From: Bactericera cockerelli
Lineage: Eukaryota; Arthropoda; Insecta; Hemiptera; Triozidae
Assembly (NCBI GenBank): GCA_024516035.1
Contig: CM044961.1
Span: 12,171,198 to 12,235,197, forward strand
Reading direction: 5' to 3'
DNA length: 64,000 nucleotides
The notes beneath the pieces were generated by a model. It worked only from the letters and a program-made list of their open reading frames with translations. It was not told the origin of the DNA and did not search any database. Every line of letters starts with the position of its first letter. Positions within the stretch are counted from its first letter, which is position 1. This document shows positions 1-64,000 of the stretch, piece by piece. The position numbers and the translations under genes are program-made.

Positions 1-240
1 GCATAAGTGGTAAATTATTTATCACTTGAGACTGGTAATACAATTGTTGATCCAAAAAGTAAAATCCAATTGCTTAGAATTTTTCTTCTTTATCTAATAC
101 CAATTTGAAAATATGATCACATCATACTGTTATCAAAATTGCTCAAAAAGAGTGTTTATAAAACAGTATTAAGAGTATCAGTATGTGGCACTTGTGCAGT
201 GTTCTGGCAGACTATGGAAAATTTTTGTCCCGGTAGCACA

Positions 241-440
241 GTCTGTCCTGGTAGCTCAGTAGTAAAGGCAACACTCAGTGAATCCAGAGATCATGAATTT
301 GAAATCCATCCGGGACATGACAAGTTATCCTCCCTTTTGGGATTTTTACCACATAATAATATGTCTTGGGATTACTGCTGGAAAAATGGCACTTTGATAG
401 TCCTTATCAGGCAGTATAAATAAGGTGATATTATTATTCA
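241..440 (+). repeat. tRNA-derived SINE, family B (diverged copy)
   Basis: A diverged copy of the element at 8861-9064, with tail GATATTATTATT. It ends 31 bp before RRM1 E1. Bases 1-240 hold no exon that I can recognise. Confidence 0.7.
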
Positions 441-471
441 TTAATTATCTTCATAAAAAAAATATTTTCAG

Positions 472-3400
472 ACTGAAATCACTCTCAAAGTTATCAAAGG
501 TCTCTACCCAGGAGTCACAACTGTTCAGCTAGACAACCTGGCTGCAGAGACTGCTGCCTCAATGACCACTAAGCATCCTGACTATGCTGTTCTTGCTGCC
601 AGAATTGCTGTGTCCAATCTTCACAAGGAAACCAAGAAGACTTTTAGTGGTACGGTTCATTTCATTTTCACCAAGTTTTCATAGTCCAACAAATTACAAT
701 CTGTATTACTATTACACTCTAAAGTAATCATAATTAATAGTCACTTGCAATAATAATATGAGGGTTTTCCTTGAAGCTTTATTTATTTTGATAGCATTGA
801 ATATTATAGTAAGTATTTTTCTTCCACCCAAGTAAACCAATTTTTTATGACTCACTAATTTCAGTATTGAACTTGATTCCCAGAGGTCATCAAAGAAATC
901 TAATCAATGTTGAAAAAAACTGCTATCTTCAAGAGAAACACTATTTCCAGGGTTTTTTGAGATTTTGTTGAACTTTGTTTATTTTCATAACATTACATAA
1001 AACAAGTATTTTTCAACTTCATTTCCAGAGGTCATTGAAGAGCTCTACACAATGGTGAACAAAGCAACTGGCAAGAGGAACCCAATGATTTCAGATCAAC
1101 ATTACAAGATTATCATGGCTAATGCTGACCGACTCAACTCTGCCATAATCTATGACAGAGACTTCAACTACAACTATTTTGGATTCAAGGTAAAAATTAA
1201 ACTTAAAAATCTAAAAATGAAATTCCAATTTGATATGTACCTACTATGTGTAATAAAAGACCATAGTTCATTAAAATCATATAAAATAAGGGCCAAGTTT
1301 CTACTTAAAATCTAAAATTAGAAGTTCTGTCTACTACATTTTTTTCAGAATGAATTCACACCCTTGTGTATTCTATTATTCTTTTTTCACTTCAGACACT
1401 TGTCCATCTATATTATTAGGTATATATAATTTTTTCTCATTACATCTCCTCACACTATTCAATTTATTCTTCTTCAACTTAGTTTTTTTTTTTTTTTTTT
1501 TTTTTGTCATATCAAAAAAAATCTGGGAACCTATATTTTAAAGAAATACTCATTTAGAATAGAATAGAATAGAATATACCTTGTTTATACTGCCGAGGTA
1601 AGACTGAAAAGTCCCTTTACTTCAGCAGTCAAACAGGTCTTATATATTTTATTGGATAAATATATATTTTATAAGATAAAATATTCAGCGCCTTTTTTTA
1701 ATTTTCCCCAGACACTGGAGCGCTCCTACCTGATGAAGATCAACGGTCGGGTGGTAGAGCGTCCACAGCACATGCTCATGCGTGTATCAGTGGGTATCCA
1801 TGGGGAGGACATAGACTCTGCCATAGAGACGTACAATCTGCTGTCAGAGAAGTACTTCACACATGCCTCCCCCACGCTGTTCGGAGCTGCTACTCCTCGA
1901 CCTCAGCTGTCCAGGTTAGTATGAATTTTTCTCAGCTGTCCAGGTTAGTATGGATTTTTTCTCAGCTGTCCAGGTTAGTATGGATTTTTTCTCAGTTGTC
2001 CAGGTTAGTATGGATTTTTTCTCAGCTGTCCAGGTTAGTATGGATTTCTTCTCAGCTGTCCAGGTTAGTATGGATTTTTTCTCAGCTGTCCAGGTTAGTA
2101 TGGATTTTTTCTCAGCTGTCCAGGTTAGTATGGATTTTTTCTCAGCTGTCCAGGTTAGTATGAATTTTTTCTCAGCTGTCCAGGTTAGTATGGATTTTTT
2201 CTCAGTTGTCCAGGTTAGTATGGATTTTTTCTCAGTTGTCCAGGTTAGTATGGATTTCTTCTCAGCTGTCCAGGTTAGTATGGATTTTTTCTCAGTTGTC
2301 CAGGTTAGTATGGATTTTTTTCTCAGTTGTCCAGGTTAGTATGGATTTCTTCTCAGCTGTCCAGGTTAGTATGGATTTTTTCTCAGCTGTCCAGGTTAGT
2401 ATGGATTTTTTCTCAGCTGTCCAGGTTAGTATGGATTTTTTCTCAGTTGTCCAGGTTAGTATGGATTTTTTCTCAGTTGTCCAGGTTAGTATGGATTTCT
2501 TCTCAGCTGTCCAGGTTAGTATGGATTTTTTCTCAGTTGTCCAGGTTAGTATAGATTTTTTCTTAGTTGTCCAGGTTAGTATGGATTTTTAACTGTATTT
2601 GTGTCTAAAAGAGAATTGACTGATAATCACTAATAAAACAGACTGATTATAAGTGATGGTGACCAGCCAACTTAATAAAAAAAATTGGCTTGTTCTGAAC
2701 CACATGTCCAGGTTAGTATGAATTTTTTCTCAGCTGTCCAGGTTAGTATGGATTTTTTCTCAGTTGTCCAGGTTAGTATGGATTTTTTCTCAGTTGTCCA
2801 GGTTAGTATGGATTTTTTTCTCAGCTGTCCAGGTTAGTATGGATTTCTTCTCAGCTGTCCAGGTTAGTATGGATTTTTTCTCAGCTGTCCAGGTTAGTAT
2901 GGATTTTTTCTCAGCTGTCCAGGTTAGTATGGATTTTTTCTCAGCTGTCCAGGTTAGTATGAATTTTTTCTCAGCTGTCCAGGTTAGTATGGATTTTTTC
3001 TCAGTTGTCCAGGTTAGTATGGATTTTTTCTCAGTTGTCCAGGTTAGTATGGATTTCTTCTCAGCTGTCCAGGTTAGTATGGATTTTTTCTCAGTTGTCC
3101 AGGTTAGTATGGATTTTTTCTCAGTTGTCCAGGTTAGTATGGATTTCTTCTCAGCTGTCCAGGTTAGTATGGATTTTTTCTCAGCTGTCCAGGTTAGTAT
3201 GGATTTTTTCTCAGCTGTCCAGGTTAGTATGGATTTTTTCTCAGTTGTCCAGGTTAGTATGGATTTTTTCTCAGTTGTCCAGGTTAGTATGGGTTTCTTC
3301 TTAGCTGTCCAGGTTAGCATGGATTTTTTCTCAGTTGTCCAGGTTAGTATAGATTTTTTCTTAGTTGTCCAGGTTAGTATGGATTTTTAACTGTATTTGT

Positions 3401-5588
3401 GTCTAAAAGAGAATTGACTGATAATCACTAATAAAACAGACTGATTATAAGTGATGGTGACCAGCCAACTTAATAAGAAAAATTGGCTTGTTCTGAACCA
3501 CATAAATTACCATGTGGTTCAGAACGAAGATTTCTATATGAAGTTTTCTATTTGTAAAAACTAAATAAAGCATTTGGATTTAACCATCATGAGAACTTGG
3601 GATTTTTCTTTATAAGTCATTAAACAAACCCTTGGAAAATTGCAAGCTAGCCTGGCTTATTAGGGATGACTAGTTTGTTCTCTGTTTATAGTCCTCTAGC
3701 GAGACACTGGTCTTCTCCCTGTTTAACGTCCCCCAGCCAAACTATATCATTGCTTACATGTAGACTGTATGGATATCATTGCTTACGTATCATTCTGTTG
3801 ACAGCTGTTTCCTGCTAGCTATGAAGGACGACAGTATCGAGGGTATCCTAGCCACGTTCACGAACTGTGGTCTCATCAGCAAGTCTGCCGGAGGCATAGG
3901 GCTCAACGTGCACAATATTCGCGCCGCAGGTTAGTGTTACAAATTTTACTCTCTTTTTGAGAGGAAACATTTCAGTGCATTTTTGGGAGAAATTCCAAAA
4001 ACTGGAAGTTTCGACGAATTGTTTTATGTTTAATAAATATATTGACATTAAAATTGTAAAAAAAAACGTCCAGAAATACGAAGAAAAAAAAAAATGAAAT
4101 CGGAGCACAAAAATATTTATTTTTACAAAAACAAACATAATACTCCTGATTTCTAATATTAGAAATTTCTCGGAAGTAAAATCAGTGCATTGTTTAGTGT
4201 TTCTTTCAGATCATTTCTCCTTTCATTATTTTCATTTATTCTTCATATTTTAAAAGCTGTTATAATAATTAAGTCAAGTTAAAGTATGATTTCTTTGTGG
4301 TGAAGCACAAGGTCTCTTCATTTTTTTTGTGGGTAGTGCAGCATTACCAAGAGCCTCCTCTAATTTTCCAAATTATTTTACATTTATTTTTATTCTCTGG
4401 TAATGCTAAACTACTCATTTTTCCTCACGAGGTATGAGTAAACCCTGGACATCCAATTTCAGAGCAGAAAAATTCTACGCCGCTGGGAATCGAACCCAGG
4501 TCAGCGTGCGTGCAAGCTTAGTGCACTCGTCCACGGTGACTTTCTGTTATAATAGTTATTATTAATGTAATTATTTAATACGAATCGACCTCAGTAGCTT
4601 GATCGATAAGGCTAACAAAATATTAAAGAGTGCCGTGCGATGGATGTACGTCTATACGGCGATTAAGTATTTTTTTTTAACGGCTTTTCAAACGTGGTAT
4701 CATAAAAAAAGATAACCGACCTCAGTATCTTGATCGATAAGGCGGCGGACTTGTAACCTGGAGGTCGGTGGTTCAAGTCCCGGTTTCAGCAAAGATTTAG
4801 TAAAGCGAGTGTTAGTAGATGTGACATCGCGAAAGTGATTAACACATGTATGATAACTTTTTTTTTTACTTCTAATTATTTAAAACGTGTATAATGCTTG
4901 AATCATAGCGATGCTTGAATTATGAAAAAGTACATATACAAACAAAGGTAAGGAGGAAGTGATTTTTGGATTTGTCTAAGGTTCACTCTTTCCCGCTGTG
5001 ATTTAATTCCAGGTTCCTACATAGCGGGTACTGGAGGTCACAGCAATGGACTAGTGCCCATGCTGCGTATGTTCAATGCAGAGGCTCAGTATGTGGACCA
5101 GGGAGGAAACAAGGTGAGATATGTTTAATAATGTCAATGGAAATGCCAAAAGTCTGCCCCAACCGGGAGTCGAACTCGGGAACTCTGGACTACGGGCAGT
5201 AGTCACAACCATTACGCCACGGAGGCTGGCTAATTTAACTGTGAAACACAAACAAATGTTCGGCATAATTGTCATGCCCTGCTATTTTTTTAAATTTAGC
5301 AGTCACTCAGCTAAATTATTTGAGTAGAACTAAACACCAAATCTTCCTGTGAGTCCACTGTACTAACCACTTAGATAGACAGTTAGTTTCATTCAAATTT
5401 ACCTAGTTCGACTGAATAAGACTACAATTCAAATTATGGGATGTTAAAAAACATATACAGTTGAACCTGGATATATGAGTACTCGATGGACTTGAATTTT
5501 TTTCTTTTATATCCAGTTCTCTCTCACAAAGAGGTTATTTTCCCTTGTAGAAATGTAAATTTGAAATGTAAATCAACAACAATAACAA

Positions 5589-5620
<32 letters not shown>

Positions 5621-6798
5621 CTTAGGAATATGTAAAAAAAAAAAAAAAAAAAATAAAGTACATTAATAATTTTGTGTTCGTTTTTGTAAAAAAAAAATTT
5701 TTTTTGCTCAGATTTTTTTTTAATTACAATATTTTTGTAATCCGGGGCGAAGTTTTAATTTTTATCTATTTACCAAATATATTATGTAAAATTTAAGTAT
5801 GTATATTTTATCACAATTTTGTAGATATACCCTATCTTACACGTAAATACAATAGTATTATTATTGCGTGTATATGCATAAAAAAAGTTAATTCTCTGCC
5901 ACTTAACCCCGTTCTTAACTCTTCCTCTTCCCCACAGAGGCCGGGCGCGTTCGCCATCTACCTGGAGCCCTGGCACGGGGACATCTTCGACTTTCTGGAC
6001 CTGAAGAAGAACACCGGCAAGGAGGAGTTCCGCGCGCGCGACCTGTTCTATTATTATTATTATTATTATTATTGATGTATTTCACAGATCTAGTCTGGTT
6101 CTGAGGTATCATAATACATCCAAGGATTATCCTAATCCCTCAGGATATATTTATGTATGACTATGTTGTTCTTCGTATAATGTGGGCTGTTGCTAGGATG
6201 ACAGATTTTTGTAGGGTGTTCGTGATCATATTCTGGTTGCTGTTTCCTGGGATGTTTCTCAAATTTTCAGCAAGGTTTTTTACCAACTGTTCCAGTCGCT
6301 CCTATGATTACTGGTATTATTTGTGCTTTAACATTCCACATCTTCTGAATTTCAATCTGAAGATCCTTATATTTCAGTTTTTTTCTCCGCTTCTTTTTCT
6401 CTTATATTATTGTCATTGGGTACTGCTACGTCAATTATATAACATTGTTTGTTCTTTAGATCTTTGATTACTATGTCAGGTTTGTTTGCCATAATTGTTC
6501 GATCAGTTCGTATTTGTTGGTCCCACATTACAATGACATTTCCATCTGGACTTCTCTCCTTATTATTATTATTATCATAGTTATATATTTTATTTTGATA
6601 CATCATCATCTTCTCGTTTTTAATCCAAGTTTGGAAACCTCAGGATTATTATTATTATATTATTATTATTATTCCCCTCCTCCACAGAGGCCGGGCGCGT
6701 TCGCCATCTACCTGGAGCCCTGGCACGGGGACATCTTCGACTTCCTGGACCTGAAGAAGAACACCGGCAAGGAGGAGTTCCGCGCGCGCGACCTGTTC

Positions 6799-6833
<35 letters not shown>

Positions 6834-9800
6834 TATTCCCCTTCCCCACAGAGGCCGGGCGCGTTCGCCATCTACCTGGAGCCCTGGCACGGGGACATCT
6901 TCGACTTCCTGGACCTGAAGAAGAACACCGGCAAGGAGGAGTTCCGCGCGCGCGACCTGTTTCTACGCCCTCTGGATCCCGGACGAGTTCATGCGGCGCG
7001 TCGAAAGCGACGGCACCTGGAGTCTGATGTGCCCCAACTCCTGCCCCGGCCTGGCCGACTGCTGGGGAGACAAGTTCGATGCGCTCTATCGAGGATACGA
7101 GGCGGAAGGTGAGAGTAGAACCTCGGTCGGCAATTAGCGGACCGCGGTCCAAATCCGGACCGCGATGCCCGCGAACAAAATTCGAGGCCCGAAAAGAAAA
7201 TCTGTTTCCTCCTTACAAATTAAAAGAATTTATATTTTGCCCCTAAAACACGTGATTTTGTCATTTTCCTGGTGGGGGAGTGACTGATGGTTTTTCTTCA
7301 TCCGGACCGCGTAAATTTTTCTCATTGTAAATCTGGACCCCAACAGGATTTAACTGCCGACCCCTGAACTCTATAAATAAATATTCTTCTTAAACTGGGT
7401 TTAATGTCACTTTCAACTGTATGGTCATATCACGACGGGCGTGTTACCCTCCATTCGCAGGAAACTCACAAACCTGCTACCCACTTTAACATCACCCAGC
7501 CTGGGTTGGCCCGGAATGTCAGCATCACGTAGTCTTCATTTCGCTGAACGTTGCTTAACTTTGGTGATCCTACGCCATTGACGATGGCTAAAGTAAATAT
7601 CGAAGTTTGGTACCTGAGAACTATTGTGTACGTTGGTCTCATCTAGTATCAAAGGTCTGTATGGAGACTGATAACTAACAAGCACTAAGAAAACCTTAAT
7701 AAATAGTGAGCCAAAAAAACTAACGGTTATAACTCCCTTATAATTGAAGTATAGTATATTAATTTTACGATTCAATTATGGAATTTTTCAATTCTAAGGG
7801 ACCATATTGTAGCAGTGTCGGATCAAATCAAATAACCTATTTTTTAGTACATTTAACCCAATTTATTAATAATCAGCTATGCCTAACTGATGAGTTCAAA
7901 TAAAAACGAAACGATTGTCTCAAGCTGCTTGGGGTTGAATATCACATATATAAATTGTAGTGATGAAAATTGGGCTAAATGTACTTAAAAAAAAAAAAAA
8001 ACAATACATTTGATTTGATATTAAATTTATTATTTTACAGGCAAATTTATCCGTCAAGTGCCCGCCAGAAAGTTGTGGTTTGCCATTCTGGATTCTCAAA
8101 TAGAAACAGGAACCCCCTACATGCTCTACAAGGACTCATGTAATCGAAAGTCAAACCAGCAGAACCTTGGTAAGATCATTACCGTGCACTAGTGGTCAAG
8201 TGGTTAACGCGCTAGTCTTGGTAATCCAGGTAGCGTAGGGATCCGTTGGTTCGAATCCCACCCAGTGCATGAATTTTTCCTCATTGATTTGAGTTTGTGA
8301 CCACATAATAATAAGACTCTGAGGGTTCAGTGGTAGAAAATTCCACATGTGAACATTATTATATGTGTATCTCACCCTTAGCTAAGTTTTTTTTTTTTTT
8401 TAGAACAGTCCCTTTTAGGCCAAGATCAGTTATAAATTTGAAACAGCCTAAAAATATCATAGACAACTTAGTGTGTATCGCTAGAGATACACATTGCGCA
8501 GGTAAGACGTCATCTTGATATGTATCGCTGGAGATACACACGGTGCAGGCGGGACCAGGTAGTGTGTATCGCTAAAGATACACATGGCGGTGAGAGTGTT
8601 TTTTTTTTAAACTAAAGTCTACACTGTTACCCGATTCACACAAGATGCACAAAAGTGTCACTAAATAACAGCAATAAGTGACGTGAGAGAACAATCATTA
8701 CTGATTTGTCTTATTAAATAAGGACATGGCTTTGATGATAGGAGATTTATGCATTTATGTTTTATTAGGAATTATGAATTGCCTTGTAGCTGCAGATCTT
8801 AGTCTGGAGTCGATATATCTCTGAGTGTTAATGGATTTTCACATCCTCTGTTCAGAGTCTGTCCCGGTAGCTCAGTGGTAAAGGCGGCACTCTGTGAATC
8901 CAGAGAATCCAGAGGTCGTGGGTTCGAAACCCAGCCGGGACATGACAAGTTATCCTCCCATTTGGGATTTTTACCACATAATAATATGTCTTACTGCTGG
9001 AATAATGGGACTTTAATAGTCCTAATCGGGCAGTATAAATAAGGCGATATTATTATTATTATTATCCTCTCCTCAGGCACCATCAAGTGCAGTAACTTGT
9101 GCACGGAGATAGTAGAGTACACCTCCGCAGATGAGGTGGCGGTGTGCAATCTCGCCTCCATAGCTCTGAACATGTTCATCAACCCCGCAGACAAGAGCTA
9201 CAATTTCGCCAAACTGAAAGAGGTAAGTAAATATTTTTTTTTTATGAGTGTATAATATTTTTTATCAGTGTATTTTTATCAGTAAATAAATGTGTTTCTT
9301 TGTGTTGTTATATTAAGACGCACTAAGTGTACCGCAGAATTACAGGATTTTCCATTATCTTTAATATCTTTTTTTATCAAAATTGTACCAACTTGAAAAA
9401 TACGCGCAGAATATTTTCACCACCATGACTAGTAAGACCAATATCGCTCAGAATTATCCATTGTATAGATGCATGACATTATGCAACATAATAAATGTGT
9501 TTCTTTGTGTTATTTTATCACAATTTTAGTGGGTAGCGCAGAATCAAAGGACTTTTCCATATCTTTAATATCCCAATAACTTATTTTTGCCTATAATTCC
9601 GCCACTGGTCGCTGCTTACATTAAAGCAGCTACTCAATTTTCCTCACGAGGTATGAGTGGACCCCGAACACCCAAGTACAGAGCAGAAAAAATCCTGCTC
9701 CGCTGGGAATCGAACCCAGGTCACCGTGCGTGCAATGCCAAGCGCGCTAACTCACTCTGCCACAGTGACTACTTCTTATGCAACATCTTAGCAAATCCTC

Positions 9801-12800
9801 CCTACAGTATTAATGTTCTTCTTGAGACTCCAATTTCATCACCAAAAATCAAACTTCAGGACCTTGTTTCCATCCGCGAGACCGCACCTTTAGAATTATA
9901 AATAGTTTTTTTTTGTTGAAAAAGATAGGGTAATTGTGAAAAATGGGTAGTTCCCGTCATAAATTTAATATTAATAAATAAAAAAAAATGGTTAGCGTTA
10001 GCCCAAAACTGTTAGCGTAATAGAACATCCTGTCTCGAGCCAACAGTAAACAAAGTTCAGAAGAAGACTGAATTATAAAACAGAAACAGAATTAAATTTA
10101 AGATAATCCAGACTTTCCTTCAAGGCTATAGTGCGCTGTGATTGGTTCAAACTCTGACTTGAGGGAGGGTCTAACTTATCTTAAATTTAATCCTGTTTCA
10201 TAATTCGGACTAAATATCACCTGGCAGATAGCTAATATTTATTTATTTATTTAAATCACAAACGGGCGCACCCTGTACTAACTAAATTACAATATTTACC
10301 CTAACTAATAGGCATTAAAAAATATAATAATTAATATTACCTTAACTTAACTTACACTAACTATCAAATTGCACTAAAACTAACAAGTAAAATCTTATCT
10401 AACAAGTAAAACAAGTTATCTTCTCCTCATTTATTATTTGTTTCTAGAATAAGTAAATATTATATTATATCAAGTTAGTTTTAAGACTAGATTTAAGAAA
10501 ATTGTATACACCGTAAGGTAAACTAACAATAAAAATAAAATTAATTAACCATTACAAAATAGTGGTGATGATTTCATTTCCGGTAAAAAATTTCCTAACA
10601 ACTTCTTTTTTCTCCTCTAGGTGTCTAAAATAGTGACCAGGAATCTGAACAAGATCATTGATGTCAACTTCTACCCTGTCGTGGAGGCCAAGAACTCGAA
10701 TGAAAGAAATCGCCCCATTGGTAATTCATGTATTTGTTTACTTTGTTTTTTATTATTATTATTTTTTTAATCTGTTTTCACGCAACAATAATGCTGCAAT
10801 TACGTAAACATGTTTGAGGGACACTGCTTACAGACTAAAGACCTATATCCAGGCCCTCCCTACATCTTTGTTTAAATTGTTCCAAAGTGTGATCGAGATC
10901 CAAATTTACACTGTTACAATAAATTATTAAATATTATTAGAGAGGAGTGTAATTTACTTGTTCTGTAGTGTAATTTTCTTTCAGCCAAATACGTATTCAT
11001 CTTCGATTTATTACTATCTGACCTGGTTGCAGGGTTTTCAGTATAACCCTTACAATTTACTGAAAACCTTACTATGAGCGCACGAATAGCTCAGTGGTTA
11101 AGCGTTCGCACGCCATACGGAAGGTCCCGGGTTCGAATCCCCGCGCCGACAAAAATTTGTATTCAAAATTTGGTTACAGTTGTTTGTTAGGGATACCTTC
11201 CGGTGCGCTCGTGTTGACCCAGCACCTAATGGGAAGTATTGTGTCACTTCTTGCCCATCAGAGGGGAGGCATACTACGGGATGGGCAGGCTGCAACACAG
11301 ACCACAAGCGTCTAAAAAAGGCTGTACTTACTTTGCGTGTCCATGATGGTTGTGTCATGGTGGTGGAAGGGTTGATGGGTATTAATCCCTATGGACGCCC
11401 AGAAGCAAATTTCCGTGACCTGTGTGTGGTGTATTGTGTAGTGTTGTTTATGTATAAAAAAACGAGTAAAAATGTTTCTTAAAATTCAGAATTAGGAACT
11501 TTCAATTTTGATGTTCTCTGCTTTGGCTGTGAAACACTCATTAAAAAGAAAATTAACACTACGACCTAATTAGATCTATTGTATCCATTTTCGATATAAC
11601 TGGAATCTCAATTTCACTCATCTGTACTTCCGATCACAAACTTTGATATTTAATTCGAAAAAACCCGTGTTTCCCTCTCATAACCTTTCCGTTCCTTTTC
11701 TGTTTTTCGTTTTTATTTGTGTTTATATATTTTTATTTTTTCTTTTCTAGTTCTCAAATTATTTAAATGCTCTTTGTTCCTACCTAGTAAACCTATTTTA
11801 ATTTATAACTTAGATTTAATTTAATTTGTTAATTAGCATGTAAGTTTGTACACATACAGTATGTATCCTTTAGTACAATAAAATTTAGTGGAAGAGATTG
11901 CCATAGGCAATAACCCTTTAGTTAGGACTTATGTTTCAAATATTTTCTATTCTTCTTCATTTTTATTGTATATATTGTTTTTTTCATTTTTTCACTGTTA
12001 AAATTATTATTTATATGTACATACTGTCCTTTTGTATCTAATAAAGAATTGTATAATAATAATAATAATAAAATTGACATTGAAACCCTGATCTGATTTT
12101 CCCCAGGTATCGGTGTGCAGGGCCTGGCGGATCTGTTCATTCAGATGCGTCTCCCGTTCGACTCGAACGAGAGCCGCCTCCTCAACAAGCAGATCTTCGA
12201 GACCATCTACTACGGCGCCCTGGAGGCTAGCTGCGAACTTGCGGCGCGGGACGGGGTGTACAAAACCTACGAGGGGAGCCCGGTCAGCAAAGGTATGTTG
12301 TTGCTACCTTTTTGCGGGAAGCAAAGACATTGGGCCCGGTCAGCAAAGGTATGTTGTTGCTATCTTTTTAGTCGAGGGAGAGACATTGGGCCCGGTCAGC
12401 AAAGGTATGTTGTTGCTATCTTTTTAGTCGAGGGAGAGACATTGGGCCCGGTCAGCAAAGGTATGTTGTTGCTATCTTTTTGCGGGAAGCAAAGACATTG
12501 GGCCCGGTCAGCAAAGGTATGTTGTTGCCATCTTTTTGCGGGAAGCAAAGACATTGGGCCCGGTCAGCAAAGGTATGTTGTTGCCATCTTTTTTCGGGAA
12601 GCAAAGACATTGGGCCCGGTCAGCAAAGGTATGTTGTTGCTATCTTTTTAGTCGAGGGAGAGACATTGGGCCCGGTCAGCAAAGGTATGTTGTTGCTATC
12701 TTTTTAGTCAAGGGGAGACATTGGGCCCGGTCAGCAAAGGTATGTTGTTGCTATCTTTTTGCGGGAAGCAAAGACATTGGGCCCGGTCAGCAAAGGTATG

Positions 12801-15800
12801 TTGTTGCTACCTTTTTAGTCGAGGGAGAGACATTGGTTTTTCTATGGTTAAATGTATGTACAAAATGTCTATATAAATTTGAAAATAAACAAGAGACCTT
12901 GTTTAGAGTGCTGGAATAAAGGGACTTTTCAGTCTCACCTCGGCATTATAAACAAAGTAATTTCTATTCTATGGTTATATTATTTTGTTTATTGACCCTT
13001 TTTTAATAATCCAGCTACAGACTAATAATAATAATAATATGTGGTAAAATTCCCAAATGGGAGGATAAATTGTCATGTCCCGGCTGGGTTTCGAACCTGC
13101 GACCTCTGGAATATCTGGATCCACAGAGTGCCGTGATATCACATTTACTCAAGCTCGCTTTACTAAATTTTTGGTTAACTTGGGACTTGAACCATCGACC
13201 TCCAGATTACAAGTCCGCCGGCTGGCTATTCGATCATGCTACTGAGGTCGGTACACAATAGACAAAATATTCATACAAAATAACTGATCTACCTATCCCC
13301 CCATTGCCATAGACAATAACCCCGCCCTTTAGTTAGGACATATGTTTTTATATATTTTCTATTCTTTTTCATTTTTATGGTATATTTTTATAATTACATA
13401 TTTGTATGTACATAATGTCCATTTATATCTAATAAAGCGTTGTATAATAATAATAATAGTAATAAGTAGTCACTGTGGCAGAGCGAGTTAGCGCGCTAGG
13501 CATTGCACACATAGTGACCTGGGTTCGATTCCCAGTGGGGGAGGATTTTTTCTGCTCTGTACTTGGATGTTCGCGGTCCACTCATACCTCGTGAGGAAAA
13601 ATGAGTAGTTACTTGTATGAGTAACGACCATTGGCGGCATTACCAGAGTACAAAGAAATTAATGTAATAGAATAATTCGAAATGTAAAGGAGGCTCTTAG
13701 TAATGCTGCGCTACCCACAAAAATTGTGAAGAGGCCTTGTGCTTCACCACAAAAAAAATCATACATACATACATAGTAATAATAATAATATCCCCCACCA
13801 GGCATCCTCCAGTATGACATGTGGGGTGTGACGCCCACAGACTTGTGGGACTGGGCCGCCCTCAAGGAGAAGATAGCCGCCCATGGGGTGCGTAACTCCC
13901 TGCTCCTGGCGCCCATGCCCACCGCCTCCACCGCCCAAATTCTGGGCAACAATGAATCCTTCGAGCCCTACACCAGCAACATCTACTCTCGACGGGTGCT
14001 CAGCGGAGAGTTCCAGGTACGTGTGTCCCGATTACCTGACGGCAATCCAGAGGTCCAAGGGTGTTGGGTGGAAGAGATTGCCAAAGGCAATAACCCTTTA
14101 GTTAGGACATATAATATGTATATATTTTTTTTTTCTTTTTTTTTTCTTCTTTTTTTTTCTTCTATTGTATTTTAATTTGTAATTATTTGTATTGTATATA
14201 ATATGTCCTATTAATAAAGTGTAAATAAATAAATTAAAATAAATGAATAAATGTCGCGGGTTCGAAACCCAGCCGGAACCTGACAAGTTATCCTCCCATT
14301 TGGGTTTTTGACCTCATATTAGAATAGAATATGTAAAAAATTGGTATTTTATCAATAATGATTTTACAATGGTTGACAAGTTTACACAAAAAATTACTTA
14401 TACACTAAAATAAAACATAATTCATACTGATTTCATTGAACTGAAAGCTCTCATTTTTTAGTAAAATTGCAGGATTAATAAATCTTATGGTGTGTACCCA
14501 TTTATATCTACTGGTACCTAAGTAAGTAAACAAGCAATAAAAAGATAAGTTTAGCCTGTAGAGCACATATTCTTTGGCTTACTGCTGGAATAATGTTATT
14601 CGTTCGTCCTAATCTAGTAGAATAAATAAGGCGACATTATTACTATACCTGCATTTTTGGCCAAACCCAAGCTATGTGTCGGACCTAGGTGCCGTAATGT
14701 GACTTCTAGACCCGAATAATAAATAGGATGAGAGTTAAGATAAGTGTTCACTAGGGCTATAGTGCGTCGTGATTGGTTGAAACTCCGACTTGAGGGCGTT
14801 CCCTGGCTTAGCTTAACTTAGCCTGGCTTAGCTTAATTTCTTCCACTCAGAGGGTTGGGTGGAAGAGATTGCCACAGGCAATAACCCCGCCCTTTAGGTA
14901 GGACATTACCTTCATTCTCTTTTTTGTTCTTGTATCTTTGCTCAATCTTTTTGTTTTTTCTTTATAATTTCGTTGTATTTTACTGTATATACATATTTTT
15001 GTTCTACCTAATGAAGCTTACTATCCTCATCATAGGGTGGCGTCATCGTGAACGATAGTAGCCAGACAGTAGAGGAATGACTCAGCACTTCTACCACTGT
15101 CTTTACAAGGAGGCTAATAATTGACAAGGGCCCCCAGAACCAAGCCAATGCTGGTCTACTCCCTATTTATAGTCCCCCAGCTTACTATAATAATAATAAT
15201 AACTTTGATCCTGTTTCATAATGTGGCCCCTAATACCAATAAACCCTGTTTCCTCTCCATTGCGCAGGTGGTGAACCATCACCTCCTCAGAGATCTGGTG
15301 GAGCTTGGACTCTGGGACGACAACATGAAGGATCAGCTCATTGTGAACAATGGCTCTGTGCAGGACATTGAAGGTAGGACCATGAAGAATCTATTACAGT
15401 CGAACCTGGATTCTTATATCTGCAACTAAATATAAGAAAAACCTGGATTAAAAAAAAAAAAATTGGTCAAATTTACTTCTCTTTAAAGGAAAATAACCTC
15501 TTCACAAAAGAAACCTGGATATAAGGGAACAATTTCCAGGTCTAGTTCACCTTTCTATAAGAGAAACCTTGATATACCTTAGAGAGAGAAAAAAACAGAA
15601 GGTGTTGGCGCACTGCCGTGCGCTGAGATGTGGTTCAGGACGGACCAACTTTTGATTTAAGTTGGCTGGAGACCATCACTTTCCCCAGCTGTAGCCCAGC
15701 TGGTTACAACAACAACAACAACACTTAAGGACCTATTATTCTGTTTATTCCTCCCAGGCATCCCGCAGCAACTCAAGGACCTATTTTTTTTTTTTTTTTT

Positions 15801-17074
15801 TTTTACTTTTGAAAGATTTTTTTTTATTAAACAAATACTTTTCATCTCGTATATCTAAAGAAATAACTTTAATCAACTAAAAATTAAAATATGGCATGTT
15901 TAAGTGACCCATTATGCAAAGCATGTGTTGGGCCACTTTTTTTTATTATTCTGTTTATTCTCCCCAGGCATCCCGCAGCAACTCAAGGACCTGTACAAGA
16001 CGGTGTGGGAGATCCCCCAGAAGACTGTCCTGGACATGGCAGCGGACCGGGGCGCCTTCATAGACCAGAGCCAGAGCCTCAACATCTACATGGCCGAGAT
16101 CAACTACGCCAAGATGAGCTCCATGCACTTCCACGGGTGGAAGCTGGGTCTCAAGACAGGTGAGTTGGGTGGAAGAGAATTCCTAGGACATTATTGAATC
16201 TATTTTTTCAATATTCATCTTTTTACTCTGTCTTATCCCGCTTGAGCAGGTTCGACGTTGTTTACATCTCATGGTTGAGGTTGGTTGATTTTGGCACACT
16301 ATAAAATATTCATCAATAAAAACATACTGTGGAATACAAGTCAAAAATTAAAAAAAAAAACATGAAACACAAAATCAGTAGAATAAAGAGGAGATAACAT
16401 ACTTAATTATAAGGAGAAGTCACCGTGGCCGAGTGAGTTAGCGCACTAGGCATTGCACGCACGGTGACCTGGGTTCGATCCCCGGCGGGGTAGGATTTTT
16501 TCTGCTCTCTACATGGTTGTTCGGGGTCCACTAATACCTCGTGAGGAAAAATGAGTAGCTGCTTTAATGTGAGTAGCGACCAGTGGTGCAATTATAGGCA
16601 AAAATAACATATTAGGATAATAAAGATAAGGAAAAGTCTTATACTTCTGGGCTACAAACTAAAATTGTGACATAATAACACAAAGAAACACATTTTTAAC
16701 TTAATGTGTAAGGTAGGGAAAACCGACGCTTAGCAATGACGGAAAACCGACGCTTAGCAATGACTTAAGTTAAAGAATTTGTCTTTTAATGTCGCCCTAA
16801 ATCTAATCCTGTTTTATGATTCGGCACTAAAGGGTCTATAATAATTATCATATCCTTCTGTTTACCATCTCCAGGCATGTACTATCTGCGCACCAAACCC
16901 GCCGCCAACGCTATCCAGTTCACGATTGATAAATCCAAGATGGCCGCTGTGTCCGCCAGTAAGGCCGTCAGTGAGCGCAGTGCCGAAGAAATCAAGGCGG
17001 AACAGGAGCAGGCAATGGCGGCCATGATTTGTAGGCGCGACAATAAGGACGATTGTATGATGTGCGGCGCCTAG
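472..17074 (+). CDS. RRM1: Ribonucleoside-diphosphate reductase large subunit (5'-partial, 14 exons visible)
   Basis: Catalytic alpha subunit of class I ribonucleotide reductase, which reduces NDPs to dNDPs in the cytosol with the small subunit RRM2. Visible exons (E1-E14): 472-649, 1029-1189, 1712-1914, 3805-3929, 5013-5113, 6852-7108, 8041-8169, 9077-9222, 10621-10720, 12107-12292, 13802-14016, 15268-15373, 15968-16159, 16875-17074 (TAG). All junctions are GT-AG and phases agree, except that E6 is one base too long. The exons encode about 765 residues; human RRM1 has 792, so about 38 N-terminal residues, including part of the ATP cone, lie upstream of base 472. Key residues are present: the first redox Cys (QLS|SCF across E3/E4), thiyl Cys and Glu in NLCTEI and the second redox Cys in AVCNLAS (both E8), radical-path tyrosines in GMYYLR (E14), and the C-terminal shuttle pair CMMC. 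Odd points: duplicated exon edges at E2, E3, E6, E10 and E13, and the E6 frameshift. Family identity is certain; intactness is not. Confidence 0.96.
884..953 (+). pseudogene. Decayed duplicate of RRM1 exon E2
   Basis: A 3' splice-site-like AG at 882-883 is followed by sequence that aligns with the start of the true exon at 1029 for about 70 bases, through its ATTTCAG segment. The upstream intron stretches (about 765-883 and 965-1028) are also similar, so exon start and flanking intron were duplicated in tandem about 145 bp apart. In the exon phase the copy reads EVIKEI then TAA, so it cannot be used. It is an old duplication with many substitutions. Confidence 0.7.
1901..2590 (+). repeat. 30-bp minisatellite built from the RRM1 E3 exon end plus splice donor, array 1
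   Basis: The array starts in the last coding bases of E3 (CAGCTGTCCAG) and continues into the intron. Each 30-bp unit holds that exon end, the donor GTTAGTAT, a T-run and CTCAG. I count 23 donor-bearing units including the real one at 1914/1915. Variants differ mainly at C/T in CAGYTGTCC and in the T-run. The first unit is 29 bp and places TGA at 1922-1924 in the exon frame, so use of a later donor would truncate the protein. The open frames that run through the array are a by-product of the 30-bp period. Confidence 0.95.
2591..2706 (+). repeat. Tail of the 798-bp second-order repeat, copy 1
   Basis: A non-minisatellite stretch starting AACTGTATTTGTGTC and ending GAACCACAT. It is repeated almost unchanged at 3389-3503. 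The end of it resembles sequence near 15630-15680 and 62650-62730 (TTGGCT...GAACCACAT), so it may be an older dispersed repeat captured in the duplication. Confidence 0.8.
2707..3388 (+). repeat. 30-bp splice-donor minisatellite, array 2
   Basis: Second array of the same unit, again with 23 donor-bearing copies, one of which is changed to GTTAGC. It is separated from array 1 by a unique tail at 2591-2706. A nearly identical tail follows it at 3389-3503. Array plus tail therefore form a second-order tandem duplication with a period of 798 bp, measured between the two tail starts (2591 and 3389). Confidence 0.93.
4289..4541 (-). repeat. tRNA-derived SINE, family A
   Basis: Reverse-strand copy of a roughly 290-bp element with a tRNA-like head (box-B-like GGTTCGATTCC) and a body containing CCTCGTGAGG. 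The best complete copy is on the plus strand at 13469-13762. It lies in RRM1 intron E4/E5. Confidence 0.75.
4701..4870 (+). repeat. tRNA-derived SINE, family E
   Basis: tRNA-like head starting CGACCTCAGTATCTTGATCG, with a TGT anticodon-like loop and GGTTCAAGTCC, followed by a body ending in AACACATGTATGATAAC and a T-run. A shortened copy is just upstream (about 4583-4680). Other copies: 13128-13253 (-) and 44318-44465 (-). Confidence 0.7.
5153..5232 (-). repeat. tRNA-like sequence, SINE head or tRNA pseudogene
   Basis: The reverse strand reads as a tRNA-like fold with a box-B-like GAGTTCGACTCC and acceptor-like ends. It lies 40 bp after RRM1 E5. It has no clear partner in the window, so it could be a lone SINE head or a tRNA pseudogene. 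Confidence 0.4.
5455..5535 (+). repeat. DNA-transposon-like fragment with CAGTTGAACCTGGATAT end
   Basis: Shares the motif CAGTYGAACCTGGAT and the phrase TATAAG/TATATG plus CCAGTTCTC with 15400-15580. Ends of this form occur in pogo/Tigger-type MITEs. The assignment is tentative. Confidence 0.4.
5938..6050 (+). pseudogene. Truncated 5' copy 1 of RRM1 exon E6
   Basis: A full 3' splice site (CCCCACAG at 5930-5937) and the first 113 bases of the exon ([20 protein letters not shown]... in phase) are followed directly by a TTA run instead of the rest of the exon. There is no donor. It differs from copies 2 and 3 at one codon (TTT for TTC). I interpret it as the upstream arm of a long target-site duplication around the retroelement fragment at about 6064-6655. 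Confidence 0.9.
6064..6655 (-). mobile_element. LINE 3' fragment, R4/Dong-like restriction-type endonuclease region, degenerate
   Basis: Read on the minus strand from about 6609, the sequence encodes a typical C-terminal block of restriction-like-endonuclease LINEs: [20 protein letters not shown], then [11 protein letters not shown], then [16 protein letters not shown] and TAHIIRR near the end. Two frame changes separate the blocks, so it is a relic. It is flanked by TTA/TAA runs, and the (TAA)n tail adjoins exon copy 1, as expected for a minus-strand insertion. It lies between copies 1 and 2 of RRM1 E6. Confidence 0.8.
6688..6800 (+). pseudogene. Truncated 5' copy 2 of RRM1 exon E6
   Basis: Again a 3' splice site (TCCACAG) and the same first 113 exon bases, cut at the same base (CTGTTCTA) and continued by a TTA run. 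The real exon (copy 3) starts only 164 bp downstream at 6852. It probably arose by a second insertion, now only a TTA tail, at the same target. Confidence 0.9.
7428..7570 (-). repeat. 5S-rRNA-derived SINE (decayed)
   Basis: On the minus strand the head contains the 5S internal-promoter-like phrase GATCACCAAAGTTAAGCAACG, followed by a body with CCCAACCCAGGCTGGGTGA and GGTTTGTGAGTTTCCTGCGA. Related copies: 30172-30350 (+), 49005-49190 (-), 56226-56380 (+), and a head fragment at 55990-56025. Confidence 0.65.
8184..8345 (+). repeat. tRNA-derived SINE, family C
   Basis: Head TGCACTAGTGGTCAAGTGG with box-B-like GGTTCGAATCCC and closing CCAGTGCA, followed by a body with CCACATAATAATAAGACTCT. It sits in RRM1 intron E7/E8. 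Other copies: 21365-21575 (+), 31400-31618 (-), 37198-37720 (+, interrupted), 43965-44225 (-, interrupted), 56766-56982 (-), about 28436-28660 (-, decayed), and a 3' part at 20877-20965. Confidence 0.75.
8472..8584 (+). repeat. Three tandem short hairpins in RRM1 intron E7/E8
   Basis: TGTGTATC-GCTAGA-GATACACA (8472-8493), a second at 8521-8540 and a third at 8563-8584 share a 6-8 bp stem and a six-base loop beginning GCT. Spacing is 42-49 bp and the intervening sequence is only weakly conserved. Confidence 0.8.
8861..9064 (+). repeat. tRNA-derived SINE, family B (full copy)
   Basis: Head GTCCCGGTAGCTCAGTGG with box-B-like GGTTCGAAACCC closing on CCGGGAC, then a body (ACAAGTTATCCTCCCATTTG, TTACTGCTGGAATAATGGG, GGGCAGTATAAATAAGGCG) and a (TTA)n tail. 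The tail ends 12 bp before the first base of RRM1 E8, so the SINE tail directly adjoins the 3' splice site. Confidence 0.85.
9575..9772 (-). repeat. tRNA-derived SINE, family A
   Basis: Minus-strand copy with CCTCACGAGG on the plus strand and the tRNA-like head at the high-coordinate end (AGTCACTGTGGCAGAGTGAG when reversed). Confidence 0.75.
10066..10209. repeat. Short inverted-repeat element (MITE-1)
   Basis: Ends are inverted copies of each other (AATTAAATTTAAGATAA left, TTATCTTAAATTTAAT right). The centre GCGCTGTGATTGGTT recurs at 14690-14830 and 27985-28120, where the arms are more diverged. No coding capacity. Confidence 0.65.
11079..11318 (+). repeat. tRNA-derived SINE, family D
   Basis: Head GCGCACGAATAGCTCAGTGG with GGTCCCGGGTTCGAATCC, then body AAAATTTGTATTCAAAATTT, ATACCTTCCGGTGCGCTCGT, GACCACAAGCGTCT. 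Other copies: 19128-19350 (+), 26215-26470 (+), 30400-30650 (-), 52800-53065 (+), and a fragment near 46095-46205. Confidence 0.8.
11690..11885 (+). repeat. Dispersed repeat shared with 41219-41410, probable LINE 3' end
   Basis: Shares CAAATTATTTAAATGCTCTT, TTTGTTAATTAGCATGTAAG and TATGTATCCTTTAGTA with the reverse strand at 41219-41410, and ends in an AATAAA-like stretch. It is directly followed by the GAGATTGCC repeat. Confidence 0.6.
11888..12070 (+). repeat. GAGATTGCC...GGCAATAACCC repeat (LINE/SINE 3' module)
   Basis: GGAAGAGATTGCCATAGGC, then AATAACCC and GTTAGGAC, a T-rich stretch and a (TAA)n tail. Further copies: 13303-13462, 14066-14232 and 14862-15032 (all +), and 41340-41420 (-). 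Four copies fall in RRM1 introns E10-E12. The hairpin GATTGCC-N-GGCAATA may be the retroposition signal of a partner LINE; that is inference. Confidence 0.6.
12277..12837 (+). repeat. About 56-bp minisatellite built from the RRM1 E10 exon end plus splice donor
   Basis: Begins in the last codons of E10 (CCCGGTCAGCAAAG, PVSK) and repeats that exon end with donor GTATGTTG ten times, counting the true junction at 12292/12293. Two internal variants alternate: one with GCGGGAAGCAAAGACATTGG and one with AGTCGAGGGAGAGACATTGG. The period is not a multiple of three. The exon frame stays open through several units, to about 12651. Confidence 0.94.
13024..13253 (-). repeat. Adjoining minus-strand SINE pieces, families B then E
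   Basis: 13024-13134 is the head part of family B in reverse. 13128-13253 is family E in reverse, with ACCGACCTCAGTAGCATGAT as its start when reversed. Junctions are abrupt, suggesting one inserted into the other. Confidence 0.6.
13469..13762 (+). repeat. tRNA-derived SINE, family A (most complete copy)
   Basis: Head AGTCACTGTGGCAGAGCGAG with box-B-like GGTTCGATTCCC, body with CATACCTCGTGAGGAAAAAT, and 3' region with ATTGTGAAGAGGCCTTGTGC. A second plus copy is at 16418-16690. Confidence 0.8.
15034..15142 (+). repeat. Well-conserved dispersed repeat of about 110 bp
   Basis: Starts CATCATAGGGTGGCGTCATC and ends TTGACAAGGGCCCCCAGA. A reverse copy with only a few differences is at 26843-26957. 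It lies in RRM1 intron E11/E12. No ORF or RNA family recognised. Confidence 0.75.
15730..15783 (+). pseudogene. Truncated 5' copy of RRM1 exon E13
   Basis: A short stretch of intron, a 3' splice site (CCTCCCAG) and the first 26-27 bases of E13 (GCATCCCGCAGCAACTCAAG...) end in a long T-run. The real exon with the same 5' flank starts at 15968. The pair brackets about 150 bp that begins with poly(T), as for a minus-strand retroposon with poly(A). I read it as a target-site duplication of about 50 bp. Confidence 0.85.
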
Positions 17075-17084
17075 ATGTGGAATA

Positions 17085-17905
17085 AGGGCCCAAGTGTGGA
17101 ATATGAACCCAATGGAACCAGGGCCCAAGTGTGGAATATAAACCCAATGGAACAAGGGCCCAAGTGTGGAATATGAACCTAATGGAATAAGGGCAATAGT
17201 GTGGAATATGAACCCAATGGAACCAGGGCCCAAGTATGAAATATGAACCCAATGGAACAAGGGCCCAAGTGTGGAATATGAACCTAATGAAACCAGGGCC
17301 CAAGTGTGGAATATGAACTCAATGGAACAAGGGCCCAAGTGTGGAATATGAACCTAATGGAACCAGGGCCCAAGTGTGGAATATGAACCCAATGGAACCA
17401 GGGCCCAAGTGTGGAATATAAACCCAATGGAACAAGGGCCCAAGTGTGGAATATGAACCTAATGGAATAAGGGCAATAGTGTGGAATATGAACCCAATGG
17501 AACCAGGGCCCAAGTATGAAATATGAACCCAATGGAACAAGGGCCCAAGTGTGGAATATGAACCTAATGAAACCAGGGCCCAAGTGTGGAATATGAACTC
17601 AATGGAACAAGGGCCCAAGTGTGGAATATGAACCTAATGGAACCAGGGCCCAAGTGTGGAATATGAACCCAATGGAACCAGGGCCCAAGTGTGGAATATG
17701 AACCTAATGAAACAAAGGCCCAATTGTGAAATATGAACCTATTGGAACAAGGGCTCAAGTGTGGAATATGAAGCTAATGGAACAAGGGCCCAAGTGTGGG
17801 ATATGGACCCGATGGAACAAGGGCCCAAGTGTGGGATATGAACCTAATAGAACAAGGGCCCAAGTGTGGGATATGAACCCAATGGAACAAGGGCCCAAGT
17901 GGCTT
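17085..17905 (+). repeat. 35-bp minisatellite directly after the RRM1 stop codon
   Basis: About 23 units of AAGTGTGGAATATGAACC-type sequence begin about 12 bp after the TAG and presumably lie in the 3' UTR. A higher-order period of 280 bp (8 units) is visible: the rare variant GGAATAAGGGCAATAG occurs at 17179-17194 and again 280 bp later. ORFs on either strand within it are periodic artefacts. Confidence 0.93.
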
Positions 17906-19127
17906 TATATGGAACACTGTCCTATATGAAGAAAATGAACCTGTGATTATTATGTGTTGCGAAACTTAAAGTTGGAAAAAAAGGACCCAAAAGTGGTAAG
18001 TTTAGTGTTACTTCGAAAATGTGGACCTATTTACAAAATTGTGTGAACTGTAAAGATAACTCCCGATTTTTGTAAGTGTGAGGTTTAGGAAACCCTGCAT
18101 GAACTCATGTTATGTATAATTCTCTTGGGAGTCTTTAATAGAAGCATTCCAATAATGAATTGTAGACATATTAAATTATTCAGACATCCTTTTGAGAGAG
18201 TTGTTTGAATTTTTTCATATTCCATTTTTTTGCATTTCAAATTATTACACTTCTCCTATTAAATAATATTTGCTTATGAAATACTTAAGGCCCCAACCGT
18301 TGGTATTTCTGTCTATTTTAACATTATTTTATTACATGTTTTCATCAATACACTGTTTGCACATACACACCAGTTAATGCCCATTTTCGTGCATTCTCTT
18401 CTCACTCTTTTTATTATTATTATTTTTTTTTACAAAATACGAAATTTGAGAGAAAAATACTTTGTCTTGATTATTACTTACCATACATTTCATTGCAAAG
18501 TCTTCTTTTTTTGTGAAAAATTAGCACTCCTATTTTTTGTGGCTGAAGGTCCAAAGTACTTGCAGCACCATTGTGATTTTTTTTTTATATACAAAAATCT
18601 AATTTTTCATGTCGGAAATTTGTTTTTTTGTTTATTATTTTAATCGTTTAGCAACTAGGCCATTAGATTATGTCCGTAATTCAAAAGTGGTTCTTTCTTA
18701 TTTTATTTGTACATTTTAAGTATTTTTTACCATTGATTTTTTTTTTCAAAGAAAATAAACGAAAATCGTTGTATGTTTTAAGTATACCGAATGAAAACAA
18801 AGAGTCTTTCTTTTTTTTTTCTTTAATTTTACAAACTTCGTGTCCATTTATACAAAACTCGATTTTATAAGTTAAAAAAGAAAAGAAAAAAAACTTATGA
18901 ATAACTTAAAATTACCTTAAACTCAAATTAGACCTACATAGAATTTAGCAAACAAATCAAGCCCATCATCACCGGCTCTGTTCCCCATGGATTAAATTTC
19001 TTCTTTTTTCTTCAGAGCACTACTTTTAATAGGTTAATTAGAATTAGAATACTGGAGTTTAAATTTTAATGAACTCTGTATGTAATATGCACCTATCTCA
19101 GGTAACATAATTATACTCACTTGCCAT
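17906..19127. other. AT-rich stretch between RRM1 and the C16orf89 homologue
   Basis: Probably includes the remaining RRM1 3' UTR at the left. I see T-runs and chance ORFs but no exon, RNA gene or recognisable element. Confidence 0.5.
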
Positions 19128-19350
19128 GGCAATACTCGCTTGCCATGCGGAAGGTCCCGGGTTCGATCCCCCGTGCCGACAAAAATTTGTATTCTTAATT
19201 TGATTACAATTGTTTGTAAGGGATACTTCCGGTGCGCTCATGTTGACCCAGCATCGGAACGTATTGTGTCACTTCTCGCCCATCAGAGGGAGTCATTCTA
19301 CGCGATGGGCAGGCTACAACACTGACCATAAGCGTCTACAGTAGCTCCTG
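19128..19350 (+). repeat. tRNA-derived SINE, family D (head truncated)
   Basis: Body matches the copy at 11079-11318. The head is shortened to the segment around GGAAGGTCCCGGGTTCGAT. Confidence 0.75.
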
Positions 19351-19434
19351 TTTCATGGCTACGAATATAAAAAAAAATCTTCCTGAATTATTCTTTATAA
19401 TATATTATGTTAACTTGTAAAGAGTAGGTATATT

Positions 19435-19440
19435 TTTATT
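19435..19440 (-). promoter_or_regulatory. AATAAA poly(A) signal of the C16orf89 homologue
   Basis: AATAAA on the minus strand, about 50 bases past the stop codon. Confidence 0.55.
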
Positions 19441-19486
19441 AATATATAATTGAGAAAAAAAAATCAATTTAATATCATCTTCCAGT

Positions 19487-22400
19487 TTACAATAGACTGA
19501 GTAGAATGGACAGATACGCAATACTCACTGCTGATAGATGGTGGTCACACCCTTCCTGATATCTGAAATGAAATTTAAACGAGTAATATTATTTCTGAAT
19601 ATATCTATAATATAAGAATATAAAAAAAGTCATCTGTATCTATAAAAGAAAGCTGTCTGTATGTATGTGTATTTCTGAATTGAAGTATCCCTTTGAGTAG
19701 AGTCCATCTTTATTAAGTTTTTGCTTAACCTCTCGACCGCCATGCATCGCAGGTCGAATGGTTAAGGCGCCTGTTTGGTAATCCAGGTAGCCTGAGTATC
19801 CGTTAGTTCGAATCCCGATCAATCCATGAATAACAATTAACCAAGATCGGGAAATTATTTGCTGCGACAAATAAGCGTTGCAATTCAACGCGGCAATGCT
19901 GCAAGCGTTTTGGATTCCCAATGATGATGTTCCAAGCAATGTTTTTTTTTATGTTTAATAAAATTTAAAAAAATCTAAATTAAAAAAAAAAAACACTGCC
20001 AATTATGGACTCTATACTTCCTCGTGATTGTTTCACATTGTTAACACGTGCCAATTTTGAGATTTTATACTAAATTACTTGTATCTCCAAAACGACTGCA
20101 CCGATTTTCTTCAAATTTGTTTTATATGGTAGAAAATCGTTTTTCTACATTCTAAATTCCACAAAAATTTCTGTATCGGCAAGTCGTGGTCCTTATTTTT
20201 TGACTTTTTTGTCCAAAATTTCGGATTTTCTTAAATATCAGAGTCTAATTATAATTAATTAAAAAATATATATAAATAGCCTATGTAAAACAATTATATG
20301 CATACACACACAAAATTTCATTAAAATCGGGTGTACCGTTCACGAGATATAAGCGTTTAAGTAAAAAGTTAGTGGTCAGGCGCATGGGCTCTTTCACCAA
20401 GAACCGCTAGTACGAATTCGATGAATTTAAAATGGGACCATCTACAGAATGTCTCCTAGATGTGTGCAAAATTTCATCAAAATCGGTCGAGTAGTTTCCG
20501 AGATTTGCGCGTTACAAGGAATCGTTTTAACAGACCGACAGAACGACAGACCGACAGACAGACACAAAACCAAATTTGCTCAGGAGGTTATGAAACGTCC
20601 AGAAATCTGAAAAAAATTGAAATCGGAGCAAAAAAATATTTTTTTTTACAAAAACGAACACAATACTTCCGATTTCTAATATTAGAAATTTCTCGGAAGT
20701 AATATACCATTCATATTATGTCACAAAAAGTTTTTCCCTTTGGTAATCCAGAGTGAAAACTTAGGGCGAAATAAATAGACAAAATCGAGTTCATATGTTC
20801 GGACTTAAGCATTACTTTCCCCATTTGAAACAATACGCAAAATCTAGACTTAACTCCACAGAGGTATTAGTTTTAAAGACTCTGAGGGTTAGGTGGTAGA
20901 AAATGCTTTGAGCATTAACCTCGCCTGGTGGTGGTTACCTTCCACTAAAGAGTGTTATAATTATAATTAAAGTTAAAATTATACCTGGCGAACTGTTAAA
21001 AACCTTGTAGTAAAATACAGCTATAAAAATTTGTTAATAAAAAAAAAATACCTGGCGAAACATCCCCTCTCTGTCTGATGGTCTAGAATCTCCCTGGCTA
21101 GTTCCAAAGACAGGAACTCAGGGCTGCCTTCCATGCCACACACCACGCAGTTCTCAATGTACAGGTCAACATACACAGGGCTGATCCTGTGGGCCTCCCT
21201 ATCTCCATTGTGCATGTTTCCAATAGTTAGAATTGCCTTGTTCACCTCGGCCATACGCTGACATCTTTCCTGAATGAGACTTTGTGTCGATTCTGAGTTT
21301 GACGTGTCCCACAGTGTACAATTATTCTAAGAACGAGAGAAAAATAGGAAAGTTAATGAAAAAATGCACTGGTAGTCAAGTGGTTAACGCGCTAGTCTGG
21401 TTAGAGTCCAGTTAACGTAGGGATGCGTTGGTTCGAATCCCACCCAGTGCATGAATTTTTCCTCATTAATTTGAGTTTATGACCACATAATTAGAAGACT
21501 CTGAGGTGGTAGAAAATGCTTTGAGCATTAATCTCGCCTGGTGGTTACCTTCCACAAAAGAGTGTTATTATTATTTAAAAAAGAAACTGAAAAAAAAGGT
21601 TAAAGTTAATGGGAATTGGAGAGAGCTTTTGTCTCTTGACAAACGATTACTGTTTCTTTCAACCCCTCTGATATAAAAATATTTTACATTTATAAATCTG
21701 CATTACTTATCGTTAGTTGATTGTCCGTCAACGTTTGTCATTAAGACAGCTATATAACGCTACAGCATTTCGTAATCACTGCGTTATAAATTTAAAAGAG
21801 CCTTGGTATCGGTATAGATAGGGCTATCGGCTACGAAAGCTCTTTGTCACTGCGACCTTAGATAGATCTTTTGTAAAAGAGCCTTGCTTGGGCCCTGTCA
21901 CACAAGACATTCTATGATGGAACACTGAACACCTAGCAAAGTGTTAGAAAAGTTTATATGGCAGAGCCTTCAAACTTTGCACCGGTCTGTCCCAGTAGCT
22001 TGGTCAAGGCGTGTCTGTCTGTTGATCCAGAGGTTGTGGGTTTGAAACCCAGCCGGGACATGACAAGTTATCCTCCCATTTGTCATTTTGACTATATAAT
22101 AATACTCGTACGTCTTGAGCTTACTGCTGGGCAGTATAAATATGGCGATATTATTAAATTATGATTCAAAATCGTCCCATCTTACCTGTCGAGCCAGGAT
22201 GAAATACAGGGTCTGATGGGCCAACGAGTACCCCCCCGCCTGCTCCATCATGAGGCCTCTACATTCCTCACTCACCGAACAGTCTTCCAGCAGACCCTGT
22301 AGACACTTGTTCGATCTATACACCAGTCGGGTTTCAAGGAAAAATTTAGACCTATCCTTCCAGGATTCCCAGGAATTTCTTGAGTCGGATACAATTTGAT

Positions 22401-24995
22401 TAAACGATTTCATGATTCCATGCGACCGTTCGCCGTTTAATTTAAGCTTGGTATTTGAACGTGACGCCCACATGCGTTCTTCAGTCAGTTTTCCCAGTGG
22501 TTTGCCTGTCTGCCACAAAGCCGAGTTGAAAATCTGATTGCAGAATTTGGAACTTAGGGATCCATTCATAGAAAGTTTTAAAAAGAGGACAGAGTGAATG
22601 CGACTTATTTTGAATTTGATATATTCTAGTCTTATTTCGGATGTAGATTTTGACTGTAGTTGAGCTGAAAGAGGAGGAAATGCTTCAATGGGAGAGGGTG
22701 AAAAAAACAACCACATAGGTGTATACTTTTTATCGCGAAATCCGTTCAGTCATCTCATCTTCGTAATGACAATAGCTAAAGGAAGCTGAAATATTACACA
22801 CAAGGCCACAACCTAGTCCCGAAATTTGTCTATATCAAGCTGTAGGTACCAGGGTCTATGGTGTAGGGTATAGGCTAGGGTCCTCATTGTGGTCGCTTAC
22901 TTCCATTATTCTCAGTGGTACTTGGTCTAGGTCTCCGTTTTGTTCGCACACTTACCATTCTCTTTAAACAGGATACTATCGGATGATAACTGAAAATATC
23001 TTTTCAGATCTATCTACCTATGTTCCGTAATCTAAACAGAATTATTTCTCACCTAGTGAAATGGTGAGTCCCAAAAGTAGATGCTGAACATCAGAAGTCC
23101 CCAGAGTTTTCCATTGTCCTTCCAAATAGGTCAAATATCTCAACAGCGCAGACTCGATTATTTGTTGATAGTTGATTGCATATTTGTTATCACTGTTGTT
23201 GATATAATATTTGCTGTTGTTGCAGATCCTTTTTTTGCCGTAGTTGTTGTTGCTGCTCATGTGTATATTATCATTAAACTTATAATTCTGACTGAAGTCT
23301 ATTGGTTGGTTAATTTTACCATTTTCGGTGTTGCCATCTGTGAATTGGTTCTGTACATTTTTGCAAAACCTGCGGTAGAAAGGAAAGTGATTGAGACAGT
23401 ACACAACTAGACCTCTTTAGTTCTGGGTGAAAGAATCCGACTCGCCTGACCACTAACTTTTTACTTAAACCCTTATATCTCGTGAACGGTACACCCGATT
23501 TTGATGAAATTCTGTATTTATATGTATATTATCTTTTTACAACATTCCTGCAACTCAAGTGAATTTAAATTTATGGGCTTTTCCTTCCCAAAGATCACGA
23601 ATGAAACTTTCAAGTAGTCAGTCATCTTTTCAATGCATTGAGTCTTGAAGCCACAGAAGTAAACAGAAAAATGCATAGCCAGCGTCAATACACCACCAGT
23701 TATCGTAAGACTTTCAAGTACGCCACACACAGAGTTTTAATTCCAAAATTTGCAAGTAAAATCGCAAGTAAAAAAGGAAATTGCAATTAAAATCGCGATC
23801 GAATATAAAAATGTGTGACGCAGATGACATTATCAAACGCTTGAAGGACATCATAAATCAGTCAGAAAGCGACAGAACTTGTGACGTCAACAAATGCTGC
23901 GAAGACAATGCAAGTGTCAGCTCATGCTCAGTCCCAAAGAGGGAAAAGTGTCCTAAAGCAAAGTACTGTGATCTGCACTATACCACACCTACGCCAAGTG
24001 GTCGGTTTGATTGCGAAGACTCGTTGCCTGACTGTCGCAAATATGAGGTGCGGTGTAAACAAACCCTGGATGGTAACGTTGCCAAGCCCACCATCGTGTG
24101 CAGTGAGGATACTGAACAGAGAACCTTCTACCCACCTATGTACTTCAACGGGGGGAAATTCGGGGGCTCCCAGTCTTACAAGCCCATTAACAAGGGAACC
24201 GCGGGCAGCCTGGGTCTCCCAGACTTGGACCAGCTAGAGTGCGCGTGTAAGAATGGGTTCTGTCCTCCGTCCAGGTACGACCAATTCATGGCCGGCAAGG
24301 GTGGGCTGCCCCTGGGCCATCCGGATAATGCGCGGCCTGAGAAGTTTCATTACACCTTCGGTATGGGAGTCAACAACCCAGCAGCAAAGTGAAACTCATG
24401 TTTCAGCGTAAAGAATGCAACAAATTGCGTACGCATGGCCAGTGGAAATTAATTCATTGGAGGTGTCTTCTTGTTATATTATAGAGAGAACATATTGGTA
24501 TTGATCGATATTAAACAAGTTATTCTGTACAACAAAAAATAAAACTAATTTTCTTATGATTTTTTTTTTTTTAATTTAGCTACGCCCAGTGAGGTTCGGA
24601 CCTCTCAAATTCGAAACCTATTCCCAGCCCAGCCCAGGTGGTGAGGTTAATATGGCTGGCATTGGTCAATTTGTTTCCAGCAAGTAAAAGAATTCCCGGA
24701 ATGTGAACTGAATAAGGAAAAGGCACTATTAAAAAAGTTTAGTGACTCGAGTTTTCAAACTAGCCAAACTTTTTTCTAATAATAAATTGTCAACTTTCTG
24801 CCAAGTCTGGGAATTGAACCGCGGACCATGCATTGACAAATCTTAACCTTTGCCTATGCGGTGGATGACTTACCTTCTTGGAACCAAGAGAAAAATATCC
24901 TCTGTGTAATAAGCTCTCTGAGATTGATCCTCCCTCAGACAGTCAGCTTGAAGGATGACAAATAAATTCAATAGAACTGTACCCAGAACATTCAT
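19487..24995 (-). CDS. C16orf89 (UPF0764) homologue, probable secreted protein
   Basis: Exons read on the minus strand: 24995-24874, 23369-23053, 22664-22186, 21326-21052, 19562-19487 (TAA). Phases join cleanly and give about 422 residues. The first exon starts MNVLGTVLLNLFVILQADC, a good signal peptide. Similarity to human C16orf89 is clear in exons 3-5: SEECRGLMMEQAGGYSLAHQ (SDFCRSLM...YCLSHQ in human), then YVDLYIENCVVCGMEGSPEF, ERGCF, and finally EGCDHHLSA. The segment between GCFAR and EGCDHH is shorter than in human, so a small exon between 21052 and 19562 could be missing. Exon 2 has an Asn-rich stretch. A poly(A) signal on the minus strand is at 19435-19440. The function of this family is not established; the human gene is mainly thyroid-expressed. 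Intron 1 hosts another gene on the opposite strand. Confidence 0.8.
19990..20702 (+). repeat. Non-coding transposon-like repeat ending in an ACTTCCGA/TCGGAAGT hairpin
   Basis: Contains phrases such as AAAATCGGGTGTACCGTTCA, CGAGATATAAG, GTAGTTTCCGAGATTTGCGC and a CAGACCGACAGA run, and ends with an imperfect hairpin at about 20666-20699. The internal part recurs in reverse at 23425-23515. The hairpin tail recurs at 4066-4180, 43245-43320 and 52625-52690. No transposase seen; class unknown. Confidence 0.55.
21365..21575 (+). repeat. tRNA-derived SINE, family C
   Basis: Complete copy in an intron of the C16orf89 homologue, just upstream (minus sense) of exon 4. It has head TGCACTGGTAGTCAAGTGG and tail GAGTGTTATTATTATT. 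Confidence 0.8.
21985..22155 (+). repeat. tRNA-derived SINE, family B
   Basis: Diverged copy ending GGCGATATTATT, 30 bp from exon 3 of the C16orf89 homologue. Confidence 0.7.
23811..24392 (+). CDS. Single-exon cysteine-rich protein nested in intron 1 of the C16orf89 homologue
   Basis: ATG at 23811 gives 193 residues ending at TGA 24390-24392. No in-frame ATG lies upstream in the open frame, so this start is preferred. The protein has no signal peptide or membrane segment. It has 14 cysteines concentrated in residues 1-105 and again in LECACKNGFCPPS, and a Gly/Pro-rich C-terminal half (FNGGKFGGSQSYKPINKGTA, FHYTFGMGVNNPAAK). Codon use is balanced and GC is higher than the surroundings, which supports a real gene. 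AATAAA at 24538-24543 would serve as poly(A) signal. I do not recognise the family. Intronless and nested in antisense orientation, it resembles many testis-expressed arthropod genes, but that is inference. Confidence 0.72.
   Translation: MCDADDIIKRLKDIINQSESDRTCDVNKCCEDNASVSSCSVPKREKCPKAKYCDLHYTTPTPSGRFDCEDSLPDCRKYEVRCKQTLDGNVAKPTIVCSEDTEQRTFYPPMYFNGGKFGGSQSYKPINKGTAGSLGLPDLDQLECACKNGFCPPSRYDQFMAGKGGLPLGHPDNARPEKFHYTFGMGVNNPAAK
24538..24543 (+). promoter_or_regulatory. AATAAA poly(A) signal of the nested gene
   Basis: AATAAA about 145 bp downstream of the stop codon at 24392, followed by a T-rich stretch. Confidence 0.55.
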
Positions 24996-24999
24996 ACTG

Positions 25000-25800
25000 G
25001 AGGTATAATAAGTGAATATACTTCAATTCGAAAATGGGCAAATGATATACAAGAATATAAAAGAAAAGTCCTATGTACTATAATTCTGCACTATCCACTA
25101 AAATTGTGATATAATAACAAAAAGAACACATTTTTTTTATTTTAATACGTGACTTATGTAATTTTTTTTTGAAGTCAGGTCATTTAATAGTATGCCAGAA
25201 TACCACCGTAATATATTGATATAAGGTCCAAATTTTCACAAACGACTAAAATTATTCTTAAAATTTTTCGTCGTTTTTCTGACAAAATTCTAAAACTTTT
25301 TATTTTTTGTTCAATATAAATTCTATGGCGTTATCAGGTGATACGTGACTTTACACATTTTTTAAAAACTTCTTTTCAATGTGCTTTTTAGAAGAGGAGA
25401 AGAGATTCGACATCATAATCGTACATCCCGATCTACATTCCCATATCATTGCTAGCAATCTTCATTCAAACAATACTTTTTATAGTGTTAGAGCGCCCAG
25501 CAAAAAAAAAACCTTTTCTGTGTAACATAGGAACGAATTTCCTTTTTTTTCCCCCCAATCAACGGTAACATAAGGACTGATGAACCTGGAAAGAAAGCTA
25601 ACTAACATGAACCTGGAAAGCAATTTTCAGGGGATAAATAAATTATCTGCGGTAATTGAACTCTTGTCGCTTTCAAATACCGAAAAAATAAAAAGAGCAA
25701 CATTGTCCTGTTTCATTATAGAATTATTAATCTTACGAGTACATACTCGCACAGTATATTTATGATTTTTTTTTTCAGTACGTGATGTTTAAATTAAAAA
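25000..25800. other. AT-rich stretch without recognisable gene
   Basis: Upstream side of the C16orf89 homologue. Short open frames here look like chance. Confidence 0.45.
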
Positions 25801-25803
25801 GAT

Positions 25804-25876
25804 CACCCCTGATGGGATTCGAACCCACGATCCTCGGATTAGAAGTCCGATGCCTTATCCACTAGGCCACAAGGGC
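25804..25876 (-). tRNA. tRNA-Arg (anticodon TCT)
   Basis: The reverse strand gives a complete 73-base cloverleaf: acceptor GCCCTTG/CAGGGGT (two G-T pairs), D stem GCCT..., anticodon stem TCGGA/TCCGA with loop CTTCTAA, T arm GTGGG-TTCGAAT-CCCAT, discriminator G. No intron and no encoded CCA. Unlike the tRNA-like SINE heads it has no conserved body or (TTA)n tail, and its stems are nearly perfect, so it is probably a functional gene. Confidence 0.92.
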
Positions 25877-26214
25877 TGGTGTTTCGAGCGAGAGGAAAAA
25901 TTGTGATGTGAAATTTCGTGACTAGCAAAAGTGCAATGGAAGGATATTATTGCAATTTAAAATACGCTCGCTAGAGTGCGTGTTCAAAAAAGTGAGATCA
26001 CAAATTAAGAAAAAAAATGGTGCAGTGGTCTAAGAGGTTTTTACCAGCTCTCTTCCTAGTTTAGGCATAGAATTTCATACAAAATCAGTTTGTTGTCCCC
26101 CGAGCTACTAAACTTGGTTGTTTTTTCAGACATTTATTTAAACAATTCTTGGGCCCATAAACCTGACACAAAAAGGCCCAGGAAAAATAAAACACAATAC
26201 ATTATACTATAAGC

Positions 26215-26470
26215 CCGTGATCAGCTCGGTGGTAAGGACGGTAAGGTACTCGCTTACCCTGCAGAAAGTCACGGGTTCAAATCCCAGAACCGTTAAAAAA
26301 ATCAAATTCAAAATTTGTTTACTGTTGTTTGTAAGGTGAGCTCGTGTTGACCCAGCACGTATGTAAATGGAAGTGTCACTTCTCGCCTATCAGAGGTGAG
26401 GCAAAGTACGGGATGGTCAAGCCATAAAATAGGCCACAAGCATCTATTGTAGCTGCTATTTCATGACTAC
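26215..26470 (+). repeat. tRNA-derived SINE, family D
   Basis: Diverged copy with head CCCGTGATCAGCTCGGTGG and body phrases matching 11079-11318. Confidence 0.7.
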
Positions 26471-26842
26471 GAAATAAAAAAACGGCTGTGAAACACTCAT
26501 CTTTAAAAAAATGAAGATCACAATGTTAGTGTCATAGACCAGGAAGTTCTGTGAGCCAAGGCAAACCCATTAAATCCTGAAGGCCGTTATCACCACATAC
26601 TTGGAAAAAGGTGAAATCAAGAAGTGAAATATATTTTAAAAACTAACAAGTTATATTTACAAGAGCTGTAGATATACATATTATAATAATATTATACAAT
26701 ATTAAATTAATCAATGGTGTTATCAATGCATACTGTAATGGGGGGTACATTTACCTAGGAAAGTGGTTGTTTGGTACATTTTTTTTCTCATTATTTTTGT
26801 GAGGAACATCATTTTTTTTTTCTTTTCCTTTTTTACTTAAAC

Positions 26843-26957
26843 TCTGGGGGCCCTTGTCAATTATTAGCCTCCTTGTAAAGACAGTGGTAGAAGTGTGCTG
26901 AGTCATTCCTCCACTGTCTGGCTACCATCGTTCACGATGACGCCACCCTATGATGAT
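26843..26957 (-). repeat. Second copy of the well-conserved 110-bp repeat
   Basis: Reverse complement of 15034-15142 with only a few substitutions and one two-base insertion. The low divergence suggests recent movement or constraint. Confidence 0.75.
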
Positions 26958-27086
26958 GTTGATTTACTTAAGCCATTTTTTCTTACTTCACTTAAGTTTT
27001 CTTTCGTATTAGACATTCTTCTGTTTGGTGTTTTTTTTATTTTTTTATAGTTTTTTTTTTATATACATTTTCGCATAATTGCAAGT

Positions 27087-29285
27087 TTACTTCTTCTTTT
27101 TCTTCAGATTCTTCCTCTTGGTTTTAATATTCTTCTTCTTCATTTCCTGCTTCTCCACCTTCTTCTTGGTCAACGCCCTCTTCTTATTCTTGATACACTC
27201 CATTCGGTTCTTCTGGTTGTATACTTTGCTCTTTTTCACCTGCTTCGTGGACTGCTTCATTATGAGTTTCTTTACATCTCGTTCTCTCTTAAGGGACATG
27301 CCAGAAATGTCTATGCCATCGTTTTCTTCCTCCTCCTTATCACTGCCCTCGTCTTCATTTTCATATTGCACCTGGGGAAAAGATGAGAATGTGATCATTT
27401 TCTATCTGTGAGAATAAAACTATCTTAGTAGGTATTTTTAGGTAATTCAAAACAATTGGAACTTAAAACATACATGACTAACACCCATGGGATGAACACT
27501 CTATTTTCTACTCCATGCAAACTCAGTTGTCACTGTTATTTAATTTATTTTTCTTAGCTTTTTTTTTCTCCAAAATTTGAAAGTACTAGGTTACACAAAA
27601 TGATAATTATAATTCATTCCACCCTGAACATAAGGCAAACAACATGACTACCTATTTATTAAAGTTCTTGGAAGGAAGAAAAAAACCTCCCTTTCTTACC
27701 TGATTCTTTCCTATCCAGCAATTCTCCTGGGCAATATCAGCTGTGCTCAGTTCAAGAATGCTCACTGAATGACTAGGGAGATCATGCTCTTCAGCTAGTA
27801 AATTTTCTAATTCAGGTATTGGCTCATAGGACTTGACCAATTTCTTGTATGATTCCTTTGCCTAAAATAGAAAAGTAGGATTCAATTTTTCAATATAAAG
27901 TTTTTAAAAAAATTGTGTTAACAACCACCATTTCCTAGGGCTAGGCCAAGTAGTGATTTTTTTCATTTATAAAACCAAGGGCTATATTTTATAACAGGAT
28001 TAAATTTTAGATAAGCCAGACTGTCCTTTAAATTGTACTGTAGTGGGCTGTGATTGGTTGAAACTCTGACTTGAAAGAGGTTTAATATTTGTAATTGATT
28101 AAATTTAATTATTGTGTCATAAGACCTCTTCAAAAAATTTATTGCTCAGCATTACAAAGAGTCTTCTTAACATTTTTTAATTGTAATTTCAACACTGTAT
28201 TTTCATTTAACAATGTACTTTTCAAATTATTTTACATTATATTATTTAAACTGTGGTAATTCCACCAGTCCACCACTAGTCATTACTCATACAATTAACT
28301 AATCTGTCTTTCCTCACAAGGTATGGGTATGAGTGGGTGCCAAACATCCAAAATAAAGAGTAGATATGTATCTACCTAACTGGGATCCAAAATTTCAAAC
28401 CCAGGTCAATGCACACAGTGCTCTTGGCTATAGTGCAATACACCACCACTTGCAATGAATACCAATAAAAAAGAAGGTAACCACCAGGCAAGGTTATAAA
28501 TACTTATAGCATTTTCTACCACATGACCCTCAGAGTCTGATTTTTATGTATTCATATTAATAAGTAAATATTTATGCATTGGGTGGGATTCAAACCAATG
28601 GATCCCTACACCACCTGGATTACCAGACTAGCAATTTAACCGTTTGACTGTCAATGCATATTGTCTGGGAGGAAAAACAGCTTTAAAAATAAATTTAGGT
28701 ACCTCTTTCTTGATTCTCTTCTTTTCTTCTTTCAATTTTTGCTCAAGTCTTTCTTGATTCCTCTGTCTCCTTTCTTGGTTTCTCTTTTGAAAGCCTGTTA
28801 AATAATCCCTGAAATGAATAGATTTTGTTGTTGGAATATTAAAAAAAGCCGGGTATTTTTTGCCATAGAACACTGTGATTGGTAGACCATTACTCACTCT
28901 AAAGTCCAGCTCATTACCCAGTCATTTGCAATATTATCACTAAATCAATTTTCTCTGCAAAGCTTGATTCACTGAAGACCCAAAAAGAATGGCTAAAAGT
29001 TAAGTGGGTAACACATCCGCACAGTATGAATATGGTTGTGAAAAGCAGTTTTTTGCCTCAAAGATGGAGGACTAATCTTGGTGTCAAAAACATAGATCCA
29101 AATAGTGATCACCTACCATCTATATGTTGCTGACTGGCAAGATAAATAGATGATGAAGGATATGAGGCTACTTACTGTCGGGCTTTCTCATCGAACACAA
29201 GGTTGACTTTGGTTCTCCTGTTAATAGGTTTCTTAAACCTCCTCACAACAAAGCGGTTCTTCGGTTCAAAACTAACCACGTTCAT
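27087..29285 (-). CDS. NOL12: Nucleolar protein 12 (RRP17 family)
   Basis: Exons on the minus strand: 29285-29176, 28808-28703, 27861-27700, 27371-27087 (TAA), all GT-AG with consistent phases. They encode 220 residues; human NOL12 has 213. The RRP17 signature spans the exon 1/2 junction: NLVFDEKARQ then DYLTGFQKRNQERRQRNQER, matching human LSFDEEKRREYLTGFHKRK. A charged coiled coil follows. Exon 3 continues through an acidic linker, and exon 4 ends in a Lys/Arg-rich nucleolar-targeting tail (KKKVEKQEMKKKNIKTKRKN). Yeast Rrp17 is a nuclear 5'-3' exonuclease in pre-rRNA processing; metazoan NOL12 is nucleolar and needed for rRNA maturation. The gene is head-to-head with the next one, with about 800 bp between start codons. 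Confidence 0.9.
27985..28120. repeat. MITE-1 copy (diverged)
   Basis: Has TAACAGGATTAAATTTTAGA at the left and GGGCTGTGATTGGTTGAAAC inside, like 10066-10209. It lies in a NOL12 intron. Confidence 0.55.
28265..28660 (-). repeat. Decayed SINE pair (families A and C) in a NOL12 intron
   Basis: 28265-28430 resembles family A in reverse (CCTCACAAGGTATGGGTATG on plus). 28436-28660 resembles family C in reverse (ACCACATGACCCTCAGAGTC on plus). Many CG sites have become TG or CA, as for old methylated copies. Confidence 0.5.
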
Positions 29286-30074
29286 GACTCTAATGTCATT
29301 AATTTATTTGATAGCAGTAAATCAAATTAGAAACTTTTTATTTTTGGAAATTTGATTAATAATAAAAATTAATACCACATCCAGGGTATCAGGGAAGTGG
29401 AAGAGGACAAGTCAGAAGTGGTAATACTGGTAATGTGGAAATTCAAATATTTGAAATTTCCCTCCTCTGAGCATGTGACCTAGCGAAATTCTTTTGAAAA
29501 CAAAGCGAGGCCGTATTCACCTACATAACGAAATTTTTAGGGTTTTTGAAAATCGAAACTAGAAGTGGCTATGTTCACAAGTATAATTTTTTTTGAATTC
29601 TTGAGTTTTGTAACGTCTGTTTTTTTGTAATCAGCAAATCAGTATCAGTAATCAACTAATCTATAATAATATAATATCCTGATCTTTATATCTTTCATTG
29701 CTTTTTCTTGTGATAAGTAAATTAAAGCATAATAAGTTAAAAGAAATGTTCGATATTAAATTATAAAAGAATGTTTTAACTGTTCTGTTTTGTCTACTTT
29801 TGAAAAGGTGAGGAAACAGTGAATCACATCAAACTCATCAATAATGTTTCCTGGAACCATCAGTTCTTTGATTTTAATTAAAGATCTAAATTATTCTAAA
29901 GAAAACTAATATCACCTCAATAAGCACTACAATGAAACTAGGTAATCAAATGATTATTACCTATTATTTTTACATTTAAAGAAGCAAAATAATTGTATTG
30001 TAGAATATCTTAAAAACTAAAAGCACAACAATAACACAATTTTTTAAATTATTCTCAATATTTTTTTCTTTCAG
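29286..30074. promoter_or_regulatory. Shared upstream region of NOL12 and the divergent gene
   Basis: Contains the 5' ends of both genes. The right-hand gene has a splice acceptor at 30071-30074 before its start codon, so its first, non-coding exon must lie here or within this gap. I see no convincing core promoter motif; bidirectional control is inferred from the layout only. Confidence 0.4.
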
Positions 30075-30093
30075 GAAATCATTCCCTGTGAAA

Positions 30094-33072
30094 ATGAGTC
30101 AGATACCATTCACCAAGAGAGAGGTAATTATTTACTTCTCGGTATAGGTACATCTAGAAACCAGCAAATGCACCAGTTCTTATAGGATCACCAAAGTTAA
30201 GCAATGTCTAGCGAGGTGAAAACTTTGTGATGCTGGCATTTTAGCCCAACCCAGACTGGGTGAGGTTAATGTGGGTAGTAGGTTTGTGAGTTTCCTGCAA
30301 ATGGAGGCTACCAGCTGCATCTCAAGATGACCTAGCTGTTGAATGGGATGTAATACCCCAGTAAATAATCCATTAAAAAAGATGAGTAATTCACAGCCTT
30401 ATTTTGTAGCTATGAAACTGATGAAACAGCAGCTACTATAGACCCTTGTGGTATGTGTTGTAGTTTGGCCAACCTGTAGTATGACACAATACTTCCCATT
30501 TAGGTGCTGGGTCAACACAAACTCATGGGAAAGTATCCCTTTCAAACAACTGTAATCAAAATTTGATTTTATTTTTGGCTCTGGGGTTTGAACCTGGGAC
30601 CTTCTGTATGACAAGTGAGTATCTTACCACTGAGTTAATTGTGCTCTTGTTTATTGGTTGTTTAATAAATAGATACTTTTTCTGGTGGTATGAAAAACCA
30701 AGATTGGTTTAGCCATTGTTATCATCTTATCATTACTATATATTACTGTTTTATTATACAATAGTCCTCATTTTTGTGCATGCTTTAACATTAAGCTATT
30801 TAGATAGAACTTGAAAAATATACCAAGTTTTCCTTAAAAAATAAAATGAAAAAAAAATATGTGCAATCATACTATAAGAAACCCTTTTCTTCTAATTTTC
30901 AGCAAGCTCAAATTGAAGAGTCCATCTTGAAAACTACCAACTTGAACATTCAGTCCATTCTTAAGCGCACAAAATATAATGAGGTCATCAAGCAGCTCTG
31001 TTATATGTTGGGCTATGAGATCATTCAGATTAAAACCCTCCTGGGGAACGTGGAAGACATGGGAGTATCATTTGGAGGCCCTGTGTTAGTCTTGGATCAT
31101 GTGACCAGTAATGATCATTCAATTAATGAATCGGCTGTGGAGAGACCAAGAAGATCTGTACATATGAGACAGAAGATTGAGAATCTACTTGCAGTGAGGA
31201 GGAAGATAGAGAAATGTGTGAGCAAAGTGATGCACAAGAAATTACAGGCCATGCTCTTCTCTGGTATGTCTATTGGGTTTCTTACATGACCTATTTGGGA
31301 AGAAATTTATTTAATGTTGTTGCTGTAGCACCTAATGATGGCTTCTAACTGGGTCAACTTTTAACTTTTGTTAGGCATTTCAGAGAGTTGTTAACACGTG
31401 TAATAATAATACTACTTTTTAGTGGAAGGTAACTACCAGGTGAGGTTAATGCTTCAAGCATGTTCTACCACCTAACCCTCAAAGTCTTATTATTATATGG
31501 TTGTATACTCAAATATATGAGGAAAATAACATGCATTGGATGAGATTTGAACCTATGGATCTGTATGCTGCCTAGATTACTAGACTAGCACCTTAACCAC
31601 TTGACTACCAATGCACATGTACTTAATGAAGAAATATTTCTTCATTCTAAATTAAGTACATTTCACCCCAAATAATATACTTTTTTTAAAATATGAACTA
31701 TGAAAATGTGAAAGAAGAAATAAAAGTGATTATCTTGTAGGAAGGCATTGCAGTAAAAGTTTATTTTATTCAGAACTAAAGAACAAACGCAACCCAAATT
31801 TATCTACATATATCTTTATTTTTCAGGTAACCGATTTCTCTGTTATTCTAAAGAAAATATGCGGATGGATAAGAATTCAATGCTTTCAAACCTCAAGCAA
31901 ATTGAGAACATGAAACTTCAAGACAAAAAGACCTGTACCGCAACCATAACAGAGTGAGTATAAAATGATCTTTTTGCATGGTTCAGTATACTTTGAGGAT
32001 TTTACAGTCATGTCAGCACATGCTTAGCCCAAAAGAAGCTGCTAAATAGTTTGATTGGCCTATGTTATATCTTCAACAACACCTTGTGGCTGAAAGTACA
32101 GCTAGGGTACCATTGTTTATATCTTTTTCAAACAAACAAAAGAATTTTCCAATCAATGTACTTTTCTCCTGTCATCAGGGATGCAGAGTATGTTGCTGAT
32201 CTGTCTGACATCTACGTAAAGAGAGGCATGGACAATTATAATGCTGTGGAGACTCAGCTTGACATGGAGACTTTAGAACAGGACTATATTCAGTGCAACA
32301 AGGATATGGTAAGTACAAACTTGGTCATGTCTGTACTGTGTACCTGTGAACATGTATGTGTTCTAGTTTTGCCTGTGCATGTCACCAGGGTCAAATATTA
32401 CAAGATATCAAGAAGTTAAGTAACAACTACTTTAAGAGGTACAAAGAGGAAATGTGGCATCCGTGTTGAGCACACTGAAGAAAGAATATGTTTTAAATGA
32501 AATATATTATATCGATTAAAACCTATAAAAAAAAAACTATTCTAATATTAAATTACACAAACTGAGAATTTTTTTAAATTTTTCTACTGACCTGTTCAGA
32601 GATTAGCAGAAAATTTCGGTGTAGCTCACACTGCTAGAACAACAATCAAAATAATCAAAAGCTCTAAAAACAAGGTTGTGTATCTACCATACCTTTTTTC
32701 CTGTTAAATTCAATCCCATGACAAAGTAAGGAGATGACAAATGTCTTGTTGATGAATATTTTAGTGGTGGCTTACAATATATACAATTCTTCTTCATTGA
32801 GCCAAGACTATTCTTAAATTCGGAGCTATGGATTTCCCTTGAAATAATTGCCCTTTCTTTACCCTCAGATCCACATGATGTACCGCAAGTTTGGCAAACG
32901 CTCTGTGGCGTTCTTCAAAAATCTCTATGATGCCAGCATGCAAGAACAACTGGATGACCAATACGTTAGTGTTCCTGTCCAATGTCAGAACTTTCTACCC
33001 TATCTTATGCAGCTAGATCTCGTAAAACGACATCCACACAATGATAGGCTGGTCAGGATGACGAGTTTTTAG
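30094..33072 (+). CDS. Unrecognised five-exon protein, alpha-helical
   Basis: Coding exons: 30094-30123 (ATG, after a 5' UTR acceptor at 30074), 30903-31263, 31827-31953, 32179-32308, 32869-33072 (TAG). All GT-AG junctions and phases agree, giving 283 residues. It starts MSQIPFTKRE|QAQIEESI. The predicted protein is mostly helical and charged (HMRQKIENLLAVRRKIEKCV; IYVKRGMDNYNAVETQLDME; HMMYRKFGKRSVAFFKNLYD). It has no signal peptide, membrane helix or zinc motif I can see. I do not recognise the family; a cytoskeletal or ciliary coiled-coil role is only a guess. The stop codon is immediately followed by the poly(A) end of a minus-strand LINE, so the natural C-terminus or 3' UTR may have been cut by that insertion. 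Confidence 0.8.
30172..30350 (+). repeat. 5S-rRNA-derived SINE
   Basis: 5S-like head AGGATCACCAAAGTTAAGCA followed by ATGTCTAGCG, then body AGCCCAACCCAGACTGGGTG and GGTTTGTGAGTTTCCTGCAA. It lies in the first coding intron of the unrecognised gene. Confidence 0.75.
30400..30650 (-). repeat. tRNA-derived SINE, family D
   Basis: Reverse copy with GTGCTGGGTCAACACAAACT on the plus strand and the tRNA-like head at 30580-30650. Confidence 0.7.
31400..31618 (-). repeat. tRNA-derived SINE, family C
   Basis: Reverse copy: TAGTGGAAGGTAACTACCAG at the left end and the head closing with ACCAATGCAC at the right. CG sites have decayed. Confidence 0.7.
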
Positions 33073-33074
33073 TA

Positions 33075-36000
33075 TTTTTTTTTTTTTTCAACAAAATACT
33101 CTTTATTTATTTTAATTTTACATTATATACATTACATGTTGTGAGTTTATGAGGTACTATTACCCTATTTGTTATGGGTTGTGTTGTACCTCATTTATAA
33201 ATACAATAGAAATTTAAGAGTTAAAAAAATATATATATACATTTTTACTTGAACTACACAAGCTCCATTCTCAGTATTTTGTCACAGAAATAAATTGTAA
33301 AATTATCTACATATTATGTATAATATTTATATTTATACATAGGTATTTGTAACTAAAATGATAAAAATAATACATTAATTTTATGAATTTATATTTACAT
33401 AGGTAATACTAAATTTTATGATGAAGACAATGTATATTATTCCTGTTTTTTTATTTTAAATATGTATTTATAAACAATTTTATGCTACTCTCTTTAAATT
33501 CTTTAATCCACTTTTTTATTAGATTTTTCTTTCTAATATTGTTTTCTTCGTTTTTTATTTCTTCTGGTAAAATGTTGTACAGTTTCTTACCAATAAAAGT
33601 AAAGTGTCTCTTGTATAGAGACTTGCAAACTTTCTCGGTTTTAATATGTCCTGTCTGTCGAGTTATTGTTAGTGTTCTTGTCCAGTTAGGTGCTTGTTTA
33701 TTTGCGTGTATTGCTGTATTGTATAAGTATATGTCTATTGTATTAGGTACGTTAAATATGTCGTAAAGATCTATAGTGTGAAAAAGTCTCGGTTTGTTAA
33801 GTATTATTCTTAGTAAAATATTTTGAGTTCGTCTTAGTTTTTCTATAGTGTTTTGGTAAGCACCACCCCAAGATGTGATACAATACTGAAGAAGAGAGTG
33901 TGCTAACGCAAAATAAATGACTCTGAGAAGGGGTCTGCTACAAACTCCTCTTAGTTGATTGAATACATACATGAGGTGGCGTAGTTTATAGTTTAGGGAG
34001 TCAATATGTTCAGTCCATTTCAGATGTTGGTCAATCAGTATACCTAAATATTTAATTGTTGTTGTTTTTGTTAATTCTGTAGCGTCTTGTTCTGTGTTAT
34101 GTATGTTTAGTCTCGATAGTCTTGGTTGTCCGGCTTGTGTGATTGAAAATGTTATGTAGTTGGATTTCGTTAAATTTAATTTCATAGACATGGAAGAGTA
34201 CCAACACATAACATTTTTCAAATCGTCAGTCGCGAGGTCGTGAGTTTTAGTCCAGTCTTCAGTGGCGTAACATATAGCAGCATCATCAGCATACATGAAC
34301 ACTTTTCCTCTGCTAATTATAGGTAAATTATTTATATATATATTGAATAAATCACAGCTTAAAAGTGTTCCTGTTACAAGAGAATAACTGCTACATGTTA
34401 CTAAAGTTGAGAGTTGTCCGTTAAGTCGTAATTGTTGAGTTCTTTCGCTGAGATATGATTTGAACCAATCTAATGTTATATTTTTTAAACCGATATTTTC
34501 AAGTTGTTGTATTAAAATATTATGTTTTACTGATTCATACGCTTTGGTTATATCTAAAAACACTGTTAGTACTTTTTTATTCGCATTCATGTTTTCTTGA
34601 ATATACGAAGTCAAGTCTAAGGTCGCATCTTCAGTACTTTTTTTCTTTCTAAACCCATATTGGTGACTTGATAATATATTATTTGTTTCCAAATAATTAT
34701 TAATTCTTATCTTCACTGCACTTTCAATGATTTTACTAAAAGTTGTAAGGAGTGAAATAGGTCTATAATTATTCATGTTTTTCTTATCTCCTTTCTTAAA
34801 AATTGGGACTATTACAGCTTTTTTACATATATTTGGAAAAATACCATTTTTTAAACTTAAATTAATTATGTGTAGTAAAGGTGAAATGATGTGTCCAGCA
34901 ATTTGTTTTATTGTTTTAGCCTGAATACTATCATAACCAGGTGAAGTATTTTTTAGTTTAGAAATAATTTTGTGCAGTTCACCAATTTGAACAGGTGTAA
35001 ATGTACTTAGAGTGTTATGTGTTTGTATATTTTGTAATAATTGTAATTGTTGAGTTTGTATTTCTGTAAGTGTAGGTATTGATGTAGCTATTTTACTGCC
35101 TGTTTCACTAAAGAAAGTATTAAAAGTATTTCCAGCTCTATATTTATCTTTTAAACAATCAATTTTTTCATTATCTGTTGTTATTATCTTTATTTCGTTT
35201 TTTGTTTTTGATTTTCTTCCAATAAATTCATTTATTGCCTCCCATTTCTTTTTTGGAGTATTACAAGAATAAATTTCATTTTTTTTGTAAGTTTCTTTTG
35301 CTCTACGCACAGCTTTTGAAACTTTTTTCCTAACATTTTTATAATATGTTGAAAGATGTATATTTTCAGGATTTTTTTTTGATTGAGTAGCTAATTTATC
35401 TCTATTACGAATATATAATACCAATTCAGGAGTAATCCATGGTTTAATATTTTTTATATTATTTGATACTTTTTTTAGTTTTTTACATATATTAATATAT
35501 GATTGCAATTTTTCAATAAATAATGGGCATATAACGTCGATATTATTGTTGTTAATTATTTCAGTCCAACTTTCATTTTTTAATATTTCATCTAATTTGT
35601 TATAGTCAGTATAAATTATTGTTTCACCTTTTTTTCTTTTTTCATTATTAATATTTGAATTCAATATAATTTTGGAGACTATAGAGTAGTGATCAGAAAT
35701 ATTTGTGTTAAAAATAGCAGTGTCTATATTAGATAGATTTTGATCTTTGAATATAACATGATCTATACAGGACTTTGATCCTAGTGTTACACGTGTTGGT
35801 TTGTTTATGCACTGAACAAAACCTAATTCAGATATCATGTTTAAATAATCTTCCTTGGCAGAACTTGTACTTTGGGGTAATATATCAATGTTTATATCTC
35901 CCATTATTAAAGTTTTAGGCGGCAAATTTTGTAAATTTAATAGTTCGTGTAATTCATCTATAAAAATATTAATATTAGATTTAGGAGATCTATATATTCC

Positions 36001-36420
36001 TAGTATAGCTAATTTTATTGTGTTCAATGTCATATCTAAACGAAGGCAGTTTGTCATTGTCATTCTTAATTCAGTAATTTGAACATTTAGGTGATTCTTT
36101 ACAAACATACATAATCCTGCATTTTGATTGAATTTATAATTTGAAAAGTATGATTCAAAACCATTAAAAGAGAAAGTATAAGGTGCCGAAGCATCATGCC
36201 AAGTTTCACTAAAAATTATAATATCAATATTTTCTAAGTAATTTTGTAAATAAACTTCCAGTTCGTTAAATTTACTCTTTAAAGAACATATATTCATATG
36301 GAAGACTGTTAAACCTATCTTTTGAATAAAATTAATTTGTTCATCTATATCTTCACAAGAATAATAATTTTCTTCATTGAAAGCACTGTTACCTATTACA
36401 TCGATTATACTATCCATTTG
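33075..36420 (-). mobile_element. Non-LTR retrotransposon (Jockey/CR1-like LINE)
   Basis: The 3' end is marked by the T-run 33075-33088, the poly(A) tail of a minus-strand element, with an AATAAA-type signal just inside. The 3' UTR runs to 33450 and ORF2 occupies 33451-36417. No ORF1 is seen upstream (36418-36700), so the copy is 5'-truncated or belongs to a lineage without a readable ORF1. The right boundary is uncertain. Confidence 0.85.
33451..36417 (-). CDS. LINE ORF2: AP-like endonuclease plus reverse transcriptase
   Basis: One open frame of 988 residues. The N-terminal third is an exonuclease-endonuclease-phosphatase domain: HMNICSLKSKFNEL, IIIFSETWHD, LIMGDINIDIL and SDHYSIV near residues 40-245. 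The reverse transcriptase follows: VPIFKKGDKKNMNNYRPISL, QYGFRKKKSTEDA, LDITKAYESVKHNIL, and the catalytic YADDAAIC. The usual GVPQGT-LGP motif before YADD is altered to SLVTGTLLSCDLF, losing the conserved Gln-Gly pair context, so this copy may be inactive despite its open frame. No RNase H domain is evident. Clade assignment (Jockey/CR1/L2 group) is from motif style only. Confidence 0.92.
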   Translation of the reverse strand: MDSIIDVIGNSAFNEENYYSCEDIDEQINFIQKIGLTVFHMNICSLKSKFNELEVYLQNYLENIDIIIFSETWHDASAPYTFSFNGFESYFSNYKFNQNAGLCMFVKNHLNVQITELRMTMTNCLRLDMTLNTIKLAILGIYRSPKSNINIFIDELHELLNLQNLPPKTLIMGDINIDILPQSTSSAKEDYLNMISELGFVQCINKPTRVTLGSKSCIDHVIFKDQNLSNIDTAIFNTNISDHYSIVSKIILNSNINNEKRKKGETIIYTDYNKLDEILKNESWTEIINNNNIDVICPLFIEKLQSYINICKKLKKVSNNIKNIKPWITPELVLYIRNRDKLATQSKKNPENIHLSTYYKNVRKKVSKAVRRAKETYKKNEIYSCNTPKKKWEAINEFIGRKSKTKNEIKIITTDNEKIDCLKDKYRAGNTFNTFFSETGSKIATSIPTLTEIQTQQLQLLQNIQTHNTLSTFTPVQIGELHKIISKLKNTSPGYDSIQAKTIKQIAGHIISPLLHIINLSLKNGIFPNICKKAVIVPIFKKGDKKNMNNYRPISLLTTFSKIIESAVKIRINNYLETNNILSSHQYGFRKKKSTEDATLDLTSYIQENMNANKKVLTVFLDITKAYESVKHNILIQQLENIGLKNITLDWFKSYLSERTQQLRLNGQLSTLVTCSSYSLVTGTLLSCDLFNIYINNLPIISRGKVFMYADDAAICYATEDWTKTHDLATDDLKNVMCWYSSMSMKLNLTKSNYITFSITQAGQPRLSRLNIHNTEQDATELTKTTTIKYLGILIDQHLKWTEHIDSLNYKLRHLMYVFNQLRGVCSRPLLRVIYFALAHSLLQYCITSWGGAYQNTIEKLRRTQNILLRIILNKPRLFHTIDLYDIFNVPNTIDIYLYNTAIHANKQAPNWTRTLTITRQTGHIKTEKVCKSLYKRHFTFIGKKLYNILPEEIKNEENNIRKKNLIKKWIKEFKESSIKLFINTYLK

Positions 36421-37197
36421 ATGTGATGTTTATGAAAATAATAAAAAATATGTTTAATATAGTATTATTATGTTTTGTGACATTACAATATTCTGTAAAA
36501 GAATATGAGAAGAAAAGCATTCTGTAGTTCAAGTAGTAGTATGTGAAATATTTATGAATTATTAAATAACAATAGTAACAATAACAAAAAGAAATATATA
36601 CATAAACAAAATGAAAAATGAAAATGAGAAAGGTACATATTTTAGGTAAACAGTATGTTTACCTTCTTTTCTTTTGTTTACTCAAGGCAACCTGTTCCGG
36701 TACAATTTCCAAATTTTGGATTCTTTTACACATATTATTTCTTTAGCTTCAGTACCTACCATGTAAGTTAACTTTTGTTATTCTCCAAGAGAGTTAAAAC
36801 TGATTTAAAACAAAACTATTTTGGTGTCGGATAGACTTACCTACTAAAATTCAATATTTTTTGAAATTTTCTATAAAAAAAACTGTCCGAGTGGGAATTC
36901 AATTTTTTCCCATAGTTGGGCTGGAATGTAACCCTACTTAGGAAATTTTTTGAGATAGATGAACACAAATTCAGAAAATGCAAAATACCAATCTTACTTA
37001 AAATTAACTTACATGGTATTGAAGCTTAAGTGGTGAAATTATGTATACCAACATATTATATTATTGATGTTATGAAACTTATTTTTTGTATGTCCAATTT
37101 ATAAGTAGAAAAGTGAATGGACCAGCCGACCTTGAACATTGTCGCCGTGACGTGCCTTATCTTTTTTTTGTCATTTAAACAGTATGTATGCCTTTGT

Positions 37198-37720
37198 AAG
37201 ATAAACCTGTTCTATGTTAGTCAAGTGGTTAACACGTTCGTTACCAAGCCAATTTTTTCAAGTTTTACGTAGGGACCGGGCGGTAAAGTCGCTGTTGCAA
37301 TGTTGAATCCTGGGGACCAAAATTTTTTTGTTGTTGCATATTTGGCATCGTATTTGTACAAGAATCGATCCTATATCTGTTCTAATACTAACGACCTACC
37401 TCAAAAAGGCCATATATGGATGTCCGGTCCCTCGTTAAAATTTTAATAACAGCCACATGTGTGTTTTCGGTCCCAGAGAAAAAACACAAAAACATCCACA
37501 TATGGCCGTTCGGTAGCGAACGTGTTAAGGCGATTGTATGATAATCCAGGTAGCGTAGAGATCCGTTGGTTCTAATCCGGACCCAATGCATGAATTTTTC
37601 CTTATTAATTTAAGTATATGACCACATAATAATAAGACTCTGAGGGTTAGGTGGTAAAAAATTCTTTAAGCATTAACCTCGCCTGGTGGTTACCTTCCAC
37701 TAAAGAGTATTATTATTGTA
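37198..37720 (+). repeat. tRNA-derived SINE, family C, split by a TTAA-flanked MITE
   Basis: The SINE head begins before 37232 (TGTTAGTCAAGTGGTTAA) and resumes at 37525 (TTAAGGCG...GGATCCGTTGG-like), continuing to GAGTATTATTATTG. The interruption falls exactly at a TTAA in the head. Confidence 0.8.
37233..37524. mobile_element. piggyBac-type MITE (292 bp)
   Basis: Terminal inverted repeats CACGTTCGTTACC and GGTAGCGAACGTG (one mismatch), flanked on both sides by TTAA, the target-site signature of piggyBac elements. No ORF of note. Inserted in a family C SINE. Confidence 0.85.
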
Positions 37721-37724
37721 CTAA

Positions 37725-40130
37725 TATGAGGGTAGATCTTCTTTCCTCGTGAGGAAAATATTGCTGGCAAAGTAATTGTTGCTACTGGATTAATTGTCTT
37801 TTTTCTGCCTTCTGTTTCGCGATGATAATACATAAAAAATGCTTTTATTTTGGTATATTATAAATATAAACTCTTTCAGAAGTTTTTTTCTGACAGAATA
37901 GGAGAAAATGAAAACAGACCTCACCATAATTTGTTCAATCTATACAAGGAGTTTTTATTAAACAAGAAGTCAACAGAGGTTTAAAATATAATATATATTA
38001 TGTATTCATCCGATAAACTTGAATCATACGCTAAAGAAGGTAAGGTTATGTTTTAACAGCTATGAGTATTTTAAATAAGGTATTTCGTAATTTTAATATT
38101 CATAAATATTATGTACTTAGTAAAAGGTAATATTTATCTAAAAATAAATCAAAACCTTCGACATTGATGAGAATAGATTCAATAACGTTTTACATTTAAG
38201 TCACATTTTAGCAATTTAACAAGTTAGGTACTTCCCAAGTGTCCCTGAACGTAAATGAACTCTTGAAAATACACAGGGTTATTTTCTTGGGTCCCGTTGT
38301 CCACGGCAGTGGAATAGTTAAAGTGACTTTGGTTTCCTGGAGGCTGAAGAAAAGACCTTTTTCCATGACTTTGAAGAGGAATAAAATACAATTTATTATA
38401 ATTTCAGTTAAAGTTGTGTAAGTAGAATTTGAGCTTATCAGTCGAAACAATAATCTCACCAATGTGGAAAGCTTTGAAAATCTTGATTCGAACATTCAAG
38501 TACTGTTAAAAACCATGTTGCATAGATTGGGGATCTTGGAACTTGGCTATGTTTTTTTTTTAAATACAAAAACTCAAGTTAGACGTGAGTTCCAATTAAT
38601 AATACATTACTTTTTCAAAACTTGTAAAACGGAGGACTTACGAAAAGTCGAATCTCCTCTTTAAGTTCATATAGAACAAAAAATATTGAAATTCTTTTTT
38701 CCAATTGACTATTGCTGTTTTGTTTGTCTACAATTTTTCTAGCTGTCAGAAAAAAGAAAGTAATTTATGTTTATAGAATGTCTCTTTCTTTGTATAGGGC
38801 GTTCTTCACACCTCACTAACAAGGGATAGAATATCCCTTGTTTAAACTGTCGAAGTAAGACTGACAAGATCCTATACTCCAGCAGTCAAAGCCTTGTGTA
38901 TTTCATTGTTTAAAGGCATTGCTTACAGCAAGGGTAATGTTCTCTTTTTACAATTTCACCGACTTATTTATTATTTAACATAAACTTCCCCAATCTAAGC
39001 CGCTGTTTTGTTAACTTAAAATCCTATTACAGATAAAACTAGACTAGAAACACGATTGCCAATTAAAAAAAAAAAAAAATCTTTATGGTAATTTTTACAT
39101 GTATTAAAAAAATCTTTTCTTCTTCTTCTGGGTTTCTCTGTTAATAATGGCAGGAGAGTTGGCACTATCTCCATAAAGTCCCCAAAAAGCTGAATATTTT
39201 ACTTACTAGTATATTTTTGAACTGCTCTAGGAAAATACGATCAAAGAGTAAAATTTCGGGGTCAGCCTAATTTTTATATTAAAATTAATAGCTATTCCAG
39301 AACTTTATAAACACTCTGTAAAATTCTTTTCTGTTCAGTTAAATGTACATTTATTAAAATTTACACTTCAATTTAATGTGAAATAATTTTAAAAGTTCAA
39401 GAACTTACCATGATGCTTCAATCAATCTTGCAGTTGAGTTTTCGTCGTATCGCTTATTCTTCACATCAGCAGAACATTAAAGACTCGATTTCCGATACCC
39501 ATCCACTTTCTCTCCATGCTGGCCGTTGCTTTACTTCATATTTTTGGGCATAGTAAATTCAGCATAAACCTAAATTTATTTATTTTTACAAAACTGTCAT
39601 TTGTGTTTAGGTTCTGTGTCTCCTGAATTCTCTATATTTCTATAAGTTATCTGTCCGTTATTCAAATACCTCGTAGACTTGTTTTTAATATAGTCTATTT
39701 GGTTATTTTACTAGTATACAATGTTTGGTGTGTTGGGTGAGACTATCAAATTCTTTCATAAATACGCACCTGAGTACCTCTCATCCAACTCGCTAGTAAA
39801 TTTCCATATACATATCTAATTATTCTTTTATTTATCTATGAATTGAACACGAAATTTAGAAAGAATATTGACGCTTTTATGTATAAGCTTCAACGTTTCT
39901 CTCTCGAAATTAGGATCCATTGAAAACTCATTAGATTTATGGCAATTTGTATAAATTGTATGGTTATTCCTTAACATCGCTTGTCCTTATAATAAAAAGT
40001 GCAGAAGTTTTGCAATTTTACAGGTGATTTTTTTTCCAATGTTTTTCTCAAAAATCAACCTGACAGCCTCACAAGATGGGCCAGTTGTATGACGTGTGAA
40101 CAACCCGATACATATCTGGACCAGAAAGTC
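37725..40130. other. Sequence between the LINE region and synaptogyrin, largely featureless
   Basis: Contains a fragment at 38810-38910 resembling 1557-1660 (TTGTTTATACTGCCGAGGTAAGACTG family). A minus-strand open stretch at 38208-38400 is preceded by a plausible splice acceptor (CCTCTTCAAAG) but has no recognisable product. Otherwise nothing. Confidence 0.45.
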
Positions 40131-40132
40131 TC

Positions 40133-43100
40133 TTAGTAAGCAGGGGGCTGTTGATATTCCTCACCGCCTGTGAACAAAGTAAACAAAATCCATATCGATT
40201 AAGATAAATTCATTCACTCACTTGTTTTTTTTAAACCTACTCAATCAACATCACTACCGAGCTACGCCAAACATCCCTAAACTATCTTTTTTTTTCTCAA
40301 TATACATCTACTCTTAATTAGGTACATAAGAGTATTTAATCTAATAAGCAATTAATGATGTGAAGGGTTAAAAATAAAGGTATATAAATAAATGTAAAAA
40401 TAATGTTCTAATGGTGTTGTAAAAATAAATCAGGTTTGTCTTCTAGGTCGTTGTAGATTGTCATGGCAGCTATTATGGGAGATTTTTGTGCATTACTTTG
40501 TGTGGGGATATAAAATAGTTTGGAGGAGTTGGCCCAGATCCCGTGTGGGGGTACTTCCAACGCAATTACGGATGTCATGTATGTATTAGAGATGTCCCCG
40601 TTAATGCACCAATCGTAAATTCTTCACAAGCACGATTCGTTTTTTTTTCTCAATCAATTACTTTTTTTTTACAAAACATAACAATCAACGAAAAAAAAAA
40701 AAAAAAAAAAAAAAAAATTAAATCAGATATTGTATGTAAAAATATAATTGAAAATTCGTCAATTTGCTTCTTTAAATAAATAAAAAGTGTGATGTCTAGC
40801 CCACTGTGTCATAGTTAATGACATGTGTTGGGCTAGTTAATGACAAATCGTAAATTTTCTGATTTGTAAAGATAAATTTAATTTATAATATCATTCAAAT
40901 CAGTTCTTCAAAACAGAAAAGTATAGTATTAAATATGTATTAATTGTATTACATATAATAAACAAGCAGTTTTCCGCACGAAACCAAATTCAAATCAACT
41001 TAGGCATGACCATAGTTGTAAAAACGGCCATGCCTTAGTATGTAGAGTTAGAATAGCTCTTACCCTCCGTGTCCGGGTAGGAGTTGTACTGAGCTGCCTC
41101 AGGCATGGCCGGGAAATCCATGCCTTCCACTCCTTGCAGGAACCTCTGGTAGGCAAACCAGCCGGACCCCGCCTGTGAGAAACGAGAAAATAATATTATT
41201 TCAATTTTATTGTACTAAAGGATACATATTGTATGTGTTCAAACTTACATGCTAATTAACAAATTAAATTAAATCTAAGTTATATATTAAAATAGGTACA
41301 CTATGTAGGAACAAAGAGCATTTAAATAATTTGAGGACTAGAAAAGAAAAATTAAAAATATATAAACACAAATAAAAACAGAAAATTGCCTGTGGCAATC
41401 TCTTCCACCCAACCCTTTGTATGTATTTTGTACTTTAAAGAAAGTTTATGACGAAATATATACTAGTGTACCCTGTGTAGCTGGTGTACATGTATACATT
41501 GTTTACCTACACTGAAATTCACAAAATTCCGACCACCTAGAAATTTTGATTTACTGCGTATGTACCTTACTTTATATACTTTGTATGTAACCTATATTAT
41601 AGTAAATACAATTTTACCTGTGTCTGAGCTTGTTTTGGACCCTTGGTATCAGTAATTAATTAAGGTGGGGGTCATTAATTGATTTAGTGTTAATTTACTA
41701 CCTGAGGTACTTAATGACAAAGTAAGTTTTAGATAATTTAAATTTTAATTTTCATTCAATTTTTATTTAGAACAAAGTGAAATTAAGTTCTAGTGTGTTA
41801 TCTAAACCTTTTACCATGCCTTTAGATAGTGTGGGAGTTGGTAGAGCCCTAGCTTTGCTGGATGAAGGATACAGTCAGCGTGAGGTGTCCCGAATACTTA
41901 ATGTGGCAAGAACAACTCTTTCTGACAACATTAGACGGTATCAGGAGACGGGATCATGCAAGAGAAGACCAGGATCCGGTTTAACAAGGTGCACAACAGC
42001 TCGAGATGATCGGTTTATGGTGATGGAGACCCTCAGGAATCGGTTCCAGACTTCAGTAGAGACAGCCCGTCGGCTGTATGATGTAAGAAATGTTCTTGTG
42101 AACCCCCTTACAGTTAGAAGACGCCTAAGAGAAGCTCATATCATACCTCGAAGGCCTTATAACGCCCCCGAGTTGCTCACATGTCACAGAAGAGCGCGTT
42201 TACAATTCGCAACGGAGCACATAAGATGGACAGAGGAAGACTGGGACAAGGTTTTGTTTTCTGATGAGACAAGGATCTCCCTAAGAGGAGCAGATGGTCG
42301 GGTAAGAGTGTACAGAAGGAGAAATGAGCGGTATTCTGAGTGTGCTCTTGTTCCAAGGGTAGCATTTGATGGTGGATCAATAATGGTGTGGGGTGGAATA
42401 TCTGCTGAGGCTCACACGGACCTTGTGTTTTTTGACGGAGCCAGTATGAACGCTGAATCTTACATATCAAATGTTCTTGAAGATATGGTGGTCCCGTACG
42501 CCCCCTTTATTGGAGATGGTTTCCTCTTCTGGCAGGATAACGCGCGCCCCCATGTAGCCAGGACCACAAGAGAATATATGCAACTGGCTGGAATTACTAC
42601 TGTAAACCCTCCAGCGCGATCCCCCGATCTCAATCCAATAGAGCACACCTGGGACAGCTTGAAACGGCGAGTTCGCGCTCATGACCCCGCCCCACGGACA
42701 TTGCGGGACCTCAAGGATGTGATTGTCCAGGAATGGAACAATATCCCTCAGGCGGAGCATTGTAACCTCATTTACTCTCTTCCTCGACGTCTTCAGGATG
42801 TTATCAGAGCCCGAGGAGGCAACACACGCTATTAGTTACCGGTAAATTGTTATTAAAAAATAAATAAACATAAAATTTGAAACCTTTAATTTTCTTTGTT
42901 TTTCTTTTTTTTTCTATTTTGACTGGACTATCATTAAAATCCTAAATAAAAGTAAAAAAATGTACCACAATTACTGATAAATGTTTATTAAATAATGTTA
43001 ACACAAAAATTTGGGATAAAACTCCACCTTGTGATAGAAAATATTAATTTTCCAGGTGGTCGGAATTTTGTGAATTTCAGTGTACATAAAAAAACAAAAT

Positions 43101-46100
43101 GGCCTAAGTAAGAAAACAAAATGGCGGAGTAGGGGTCTCCAGTGCTGTGTTATCTAATACTTACTCAGGTGAATATTGAGAAGAAGAAAAACAATTCACT
43201 GCCAATTATGAACAAATACTATTTATCATGAATGGTGATCAAAATTTTCAATATTTTTTTTTATACAAAAAACCAACACAATACTTCCGATTTCTAATAT
43301 TGGAAATTTCTCGGAAGTAAAATGGCGGAGGAGGGGTTTCCAGACTCTCCAGTGCTGTGTTATCTATACTCACTCAGGTGAATATCGATAAGAAGGAAAG
43401 CAAAATGGCGGAGTAGGGCGGTTTCCTGTGATGTGCTATCTAATACTTACCCAGGTGAAAATCAACATGATATCTAACCTTGTGTTATCTAATACTTTCC
43501 CACATGTATATCAAAATAGTCTCCAGTGCGCCGTTATCTAATACCTACCCAGGTGAATATCGAGAAGAAGGAAAACAAAATGGCGGAGTAGGGGTCCCCT
43601 GTGCTGGCAGATTCTGGCACATCTTTCTCAGTGGTGTCGCTCCACTGGTTGGCGAGGTAGCAGAAACTAATGAAGTAGAGGACTGCCCACAGACCTGGCA
43701 ATTTTATAAATACAGTGGGTCACTTTCAAATGAACTTTCTTTTATAGCAAATGACTGATTCTGATGTAAATACACAAGAAGAAGTCATTTCAAACATGAA
43801 AATCACGAAAAACGAATTCCAAATTCGTGGTTATTTCGTAAGCATTGGTGAGACTCTTCCAGTGGTATAGTCTCTGGAAGAAGTTTTTTTTTGTACCTAC
43901 AGTAAATAATAGGAAATTCTTAATTCAATTTTATTATTACCCTATTATGTATTTTTGGTTAAGGCTCAAACCATTTTCTACCACCTAACCCTAAAAGTCT
44001 TATTATTATGTGGTCACATACTAAAATAAGGGCGAATTAATAGACAAATTCTATAACTCAAGTCACTGCTAAGCGTCGGTTTTCCCTATCTTACATAGTA
44101 CGCAATCCGTGACTTAGCGCCACAGAGGTATTACAAGAACGTCTATTAATTTCGCCCTGAACGATGAAAAATCCAAGCATTGGGTGTGATCCGATCCACA
44201 GATCACGGATCCATGCGCTAGTTTGTTTACATTACAAAAGTCTATAACCATAATTACATCGCCTACTAATCAGGCTTAATAGCTTTACTTATAATACTTT
44301 GCCCTTATAAGATTTAAAAAAAAAGTTATCATATTTGTGTTAATCACTTTCGTGATATCACAACTACTCAAACTCGCTTTCCTAAATCTACGCTGAAACC
44401 GGGACTTGAACCATCGACCTCCAGGTTACAAGTCCGCCGCCTTATCGATCAAGCTACTGAGGTCGTTTGCCCTTATAAGATTTTCTATTATTATTATTAA
44501 CACTTAGACTTAGACGACCGGCATGGTTTTTCGTGAATTCTCTTGTGGGACCGGTGATAATACGGCTACCCGACCGGGTGTACCACCGCGGTGGTACACC
44601 CGGTCGTCTACGTGTTAATCAACTCTTTTCCTCCACCGCTGAGCACACCACTCACCGGAGAACCCCATGTCACCCACGACGAAGTGTTTGCGGCTCTTGG
44701 CGGACGACATCTGCTCGAAAAAGTACTCGCCCGCCACGAAGCCCGCCGCCCCCAGGAGCCCGAAGAAGCCAATGGTGGAGCCGTACATGCAGGCGCTGGC
44801 GTCCTTGTGGAACACGCAGATCTCCTTCTTGGCGTCCTCGGGGTCCTGGTACCAGCTGCCCGAGGAGATGCACCAGTAGACGATCACGCCGAACAGCTGA
44901 GGAAGAAAACAGGAAACTTTTAACCCCTTAAAAGACCATTTTTTTAAAAATGATAACCACCTCAAATTGACCTATTTTTTTTTCTTTGAGAATTGAACAT
45001 GTTTGTTTATCTGATTCCAAAAACAGTCAACCTCTGTACGTTATTAATCTACACGCTATGCTCTGTGGATGAAAATTAAAAATGAAACATACAAAGCACT
45101 CTGTTGGAATGTTTAGAAGATATTTGCAATGTTGACTAGATCTCCCCAACGTATTATTACGACATGAAATGAATTAGATTGGCCAAAAACCAAAAACATA
45201 TACATACGTCATGGGCGTTTTAGGAGACAAACGGGTGTGACGTATATTTACGTTATGGTCTTTTAAGGGGTTTAAAAATCGTTCTTAAGCCGGGTTCCCA
45301 CTGGGTGCAACAGTTGACAAAATGTCTCGCAACGTTTCATGCTCCATTCTTTCTTTGGGATCAAATTAATGATATCCAACCCCACTGACTTTGCAATACT
45401 TCCCATTTATCTGTCCCGGTAGCTCAGTGGTAAAGGCGGTACTCTGTGAATCCAGAGATTCCAGAGGTCGTGGGTTCGAAACCCAGCCGGGACATGACAA
45501 GTTATCCTCCCATTTGGGATTTTTACCACATAATAATATGTCTTGGGCTTACTGCTGGAATAATGGGACTTTAATAGTCTTAATCGGGCAGTATATATAA
45601 ATAAGGCGATATTATTATTATTATTTAAAGTTCGAAACAGAACGTTGGGCAGCGTTTTGCAACTAAATGTTGCACTCTGTTGGATCCTGGCTTTTTACAT
45701 CAATAATATTCAGCCTCAATAAATACAAAACTCTTCGTGCTAAAAAAAAGTTAAAACAATTCAAAACAAGCTTACCTACGAATTTTGACTTACAAAAAAT
45801 AGGTATGTGTATTTTTATAAAACCTGATACCATAGTTATTTACTCTTAGACCACGTTTTGAATACAGAAAAATAATAATAATAAATAAAATAAAAAGGTA
45901 ATTAATATAACTGTAGAGTGTAGACGATATTATACTTCTAATAAGTAGGTTCTTATCAAGCACTCTAGTGTGTGGTCATCTGGTCATTATTGTGTGGTCA
46001 AAATTTCAAAGAAATGAGAAAAAATATGCATTGGCTGGATTCGAATCCTTCGCAAGATAGATCACACCACCAAGCTTACCGTCCGATATGAGTAGACCCG

Positions 46101-46460
46101 TTTTCGGAAGGCCTATCTGAGAAAGGTACATAATTGTATACGAGTACTACGGAGTCGGCAAGCTATAGCGCAGATCATAAGCGTCTGATACATGGCTACG
46201 AAAATTTCCGACCCTACTCCTACAGGGTGAGGATAATGGAAGTAGATAGATAGTTCAGTGAACAAATGGTAAATAAAACCCTTGTCGATATACATTGTGG
46301 TGGAGGCATTCAAAGAGACACTCCACACCTCCATTGAAAGAAGGTTATCAAGTTCACTTACAAAGCACAGAATTTTGATGACGACCTGAGGTTTCCGCAC
46401 AAAGGTTGTAGGATCGAACGTGGCCCCTGCTTTCCCAGCGCCATATGCTGCCGTCGACAT
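40133..46460 (-). CDS. Syngr: Synaptogyrin
   Basis: Tetraspan MARVEL-domain membrane protein of synaptic and synaptic-like vesicles. Minus-strand exons: 46460-46362 (ATG), 44896-44656, 43694-43549, 41172-41064, 40167-40133 (TAA); phases agree, 209 residues (human SYNGR1 has 233). Start MSTAAYGAGKAGATFDPTTF parallels vertebrate GGAYGAGKAGGAFDPYTLVR. Exon 2 carries the rest of TM1, the first luminal loop with the Cys pair EICVFHKDASACMYG, TM2, and SSAKSRKH (family SSVKxRK). Exon 3 carries WAVLYFISFCYLANQW and FSFFSIFTW. Exon 4 continues with FAYQRF and an acidic, Tyr-containing cytoplasmic tail, ending EEYQQPPAY. The donor of exon 3 is TGG|GTAGGT; several copies of this junction with stronger donors follow it. 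Intron 3 contains a Tc1 transposon, intron 2 a TTAA element and SINEs. Confidence 0.92.
41219..41420 (-). repeat. Dispersed LINE-like 3' repeat plus GAGATTGCC module
   Basis: Reverse copy of 11690-11885 preceded (minus sense) by GGAAGAGATTGCCACAGGCA. It lies next to synaptogyrin exon 4. Confidence 0.6.
41510..43082 (+). mobile_element. Tc1-type DNA transposon, apparently intact
   Basis: 1573 bp flanked by TA on both sides (41508-41509, 43083-43084). Terminal inverted repeats begin CACTGAAATTCACAAAATTC and are identical for 29 bp. It carries one uninterrupted transposase gene. It lies in synaptogyrin intron 3, opposite to the gene. Perfect ends plus an open frame suggest recent arrival. Confidence 0.95.
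41816..42835 (+). CDS. Tc1/mariner-family transposase (DD34E)
   Basis: 339 residues from ATG 41816 (an in-frame GTG at 41777 is less likely). The N-terminus has a paired-type helix-turn-helix region (LDEGYSQREVSRILNVARTT) and a second DNA-binding region ending before the AT-hook-like RRP. The catalytic triad is in VLFSDETRISL (D), FWQDNARPHVA (D) and NPIEHTWDSLK (E), with 34 residues between the second D and the E. All three residues are present and the frame has no stop. It would cut and paste the surrounding element. Confidence 0.95.
   Translation: MPLDSVGVGRALALLDEGYSQREVSRILNVARTTLSDNIRRYQETGSCKRRPGSGLTRCTTARDDRFMVMETLRNRFQTSVETARRLYDVRNVLVNPLTVRRRLREAHIIPRRPYNAPELLTCHRRARLQFATEHIRWTEEDWDKVLFSDETRISLRGADGRVRVYRRRNERYSECALVPRVAFDGGSIMVWGGISAEAHTDLVFFDGASMNAESYISNVLEDMVVPYAPFIGDGFLFWQDNARPHVARTTREYMQLAGITTVNPPARSPDLNPIEHTWDSLKRRVRAHDPAPRTLRDLKDVIVQEWNNIPQAEHCNLIYSLPRRLQDVIRARGGNTRY
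43113..43548 (-). repeat. Duplicated exon-3-end/donor units downstream of synaptogyrin exon 3
   Basis: Reading the minus strand after the true donor (43548/43547), parts of the exon end (CTACTCCGCCATTTTG, CTTCTTCTC-ATATTCACCTG) and the following intron start (GTATTAGATAAC) recur about four times. Donor-like junctions remain at about 43454 (CACCTGG|GTAAGT), 43375 (CACCTGA|GTGAGT) and 43164 (CACCTGA|GTAAGT). One unit is interrupted by the ACTTCCGA hairpin repeat at about 43235-43320. The array ends next to the Tc1 insertion. Confidence 0.88.
44029..44158. mobile_element. MITE-2 (130 bp), inserted in a family C SINE
   Basis: Ends AGGGCGAATTAATAGAC and GTCTATTAATTTCGCCCT are inverted repeats. 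The surrounding 43965-44028 and 44159-44225 read together as a reverse family C SINE. Another copy is at about 16706-16800 with an internal 24-bp duplication, and a part at 20765-20880. Confidence 0.75.
44318..44465 (-). repeat. tRNA-derived SINE, family E
   Basis: Reverse copy with GGGACTTGAACCATCGACCT on the plus strand and its head end at 44465 (CGACCTCAGTAGCTTGATCG reversed). Confidence 0.75.
44501..44614. mobile_element. TTAA-flanked MITE with a perfect 36-bp palindrome
   Basis: Flanked by TTAA at 44497-44500 and 44615-44618, with ends CACTTAGAC and GTCTACGTG. Bases 44571-44606 are a perfect palindrome centred on ACCGCGGT. It ends 40 bp from the splice donor of synaptogyrin exon 2. Confidence 0.75.
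45411..45625 (+). repeat. tRNA-derived SINE, family B
   Basis: Near-complete copy with full head and (TTA)n tail, in synaptogyrin intron 1. Confidence 0.85.
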
Positions 46461-47061
46461 TGTCCTCACCAACACTCGAACCACAACCAGAAGACCACGA
46501 CCAAAAAACAAAGTCACCTGCAAGATTACGAAAACACGTCCTCAAAGTGCCGCTTTAACTTAACGTTCTAATGAGAAAATATCGAAATCACAAAATAAAA
46601 AGACTCGAAAAAAAAGAGATTGAAAAATTCGATGGTCACGGATAGCAGGAGGAAGAGAAAAATCTGAGGGTGTGCGTAGTATTTCTCGCCACTTTTTGGG
46701 GGTGAACTATTTACGAGAAGGGATGGCGGTGTTATCTGAGAGAGAAAAGTGGAGGTGATATTACAACGAGGGGGGGAGTAGGGGTTTTCACAAAAGCGCC
46801 CCTTGCTTTTGTACAGCGGGGGAGGGTTATGGATTTTTGTCCACAGCTGCAACGCATGCGCACAGAGGGCTTTCTATTCTCATTATTTATTTTTCCTTCT
46901 ATGAAGAGATGGAAAATGTATGTTTCTGAACTGACGAGAATTGTTGATGGTGAGAGGCGTCCAATATCTGAGAGACTTCGACGGCAGAATGATAATGAGG
47001 GCAGTCGGGATTAATGTATGTCTTTGGGACGGTCAGTCTCCACTATATGCTATTATTATGT

Positions 47062-47272
47062 ACATGAAATAATAATAATATCGCCTTATTTATACTGCCC
47101 GATTAGGACTATTAAGCCCCATTATTCCAGCAGTAAGCCCAAGACGCATTATTATGTGGTAAAAATCCCAAATGGGAGGATAACTTGTCATGTCCCGGCT
47201 GGGTTTCGAACCCGCGACCTCTGGTATTTTTGGATTCACAGAGTGCCGCCTTTACCACTGAGCTACCGGGAA
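47062..47272 (-). repeat. tRNA-derived SINE, family B
   Basis: Complete reverse copy with a TAATAATAATATCGCCTTAT start on the plus strand. A different tRNA-like unit adjoins it at about 47277-47400 (GGTTTGAATCC). Confidence 0.85.
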
Positions 47273-47631
47273 GTAGTTACGATGACCGGGTGAGTGTTTC
47301 GGCTTGTACACAGACCCGCAGGTTTGAATCCTGGCAAGGTCGGAATTTTTCTGGGCTGTAGGTACTTGGGTCTTTACAGTTTACACAGAGCACACTAATG
47401 CCTTGTGAGTGGAAATGATAATTGTGAATCAAAAGTTGTGATATCCGGATATAATTATGTAGGCACATCACAACTAAATAAATATAGCGGGTGCAAGTGG
47501 ATTTCTACAATGTTACAATGTGCTTCGTGTCATTATGGCTCGTGGAGTAGAACATCAGTGTTTAAAAAATATCCAAGATTCTCGGTTTAATCTTAAAATT
47601 TGAAAATCAATTTTTATTATTATTAATAATA

Positions 47632-48496
47632 CAGGGTGGGGCAAAAGTCTGGAAACCCCTGAATAACTTTCGAATGGCTTCTTCGTTAAAATTAAAATTT
47701 TGTAAGGTAAACCGGGCTAATAAGACCTTCTTTTAGAGTTGGGTCGATTTTTGTTACCGGCCCCCATGTCGGGGCCAGGGGGGCCAACTTCATTTTTTTA
47801 AATACGAAGCCCCACCTTGCGATACATTTTTGGAAAGGTCTTTAAATAAGAAATGCATTGGTGCAAATTTTATTTTTTTAATATTAAACTGTTTGCAAAT
47901 GGCGTCCAACTTTGTGTATGCAGTAAAGTCTGGAAACCCCTGAATATCTTTTGAAAGGGCTTTCTCAGTTAATTTAAAATTGTGCACGGTAAGTTGGGGT
48001 AATTAGACCTTTCCAAAAATGTATCGCAAGGTGGGGTTTCGTATTTAAAAAAATGAAGTTGACCTCCCTGGCCCCGACATGGGGTCCGGTAAAAAAAAAT
48101 CGGTCCAATTCTAATATAAGGTCTAATTACCAAGGATTACCGTACACAATTTTAAATTTACTGAGAAAGTCCTTTCGAAAGATATTCAGGGGTTTCCAGA
48201 CTTTACTGCATACACAAAGTTGGACGCCATTTGCAAACAGTTAATATTAAAAAAATAAAATTTGCACTAATGTATTTCTTATTTGAAGACCTTTCCAAAA
48301 ATGTATCACAAGGTGGGGGTTTGTATTTAAAAAAATGAAGTTGGCCCCTCTGGCCCCGACATGGGGGCCGGTAACAAAAATCGACCCCACTCTAAAAGAA
48401 GGTCTTATTAGCCCGGTTTACCTTACAAAATTTTAATTTTACCGAAGAAGCCATTCGAAAGTTATTCAGGGGTTTCCAGACTTTTGCCCCACCCTG
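47632..48496. mobile_element. 865-bp foldback (palindromic) MITE
   Basis: Left end CAGGGTGGGGCAAAAGTCTG and the right end are inverted copies, flanked by TA. The whole element folds on itself around position 48064, with few mismatches over arms of about 430 bp. Each arm holds two copies of TCTGGAAACCCCTGAATA, so a smaller palindrome (about 47921-48206) is nested in the larger. Ends of this form are typical of mariner/Tc1-type MITEs. Open frames here are incidental. Confidence 0.9.
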
Positions 48497-49004
48497 TATA
48501 TATTATAAAGCAAGAGCTAAGTATTTGAGTTGACATGAAAATACACGCTTATGAACACGAAAAGTAAAGTTCATAGGTAAGTTTAGTAAATACTTATTTA
48601 CTAAACTTACTGAAATATTTTCATCTTCAACAAAGTTCATTATTCCCTGAAATGTTTAATTACAAATGACAAGAATATTTGATGCGTGTATACATAGGTG
48701 CTATGCCAGTTGGCAACTCTTTGTTTAGAGCAGTTCAAAAGAAAAAATATTTTGTTAATAAAAAATATGAAGACTGGTAGAGAAACTTGGTTTTTTTTTA
48801 AAAAAAACTTTAGGTACTCATAAATCTAATGCATATTGAATGACTTTTTATCGACACTCATTCATCTCTATTTCTTCGAACTGGTACGTCCAAGTATAAG
48901 TTGCTTTATTATGCAGGTTCTAAGCTCTGACCATTCACAAAAGAAGTTGTAAAATTTGAATATCGTCTCTTTAACATCTCGTTTATTTAGAAAGCGTTTT
49001 ATTC

Positions 49005-49190
49005 GCCATTCACTCAAGAAACAGCAACCCACATTAACTTCACATAGTCTGGGTTAGGCACACGGAATCCAAAAGTTGAGTTGTCATTCACATATTGTTT
49101 CGTGCTATCTGGGTAACCTCATTGAACGTTGCTTAACTTCAGTGACAAAACGAGAACTGGTTTATTCAACGTGCCATCGACTCTCGCTAC
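49005..49190 (-). repeat. 5S-rRNA-derived SINE
   Basis: On the minus strand CCAGTTCTCGTTTTGTCACT leads into GAAGTTAAGCAACGTTC, a 5S-like internal promoter region. The body has CCCAGACTATGTGAAGTTAA. Confidence 0.75.
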
Positions 49191-49231
49191 TGCAGGCCCT
49201 TTAAAAATATTACAAAGATAAAATATTACAA

Positions 49232-49446
49232 TGTCTGTCCCGGTAGCTCAGTGGTAAAGGCGGCAAAATGTGAATCCAGAAGTTCCAGAGGTCGTGGGTT
49301 CGAAACCCAGCTGGGACATGACAAGTTATCCTCCCATTTGGGATTTTTACCACATAATAATATGTCTTGGGCTTACTGCTGGAATAATGGGACTTTAATA
49401 GTCTTAATCGGGCAGTATAAATAAGGCGATATTATTATTATTATTT
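49232..49446 (+). repeat. tRNA-derived SINE, family B
   Basis: Complete copy: head GTCCCGGTAGCTCAGTGG, tail (TTA)n. Confidence 0.87.
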
Positions 49447-49930
49447 TATTATTATTATATTGCTGATTTAACTTCCCATTGGTACCAGGATTGAATCCTA
49501 GATTGAGCAAATTTTTTTTTATGTATAAAAAACTATTTTGGAGAAAAATATAATTTTACAATCAATTACCTATTCCATAAAAAATTAACTCAGAAAAAAT
49601 ATTTAAAACTATGTTGAAAAAGTCAAATTTAACGAACGCCACTGGTCTGGTTAGAAAGTTTTCTAAATATGGCGTGAGAAAGTTGCAGCCAAAAAGTTCT
49701 CAGAGACCTTTTCCCTTATCTAACTTTTACCTGCTACCCGATTGTATGATATGGTTTGACCAATCATAATCAAGGAAAATTTGGAATTTTTGTACAGTTT
49801 TTGTACCAAATTATCGAGCTATGTAAAAAAATGGGTCAAATCTAATTAAGACAATAAAAGCTGCAATTTTTTGTTCAATCGAGCTGAAATTTTCATGGCA
49901 TGTTGCATACATTCTTTGAATTTAGTAGTG

Positions 49931-50137
49931 TCTGTCCGGGTTGCTCAATGGTCAAGGCGTCTGTCCGTCAATCTAGAAGTTGCGGGTTCGAAACCCAGCC
50001 GGGACATGGCAAAAACTTATCCTCCCATTTGGGATTTTGACAGCATACTAATACGTCTTGAACTTACTGCTGGAATAATTAGACTCATTCGTCCTAATTG
50101 GGCAGTATAAGTAAGGTGATATTATTATTTTTCAAAA
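49931..50137 (+). repeat. tRNA-derived SINE, family B (subtype)
   Basis: Diverged head GTCCGGGTTGCTCAATGG with GGTTCGAAACCC, and body with TTACTGCTGGAATAATTAGA. Shares a subtype with 21985-22155 and 51178-51350. Confidence 0.78.
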
Positions 50138-50139
50138 AC

Positions 50140-51177
50140 TTTTGAATGATTTTAAAAAGTAGGGACATATTTTTAAATGTAATTTGTTGCAAAGATGTGA
50201 CAGGTCTTATAATAAAAAAAAAACCCTAAAATAGATTGAGCATAAATTAAGAGTAGTTTTTAACTTCAGCGCTACAACACTGTAAAATAAGACGTTGACA
50301 GAGAATGAATGAATCCGGAAAGTATGCGGCTTGTCACTATAATAGGATCATCAAGTGGTAGAGATTTCCATACACAAACATAGCCTTAATTGCCTCAAGC
50401 CGCAAATTTTTACTTAAATTTCGGGAATTATTTGTAATCTTCCGGTAACCGAATCTTTCCAAAGTAGCTGTGCGATGTTGTTTTGTTTTTCCAGGTTCTT
50501 CAACCTTGCAACCTTCGCAATAAATTTTTATATGGTAAATGGAGATGTGTTGTGCCTGTGAGCACCCGTGTGAAGCTACCTAGCACGGTAGAAGATAGCC
50601 ATCGATTCGGAGTTTTTTTAATGTTTTTAGTTTGGGTAGTATATTTTATTTTTCCCTCTTTTTCGGGGATTTTTCCCTACGAAATGTGAAATTTCTCCTT
50701 TCCATGTTATTTTTTCTCTACTTTTGAGTTTTCTCCCACTATTGTAGAATTCATTAATGAATGAAGATAGTATAGAAATAGGAGCTAAAGTTGCTGAAGT
50801 TTTGTTTATATTTATTCAATAAATGAACCGCATTAATTCAAATTTTCGAAATTTTAGCTCTTTTTGTGCAGACTGTTTTAGAATGAAATTTATTTGTAAT
50901 TTTATAACAGCACTGCCTTTATTACAAAACTATCATACTCTTTGCTATCAGGATATAATAATAATTTATATTCAATTAATAACTAGCACAAGATTTTAAT
51001 AGTGCTACAATCATAGGAATATATCCTTTTCGAACAACAACAATACGAAATATCCAAGTCTCCTCATGAAATCAAAATCCTATGATATCCATGTACTTAT
51101 TTATATTCAAGCAATTTACCTATAGATCTGAGTTTATTTTTTCTTTGAAGAAGTAAGTAGAAGTCTGGTGCTTCTTC
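50140..51177. other. No recognisable feature
   Basis: AT-rich. A short open frame at 50483-50689 begins after a good acceptor-like CTTTTCCAG-type tract but has no recognisable product. Confidence 0.4.
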
Positions 51178-51350
51178 AGTCTGTGTAGCTCATTAGTCAA
51201 GCCATTAGTCTGGTAATCCAGAAGTTGTGGGTTTGAAACCCACATGACAAGTTATCCTTTGGGATTTTGACAACATACTAAAATATAATGCATCTTGGGC
51301 CTACTGGTGGAATAATGAGACTCTAGTCCTAAACAGACAGAATAAATAAA
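51178..51350 (+). repeat. tRNA-derived SINE, family B (decayed)
   Basis: Head TGTGTAGCTCATTAGTCAAG with GGGTTTGAAACCC, body ACAAGTTATCC. Confidence 0.6.
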
Positions 51351-52799
51351 AAATAATTCTATTCATGTCTTACAACTTTTCTAATTTTCTCACAGTCCTT
51401 CGTAATACTTTGAAAAACAGAAAAGACTCAACAAAATCAGCTATATCAGGGATTGCTTTACACCATCAATTTAACACTGGCAACTTTTGAGATGTAATAA
51501 AGTTCTACCAAGGTGGTCACCCCTGATATATTTAAAACAAATGGAATATGGTATTTGAGACTAAACCATTGGTCCTGAAGTATTTTTTTTTATTACCTAA
51601 AATATATTTTTCAATATTCAAAAGATTTCCTTGTATGTCAGATTTGTTTCTCAAGTGATATGTGTAGTTGTCATGTGTTATGCATAATATATGTTTTATC
51701 TACTATCCCAGGGCTGCATGGTGTACATTTGTTCCCAGCTGGAAGTCTTGTCACCATCTCATTGGACTTGACTGCATTTGAGGAACTCTGAAAGCAAAAG
51801 TTTATGCTACCACATTGAAGTCACTACAAGAACAGCAGGAGAGAATAATGACATGCTGCACATAAGTATGAAGCTTTCACAAGTAAAACAATCTTAGCAT
51901 GAGACAAGGAGAAGGACACTTTGAAAAATTGCTCAGAACTTACTTTCGTAAAAATCTTACATTATACTGGGTGTTTTTGGAATGAGTACAAATATTGATA
52001 CCATAGGTTCCTGTATAAAATGAGCATGGGTCAACTCTGTACAACTAGGATCTGGAAATGGGCTATAACAGAGGTAGGCCTAAAATTAGGCCCTAAGGAG
52101 GGAGCCGTTGTGAGAAGAAGAAAAAAACATCAAACGCATCCATTTTGTTTAGTGGACTGGCATTGAACAATTTTTTGAAAAGTGATTTAGGTAAGGTCTA
52201 AATGTTAGACTTGACATACCATATTTATTTTGTTAAATACTAAACAAGTATATGTACAATTTGACATGAAATGCAAAAAATGAAGTCAAATCAGATAAAA
52301 ATTGGATTTATAATAATTGTTTTTTTTAATTTTAAGTACCAACTTTACATGGACCTAGCTTGTTAAGAGTCCATTTCTGACTGATTTTCTTTCACCAAGT
52401 ATGACCATGTATAAGTGAACACACCATACCGGAGTTCTAGACACAACATGGCCAGTCTTTTATATAAAATATTGCAAAATAAACAAGTCAAATCTCACAC
52501 AAATTTCTATTTAATGGAGGAAGTTTTTTTTACCAAAGCCTTATCAGAGTATTCCAAATTTTGTGCATCTACATTGTACATATTTTTTTTAATCACATAT
52601 GTACAATATTGGTTTAACACAAATTTATACTAATTACTTCCAATAAATTTATAATATTAGAAATCGGAAGTATTTTGTTTGTTTTTTTTTTTTTAGTTGA
52701 CTCGTATCTGTCACCTCTCATGAATTATGCTCGGATTACATTATTGAAGAGAATTTAGAACATTTAGCCTTCCATTTGACAGCCATTTAAAGGATGAAA
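51350..52799. other. No convincing gene; hairpin-repeat tail near 52625-52690
   Basis: The right part holds a reverse copy of the ACTTCCGA hairpin tail. At 51716-51790 a stretch after CTACTATCCCAG stays open for about 24 codons, but I cannot assign it. Confidence 0.4.
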
Positions 52800-53065
52800 A
52801 ATTATTAACTCAGTGGTTAAGCACTCGCTTGCCATGCGGAAGGTCCCGGGTTCGATCCCCCGTGCCGACAAAAATTTGTATTCTTAATTTGGTTACAATT
52901 GTTTGTAAGGGATACCTTCCGGTGCGCTTGTGTTGACCCAGCACCTAAATGGGAAGTATTGTGTCACTTCTCGCCCATCAGAGGGGAGGCACTCTACGGG
53001 ATGGGCAGGCTACAACACAGACCACAAGCGTCTACAGTAGCTCCTGTTTCATGGCTACGAAAAAA
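52800..53065 (+). repeat. tRNA-derived SINE, family D
   Basis: Nearly complete copy, head CTCAGTGGTTAAGCACTCGC, body TTCCGGTGCGCTTGTGTTGA, tail A-rich. Confidence 0.82.
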
Positions 53066-53779
53066 AAAAAGGCTGTGAAACACTCATCTTTAAAAAAAAA
53101 AAAAAAAAAAAATTATAAGAAAAACAAAATATGACATTTAAAAAAATTGGTTAATACTATTACTACGGGACAATCAATCCACCTAAAGTTGTTACCTATT
53201 ATGAAATTACTTGTGACTGTTTAAGCTAGAAACTTAAAGTTGGATTTTTTTTATCAAGAAAACAGTTTGGTAAATTTTAAATATTAGGTATGCATAATCT
53301 TCTGTGTTGTCTGAACTTTTGCCATTTTAATGTTTTAAAATATATAAATATTAAGAACAGAATATCTTGAAAAGAAAGACAGCTAGTCAATCACATCTAC
53401 ATCTTCAATATTGACAAGATTTCTGGCTCTATCTAAAATAACAAAATGGAACAATTTAGATTCCAATCTTCTAGAAAAAAATAAAGATGAAAAGAATAAT
53501 AACAATATTTACAGAATAAAATCATAAAAAAATTCTATTTTAAGCAAAAAGTGGTTATTTACCATATCATCTAGTCTGTTCACTAATAAATAAATAAAAA
53601 TAGTATGAGCAATAAAATTCTTCTTATATGTATATCAATTGTATTTAAAGTATAGTGGCAGGATTAAATATATTTATGCAAATACAAAAAAAATTCAGAA
53701 AGTTCTTTTTGCGGACTTAAAAAATCTACAGTGCCTACCTAAATGTTCTGGTGTAGTATAGGACAAAATATTTACAAGA

Positions 53780-53995
53780 TCTATTAGTTCTATTAGTTTT
53801 TTACCCATACATGCTAGTCTAATGTTAGAAAAATATTGTCAGGAGCAAAAATAATGGTACACTGTGTCAGGCTGGTTTTCATCACAGAACTGACAAGGTT
53901 CGCCATGGTAAAAAGTTTATTTCAGCTCCCTTAAGTTAAGATGTGTGTTGCCTTCACAAGCCAGGCGAAGCTGAGCAAGGAACCGAATTTCTGTT
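53780..53995 (-). mobile_element. Relic of a LINE C-terminal region
   Basis: On the minus strand, LAQLRLACEGNTHLNLREL is followed after a stop by GEPCQFCDENQPDTVYHYFC, the Cys/His block that closes the ORF2 of several insect LINEs. Broken by stops; no other part of the element is seen. Confidence 0.55.
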
Positions 53996-54214
53996 ATTAT
54001 TACCTATTATTGTAAATAATCAACTCACCCACGCATTAAGATTCACTTTTATCTTTATATTTTTTTAAGTTTCATTTTTATTTTATAATTTTGTATTTTC
54101 AATTATTCTATACTATGCCAACCAACCAATGTAAAATCATATTACAAATAAATAAAATTATTATTATTATTAAATATATAAATATTTTCCTTTATATGAA
54201 CATTGGTTATTGAT

Positions 54215-54930
54215 TTTAATTGTATAAATAGGGTGATTCCATTAAGTAGTGGCAACAAAATAGGGTGAACTTTTAAACACATCAACTTGAAAAGTCAAGT
54301 ACTATTATTTTATATAATGCTCTTGTCTTCAAGGACAAGCACCTGAAATTCTTGAGATACGGGGGTGTGACTTTATGGACACCCTGTATACAGGGTGTAT
54401 CAAAAGGTCATGTACTAAAAGAAACCACGTATAGTAGAGCTCAAATAAAGGCCACTTTGTTTAATAAACCCGTATACGGAAATGGACCCACGATCAGAGG
54501 CGGAGTCATGGGGGGGGGGGGTCATGAAATATATACAGGGTATCCATCAAAGTTGGACACCTCAAATTACTCGCCCCCAGGAAGAGTTTTTGAAAAATAA
54601 AAAATCCTAGGGTACAATGTCCTAATTATGCGGTTTCAGCCATGAATTTTTTTTATACAGGGTGGTTCAAAAGTCAGAAATTGAGGTGTCAACTTTCGAT
54701 TTTTAAATGGATCGACCTGAATTTTATTTGATAATTTTACTTCTAAATAGTTTCTAAGTACTTAATGTTGGTCCGTGCAAAGCCTGAATGGGGCAGTGTA
54801 GGTAATTCTTTTTGCTTAACCCTATTCCTCCAAAATATTAAGGAATACGGGTTTTTGAGTTTTTCTATATTTCCAGTCGTTTTTGAGGTAGGGGGGGGGA
54901 CCTTATTGACACCCTGTATATTCCTTAGCT
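54215..54930. repeat. Cluster of mariner-type MITE ends
   Basis: Several TA-bounded ACAGGGTG/CACCCTGTA-type ends occur: TATACAGGGTGTATCAAAAG, TATACAGGGTATCCATCAAA, TATACAGGGTGGTTCAAAAG and GACACCCTGTATA. They suggest nested or tandem MITE fragments with no coding sequence. Confidence 0.6.
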
Positions 54931-55440
54931 TTTCTAAGGAGTTAGGTGTTCCATGAGATGAGCAACAATTTTACATTTATAATGTTTAATATAATTATGT
55001 ACCTACAATTACTATAATTGTGTATGAGGGTTTCTTACTCAAATTCTTCCACTAGTTATATATTTTAAGTCTTAAAAAAAATATATATATATATATTATA
55101 TAAGTATATAATAAGATGACTCGAGAAATAGTCTAGGGGGATAAACTATTGTAAATTTTTCGATATCACTAACCTTATGGTCAGAGTCCATCTAAAAGCA
55201 GTCGATTCCGGAATCCGCCATTGGGGACCCAGCGGTAAGAGTTAAGGGAAAGGTACATTAATATCCATCAAAATCATTCTCAGCACCTATCTAGATATTT
55301 TGATTATAACACTTCAATCATCATATGAAAGAATGCCGAGCATTATCACCACCCTATCAGCTTTGTTTTTTTTCAATGTTACCAGTAATGTATAAATGTA
55401 ATAAAGCTGATGAATGTTTATAATAATAAAAATGATGATA

Positions 55441-55590
55441 ATAATAATAATAATAATCACCTCACTGTCCCACTATTAGGACTTATAGTCCAAATATATT
55501 TCAGCAGTAAGCCAAGAGGTATTATCATAATCGGGACCTGTGGATTACCATACCGAAGCCTTATTGACCATAGAGCTACACCGGGACAGC
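55441..55590 (-). repeat. Diverged family B SINE
   Basis: Reverse copy: (TAA)n at the left and GAGCTACACCGGGACAG at the head end. Confidence 0.6.
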
Positions 55591-55814
55591 TGAAATGCAA
55601 TGATTTAACTCGGTACTGATTGTAAAATTGCTGCAGTATACTCTTAAGTGACATTCCACTTCACATGAGACGTCTTCGGAGGTAAAATGAAGCAGTTGTC
55701 TTCATCAATCAATATCCCATCGTAAAATTCATTCGAATCGATCTAAAGACGATAGTACCTACAGGCTCGGTCGTATTTGTTTAAATTATCTTATTTTGGT
55801 AATTTTTCACCGTG

Positions 55815-55980
55815 TGATAATTTACACTGCTCGATTAGGTCTAATAAGTCCCATTATTCCAGCAGCAAGCCCAAGACTCATTATTATGTTCAAAATCCCC
55901 AAGGGAGGATAACTTGTGATGTCCCGATTGGGTCTCGAACCCTGTATTACCAGACCGACGCGACGCTATCGGGACAGACT
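55815..55980 (-). repeat. Family B SINE (reverse), followed by a 5S-like head fragment
   Basis: CGGGACA closes the head at 55978. Bases 55990-56025 carry GTTCTCGTTCTGTCACTGAA, the 5S-SINE head. Confidence 0.65.
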
Positions 55981-56039
55981 AAATACACCAGTTCTCGTTC
56001 TGTCACTGAAGTTGAGTAACGCTCAGATTGTGATGATTT

Positions 56040-56228
56040 ATACTGCCCCATTAGGCCTCAATATTCCAACAGTAAGGCTAGCTAATCTAGCTATGACTCA
56101 TTAATTGGAATACCTATACGTATTTATTAGTCATATGAAAGGACAACTTCATTTTCCAGCTGGGTATCGATCCCGCGACCCCTAGATTACCAGATCGGCG
56201 CGAAGTCTTAAACTGAGCCACCGGGACA
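56040..56228 (-). repeat. Family B SINE (reverse)
   Basis: The head end GAGCCACCGGGACAG lies at the right, directly followed by a 5S-derived SINE. Confidence 0.65.
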
Positions 56229-56380
56229 GAATTTCTCGTTGTCACTGAAGTTCAGTAACGTCTAGAAAGTATATAAAACTTGGATGGGTGATATTATTCA
56301 AATTAGAACCCTCCTGATGCTGGTTTGTGATTTAAGAGCTACCACAGCTACTGGAATGTAACCCGTCTCGAAAGACCGAA
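56226..56380 (+). repeat. 5S-rRNA-derived SINE
   Basis: TTTCTCGTTGTCACTGAAGT, then CAGTAACGTC and ACTTGGATGGGTGA reproduce the order of the 5S rRNA internal control region. Then comes an unrelated body ending in poly(A) at 56393-56417. Confidence 0.8.
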
Positions 56381-56765
56381 GAAATTTTGAGCAAAAAAAA
56401 AAAAAAAAAAAAAAAAACGAGGTAAAGTTTCTAGGTAAACTAGCCCACAGTGAAAAATATCACTGCTTTTTAAAGCCTAAAATCATTAATGGTGGGCCCT
56501 AATAATCCCTAATATTCTCTGAAGATACTTTTTCACGCGAAATTTTTCTTTTAAATCGGTGCCGCCCTTACAATTGCCTTTTATAAACGGTTAGACCCAA
56601 AAAGGTTTTTCTTAGAATAAATAAATAATCTGGTGTGACACCACACGACTTTTCTTATCACTCAAAAATAAGTCAAATTTCTCCACTGGTGACTCGGTAA
56701 CAGTTAGCTAAAACTAATGTTAAATTCATAATCGGCACCTCAAAATCACTGGATTTGATATTAAT

Positions 56766-56982
56766 AATAACACTCTTAAGTGGAAGGTAACCACCAGGCG
56801 AGGTTAATGCTCAAAGCATTTTCTACCACCTAACCCTCAGAGACTTATTATTATGTGGTCACAAACTCAAATGAATGAGGAAAAATTCTTGCACTGGGTG
56901 GGATTCGAACCAACCCGCAACGTATCCCTACGCTACCTGATAACCAGACTAGCGCATTAACCACTTGACTACCAGTGCACAA
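56766..56982 (-). repeat. tRNA-derived SINE, family C
   Basis: Complete reverse copy, CTCTTAAGTGGAAGGTAACC to AACCACTTGACTACCAGTGC on the plus strand. Confidence 0.82.
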
Positions 56983-56999
56983 CTATGTCTAAGATGAAT

Positions 57000-58847
57000 A
57001 GTAAAAAACTTAGTCCAAGAGGAAAATACCGGTAAATTTGGGCCGAGTCCCAAAAAGTTCAAAATATCAAAAAAATGATCGGAGTAAACTATTATTTTAT
57101 TATAGGTAAGAAAGCGTTGTTCTCTAATTTTTTTTTTTAATCTTTAACCAATCAAAGGGACGGTCCTCGTAGGCGCTTTTGGGGGCCTGCGGTGATTTCA
57201 ACCTAAAGCTTCATGGTTCGTGTGGTATATAAAATCAATTTCCATATCAAATTTCAAGTCTCTAGGTATTATCATTCTCGAGATATTGGGTTCACAAACG
57301 GACGGACCAATGGCCGAAAACAGCTTTTTTGTTATTCTGAGGCTATGTTATTCGTCCAATAATGTGAAAAACTGTTTGAATATTCGGGTTTACTTTTAAT
57401 ATTTTTTTGTTAATAAATTTAATTTGCTGGACCAAGTCGGGGGGGGGGCGGGTTCAACGTTTTTGAGGTACTGATTAATAATTTATTAAACAAATTAAAT
57501 CAAGTTTTATTTACATAGAATATATACATGCATGGAAATTGACATTAATAAAACAAAACTTGATCAAGGGCGGTGGTATTGCCAACGGCATTCTCTACCA
57601 AATTTTATTTTCATTTTTCGTTAACTGATAAGGACGTGGAGGAAATTGATATCTCTTAAGCGAATGGACTTTTAGCAATACCGGAAAAAAGAAGAGTTCA
57701 ACCCTTTTTATTTAACATCTGTTAGAAAAATAAAATAGCACAAAAAAAAGTCACCCATTCATTTTCTATACTGGCTTGGCGTTGCTTCACACTAGCAACA
57801 TATAATCCACCCTATAACTATCTACAATAAAAGACGGACCTGTGTGCCAAATTTCTGGTCTCTCGCACTTTTGGGCGCCAACACACACAGAAATTGAATT
57901 TTATCAATTTAAATACCAACAAAAACTTTAAACTTAACATTTCAACACCATAAAGTAAACCGTTCCCAGATAGCAAGCAACCTTACAGTAAGCCTGGCGT
58001 AATAATGACGGAAAGCCTTGATTTAGTAGGGTTGAATCCAATTTCTGGAAAATTGTATATCCTTGAATTAGGATTAGCAAGCTTACAAACTATGTACACA
58101 GTGGTATGAAAAAGTGTACAGTTACCTTAATTTTTTTTGGACCAATTGAGGATGGTTCAACTCAATGACAAAAGGTGCGAAAATGTTTCCTAATGGAGAA
58201 ACACGGTCCTCGAGTTGAAAAAAATAAAGTTAATATTTTTAGTTATGCCTTACCTGTCTGGGCTAGAACGGTGTAACTTCAATACAAGATGTCAGCTTTC
58301 TTTTGACATGAAAATCCAAACCATGAAAATCATGTCCGTTAAACTTTCAGGGGCGGCAATAGTTCTAAATACATAAACTAGCCGCAGGACAAAAAAAAAA
58401 GGAAAAGAATTTCACAACAAAATCTTTTGTTATCCAGCCTTTTGTTTACCTAATCATTCCTAGGTACCTTCCTTGAGAACAGCAGGGTCACCAAAAAATG
58501 TCGGTCCCAAATGTTTTAAACCAATAGCTTCAGCGGCTTAAACAATAAAAAAAGGTTGAACTTCATTACCTGAAATCTATTGGGACATCCGGATTCGAGA
58601 GTGAAAAAGTTCAACTTTTACAAAATGGACATTTTGAACCATACTAACTCAATCGGGCTTGTACTTCGCGAGATATGCCAGTATTTGAGTCAGCTCATTT
58701 TAAAGACAAACTTTTGAAAAATGGACTTTGGATAGCATATAACCGAAATGAGCCATTGGTAACCATTCAAAATTTCAGCCCAATCCGACTTGTGGTTCTA
58801 GAGTTCAAGAAGGACTTACATACATACGCAAAATAATCATTTTATAA
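57000..58847. other. Old repeat-like sequence without genes
   Basis: Contains phrases such as TCTCGAGATATTGGGTTCAC and AACGGACGGACC that resemble the non-coding repeat at 19990-20702, but no ends or ORF can be defined. Confidence 0.4.
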
Positions 58848-58955
58848 TATAAAATAATATCGCCTTATTTATTCCGCCCAATTAAGTACCATTATTTCAG
58901 CAGTAACCCCAAGACTTATTATTAGGTGGTAAAGATCCCAAATGGTAGGATAACT
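58848..58955 (-). repeat. 3' part of a family B SINE
   Basis: AATAATATCGCCTTATTTAT, then TTTCAGCAGTAACCCCAAGA on the plus strand. The tRNA-like head is missing. Confidence 0.65.
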
Positions 58956-58959
58956 CTTG

Positions 58960-61130
58960 TAAAATATTAAAGGTAGGTTGTACACACATATCAGAAAAAT
59001 TGTGGGAATCGACTCCCTTGGTAAAACACCAACATAAATAAAAATCAGCGTTGAAGCCCCCTAGGGTGGAATTAAAAAGTGACACATTTTTAAAATAATA
59101 GTTGCTTTTCTTATAACACATATCTTAAACACTATGACTTTTTCTGAGTAGCATAGAGTCAAAATTCTTCCAAATTTCATTTTCTTCAATTGTACTACAT
59201 CCAAACTTTTACAAACTTGTCTTTAACACTTTTAACCACCCCCCCCCCCAACTCCGTTTCCTCCCATCTTAGACTTGAGGAGTTTTAGTATGTTTACTAT
59301 CACACTCTCTTGATCTACATGGTCTTTTAATACATTAATTCCTTATATTTTATCAGCTGACCGATAGGTATTTTAAAACAAGATTTTCTGTCAGGAATCA
59401 TAGCATTCTTTGAAACTGAAAAGATTTTATAGAATAACATAAAATATTCACAAAATGTTTATTAAACTAAAGAAAAATACTCTTAAGCTAAAATTAAAAA
59501 TAAAACATTAAAATCAAGATCCTAAAATTGTAAAATCATGTCAACACTCAAAATCTGGAGATTTCTCGTATCATGTCACACTTTATCCCATTTAAAGGAC
59601 CAATGTGTGTTGTAAGTAGCACATGTTCTCAGGTTAAAAGTGTCTGCTTATCTAAGCCTACATACAATGAAAGTCCAAATAAGATTTTCCCTTTTTGTTT
59701 GACGTTTAATTATAGAGACTTAACTTGCTCTTAGCAGTCCAATGAGTTGATCTTTGAGATATGCGATTATGACTAGATTATTTGAAAAGTGCATATTAAG
59801 ATAAAACAAATCCTTTCTGATCCCCGGCCAATATCAGCTCATGGCATTACAGTACACAATACAACACAGTTAACATAAAATTGTCATTTAATAATATAAA
59901 GGGAGCCAACAGTTCATGAATAACTTCTACTGTTTTGATTATCTATTCGTGTAGCTGTGGGAAAATAATCGTAAATACTTTTTGATGAAAAACCACATTT
60001 AATAAAGAACTAAGAAAAAATCATAGATAAATAAATGATAGGTAGGTACCTACATTGAGTTATTTCTCAGTGGTTATTTACTCAAAAATAAATTACATAT
60101 ACTCAGTCTGATCAATTCTACATTTAACAACATTTCCTCTAAGCATTGCTAATTACCCCTTTCATTGTGACTAATTTGTTAGGTAATTGTTTTTATTATG
60201 TACCAAATTATCAGCCAAAATGTACATCAACATTTATTTTGTGGGTAAACACTGATTTATTGATTTTAATACATACATTAAAGGCTCGCAGGTCGAGTAT
60301 CTAAACAAACTTTACTTAAGAGATTTAAAATAACGTGAAAATAAAATTTGTTGATGAAAATTATTACCTACAAAAGTTAGGAACTGTATTTACTTTCTAA
60401 AACAAAAATCAGAAATTTATAAGATGGTTTTTGAGATAATTGACTTTGAAATTTTCAAACCACATTATAGATTTTTAACATCCATTAATTTTTTAAACAA
60501 TTATGACATTTTTTTAAAAACAGGAAAATGGCCTTACCTAAACAAAAGGCCATATACAAACTCACCTTAGAAAAAATGTTTCTATTGTCATGTTCTATTG
60601 CCCATTTCTGTTTGTTACCATAGAGCTGAAATACCCTGTATTTATTACTAGACAACTGCCTCAAGTAAAGTTCAACTTTTGTCAAATGCTCACATATCAA
60701 ATAAGATTTATTCAAAGGCTGTTCTCAATATGAACTTCATTTTTCAGAACAGCCCATGGTATTATCTTTCTTCAAATATTAAACTAAATATTAAAAAAAG
60801 TATTGATTAATCAATTTTAGCTCTCATGAAATTTTCTCATTGATAAAATTTCTGTCTTGAAGTTGATTCCAATGGAGACACCAGACACAGGCAAATATAT
60901 TTGTGTTAATGAAGCGCCAATTTCAAACCACAAACTAGTCTTCAAACATTGTTGAGCATGGTTATTGCATGAATTTGAATGGATATGAACTGTAAAAAAT
61001 AAGAAGAGGGTTAAAATTAATCTAAAAAAAAAAAAGTGTCAATTATTTCTCATACACAAAATAATAAATGTGTCGCCAGAAGCTAAAGTTATCAGGAAGA
61101 TTGAACATAAAATGTACACACGACATGATG
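58960..61130. other. AT-rich sequence without recognisable gene
   Basis: A minus-strand open stretch at 60536-60715 ends in a donor-like AAG|GTGAGT but has no known product. Confidence 0.4.
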
Positions 61131-61149
61131 GCGGTAAAATTCTCACACA

Positions 61150-62600
61150 TTACTTTTGGCAGACTTGTATAAAGAATTTAAAAATAAAAAACACATAATT
61201 TTAGACTGGTTTTATTACATAAGTTGCCTACACTCTACGGTATTATTCAGTAAATTCATCTCGAGACACCCCGCAATTTACAAATCGAAAAGATTTCACA
61301 TAAAATGTACACAAGAAATGGTGGAGAAAGAGCCATCGTTTTGTCACGTTTTGTTTTATGTTGCCCCAAGACAGCCGTCTGACATTGGTTTCTTACCATG
61401 AAAATCTCTTCTTGGTTGCGTTTTGTTTTGTGTTGCCCCATAACGTTACTTTAGGAGGAATAGTTTTCATTACATTAGTTGTTTACATTCTGTGGTATAC
61501 TTAAGTGAATTAATTTCGACACACCAAGCAAGATTGTAAATCAATGCTGTGCCTGGAATTACAAATCGAAGAGATTTCACATAAAAATCTACATAAAATG
61601 TAAACAATAAATAAAAAGAAGAGCCAGTCTCCAACTAAAGGTAATGAACATATGATTTTTTTAATCACATGAGAAGAAATAGTTGAGAGAGCTGTCTAAA
61701 AACACTTAATGACAATTTGTCTCACCAAGACACTACTGCCAAATTGAAATGGTAAGAAATGTACAAATATTGGAGGACAACATTTGTAAACCTCATATCA
61801 TGTCAGAATTTTGAACAGCATCACAAATATTACTTGTCATGTGGTTAAAAAAACCCATATTTTTGGCATAAAATTTTGACAAGTAGAATAATAAGGCATA
61901 ATTGTAGAATGGCTTTCATAGCATGAGTTGTTTACACTATGTGGTATTGTTAAGTAAATTAATTTCGACCTACCAAGCAAGATTGTAAATCAATGCTGTG
62001 CTTGGAAATTACAAATCGAAGAGATTTTACTTAAAAATCTACAAAAATGTAAAAATAGCATTTTAGTTGTTTACATTCTGTGGTATTTCTTAAGTGAATT
62101 AATTTCGACACACCAAGCAAGATTGTAAATCAATGCTGTGCTTGGAAATTACAAATCGAAGAGATTTCACATAAAAATCTACATAAAATGTAAACAAGAA
62201 ATAAAAAGAAAAGCCAGTCTCCAACTGTACTTATCACAAACTTGTATGAAGTATTTAAAATTCCAAGACATGATTTTAGAATGGTTTTCATTTTTTTATT
62301 TATTACAGAAGATTTGAATTTGCATCAAACACCAGCATAGGTTTGATGTTTGTGAGCCCGGGGAATGGTTTATTACTATTAAAAATATCTTCTTGGTTAC
62401 GTTTGTTTTGTGTTGCCCTAGACTGCCGTGTAACATTACGATAGGAGGAATGGTTTTTATTTTTTAATTTATTACAGAAGAGGAGAATTTGCATCAAACA
62501 CCAGCTTAGGTTGATGCTTGTGAGCCTGGGGGATGGTTCATTACTATTAAAAATATCTTCTTGGTTTTTTTTAAAACAATAAGATGTATGGCAAAATACT
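61150..62600. repeat. Block of interspersed direct repeats
   Basis: Two modules recur. One contains TTGTAAATCAATGCTGTGC and ACAAATCGAAGAGATTTCAC (about 61480-61620, 61925-62045, 62065-62220, and partly 61200-61340). The other contains GAATTTGCATCAAACACCAG and GTGTTGCCC (about 62285-62425, 62460-62575, and partly 61395-61445). Not coding. Confidence 0.7.
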
Positions 62601-63720
62601 TAGCTATCATTAATCCAAGAAGTGCCTTAATAGAGCAATGGTGTCATTGCAGCCAGCTTGGCTAGTGGTCTCCAGCCAAACAAACTCCAGCCAAGCCAAA
62701 AGTTGGCTCATTCTTAACCACATATTTCTATCTACAACCATTGTGAGAACTAGGGCATTTTTTAATAAGCTTTTGAATGTTCAGATAGGTTCATTGCAGC
62801 AGGCAGTCAAGACTGATGTGTTATACTACTTCAAATTGTTTTCAGTCCTGGAACAGAATAAATGAACACCAAATTAAAATAATAATACTACCAGCTAAAT
62901 TACAAGCAGGTGAGTTACTGTGTCTTGGTTCTGTACTTCACATGTACAGCTAATCAAAGAATAGGCTACCCCATCTATTACTTGTTCTTTTTTAATTATC
63001 TACTAGGCATATCCATAGTAATTTCCTCCTTAGATTTAAGAAAAAAAAAATATTAAAAAAATGAGTAACAAAAGAAAAAAAAAAATATTGAAAAATAAAA
63101 TAAAAAAATATTGAAAAAAATATTTAGTACAAATAAAAAAATATATTGCAAAAAAATGAAAAAAAAAAAAAAAAAAATATTGGAAAAAAAAATGTTATAC
63201 TATTGTGTCCTTAATAAATCTTGTTCTTCTATTGTACTTCCGAGGCGTAGGCCTCTCCTCTTCACAGTTCTTTTGTTTCAGCTTCTGGACAGCCTTTATT
63301 GATGACTGCTTGTAGCGCCCGTCATTGGAGGTGCCCCTCCCCCCCCTATCTCATAAATAAGTAAAAGTGATAAACCCAGTATGTAAAGTGAAAATGTTTA
63401 AATTTTTATTTTTCAAAACCAAGCTTAAAATAAAGGGATTTTTTCAGCTCCAAGACACTCTTGTTGAGTGCCTGCAGCATCCAACATTAGAGGGTGCTCC
63501 CTCTTTTTTATCAAAAAAAAATAATAATAATAATAATAAGAAAACACCTCAAGTCAACCTGACTCTAACTCAGCTTAATAAATAACATCAGAAAAAAAAC
63601 CATCAACATATTTTCCATTCTGGTAACATAATCTGACGACAAAAAAAAACATAAATATAAATAAAAAAAATAACAACAAGTAATGCTAATGATAATATTA
63701 TATTGTATACATATTTATAC
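62600..63720. other. Low-complexity and repeat-like sequence
   Basis: 62640-62780 resembles the AGCCAACTT/GGCT...AACCACAT repeat of 3430-3610. 63040-63200 is A-rich low complexity. No gene. Confidence 0.45.
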
Positions 63721-63776
63721 AAAAAATTTACTCTTTACACGACTGTTTTTTCTGCTCTCCCCCGTCCTCAACCAAG

Positions 63777-63949
63777 GCCACCTCGTGTTGAGACGGGACC
63801 TCCTTACAGAACCGGTCGTGTTCCATCACTCAGACAACTTTCTAAGAAAATACCTCACAACCAATGACTGCCACCAATATGAGAAGTATTCTATGTCTTT
63901 TGGTGGACTGTATGAATCACATGTCTTGATTAATGGAAAAGGGTTATAA
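63777..63949 (+). CDS. Possible internal exon of a multicopper-oxidase-like gene
   Basis: After an acceptor-like tract (CTCAACCAAG) an open frame reads GHLVLRRDLLTEPVVFHHSD, continues, and ends SHVLINGKG before GTTATAA. The pair (G)xLVLRR and LINGKG at this spacing occurs in insect laccases and other multicopper oxidases, between the copper ligands of domain 1 and domain 2. No copper ligands are inside this stretch and the donor (GG|GTTATA) is weak. It could be a chance ORF; neighbouring exons would lie outside the window. Confidence 0.25.
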
Positions 63950-64000
63950 ATGTTTCTCTATATGTTTTTATTTTACACCTTAGCTTCTTTTGCAGTGCTG

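Follow-up and report, generated by a model that had tools for sequence, protein, structure and literature searches.

Donor-site minisatellites at exon ends of Bactericera cockerelli: a probable genome-wide class, with 46 copies at one exon of RRM1

RRM1 and the two copies of its locus

The window, the whole stretch of 64,000 nucleotides that was analysed (C7:12171198-12235197), carries the RRM1 gene, of which 14 exons are visible in our gene model, spanning 472 to 17074; further 5' coding parts were found in a second copy of the locus. The visible exons, translated across a 1-nt frameshift in E6, gave a query of 765 aa that was 100% identical over its whole length to the protein P0003, 93% identical to the RRM1 of Cacopsylla melanoneura and 92% to those of Cyamophila willieti and Diaphorina citri. 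P0003 has 811 aa and stems from a contig of 2573 nt, which for 811 codons leaves no room for introns; its source tag, 'lgn', presumably stands for assembled sequence-archive reads. It reads ...RPQLSSCFLL..., with LSSC lying across E3/E4, which corresponds to donor 1914 joined to acceptor 3805. P0003 also agrees with splicing from the first of the E10 donors and, at E2, E6 and E13, into the acceptor copy that adjoins the exon. Intron 3 is 1890 bp long and ends at 3804. A Ser codon is split between E3 and E4 (AG/C, the slash marking the splice site here and below) and is followed directly, in E4, by a Cys codon aligned with residue 218 of human RRM1, which we take to be the redox cysteine of the enzyme. 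The preliminary description of this DNA had placed the donor two codons before this cysteine; it is indeed close, but at one split codon.

Table 1. Features of RRM1 and its repeats in the window
Feature	Position	Strand	Remark
Decayed copy of E2 acceptor and exon start	867..944	+	72% over 78 columns; E2 = 1029-1189
Exon E3	1712..1914	+	Gene model; spliced protein = P0003, 100% over 765 aa
Donor minisatellite, block 1	1902..2590	+	23 units, 29-31 bp
True E3 5' splice site	after 1914	+	CTGTCCAG/GTTAGT
In-frame TGA reached with any later E3 donor	1922-1924	+	Read-through frame
Single-copy tail of block 1	2591..2703	+	Duplicated along with the block
Donor minisatellite, block 2	2704..3388	+	23 units, offset from block 1 by 797-799 bp, depending on the unit
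Exon E4	3805..3929	+	Gene model; finishes the split Ser codon, Cys codon next
Partial copies of the E6 5' part with acceptor	5938..6051 and 6688-6801	+	Real E6 = 6852-7108
Second donor minisatellite, E10 end	12278..12816	+	Donor after 12292; 56-bp unit, ~9.6 copies
Local copy of E13 acceptor and 25 exon bases	15734..15782	+	E13 = 15968-16159
35-bp minisatellite	17078..17901	+	23.5 copies; begins 4 nt past the RRM1 stop codon

This second locus copy, at C7:11812030, has 46 E3 units as well, with a few base differences from those of the window. The pair (C7:11810129-11890104 and 12171198-12260208) is 361 kb apart on one scaffold and is collinear, apart from large indels, over ~89 kb counted from window base 1 (window and flank), with a patchy identity of 86-99.7% in the pieces listed. 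The second-copy contig ends at a gap of 100 N, and 8160 N lie directly upstream of window base 1. As two contig ends overlap in this way, the simplest reading is that of two haplotypes of one locus, and judging from the sequence the second copy is most likely the other, unpurged haplotype, a true 361-kb duplication being a less likely origin. An LTR retroelement of ~2 kb, with an identical 5-base sequence on either side, is found between units 45 and 46 of the second copy (L009/L010, C7:11813486-11815465). The copy number of minisatellites is expected to vary between alleles; for the E3 array it is 46 in the one locus copy and 46 in the other.

One extra T at 6954-6969, in the third copy of E6, breaks the RRM1 frame in the window. 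Neither P0003 nor the second locus copy has this T, and we therefore rejected the possibility of an RRM1 pseudogene. The second copy has a 1-nt frameshift of its own, in E12, and both shifts are probably consensus errors.

The E3 donor array and other repeats of RRM1

It was found that the end of E3 is repeated 46 times together with its donor, as the preliminary description had reported: 46 copies of CCAGGTTAG[T/C]AT lie within 1911-3380, and the units follow each other at 30 nt, except for one spacing of 29 and two of 31. The 18-mer CTGTCCAGGTTAGTATGG gave 46 matches at up to 3 mismatches, compared to 0.03 expected (100 shuffles), and TRF described the region 1902-3388 as an array with period 30 and 49.0 copies, spacer included. 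Each unit consists, as had also been described, of an exon end and a donor, with 13 nt of exon and ~16 nt of intron that include the 5' splice site. Of the 46 units, 45 share the donor 11-mer CAGGTTAGTAT without change and all contain CCAG/GTTAG. Every unit also holds a 22-nt GT...AG stretch with a T-run and CTCAG (CTTAG in a few). This stretch had been regarded as an intron-like module, but 22 nt is far below a usable intron length. Unit columns 6-17 (of 30 nt) are invariant in the 46 units of the window and one of them varies in the second copy; the independent changes are too few, and we draw no conclusion on constraint from them. On the plus strand of the window, 45 of the 48 [AC]AGGT[AGT]AGT sites fall inside the two E3 blocks.

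Positions 1889-2705 and 2688-3503 are 98% identical over 819 columns and the order of the unit variants is nearly equal in the two blocks, and block 2 is therefore a duplicate of block 1 together with its tail. Both arrays of 23 units described earlier are thus present, but they are not independent. From this comparison, a single array arose first, by tandem duplication of a 29-30 bp segment (the end of E3 and the first ~16 nt of the intron) to 23 units, and this block was then copied once, as a piece of ~797 bp, to give 46.

Read-through from E3 gives AGG TTA GTA TGA, and this stop precedes all 45 later donors, so the earlier statement that later donors would add an early TGA holds. A search of a clustered collection for the truncated product gave 4641 hits; none of the 120 that were listed was nearly identical, the top hit having 81% identity and the highest identity among those listed being 83%. 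For the E3 array only the product of the first donor was seen, in one spliced-contig protein (P0003). This indicates indirectly that the first E3 donor is the one used, and we infer that the same choice is made in nascent RNA. Exons E4 and E11 begin at ordinary acceptors, 417 and 986 bp past the E3 and E10 arrays.

Additionally, we identified repeats at other edges of the gene; the preliminary description contains neither the E10 donor array, nor the incomplete copies on the acceptor side of E2, E6 and E13, nor the genome-wide class. The E10 array has 9.6 copies in the window versus 11.7 in the second locus copy. Its read-through is open to 12649, and donors at +168 and +336 could insert 56 or 112 aa in frame; no such insertion is present in P0003. 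The start of E6 is found in three copies in the window and in two in the second locus copy, only one of which keeps the exact acceptor string, and the array in the 3'UTR has 23.5 copies in the window versus 50.2 in the second copy. At the edges of RRM1 acceptors thus occur in 2-3 copies (E2, E6, E13) and donors in 46 and ~10. Five of the 8 local duplications in RRM1 touch an exon edge (P 6.6e-5, post hoc), a count in which 4 of 10 BLAST pairs, by eye copies of dispersed repeats, were dropped and two TRF arrays were added. With the four pairs restored P was 0.0035, and with the 10 BLAST events alone it was 0.0024; this post hoc enrichment of duplications at exon edges inside RRM1 is suggestive. 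Elsewhere in the window, 33100-36400 resembles by eye a non-LTR retrotransposon and 41800-42000 holds, also by eye, a transposase-like stretch.

Donor arrays elsewhere in the genome

We searched the whole assembly (565 Mb, 1032 contigs) for CAGGTNAGT occurring three times with gaps of 12-42 nt. This donor triple gave 1802 + 1679 = 3481 matches, versus 45 + 117 = 162 for the same pattern reversed, 39 + 63 = 102 for the donor with its bases scrambled (CAGTGNAGT) and 191 + 383 = 574 for the reverse of the latter, all counts being lower bounds in which matches overlap within arrays and large arrays weigh heavily. The 100 donor-triple matches listed all come from the first 15.7 Mb of C1, where they form 6 loci; two of these, 160 kb apart, resemble one locus in two copies. 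For the scrambled donor, the 100 matches listed of 102 fall into 31 loci across the genome, 11 of them members of one dispersed family. If the start of C1 is typical, this extrapolates to ~200 donor-array loci versus 31 for the scrambled pattern, and the number might be far higher if other types of donor and other lengths of unit were counted. Minisatellites are dense here, with 31 non-redundant arrays in 296 kb (period 15-150, at least 4 copies, both locus copies counted), and chance overlap with donors is therefore a part of the donor-triple count. A strict donor scan of the array units in these 296 kb gave only RRM1 E3 and E10 (5 rows, both locus copies), while the reversed donor gave 0 and the scrambled donor 1.

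Two further arrays in this region were recognised by eye and not by the strict scan. L020 has a 54-bp unit in 18 copies and follows an exon end PPWG/GTGAGT, and L022 has a 115-bp unit in 7.3 copies at the end of an exon with a PHD finger (1.5e-8). The stretch L020:1826-2799 is mostly an open frame of 18-aa repeats, and later donors could add in-frame repeats there. We also examined the flanks of all 6 C1 loci. The arrays of L034, L035, L036 and L037 (the same as L038) each begin at an open frame's 3' end, and an acceptor lies ahead of that frame; for the remaining locus, L039, the fetched stretch did not include the array start. The evidence for an exon end is weakest in L035, where it consists of a 25-aa frame and an acceptor. 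The unit of L036 is composite and joins two exon pieces, and in L037/L038 the main array is separated from the first one or two donors by about 100 nt of non-repeat sequence. We also took four of the loci matched by the scrambled control (L040-L043), chosen for GTRAG-like letters in their units; all of them begin at coding exon ends, and about 4 more loci in the same list look similar. At these four, coding support was found for POLE2 (4.7e-10) and beta-galactosidase (1.7e-9 to 6.4e-9) and, below the Pfam cut-off, for a GHMP kinase (8e-4) and WDR54 (2e-4). The PDB search gave no significant match for L034, L036 and L037. No Pfam family was assigned to L034, L037 and L020, and the matches of L036, all to coiled coils, stayed below the threshold.

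All 12 independent donor arrays with a visible start (RRM1 E3 and E10, L020, L022, L034, L035, L036, L037 = L038 and L040-L043) lie at an exon 3' end and run downstream, half of these starts (L020, L022, L040-L043) having been picked by hand. The first donor is AG/GT in 8 of the 12 and differs in 4. As a control, six arrays without an obvious donor were inspected, one of which (L051) begins where a coding region, with its stop codon, probably ends; no coding edge was seen at the other five, one array end being unreached in at least two.

Some arrays near other splice signals were also observed. A pyrimidine-rich 32-bp minisatellite with CATTAAC, in 25 copies (L027:1188-1985), ends 7 nt before a probable exon start, and may multiply the branch point and the pyrimidine tract, leaving out the AG. 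A 30-bp C/T-rich minisatellite lies a few bases past a possible donor AAG/GTA in both locus copies (L018:7944-8582 and L027:6363-7009).

Explanations and meaning of the arrays

We consider it probable that the RRM1 repeat is a donor minisatellite at the end of E3, of which the first donor is used and the copies are silent, and that it is one of a genome-wide class. The spliceosome would take the first, exon-attached donor and the other 45 would leave with intron 3. Copies 3' of the working donor would be silent and equal to ordinary intron, use of any of them adding a stop, and the array would persist because these downstream copies are silent. In the psyllid genome the class would comprise minisatellites that have their anchor at the 3' end of a coding exon and extend into the downstream intron. 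The presumed rule is that RNA processing is directional, so that the first donor and the first stop codon win; arrays would therefore be tolerated 3' of coding exons and rarely 5' of them. An acceptor copied upstream of an exon would be met first, which reverses the logic on the 5' side, and copies to the right of a stop codon would be tolerated in the same way as copies to the right of a donor. Among the options of the preliminary description, that of a tolerated oddity fits best. The further proposal, that exon 3' ends are a nucleation or refuge site for such arrays across the genome, at ~200 loci and perhaps more, and that their polarity is a fossil of directional RNA processing, has in our view about an even chance.

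A possible but rather unlikely explanation is that exon 3' ends or 5' splice sites are mutational hot spots which seed tandem duplications, for example by transcription-linked breaks or template switching, so that the class would reflect a rate of birth and not only tolerance. The donor triples exceed the three composition-matched patterns 6- to 34-fold, and at least 4 of the 31 scrambled-control loci are exon-donor arrays although that pattern asks for no donor, a share that we judged to be above the genome share of exon-donor junctions. However, these four loci were hand-picked, exons here are, by impression, probably richer in GC than introns, arrays 3' of a stop codon (the RRM1 3'UTR, probably also L051) need no splice site, and tolerance in combination with dense minisatellites predicts the same direction. 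It is unlikely that the array is a regulatory donor cluster, in which 45 decoys would either delay splicing by binding U1 snRNP or give some leakage into poison isoforms and so adjust the level of RRM1 mRNA. The E3 donor matches 10 of the 11 U1-complementary bases, the best of the 13 visible donors by count and joint third by duplex energy, and all later donors yield the same early TGA. Against this stand the similar arrays in unrelated genes and, weakly, the search for a truncated RRM1 given above. Similarly, we see no evidence in RRM1 for the selection for donor clusters that had been suggested earlier, since arrays of the same kind are present at unrelated exon ends.

The remaining explanations concern the unit itself and the assembly. 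That the AG/GT of each unit serves as donor and acceptor, with multiples of the unit being spliced out as in human UBC, is very unlikely: such dual-specific sites are described for tandem repeats in the available part of PMC10809524 and would suit the 8 first donors with AG/GT, but not the other 4, and the introns end outside the repeats, at the E4 and E11 acceptors. As intron 3 ends beyond the array, its two ends do not both lie in the repeat. The recursive (ratchet) splice site proposed in the preliminary description has a T-run and AG/GT in each unit in its favour, but TTTTTTCTCAGCTGTCCAG/GTTAGT has a further AG (CTCAG) 8 nt upstream of the abutting AG/GT, and intron 3 is only 1.9 kb long, while ratchet points occur mostly in long introns according to the accessible text of PMC8605326; we regard it as extremely unlikely. 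An assembly artefact is just as improbable. The frameshift in the third E6 copy and the run of N up to window base 1 would agree with it, but the 46 units in both locus copies, with their separate base differences, and the LTR insertion in only one of them argue against it.

Related systems are known, and of these the IFI6 minisatellite and the repeats at human exon-intron boundaries belong to the same kind as the psyllid arrays. In human IFI6 a minisatellite lies at an exon end and its units serve as splice donors (available text of PMC4526556), similar to the E3 units, which each carry a donor and start at the real exon end. IFI6 concerns one gene and protein isoforms, whereas the psyllid array has 46 copies in a housekeeping gene, use of its later donors poisons the frame, and arrays of this class occur again in the genome. 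Human segmental-duplication genes contain internal tandem repeats, some at exon-intron boundaries, with units of ~30 bp, ~4 copies on average and 27 intron modifications (PMC2812944, as excerpted); these involve recent paralogs and novel introns, in contrast to the tens of copies at pre-existing introns of conserved genes in the psyllid. In the potato RdRp gene an intron was gained by tandem duplication across an intron-exon boundary, which likewise copied splice signals, but there, in the accessible part of PMC4974935, a single duplication gave a new intron, whereas the psyllid has many copies and no new intron was seen. UBC shares with the E3 units a tandem array of AG/GT, dual-specific splice sites in its case; these bound coding monomers, whereas the psyllid copies sit in an intron (PMC10809524, same part). 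Drosophila ratchet points are tandem acceptor-donor pairs with T-run, AG and GT in the same order as in the psyllid unit (PMC8605326, same text), the latter differing by its further AG 8 nt upstream and an intron of 1890 bp.

Among the top literature matches on splice-site minisatellites, a body of text mostly outside subscription papers, we found no report of a genome-wide class of donor arrays. Single cases are known, such as human IFI6; the genome-wide recurrence is the new aspect and deserves a proper census.

The choice among equal donors is usually studied with few engineered copies. At RRM1 E3 an essential gene naturally carries 46 nearly equal donors in a row, with similar arrays elsewhere in the genome, and if this reading is true each array is a natural competition experiment among many near-identical donors. 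Ordinary RNA-seq would suffice to measure the rule that the first donor wins, as well as exon definition and the leakage into poison isoforms. If arrays are attracted or sheltered by exon 3' ends, this would be a new rule for the birth or survival of minisatellites, from which new introns, isoforms and annotation errors would also arise.
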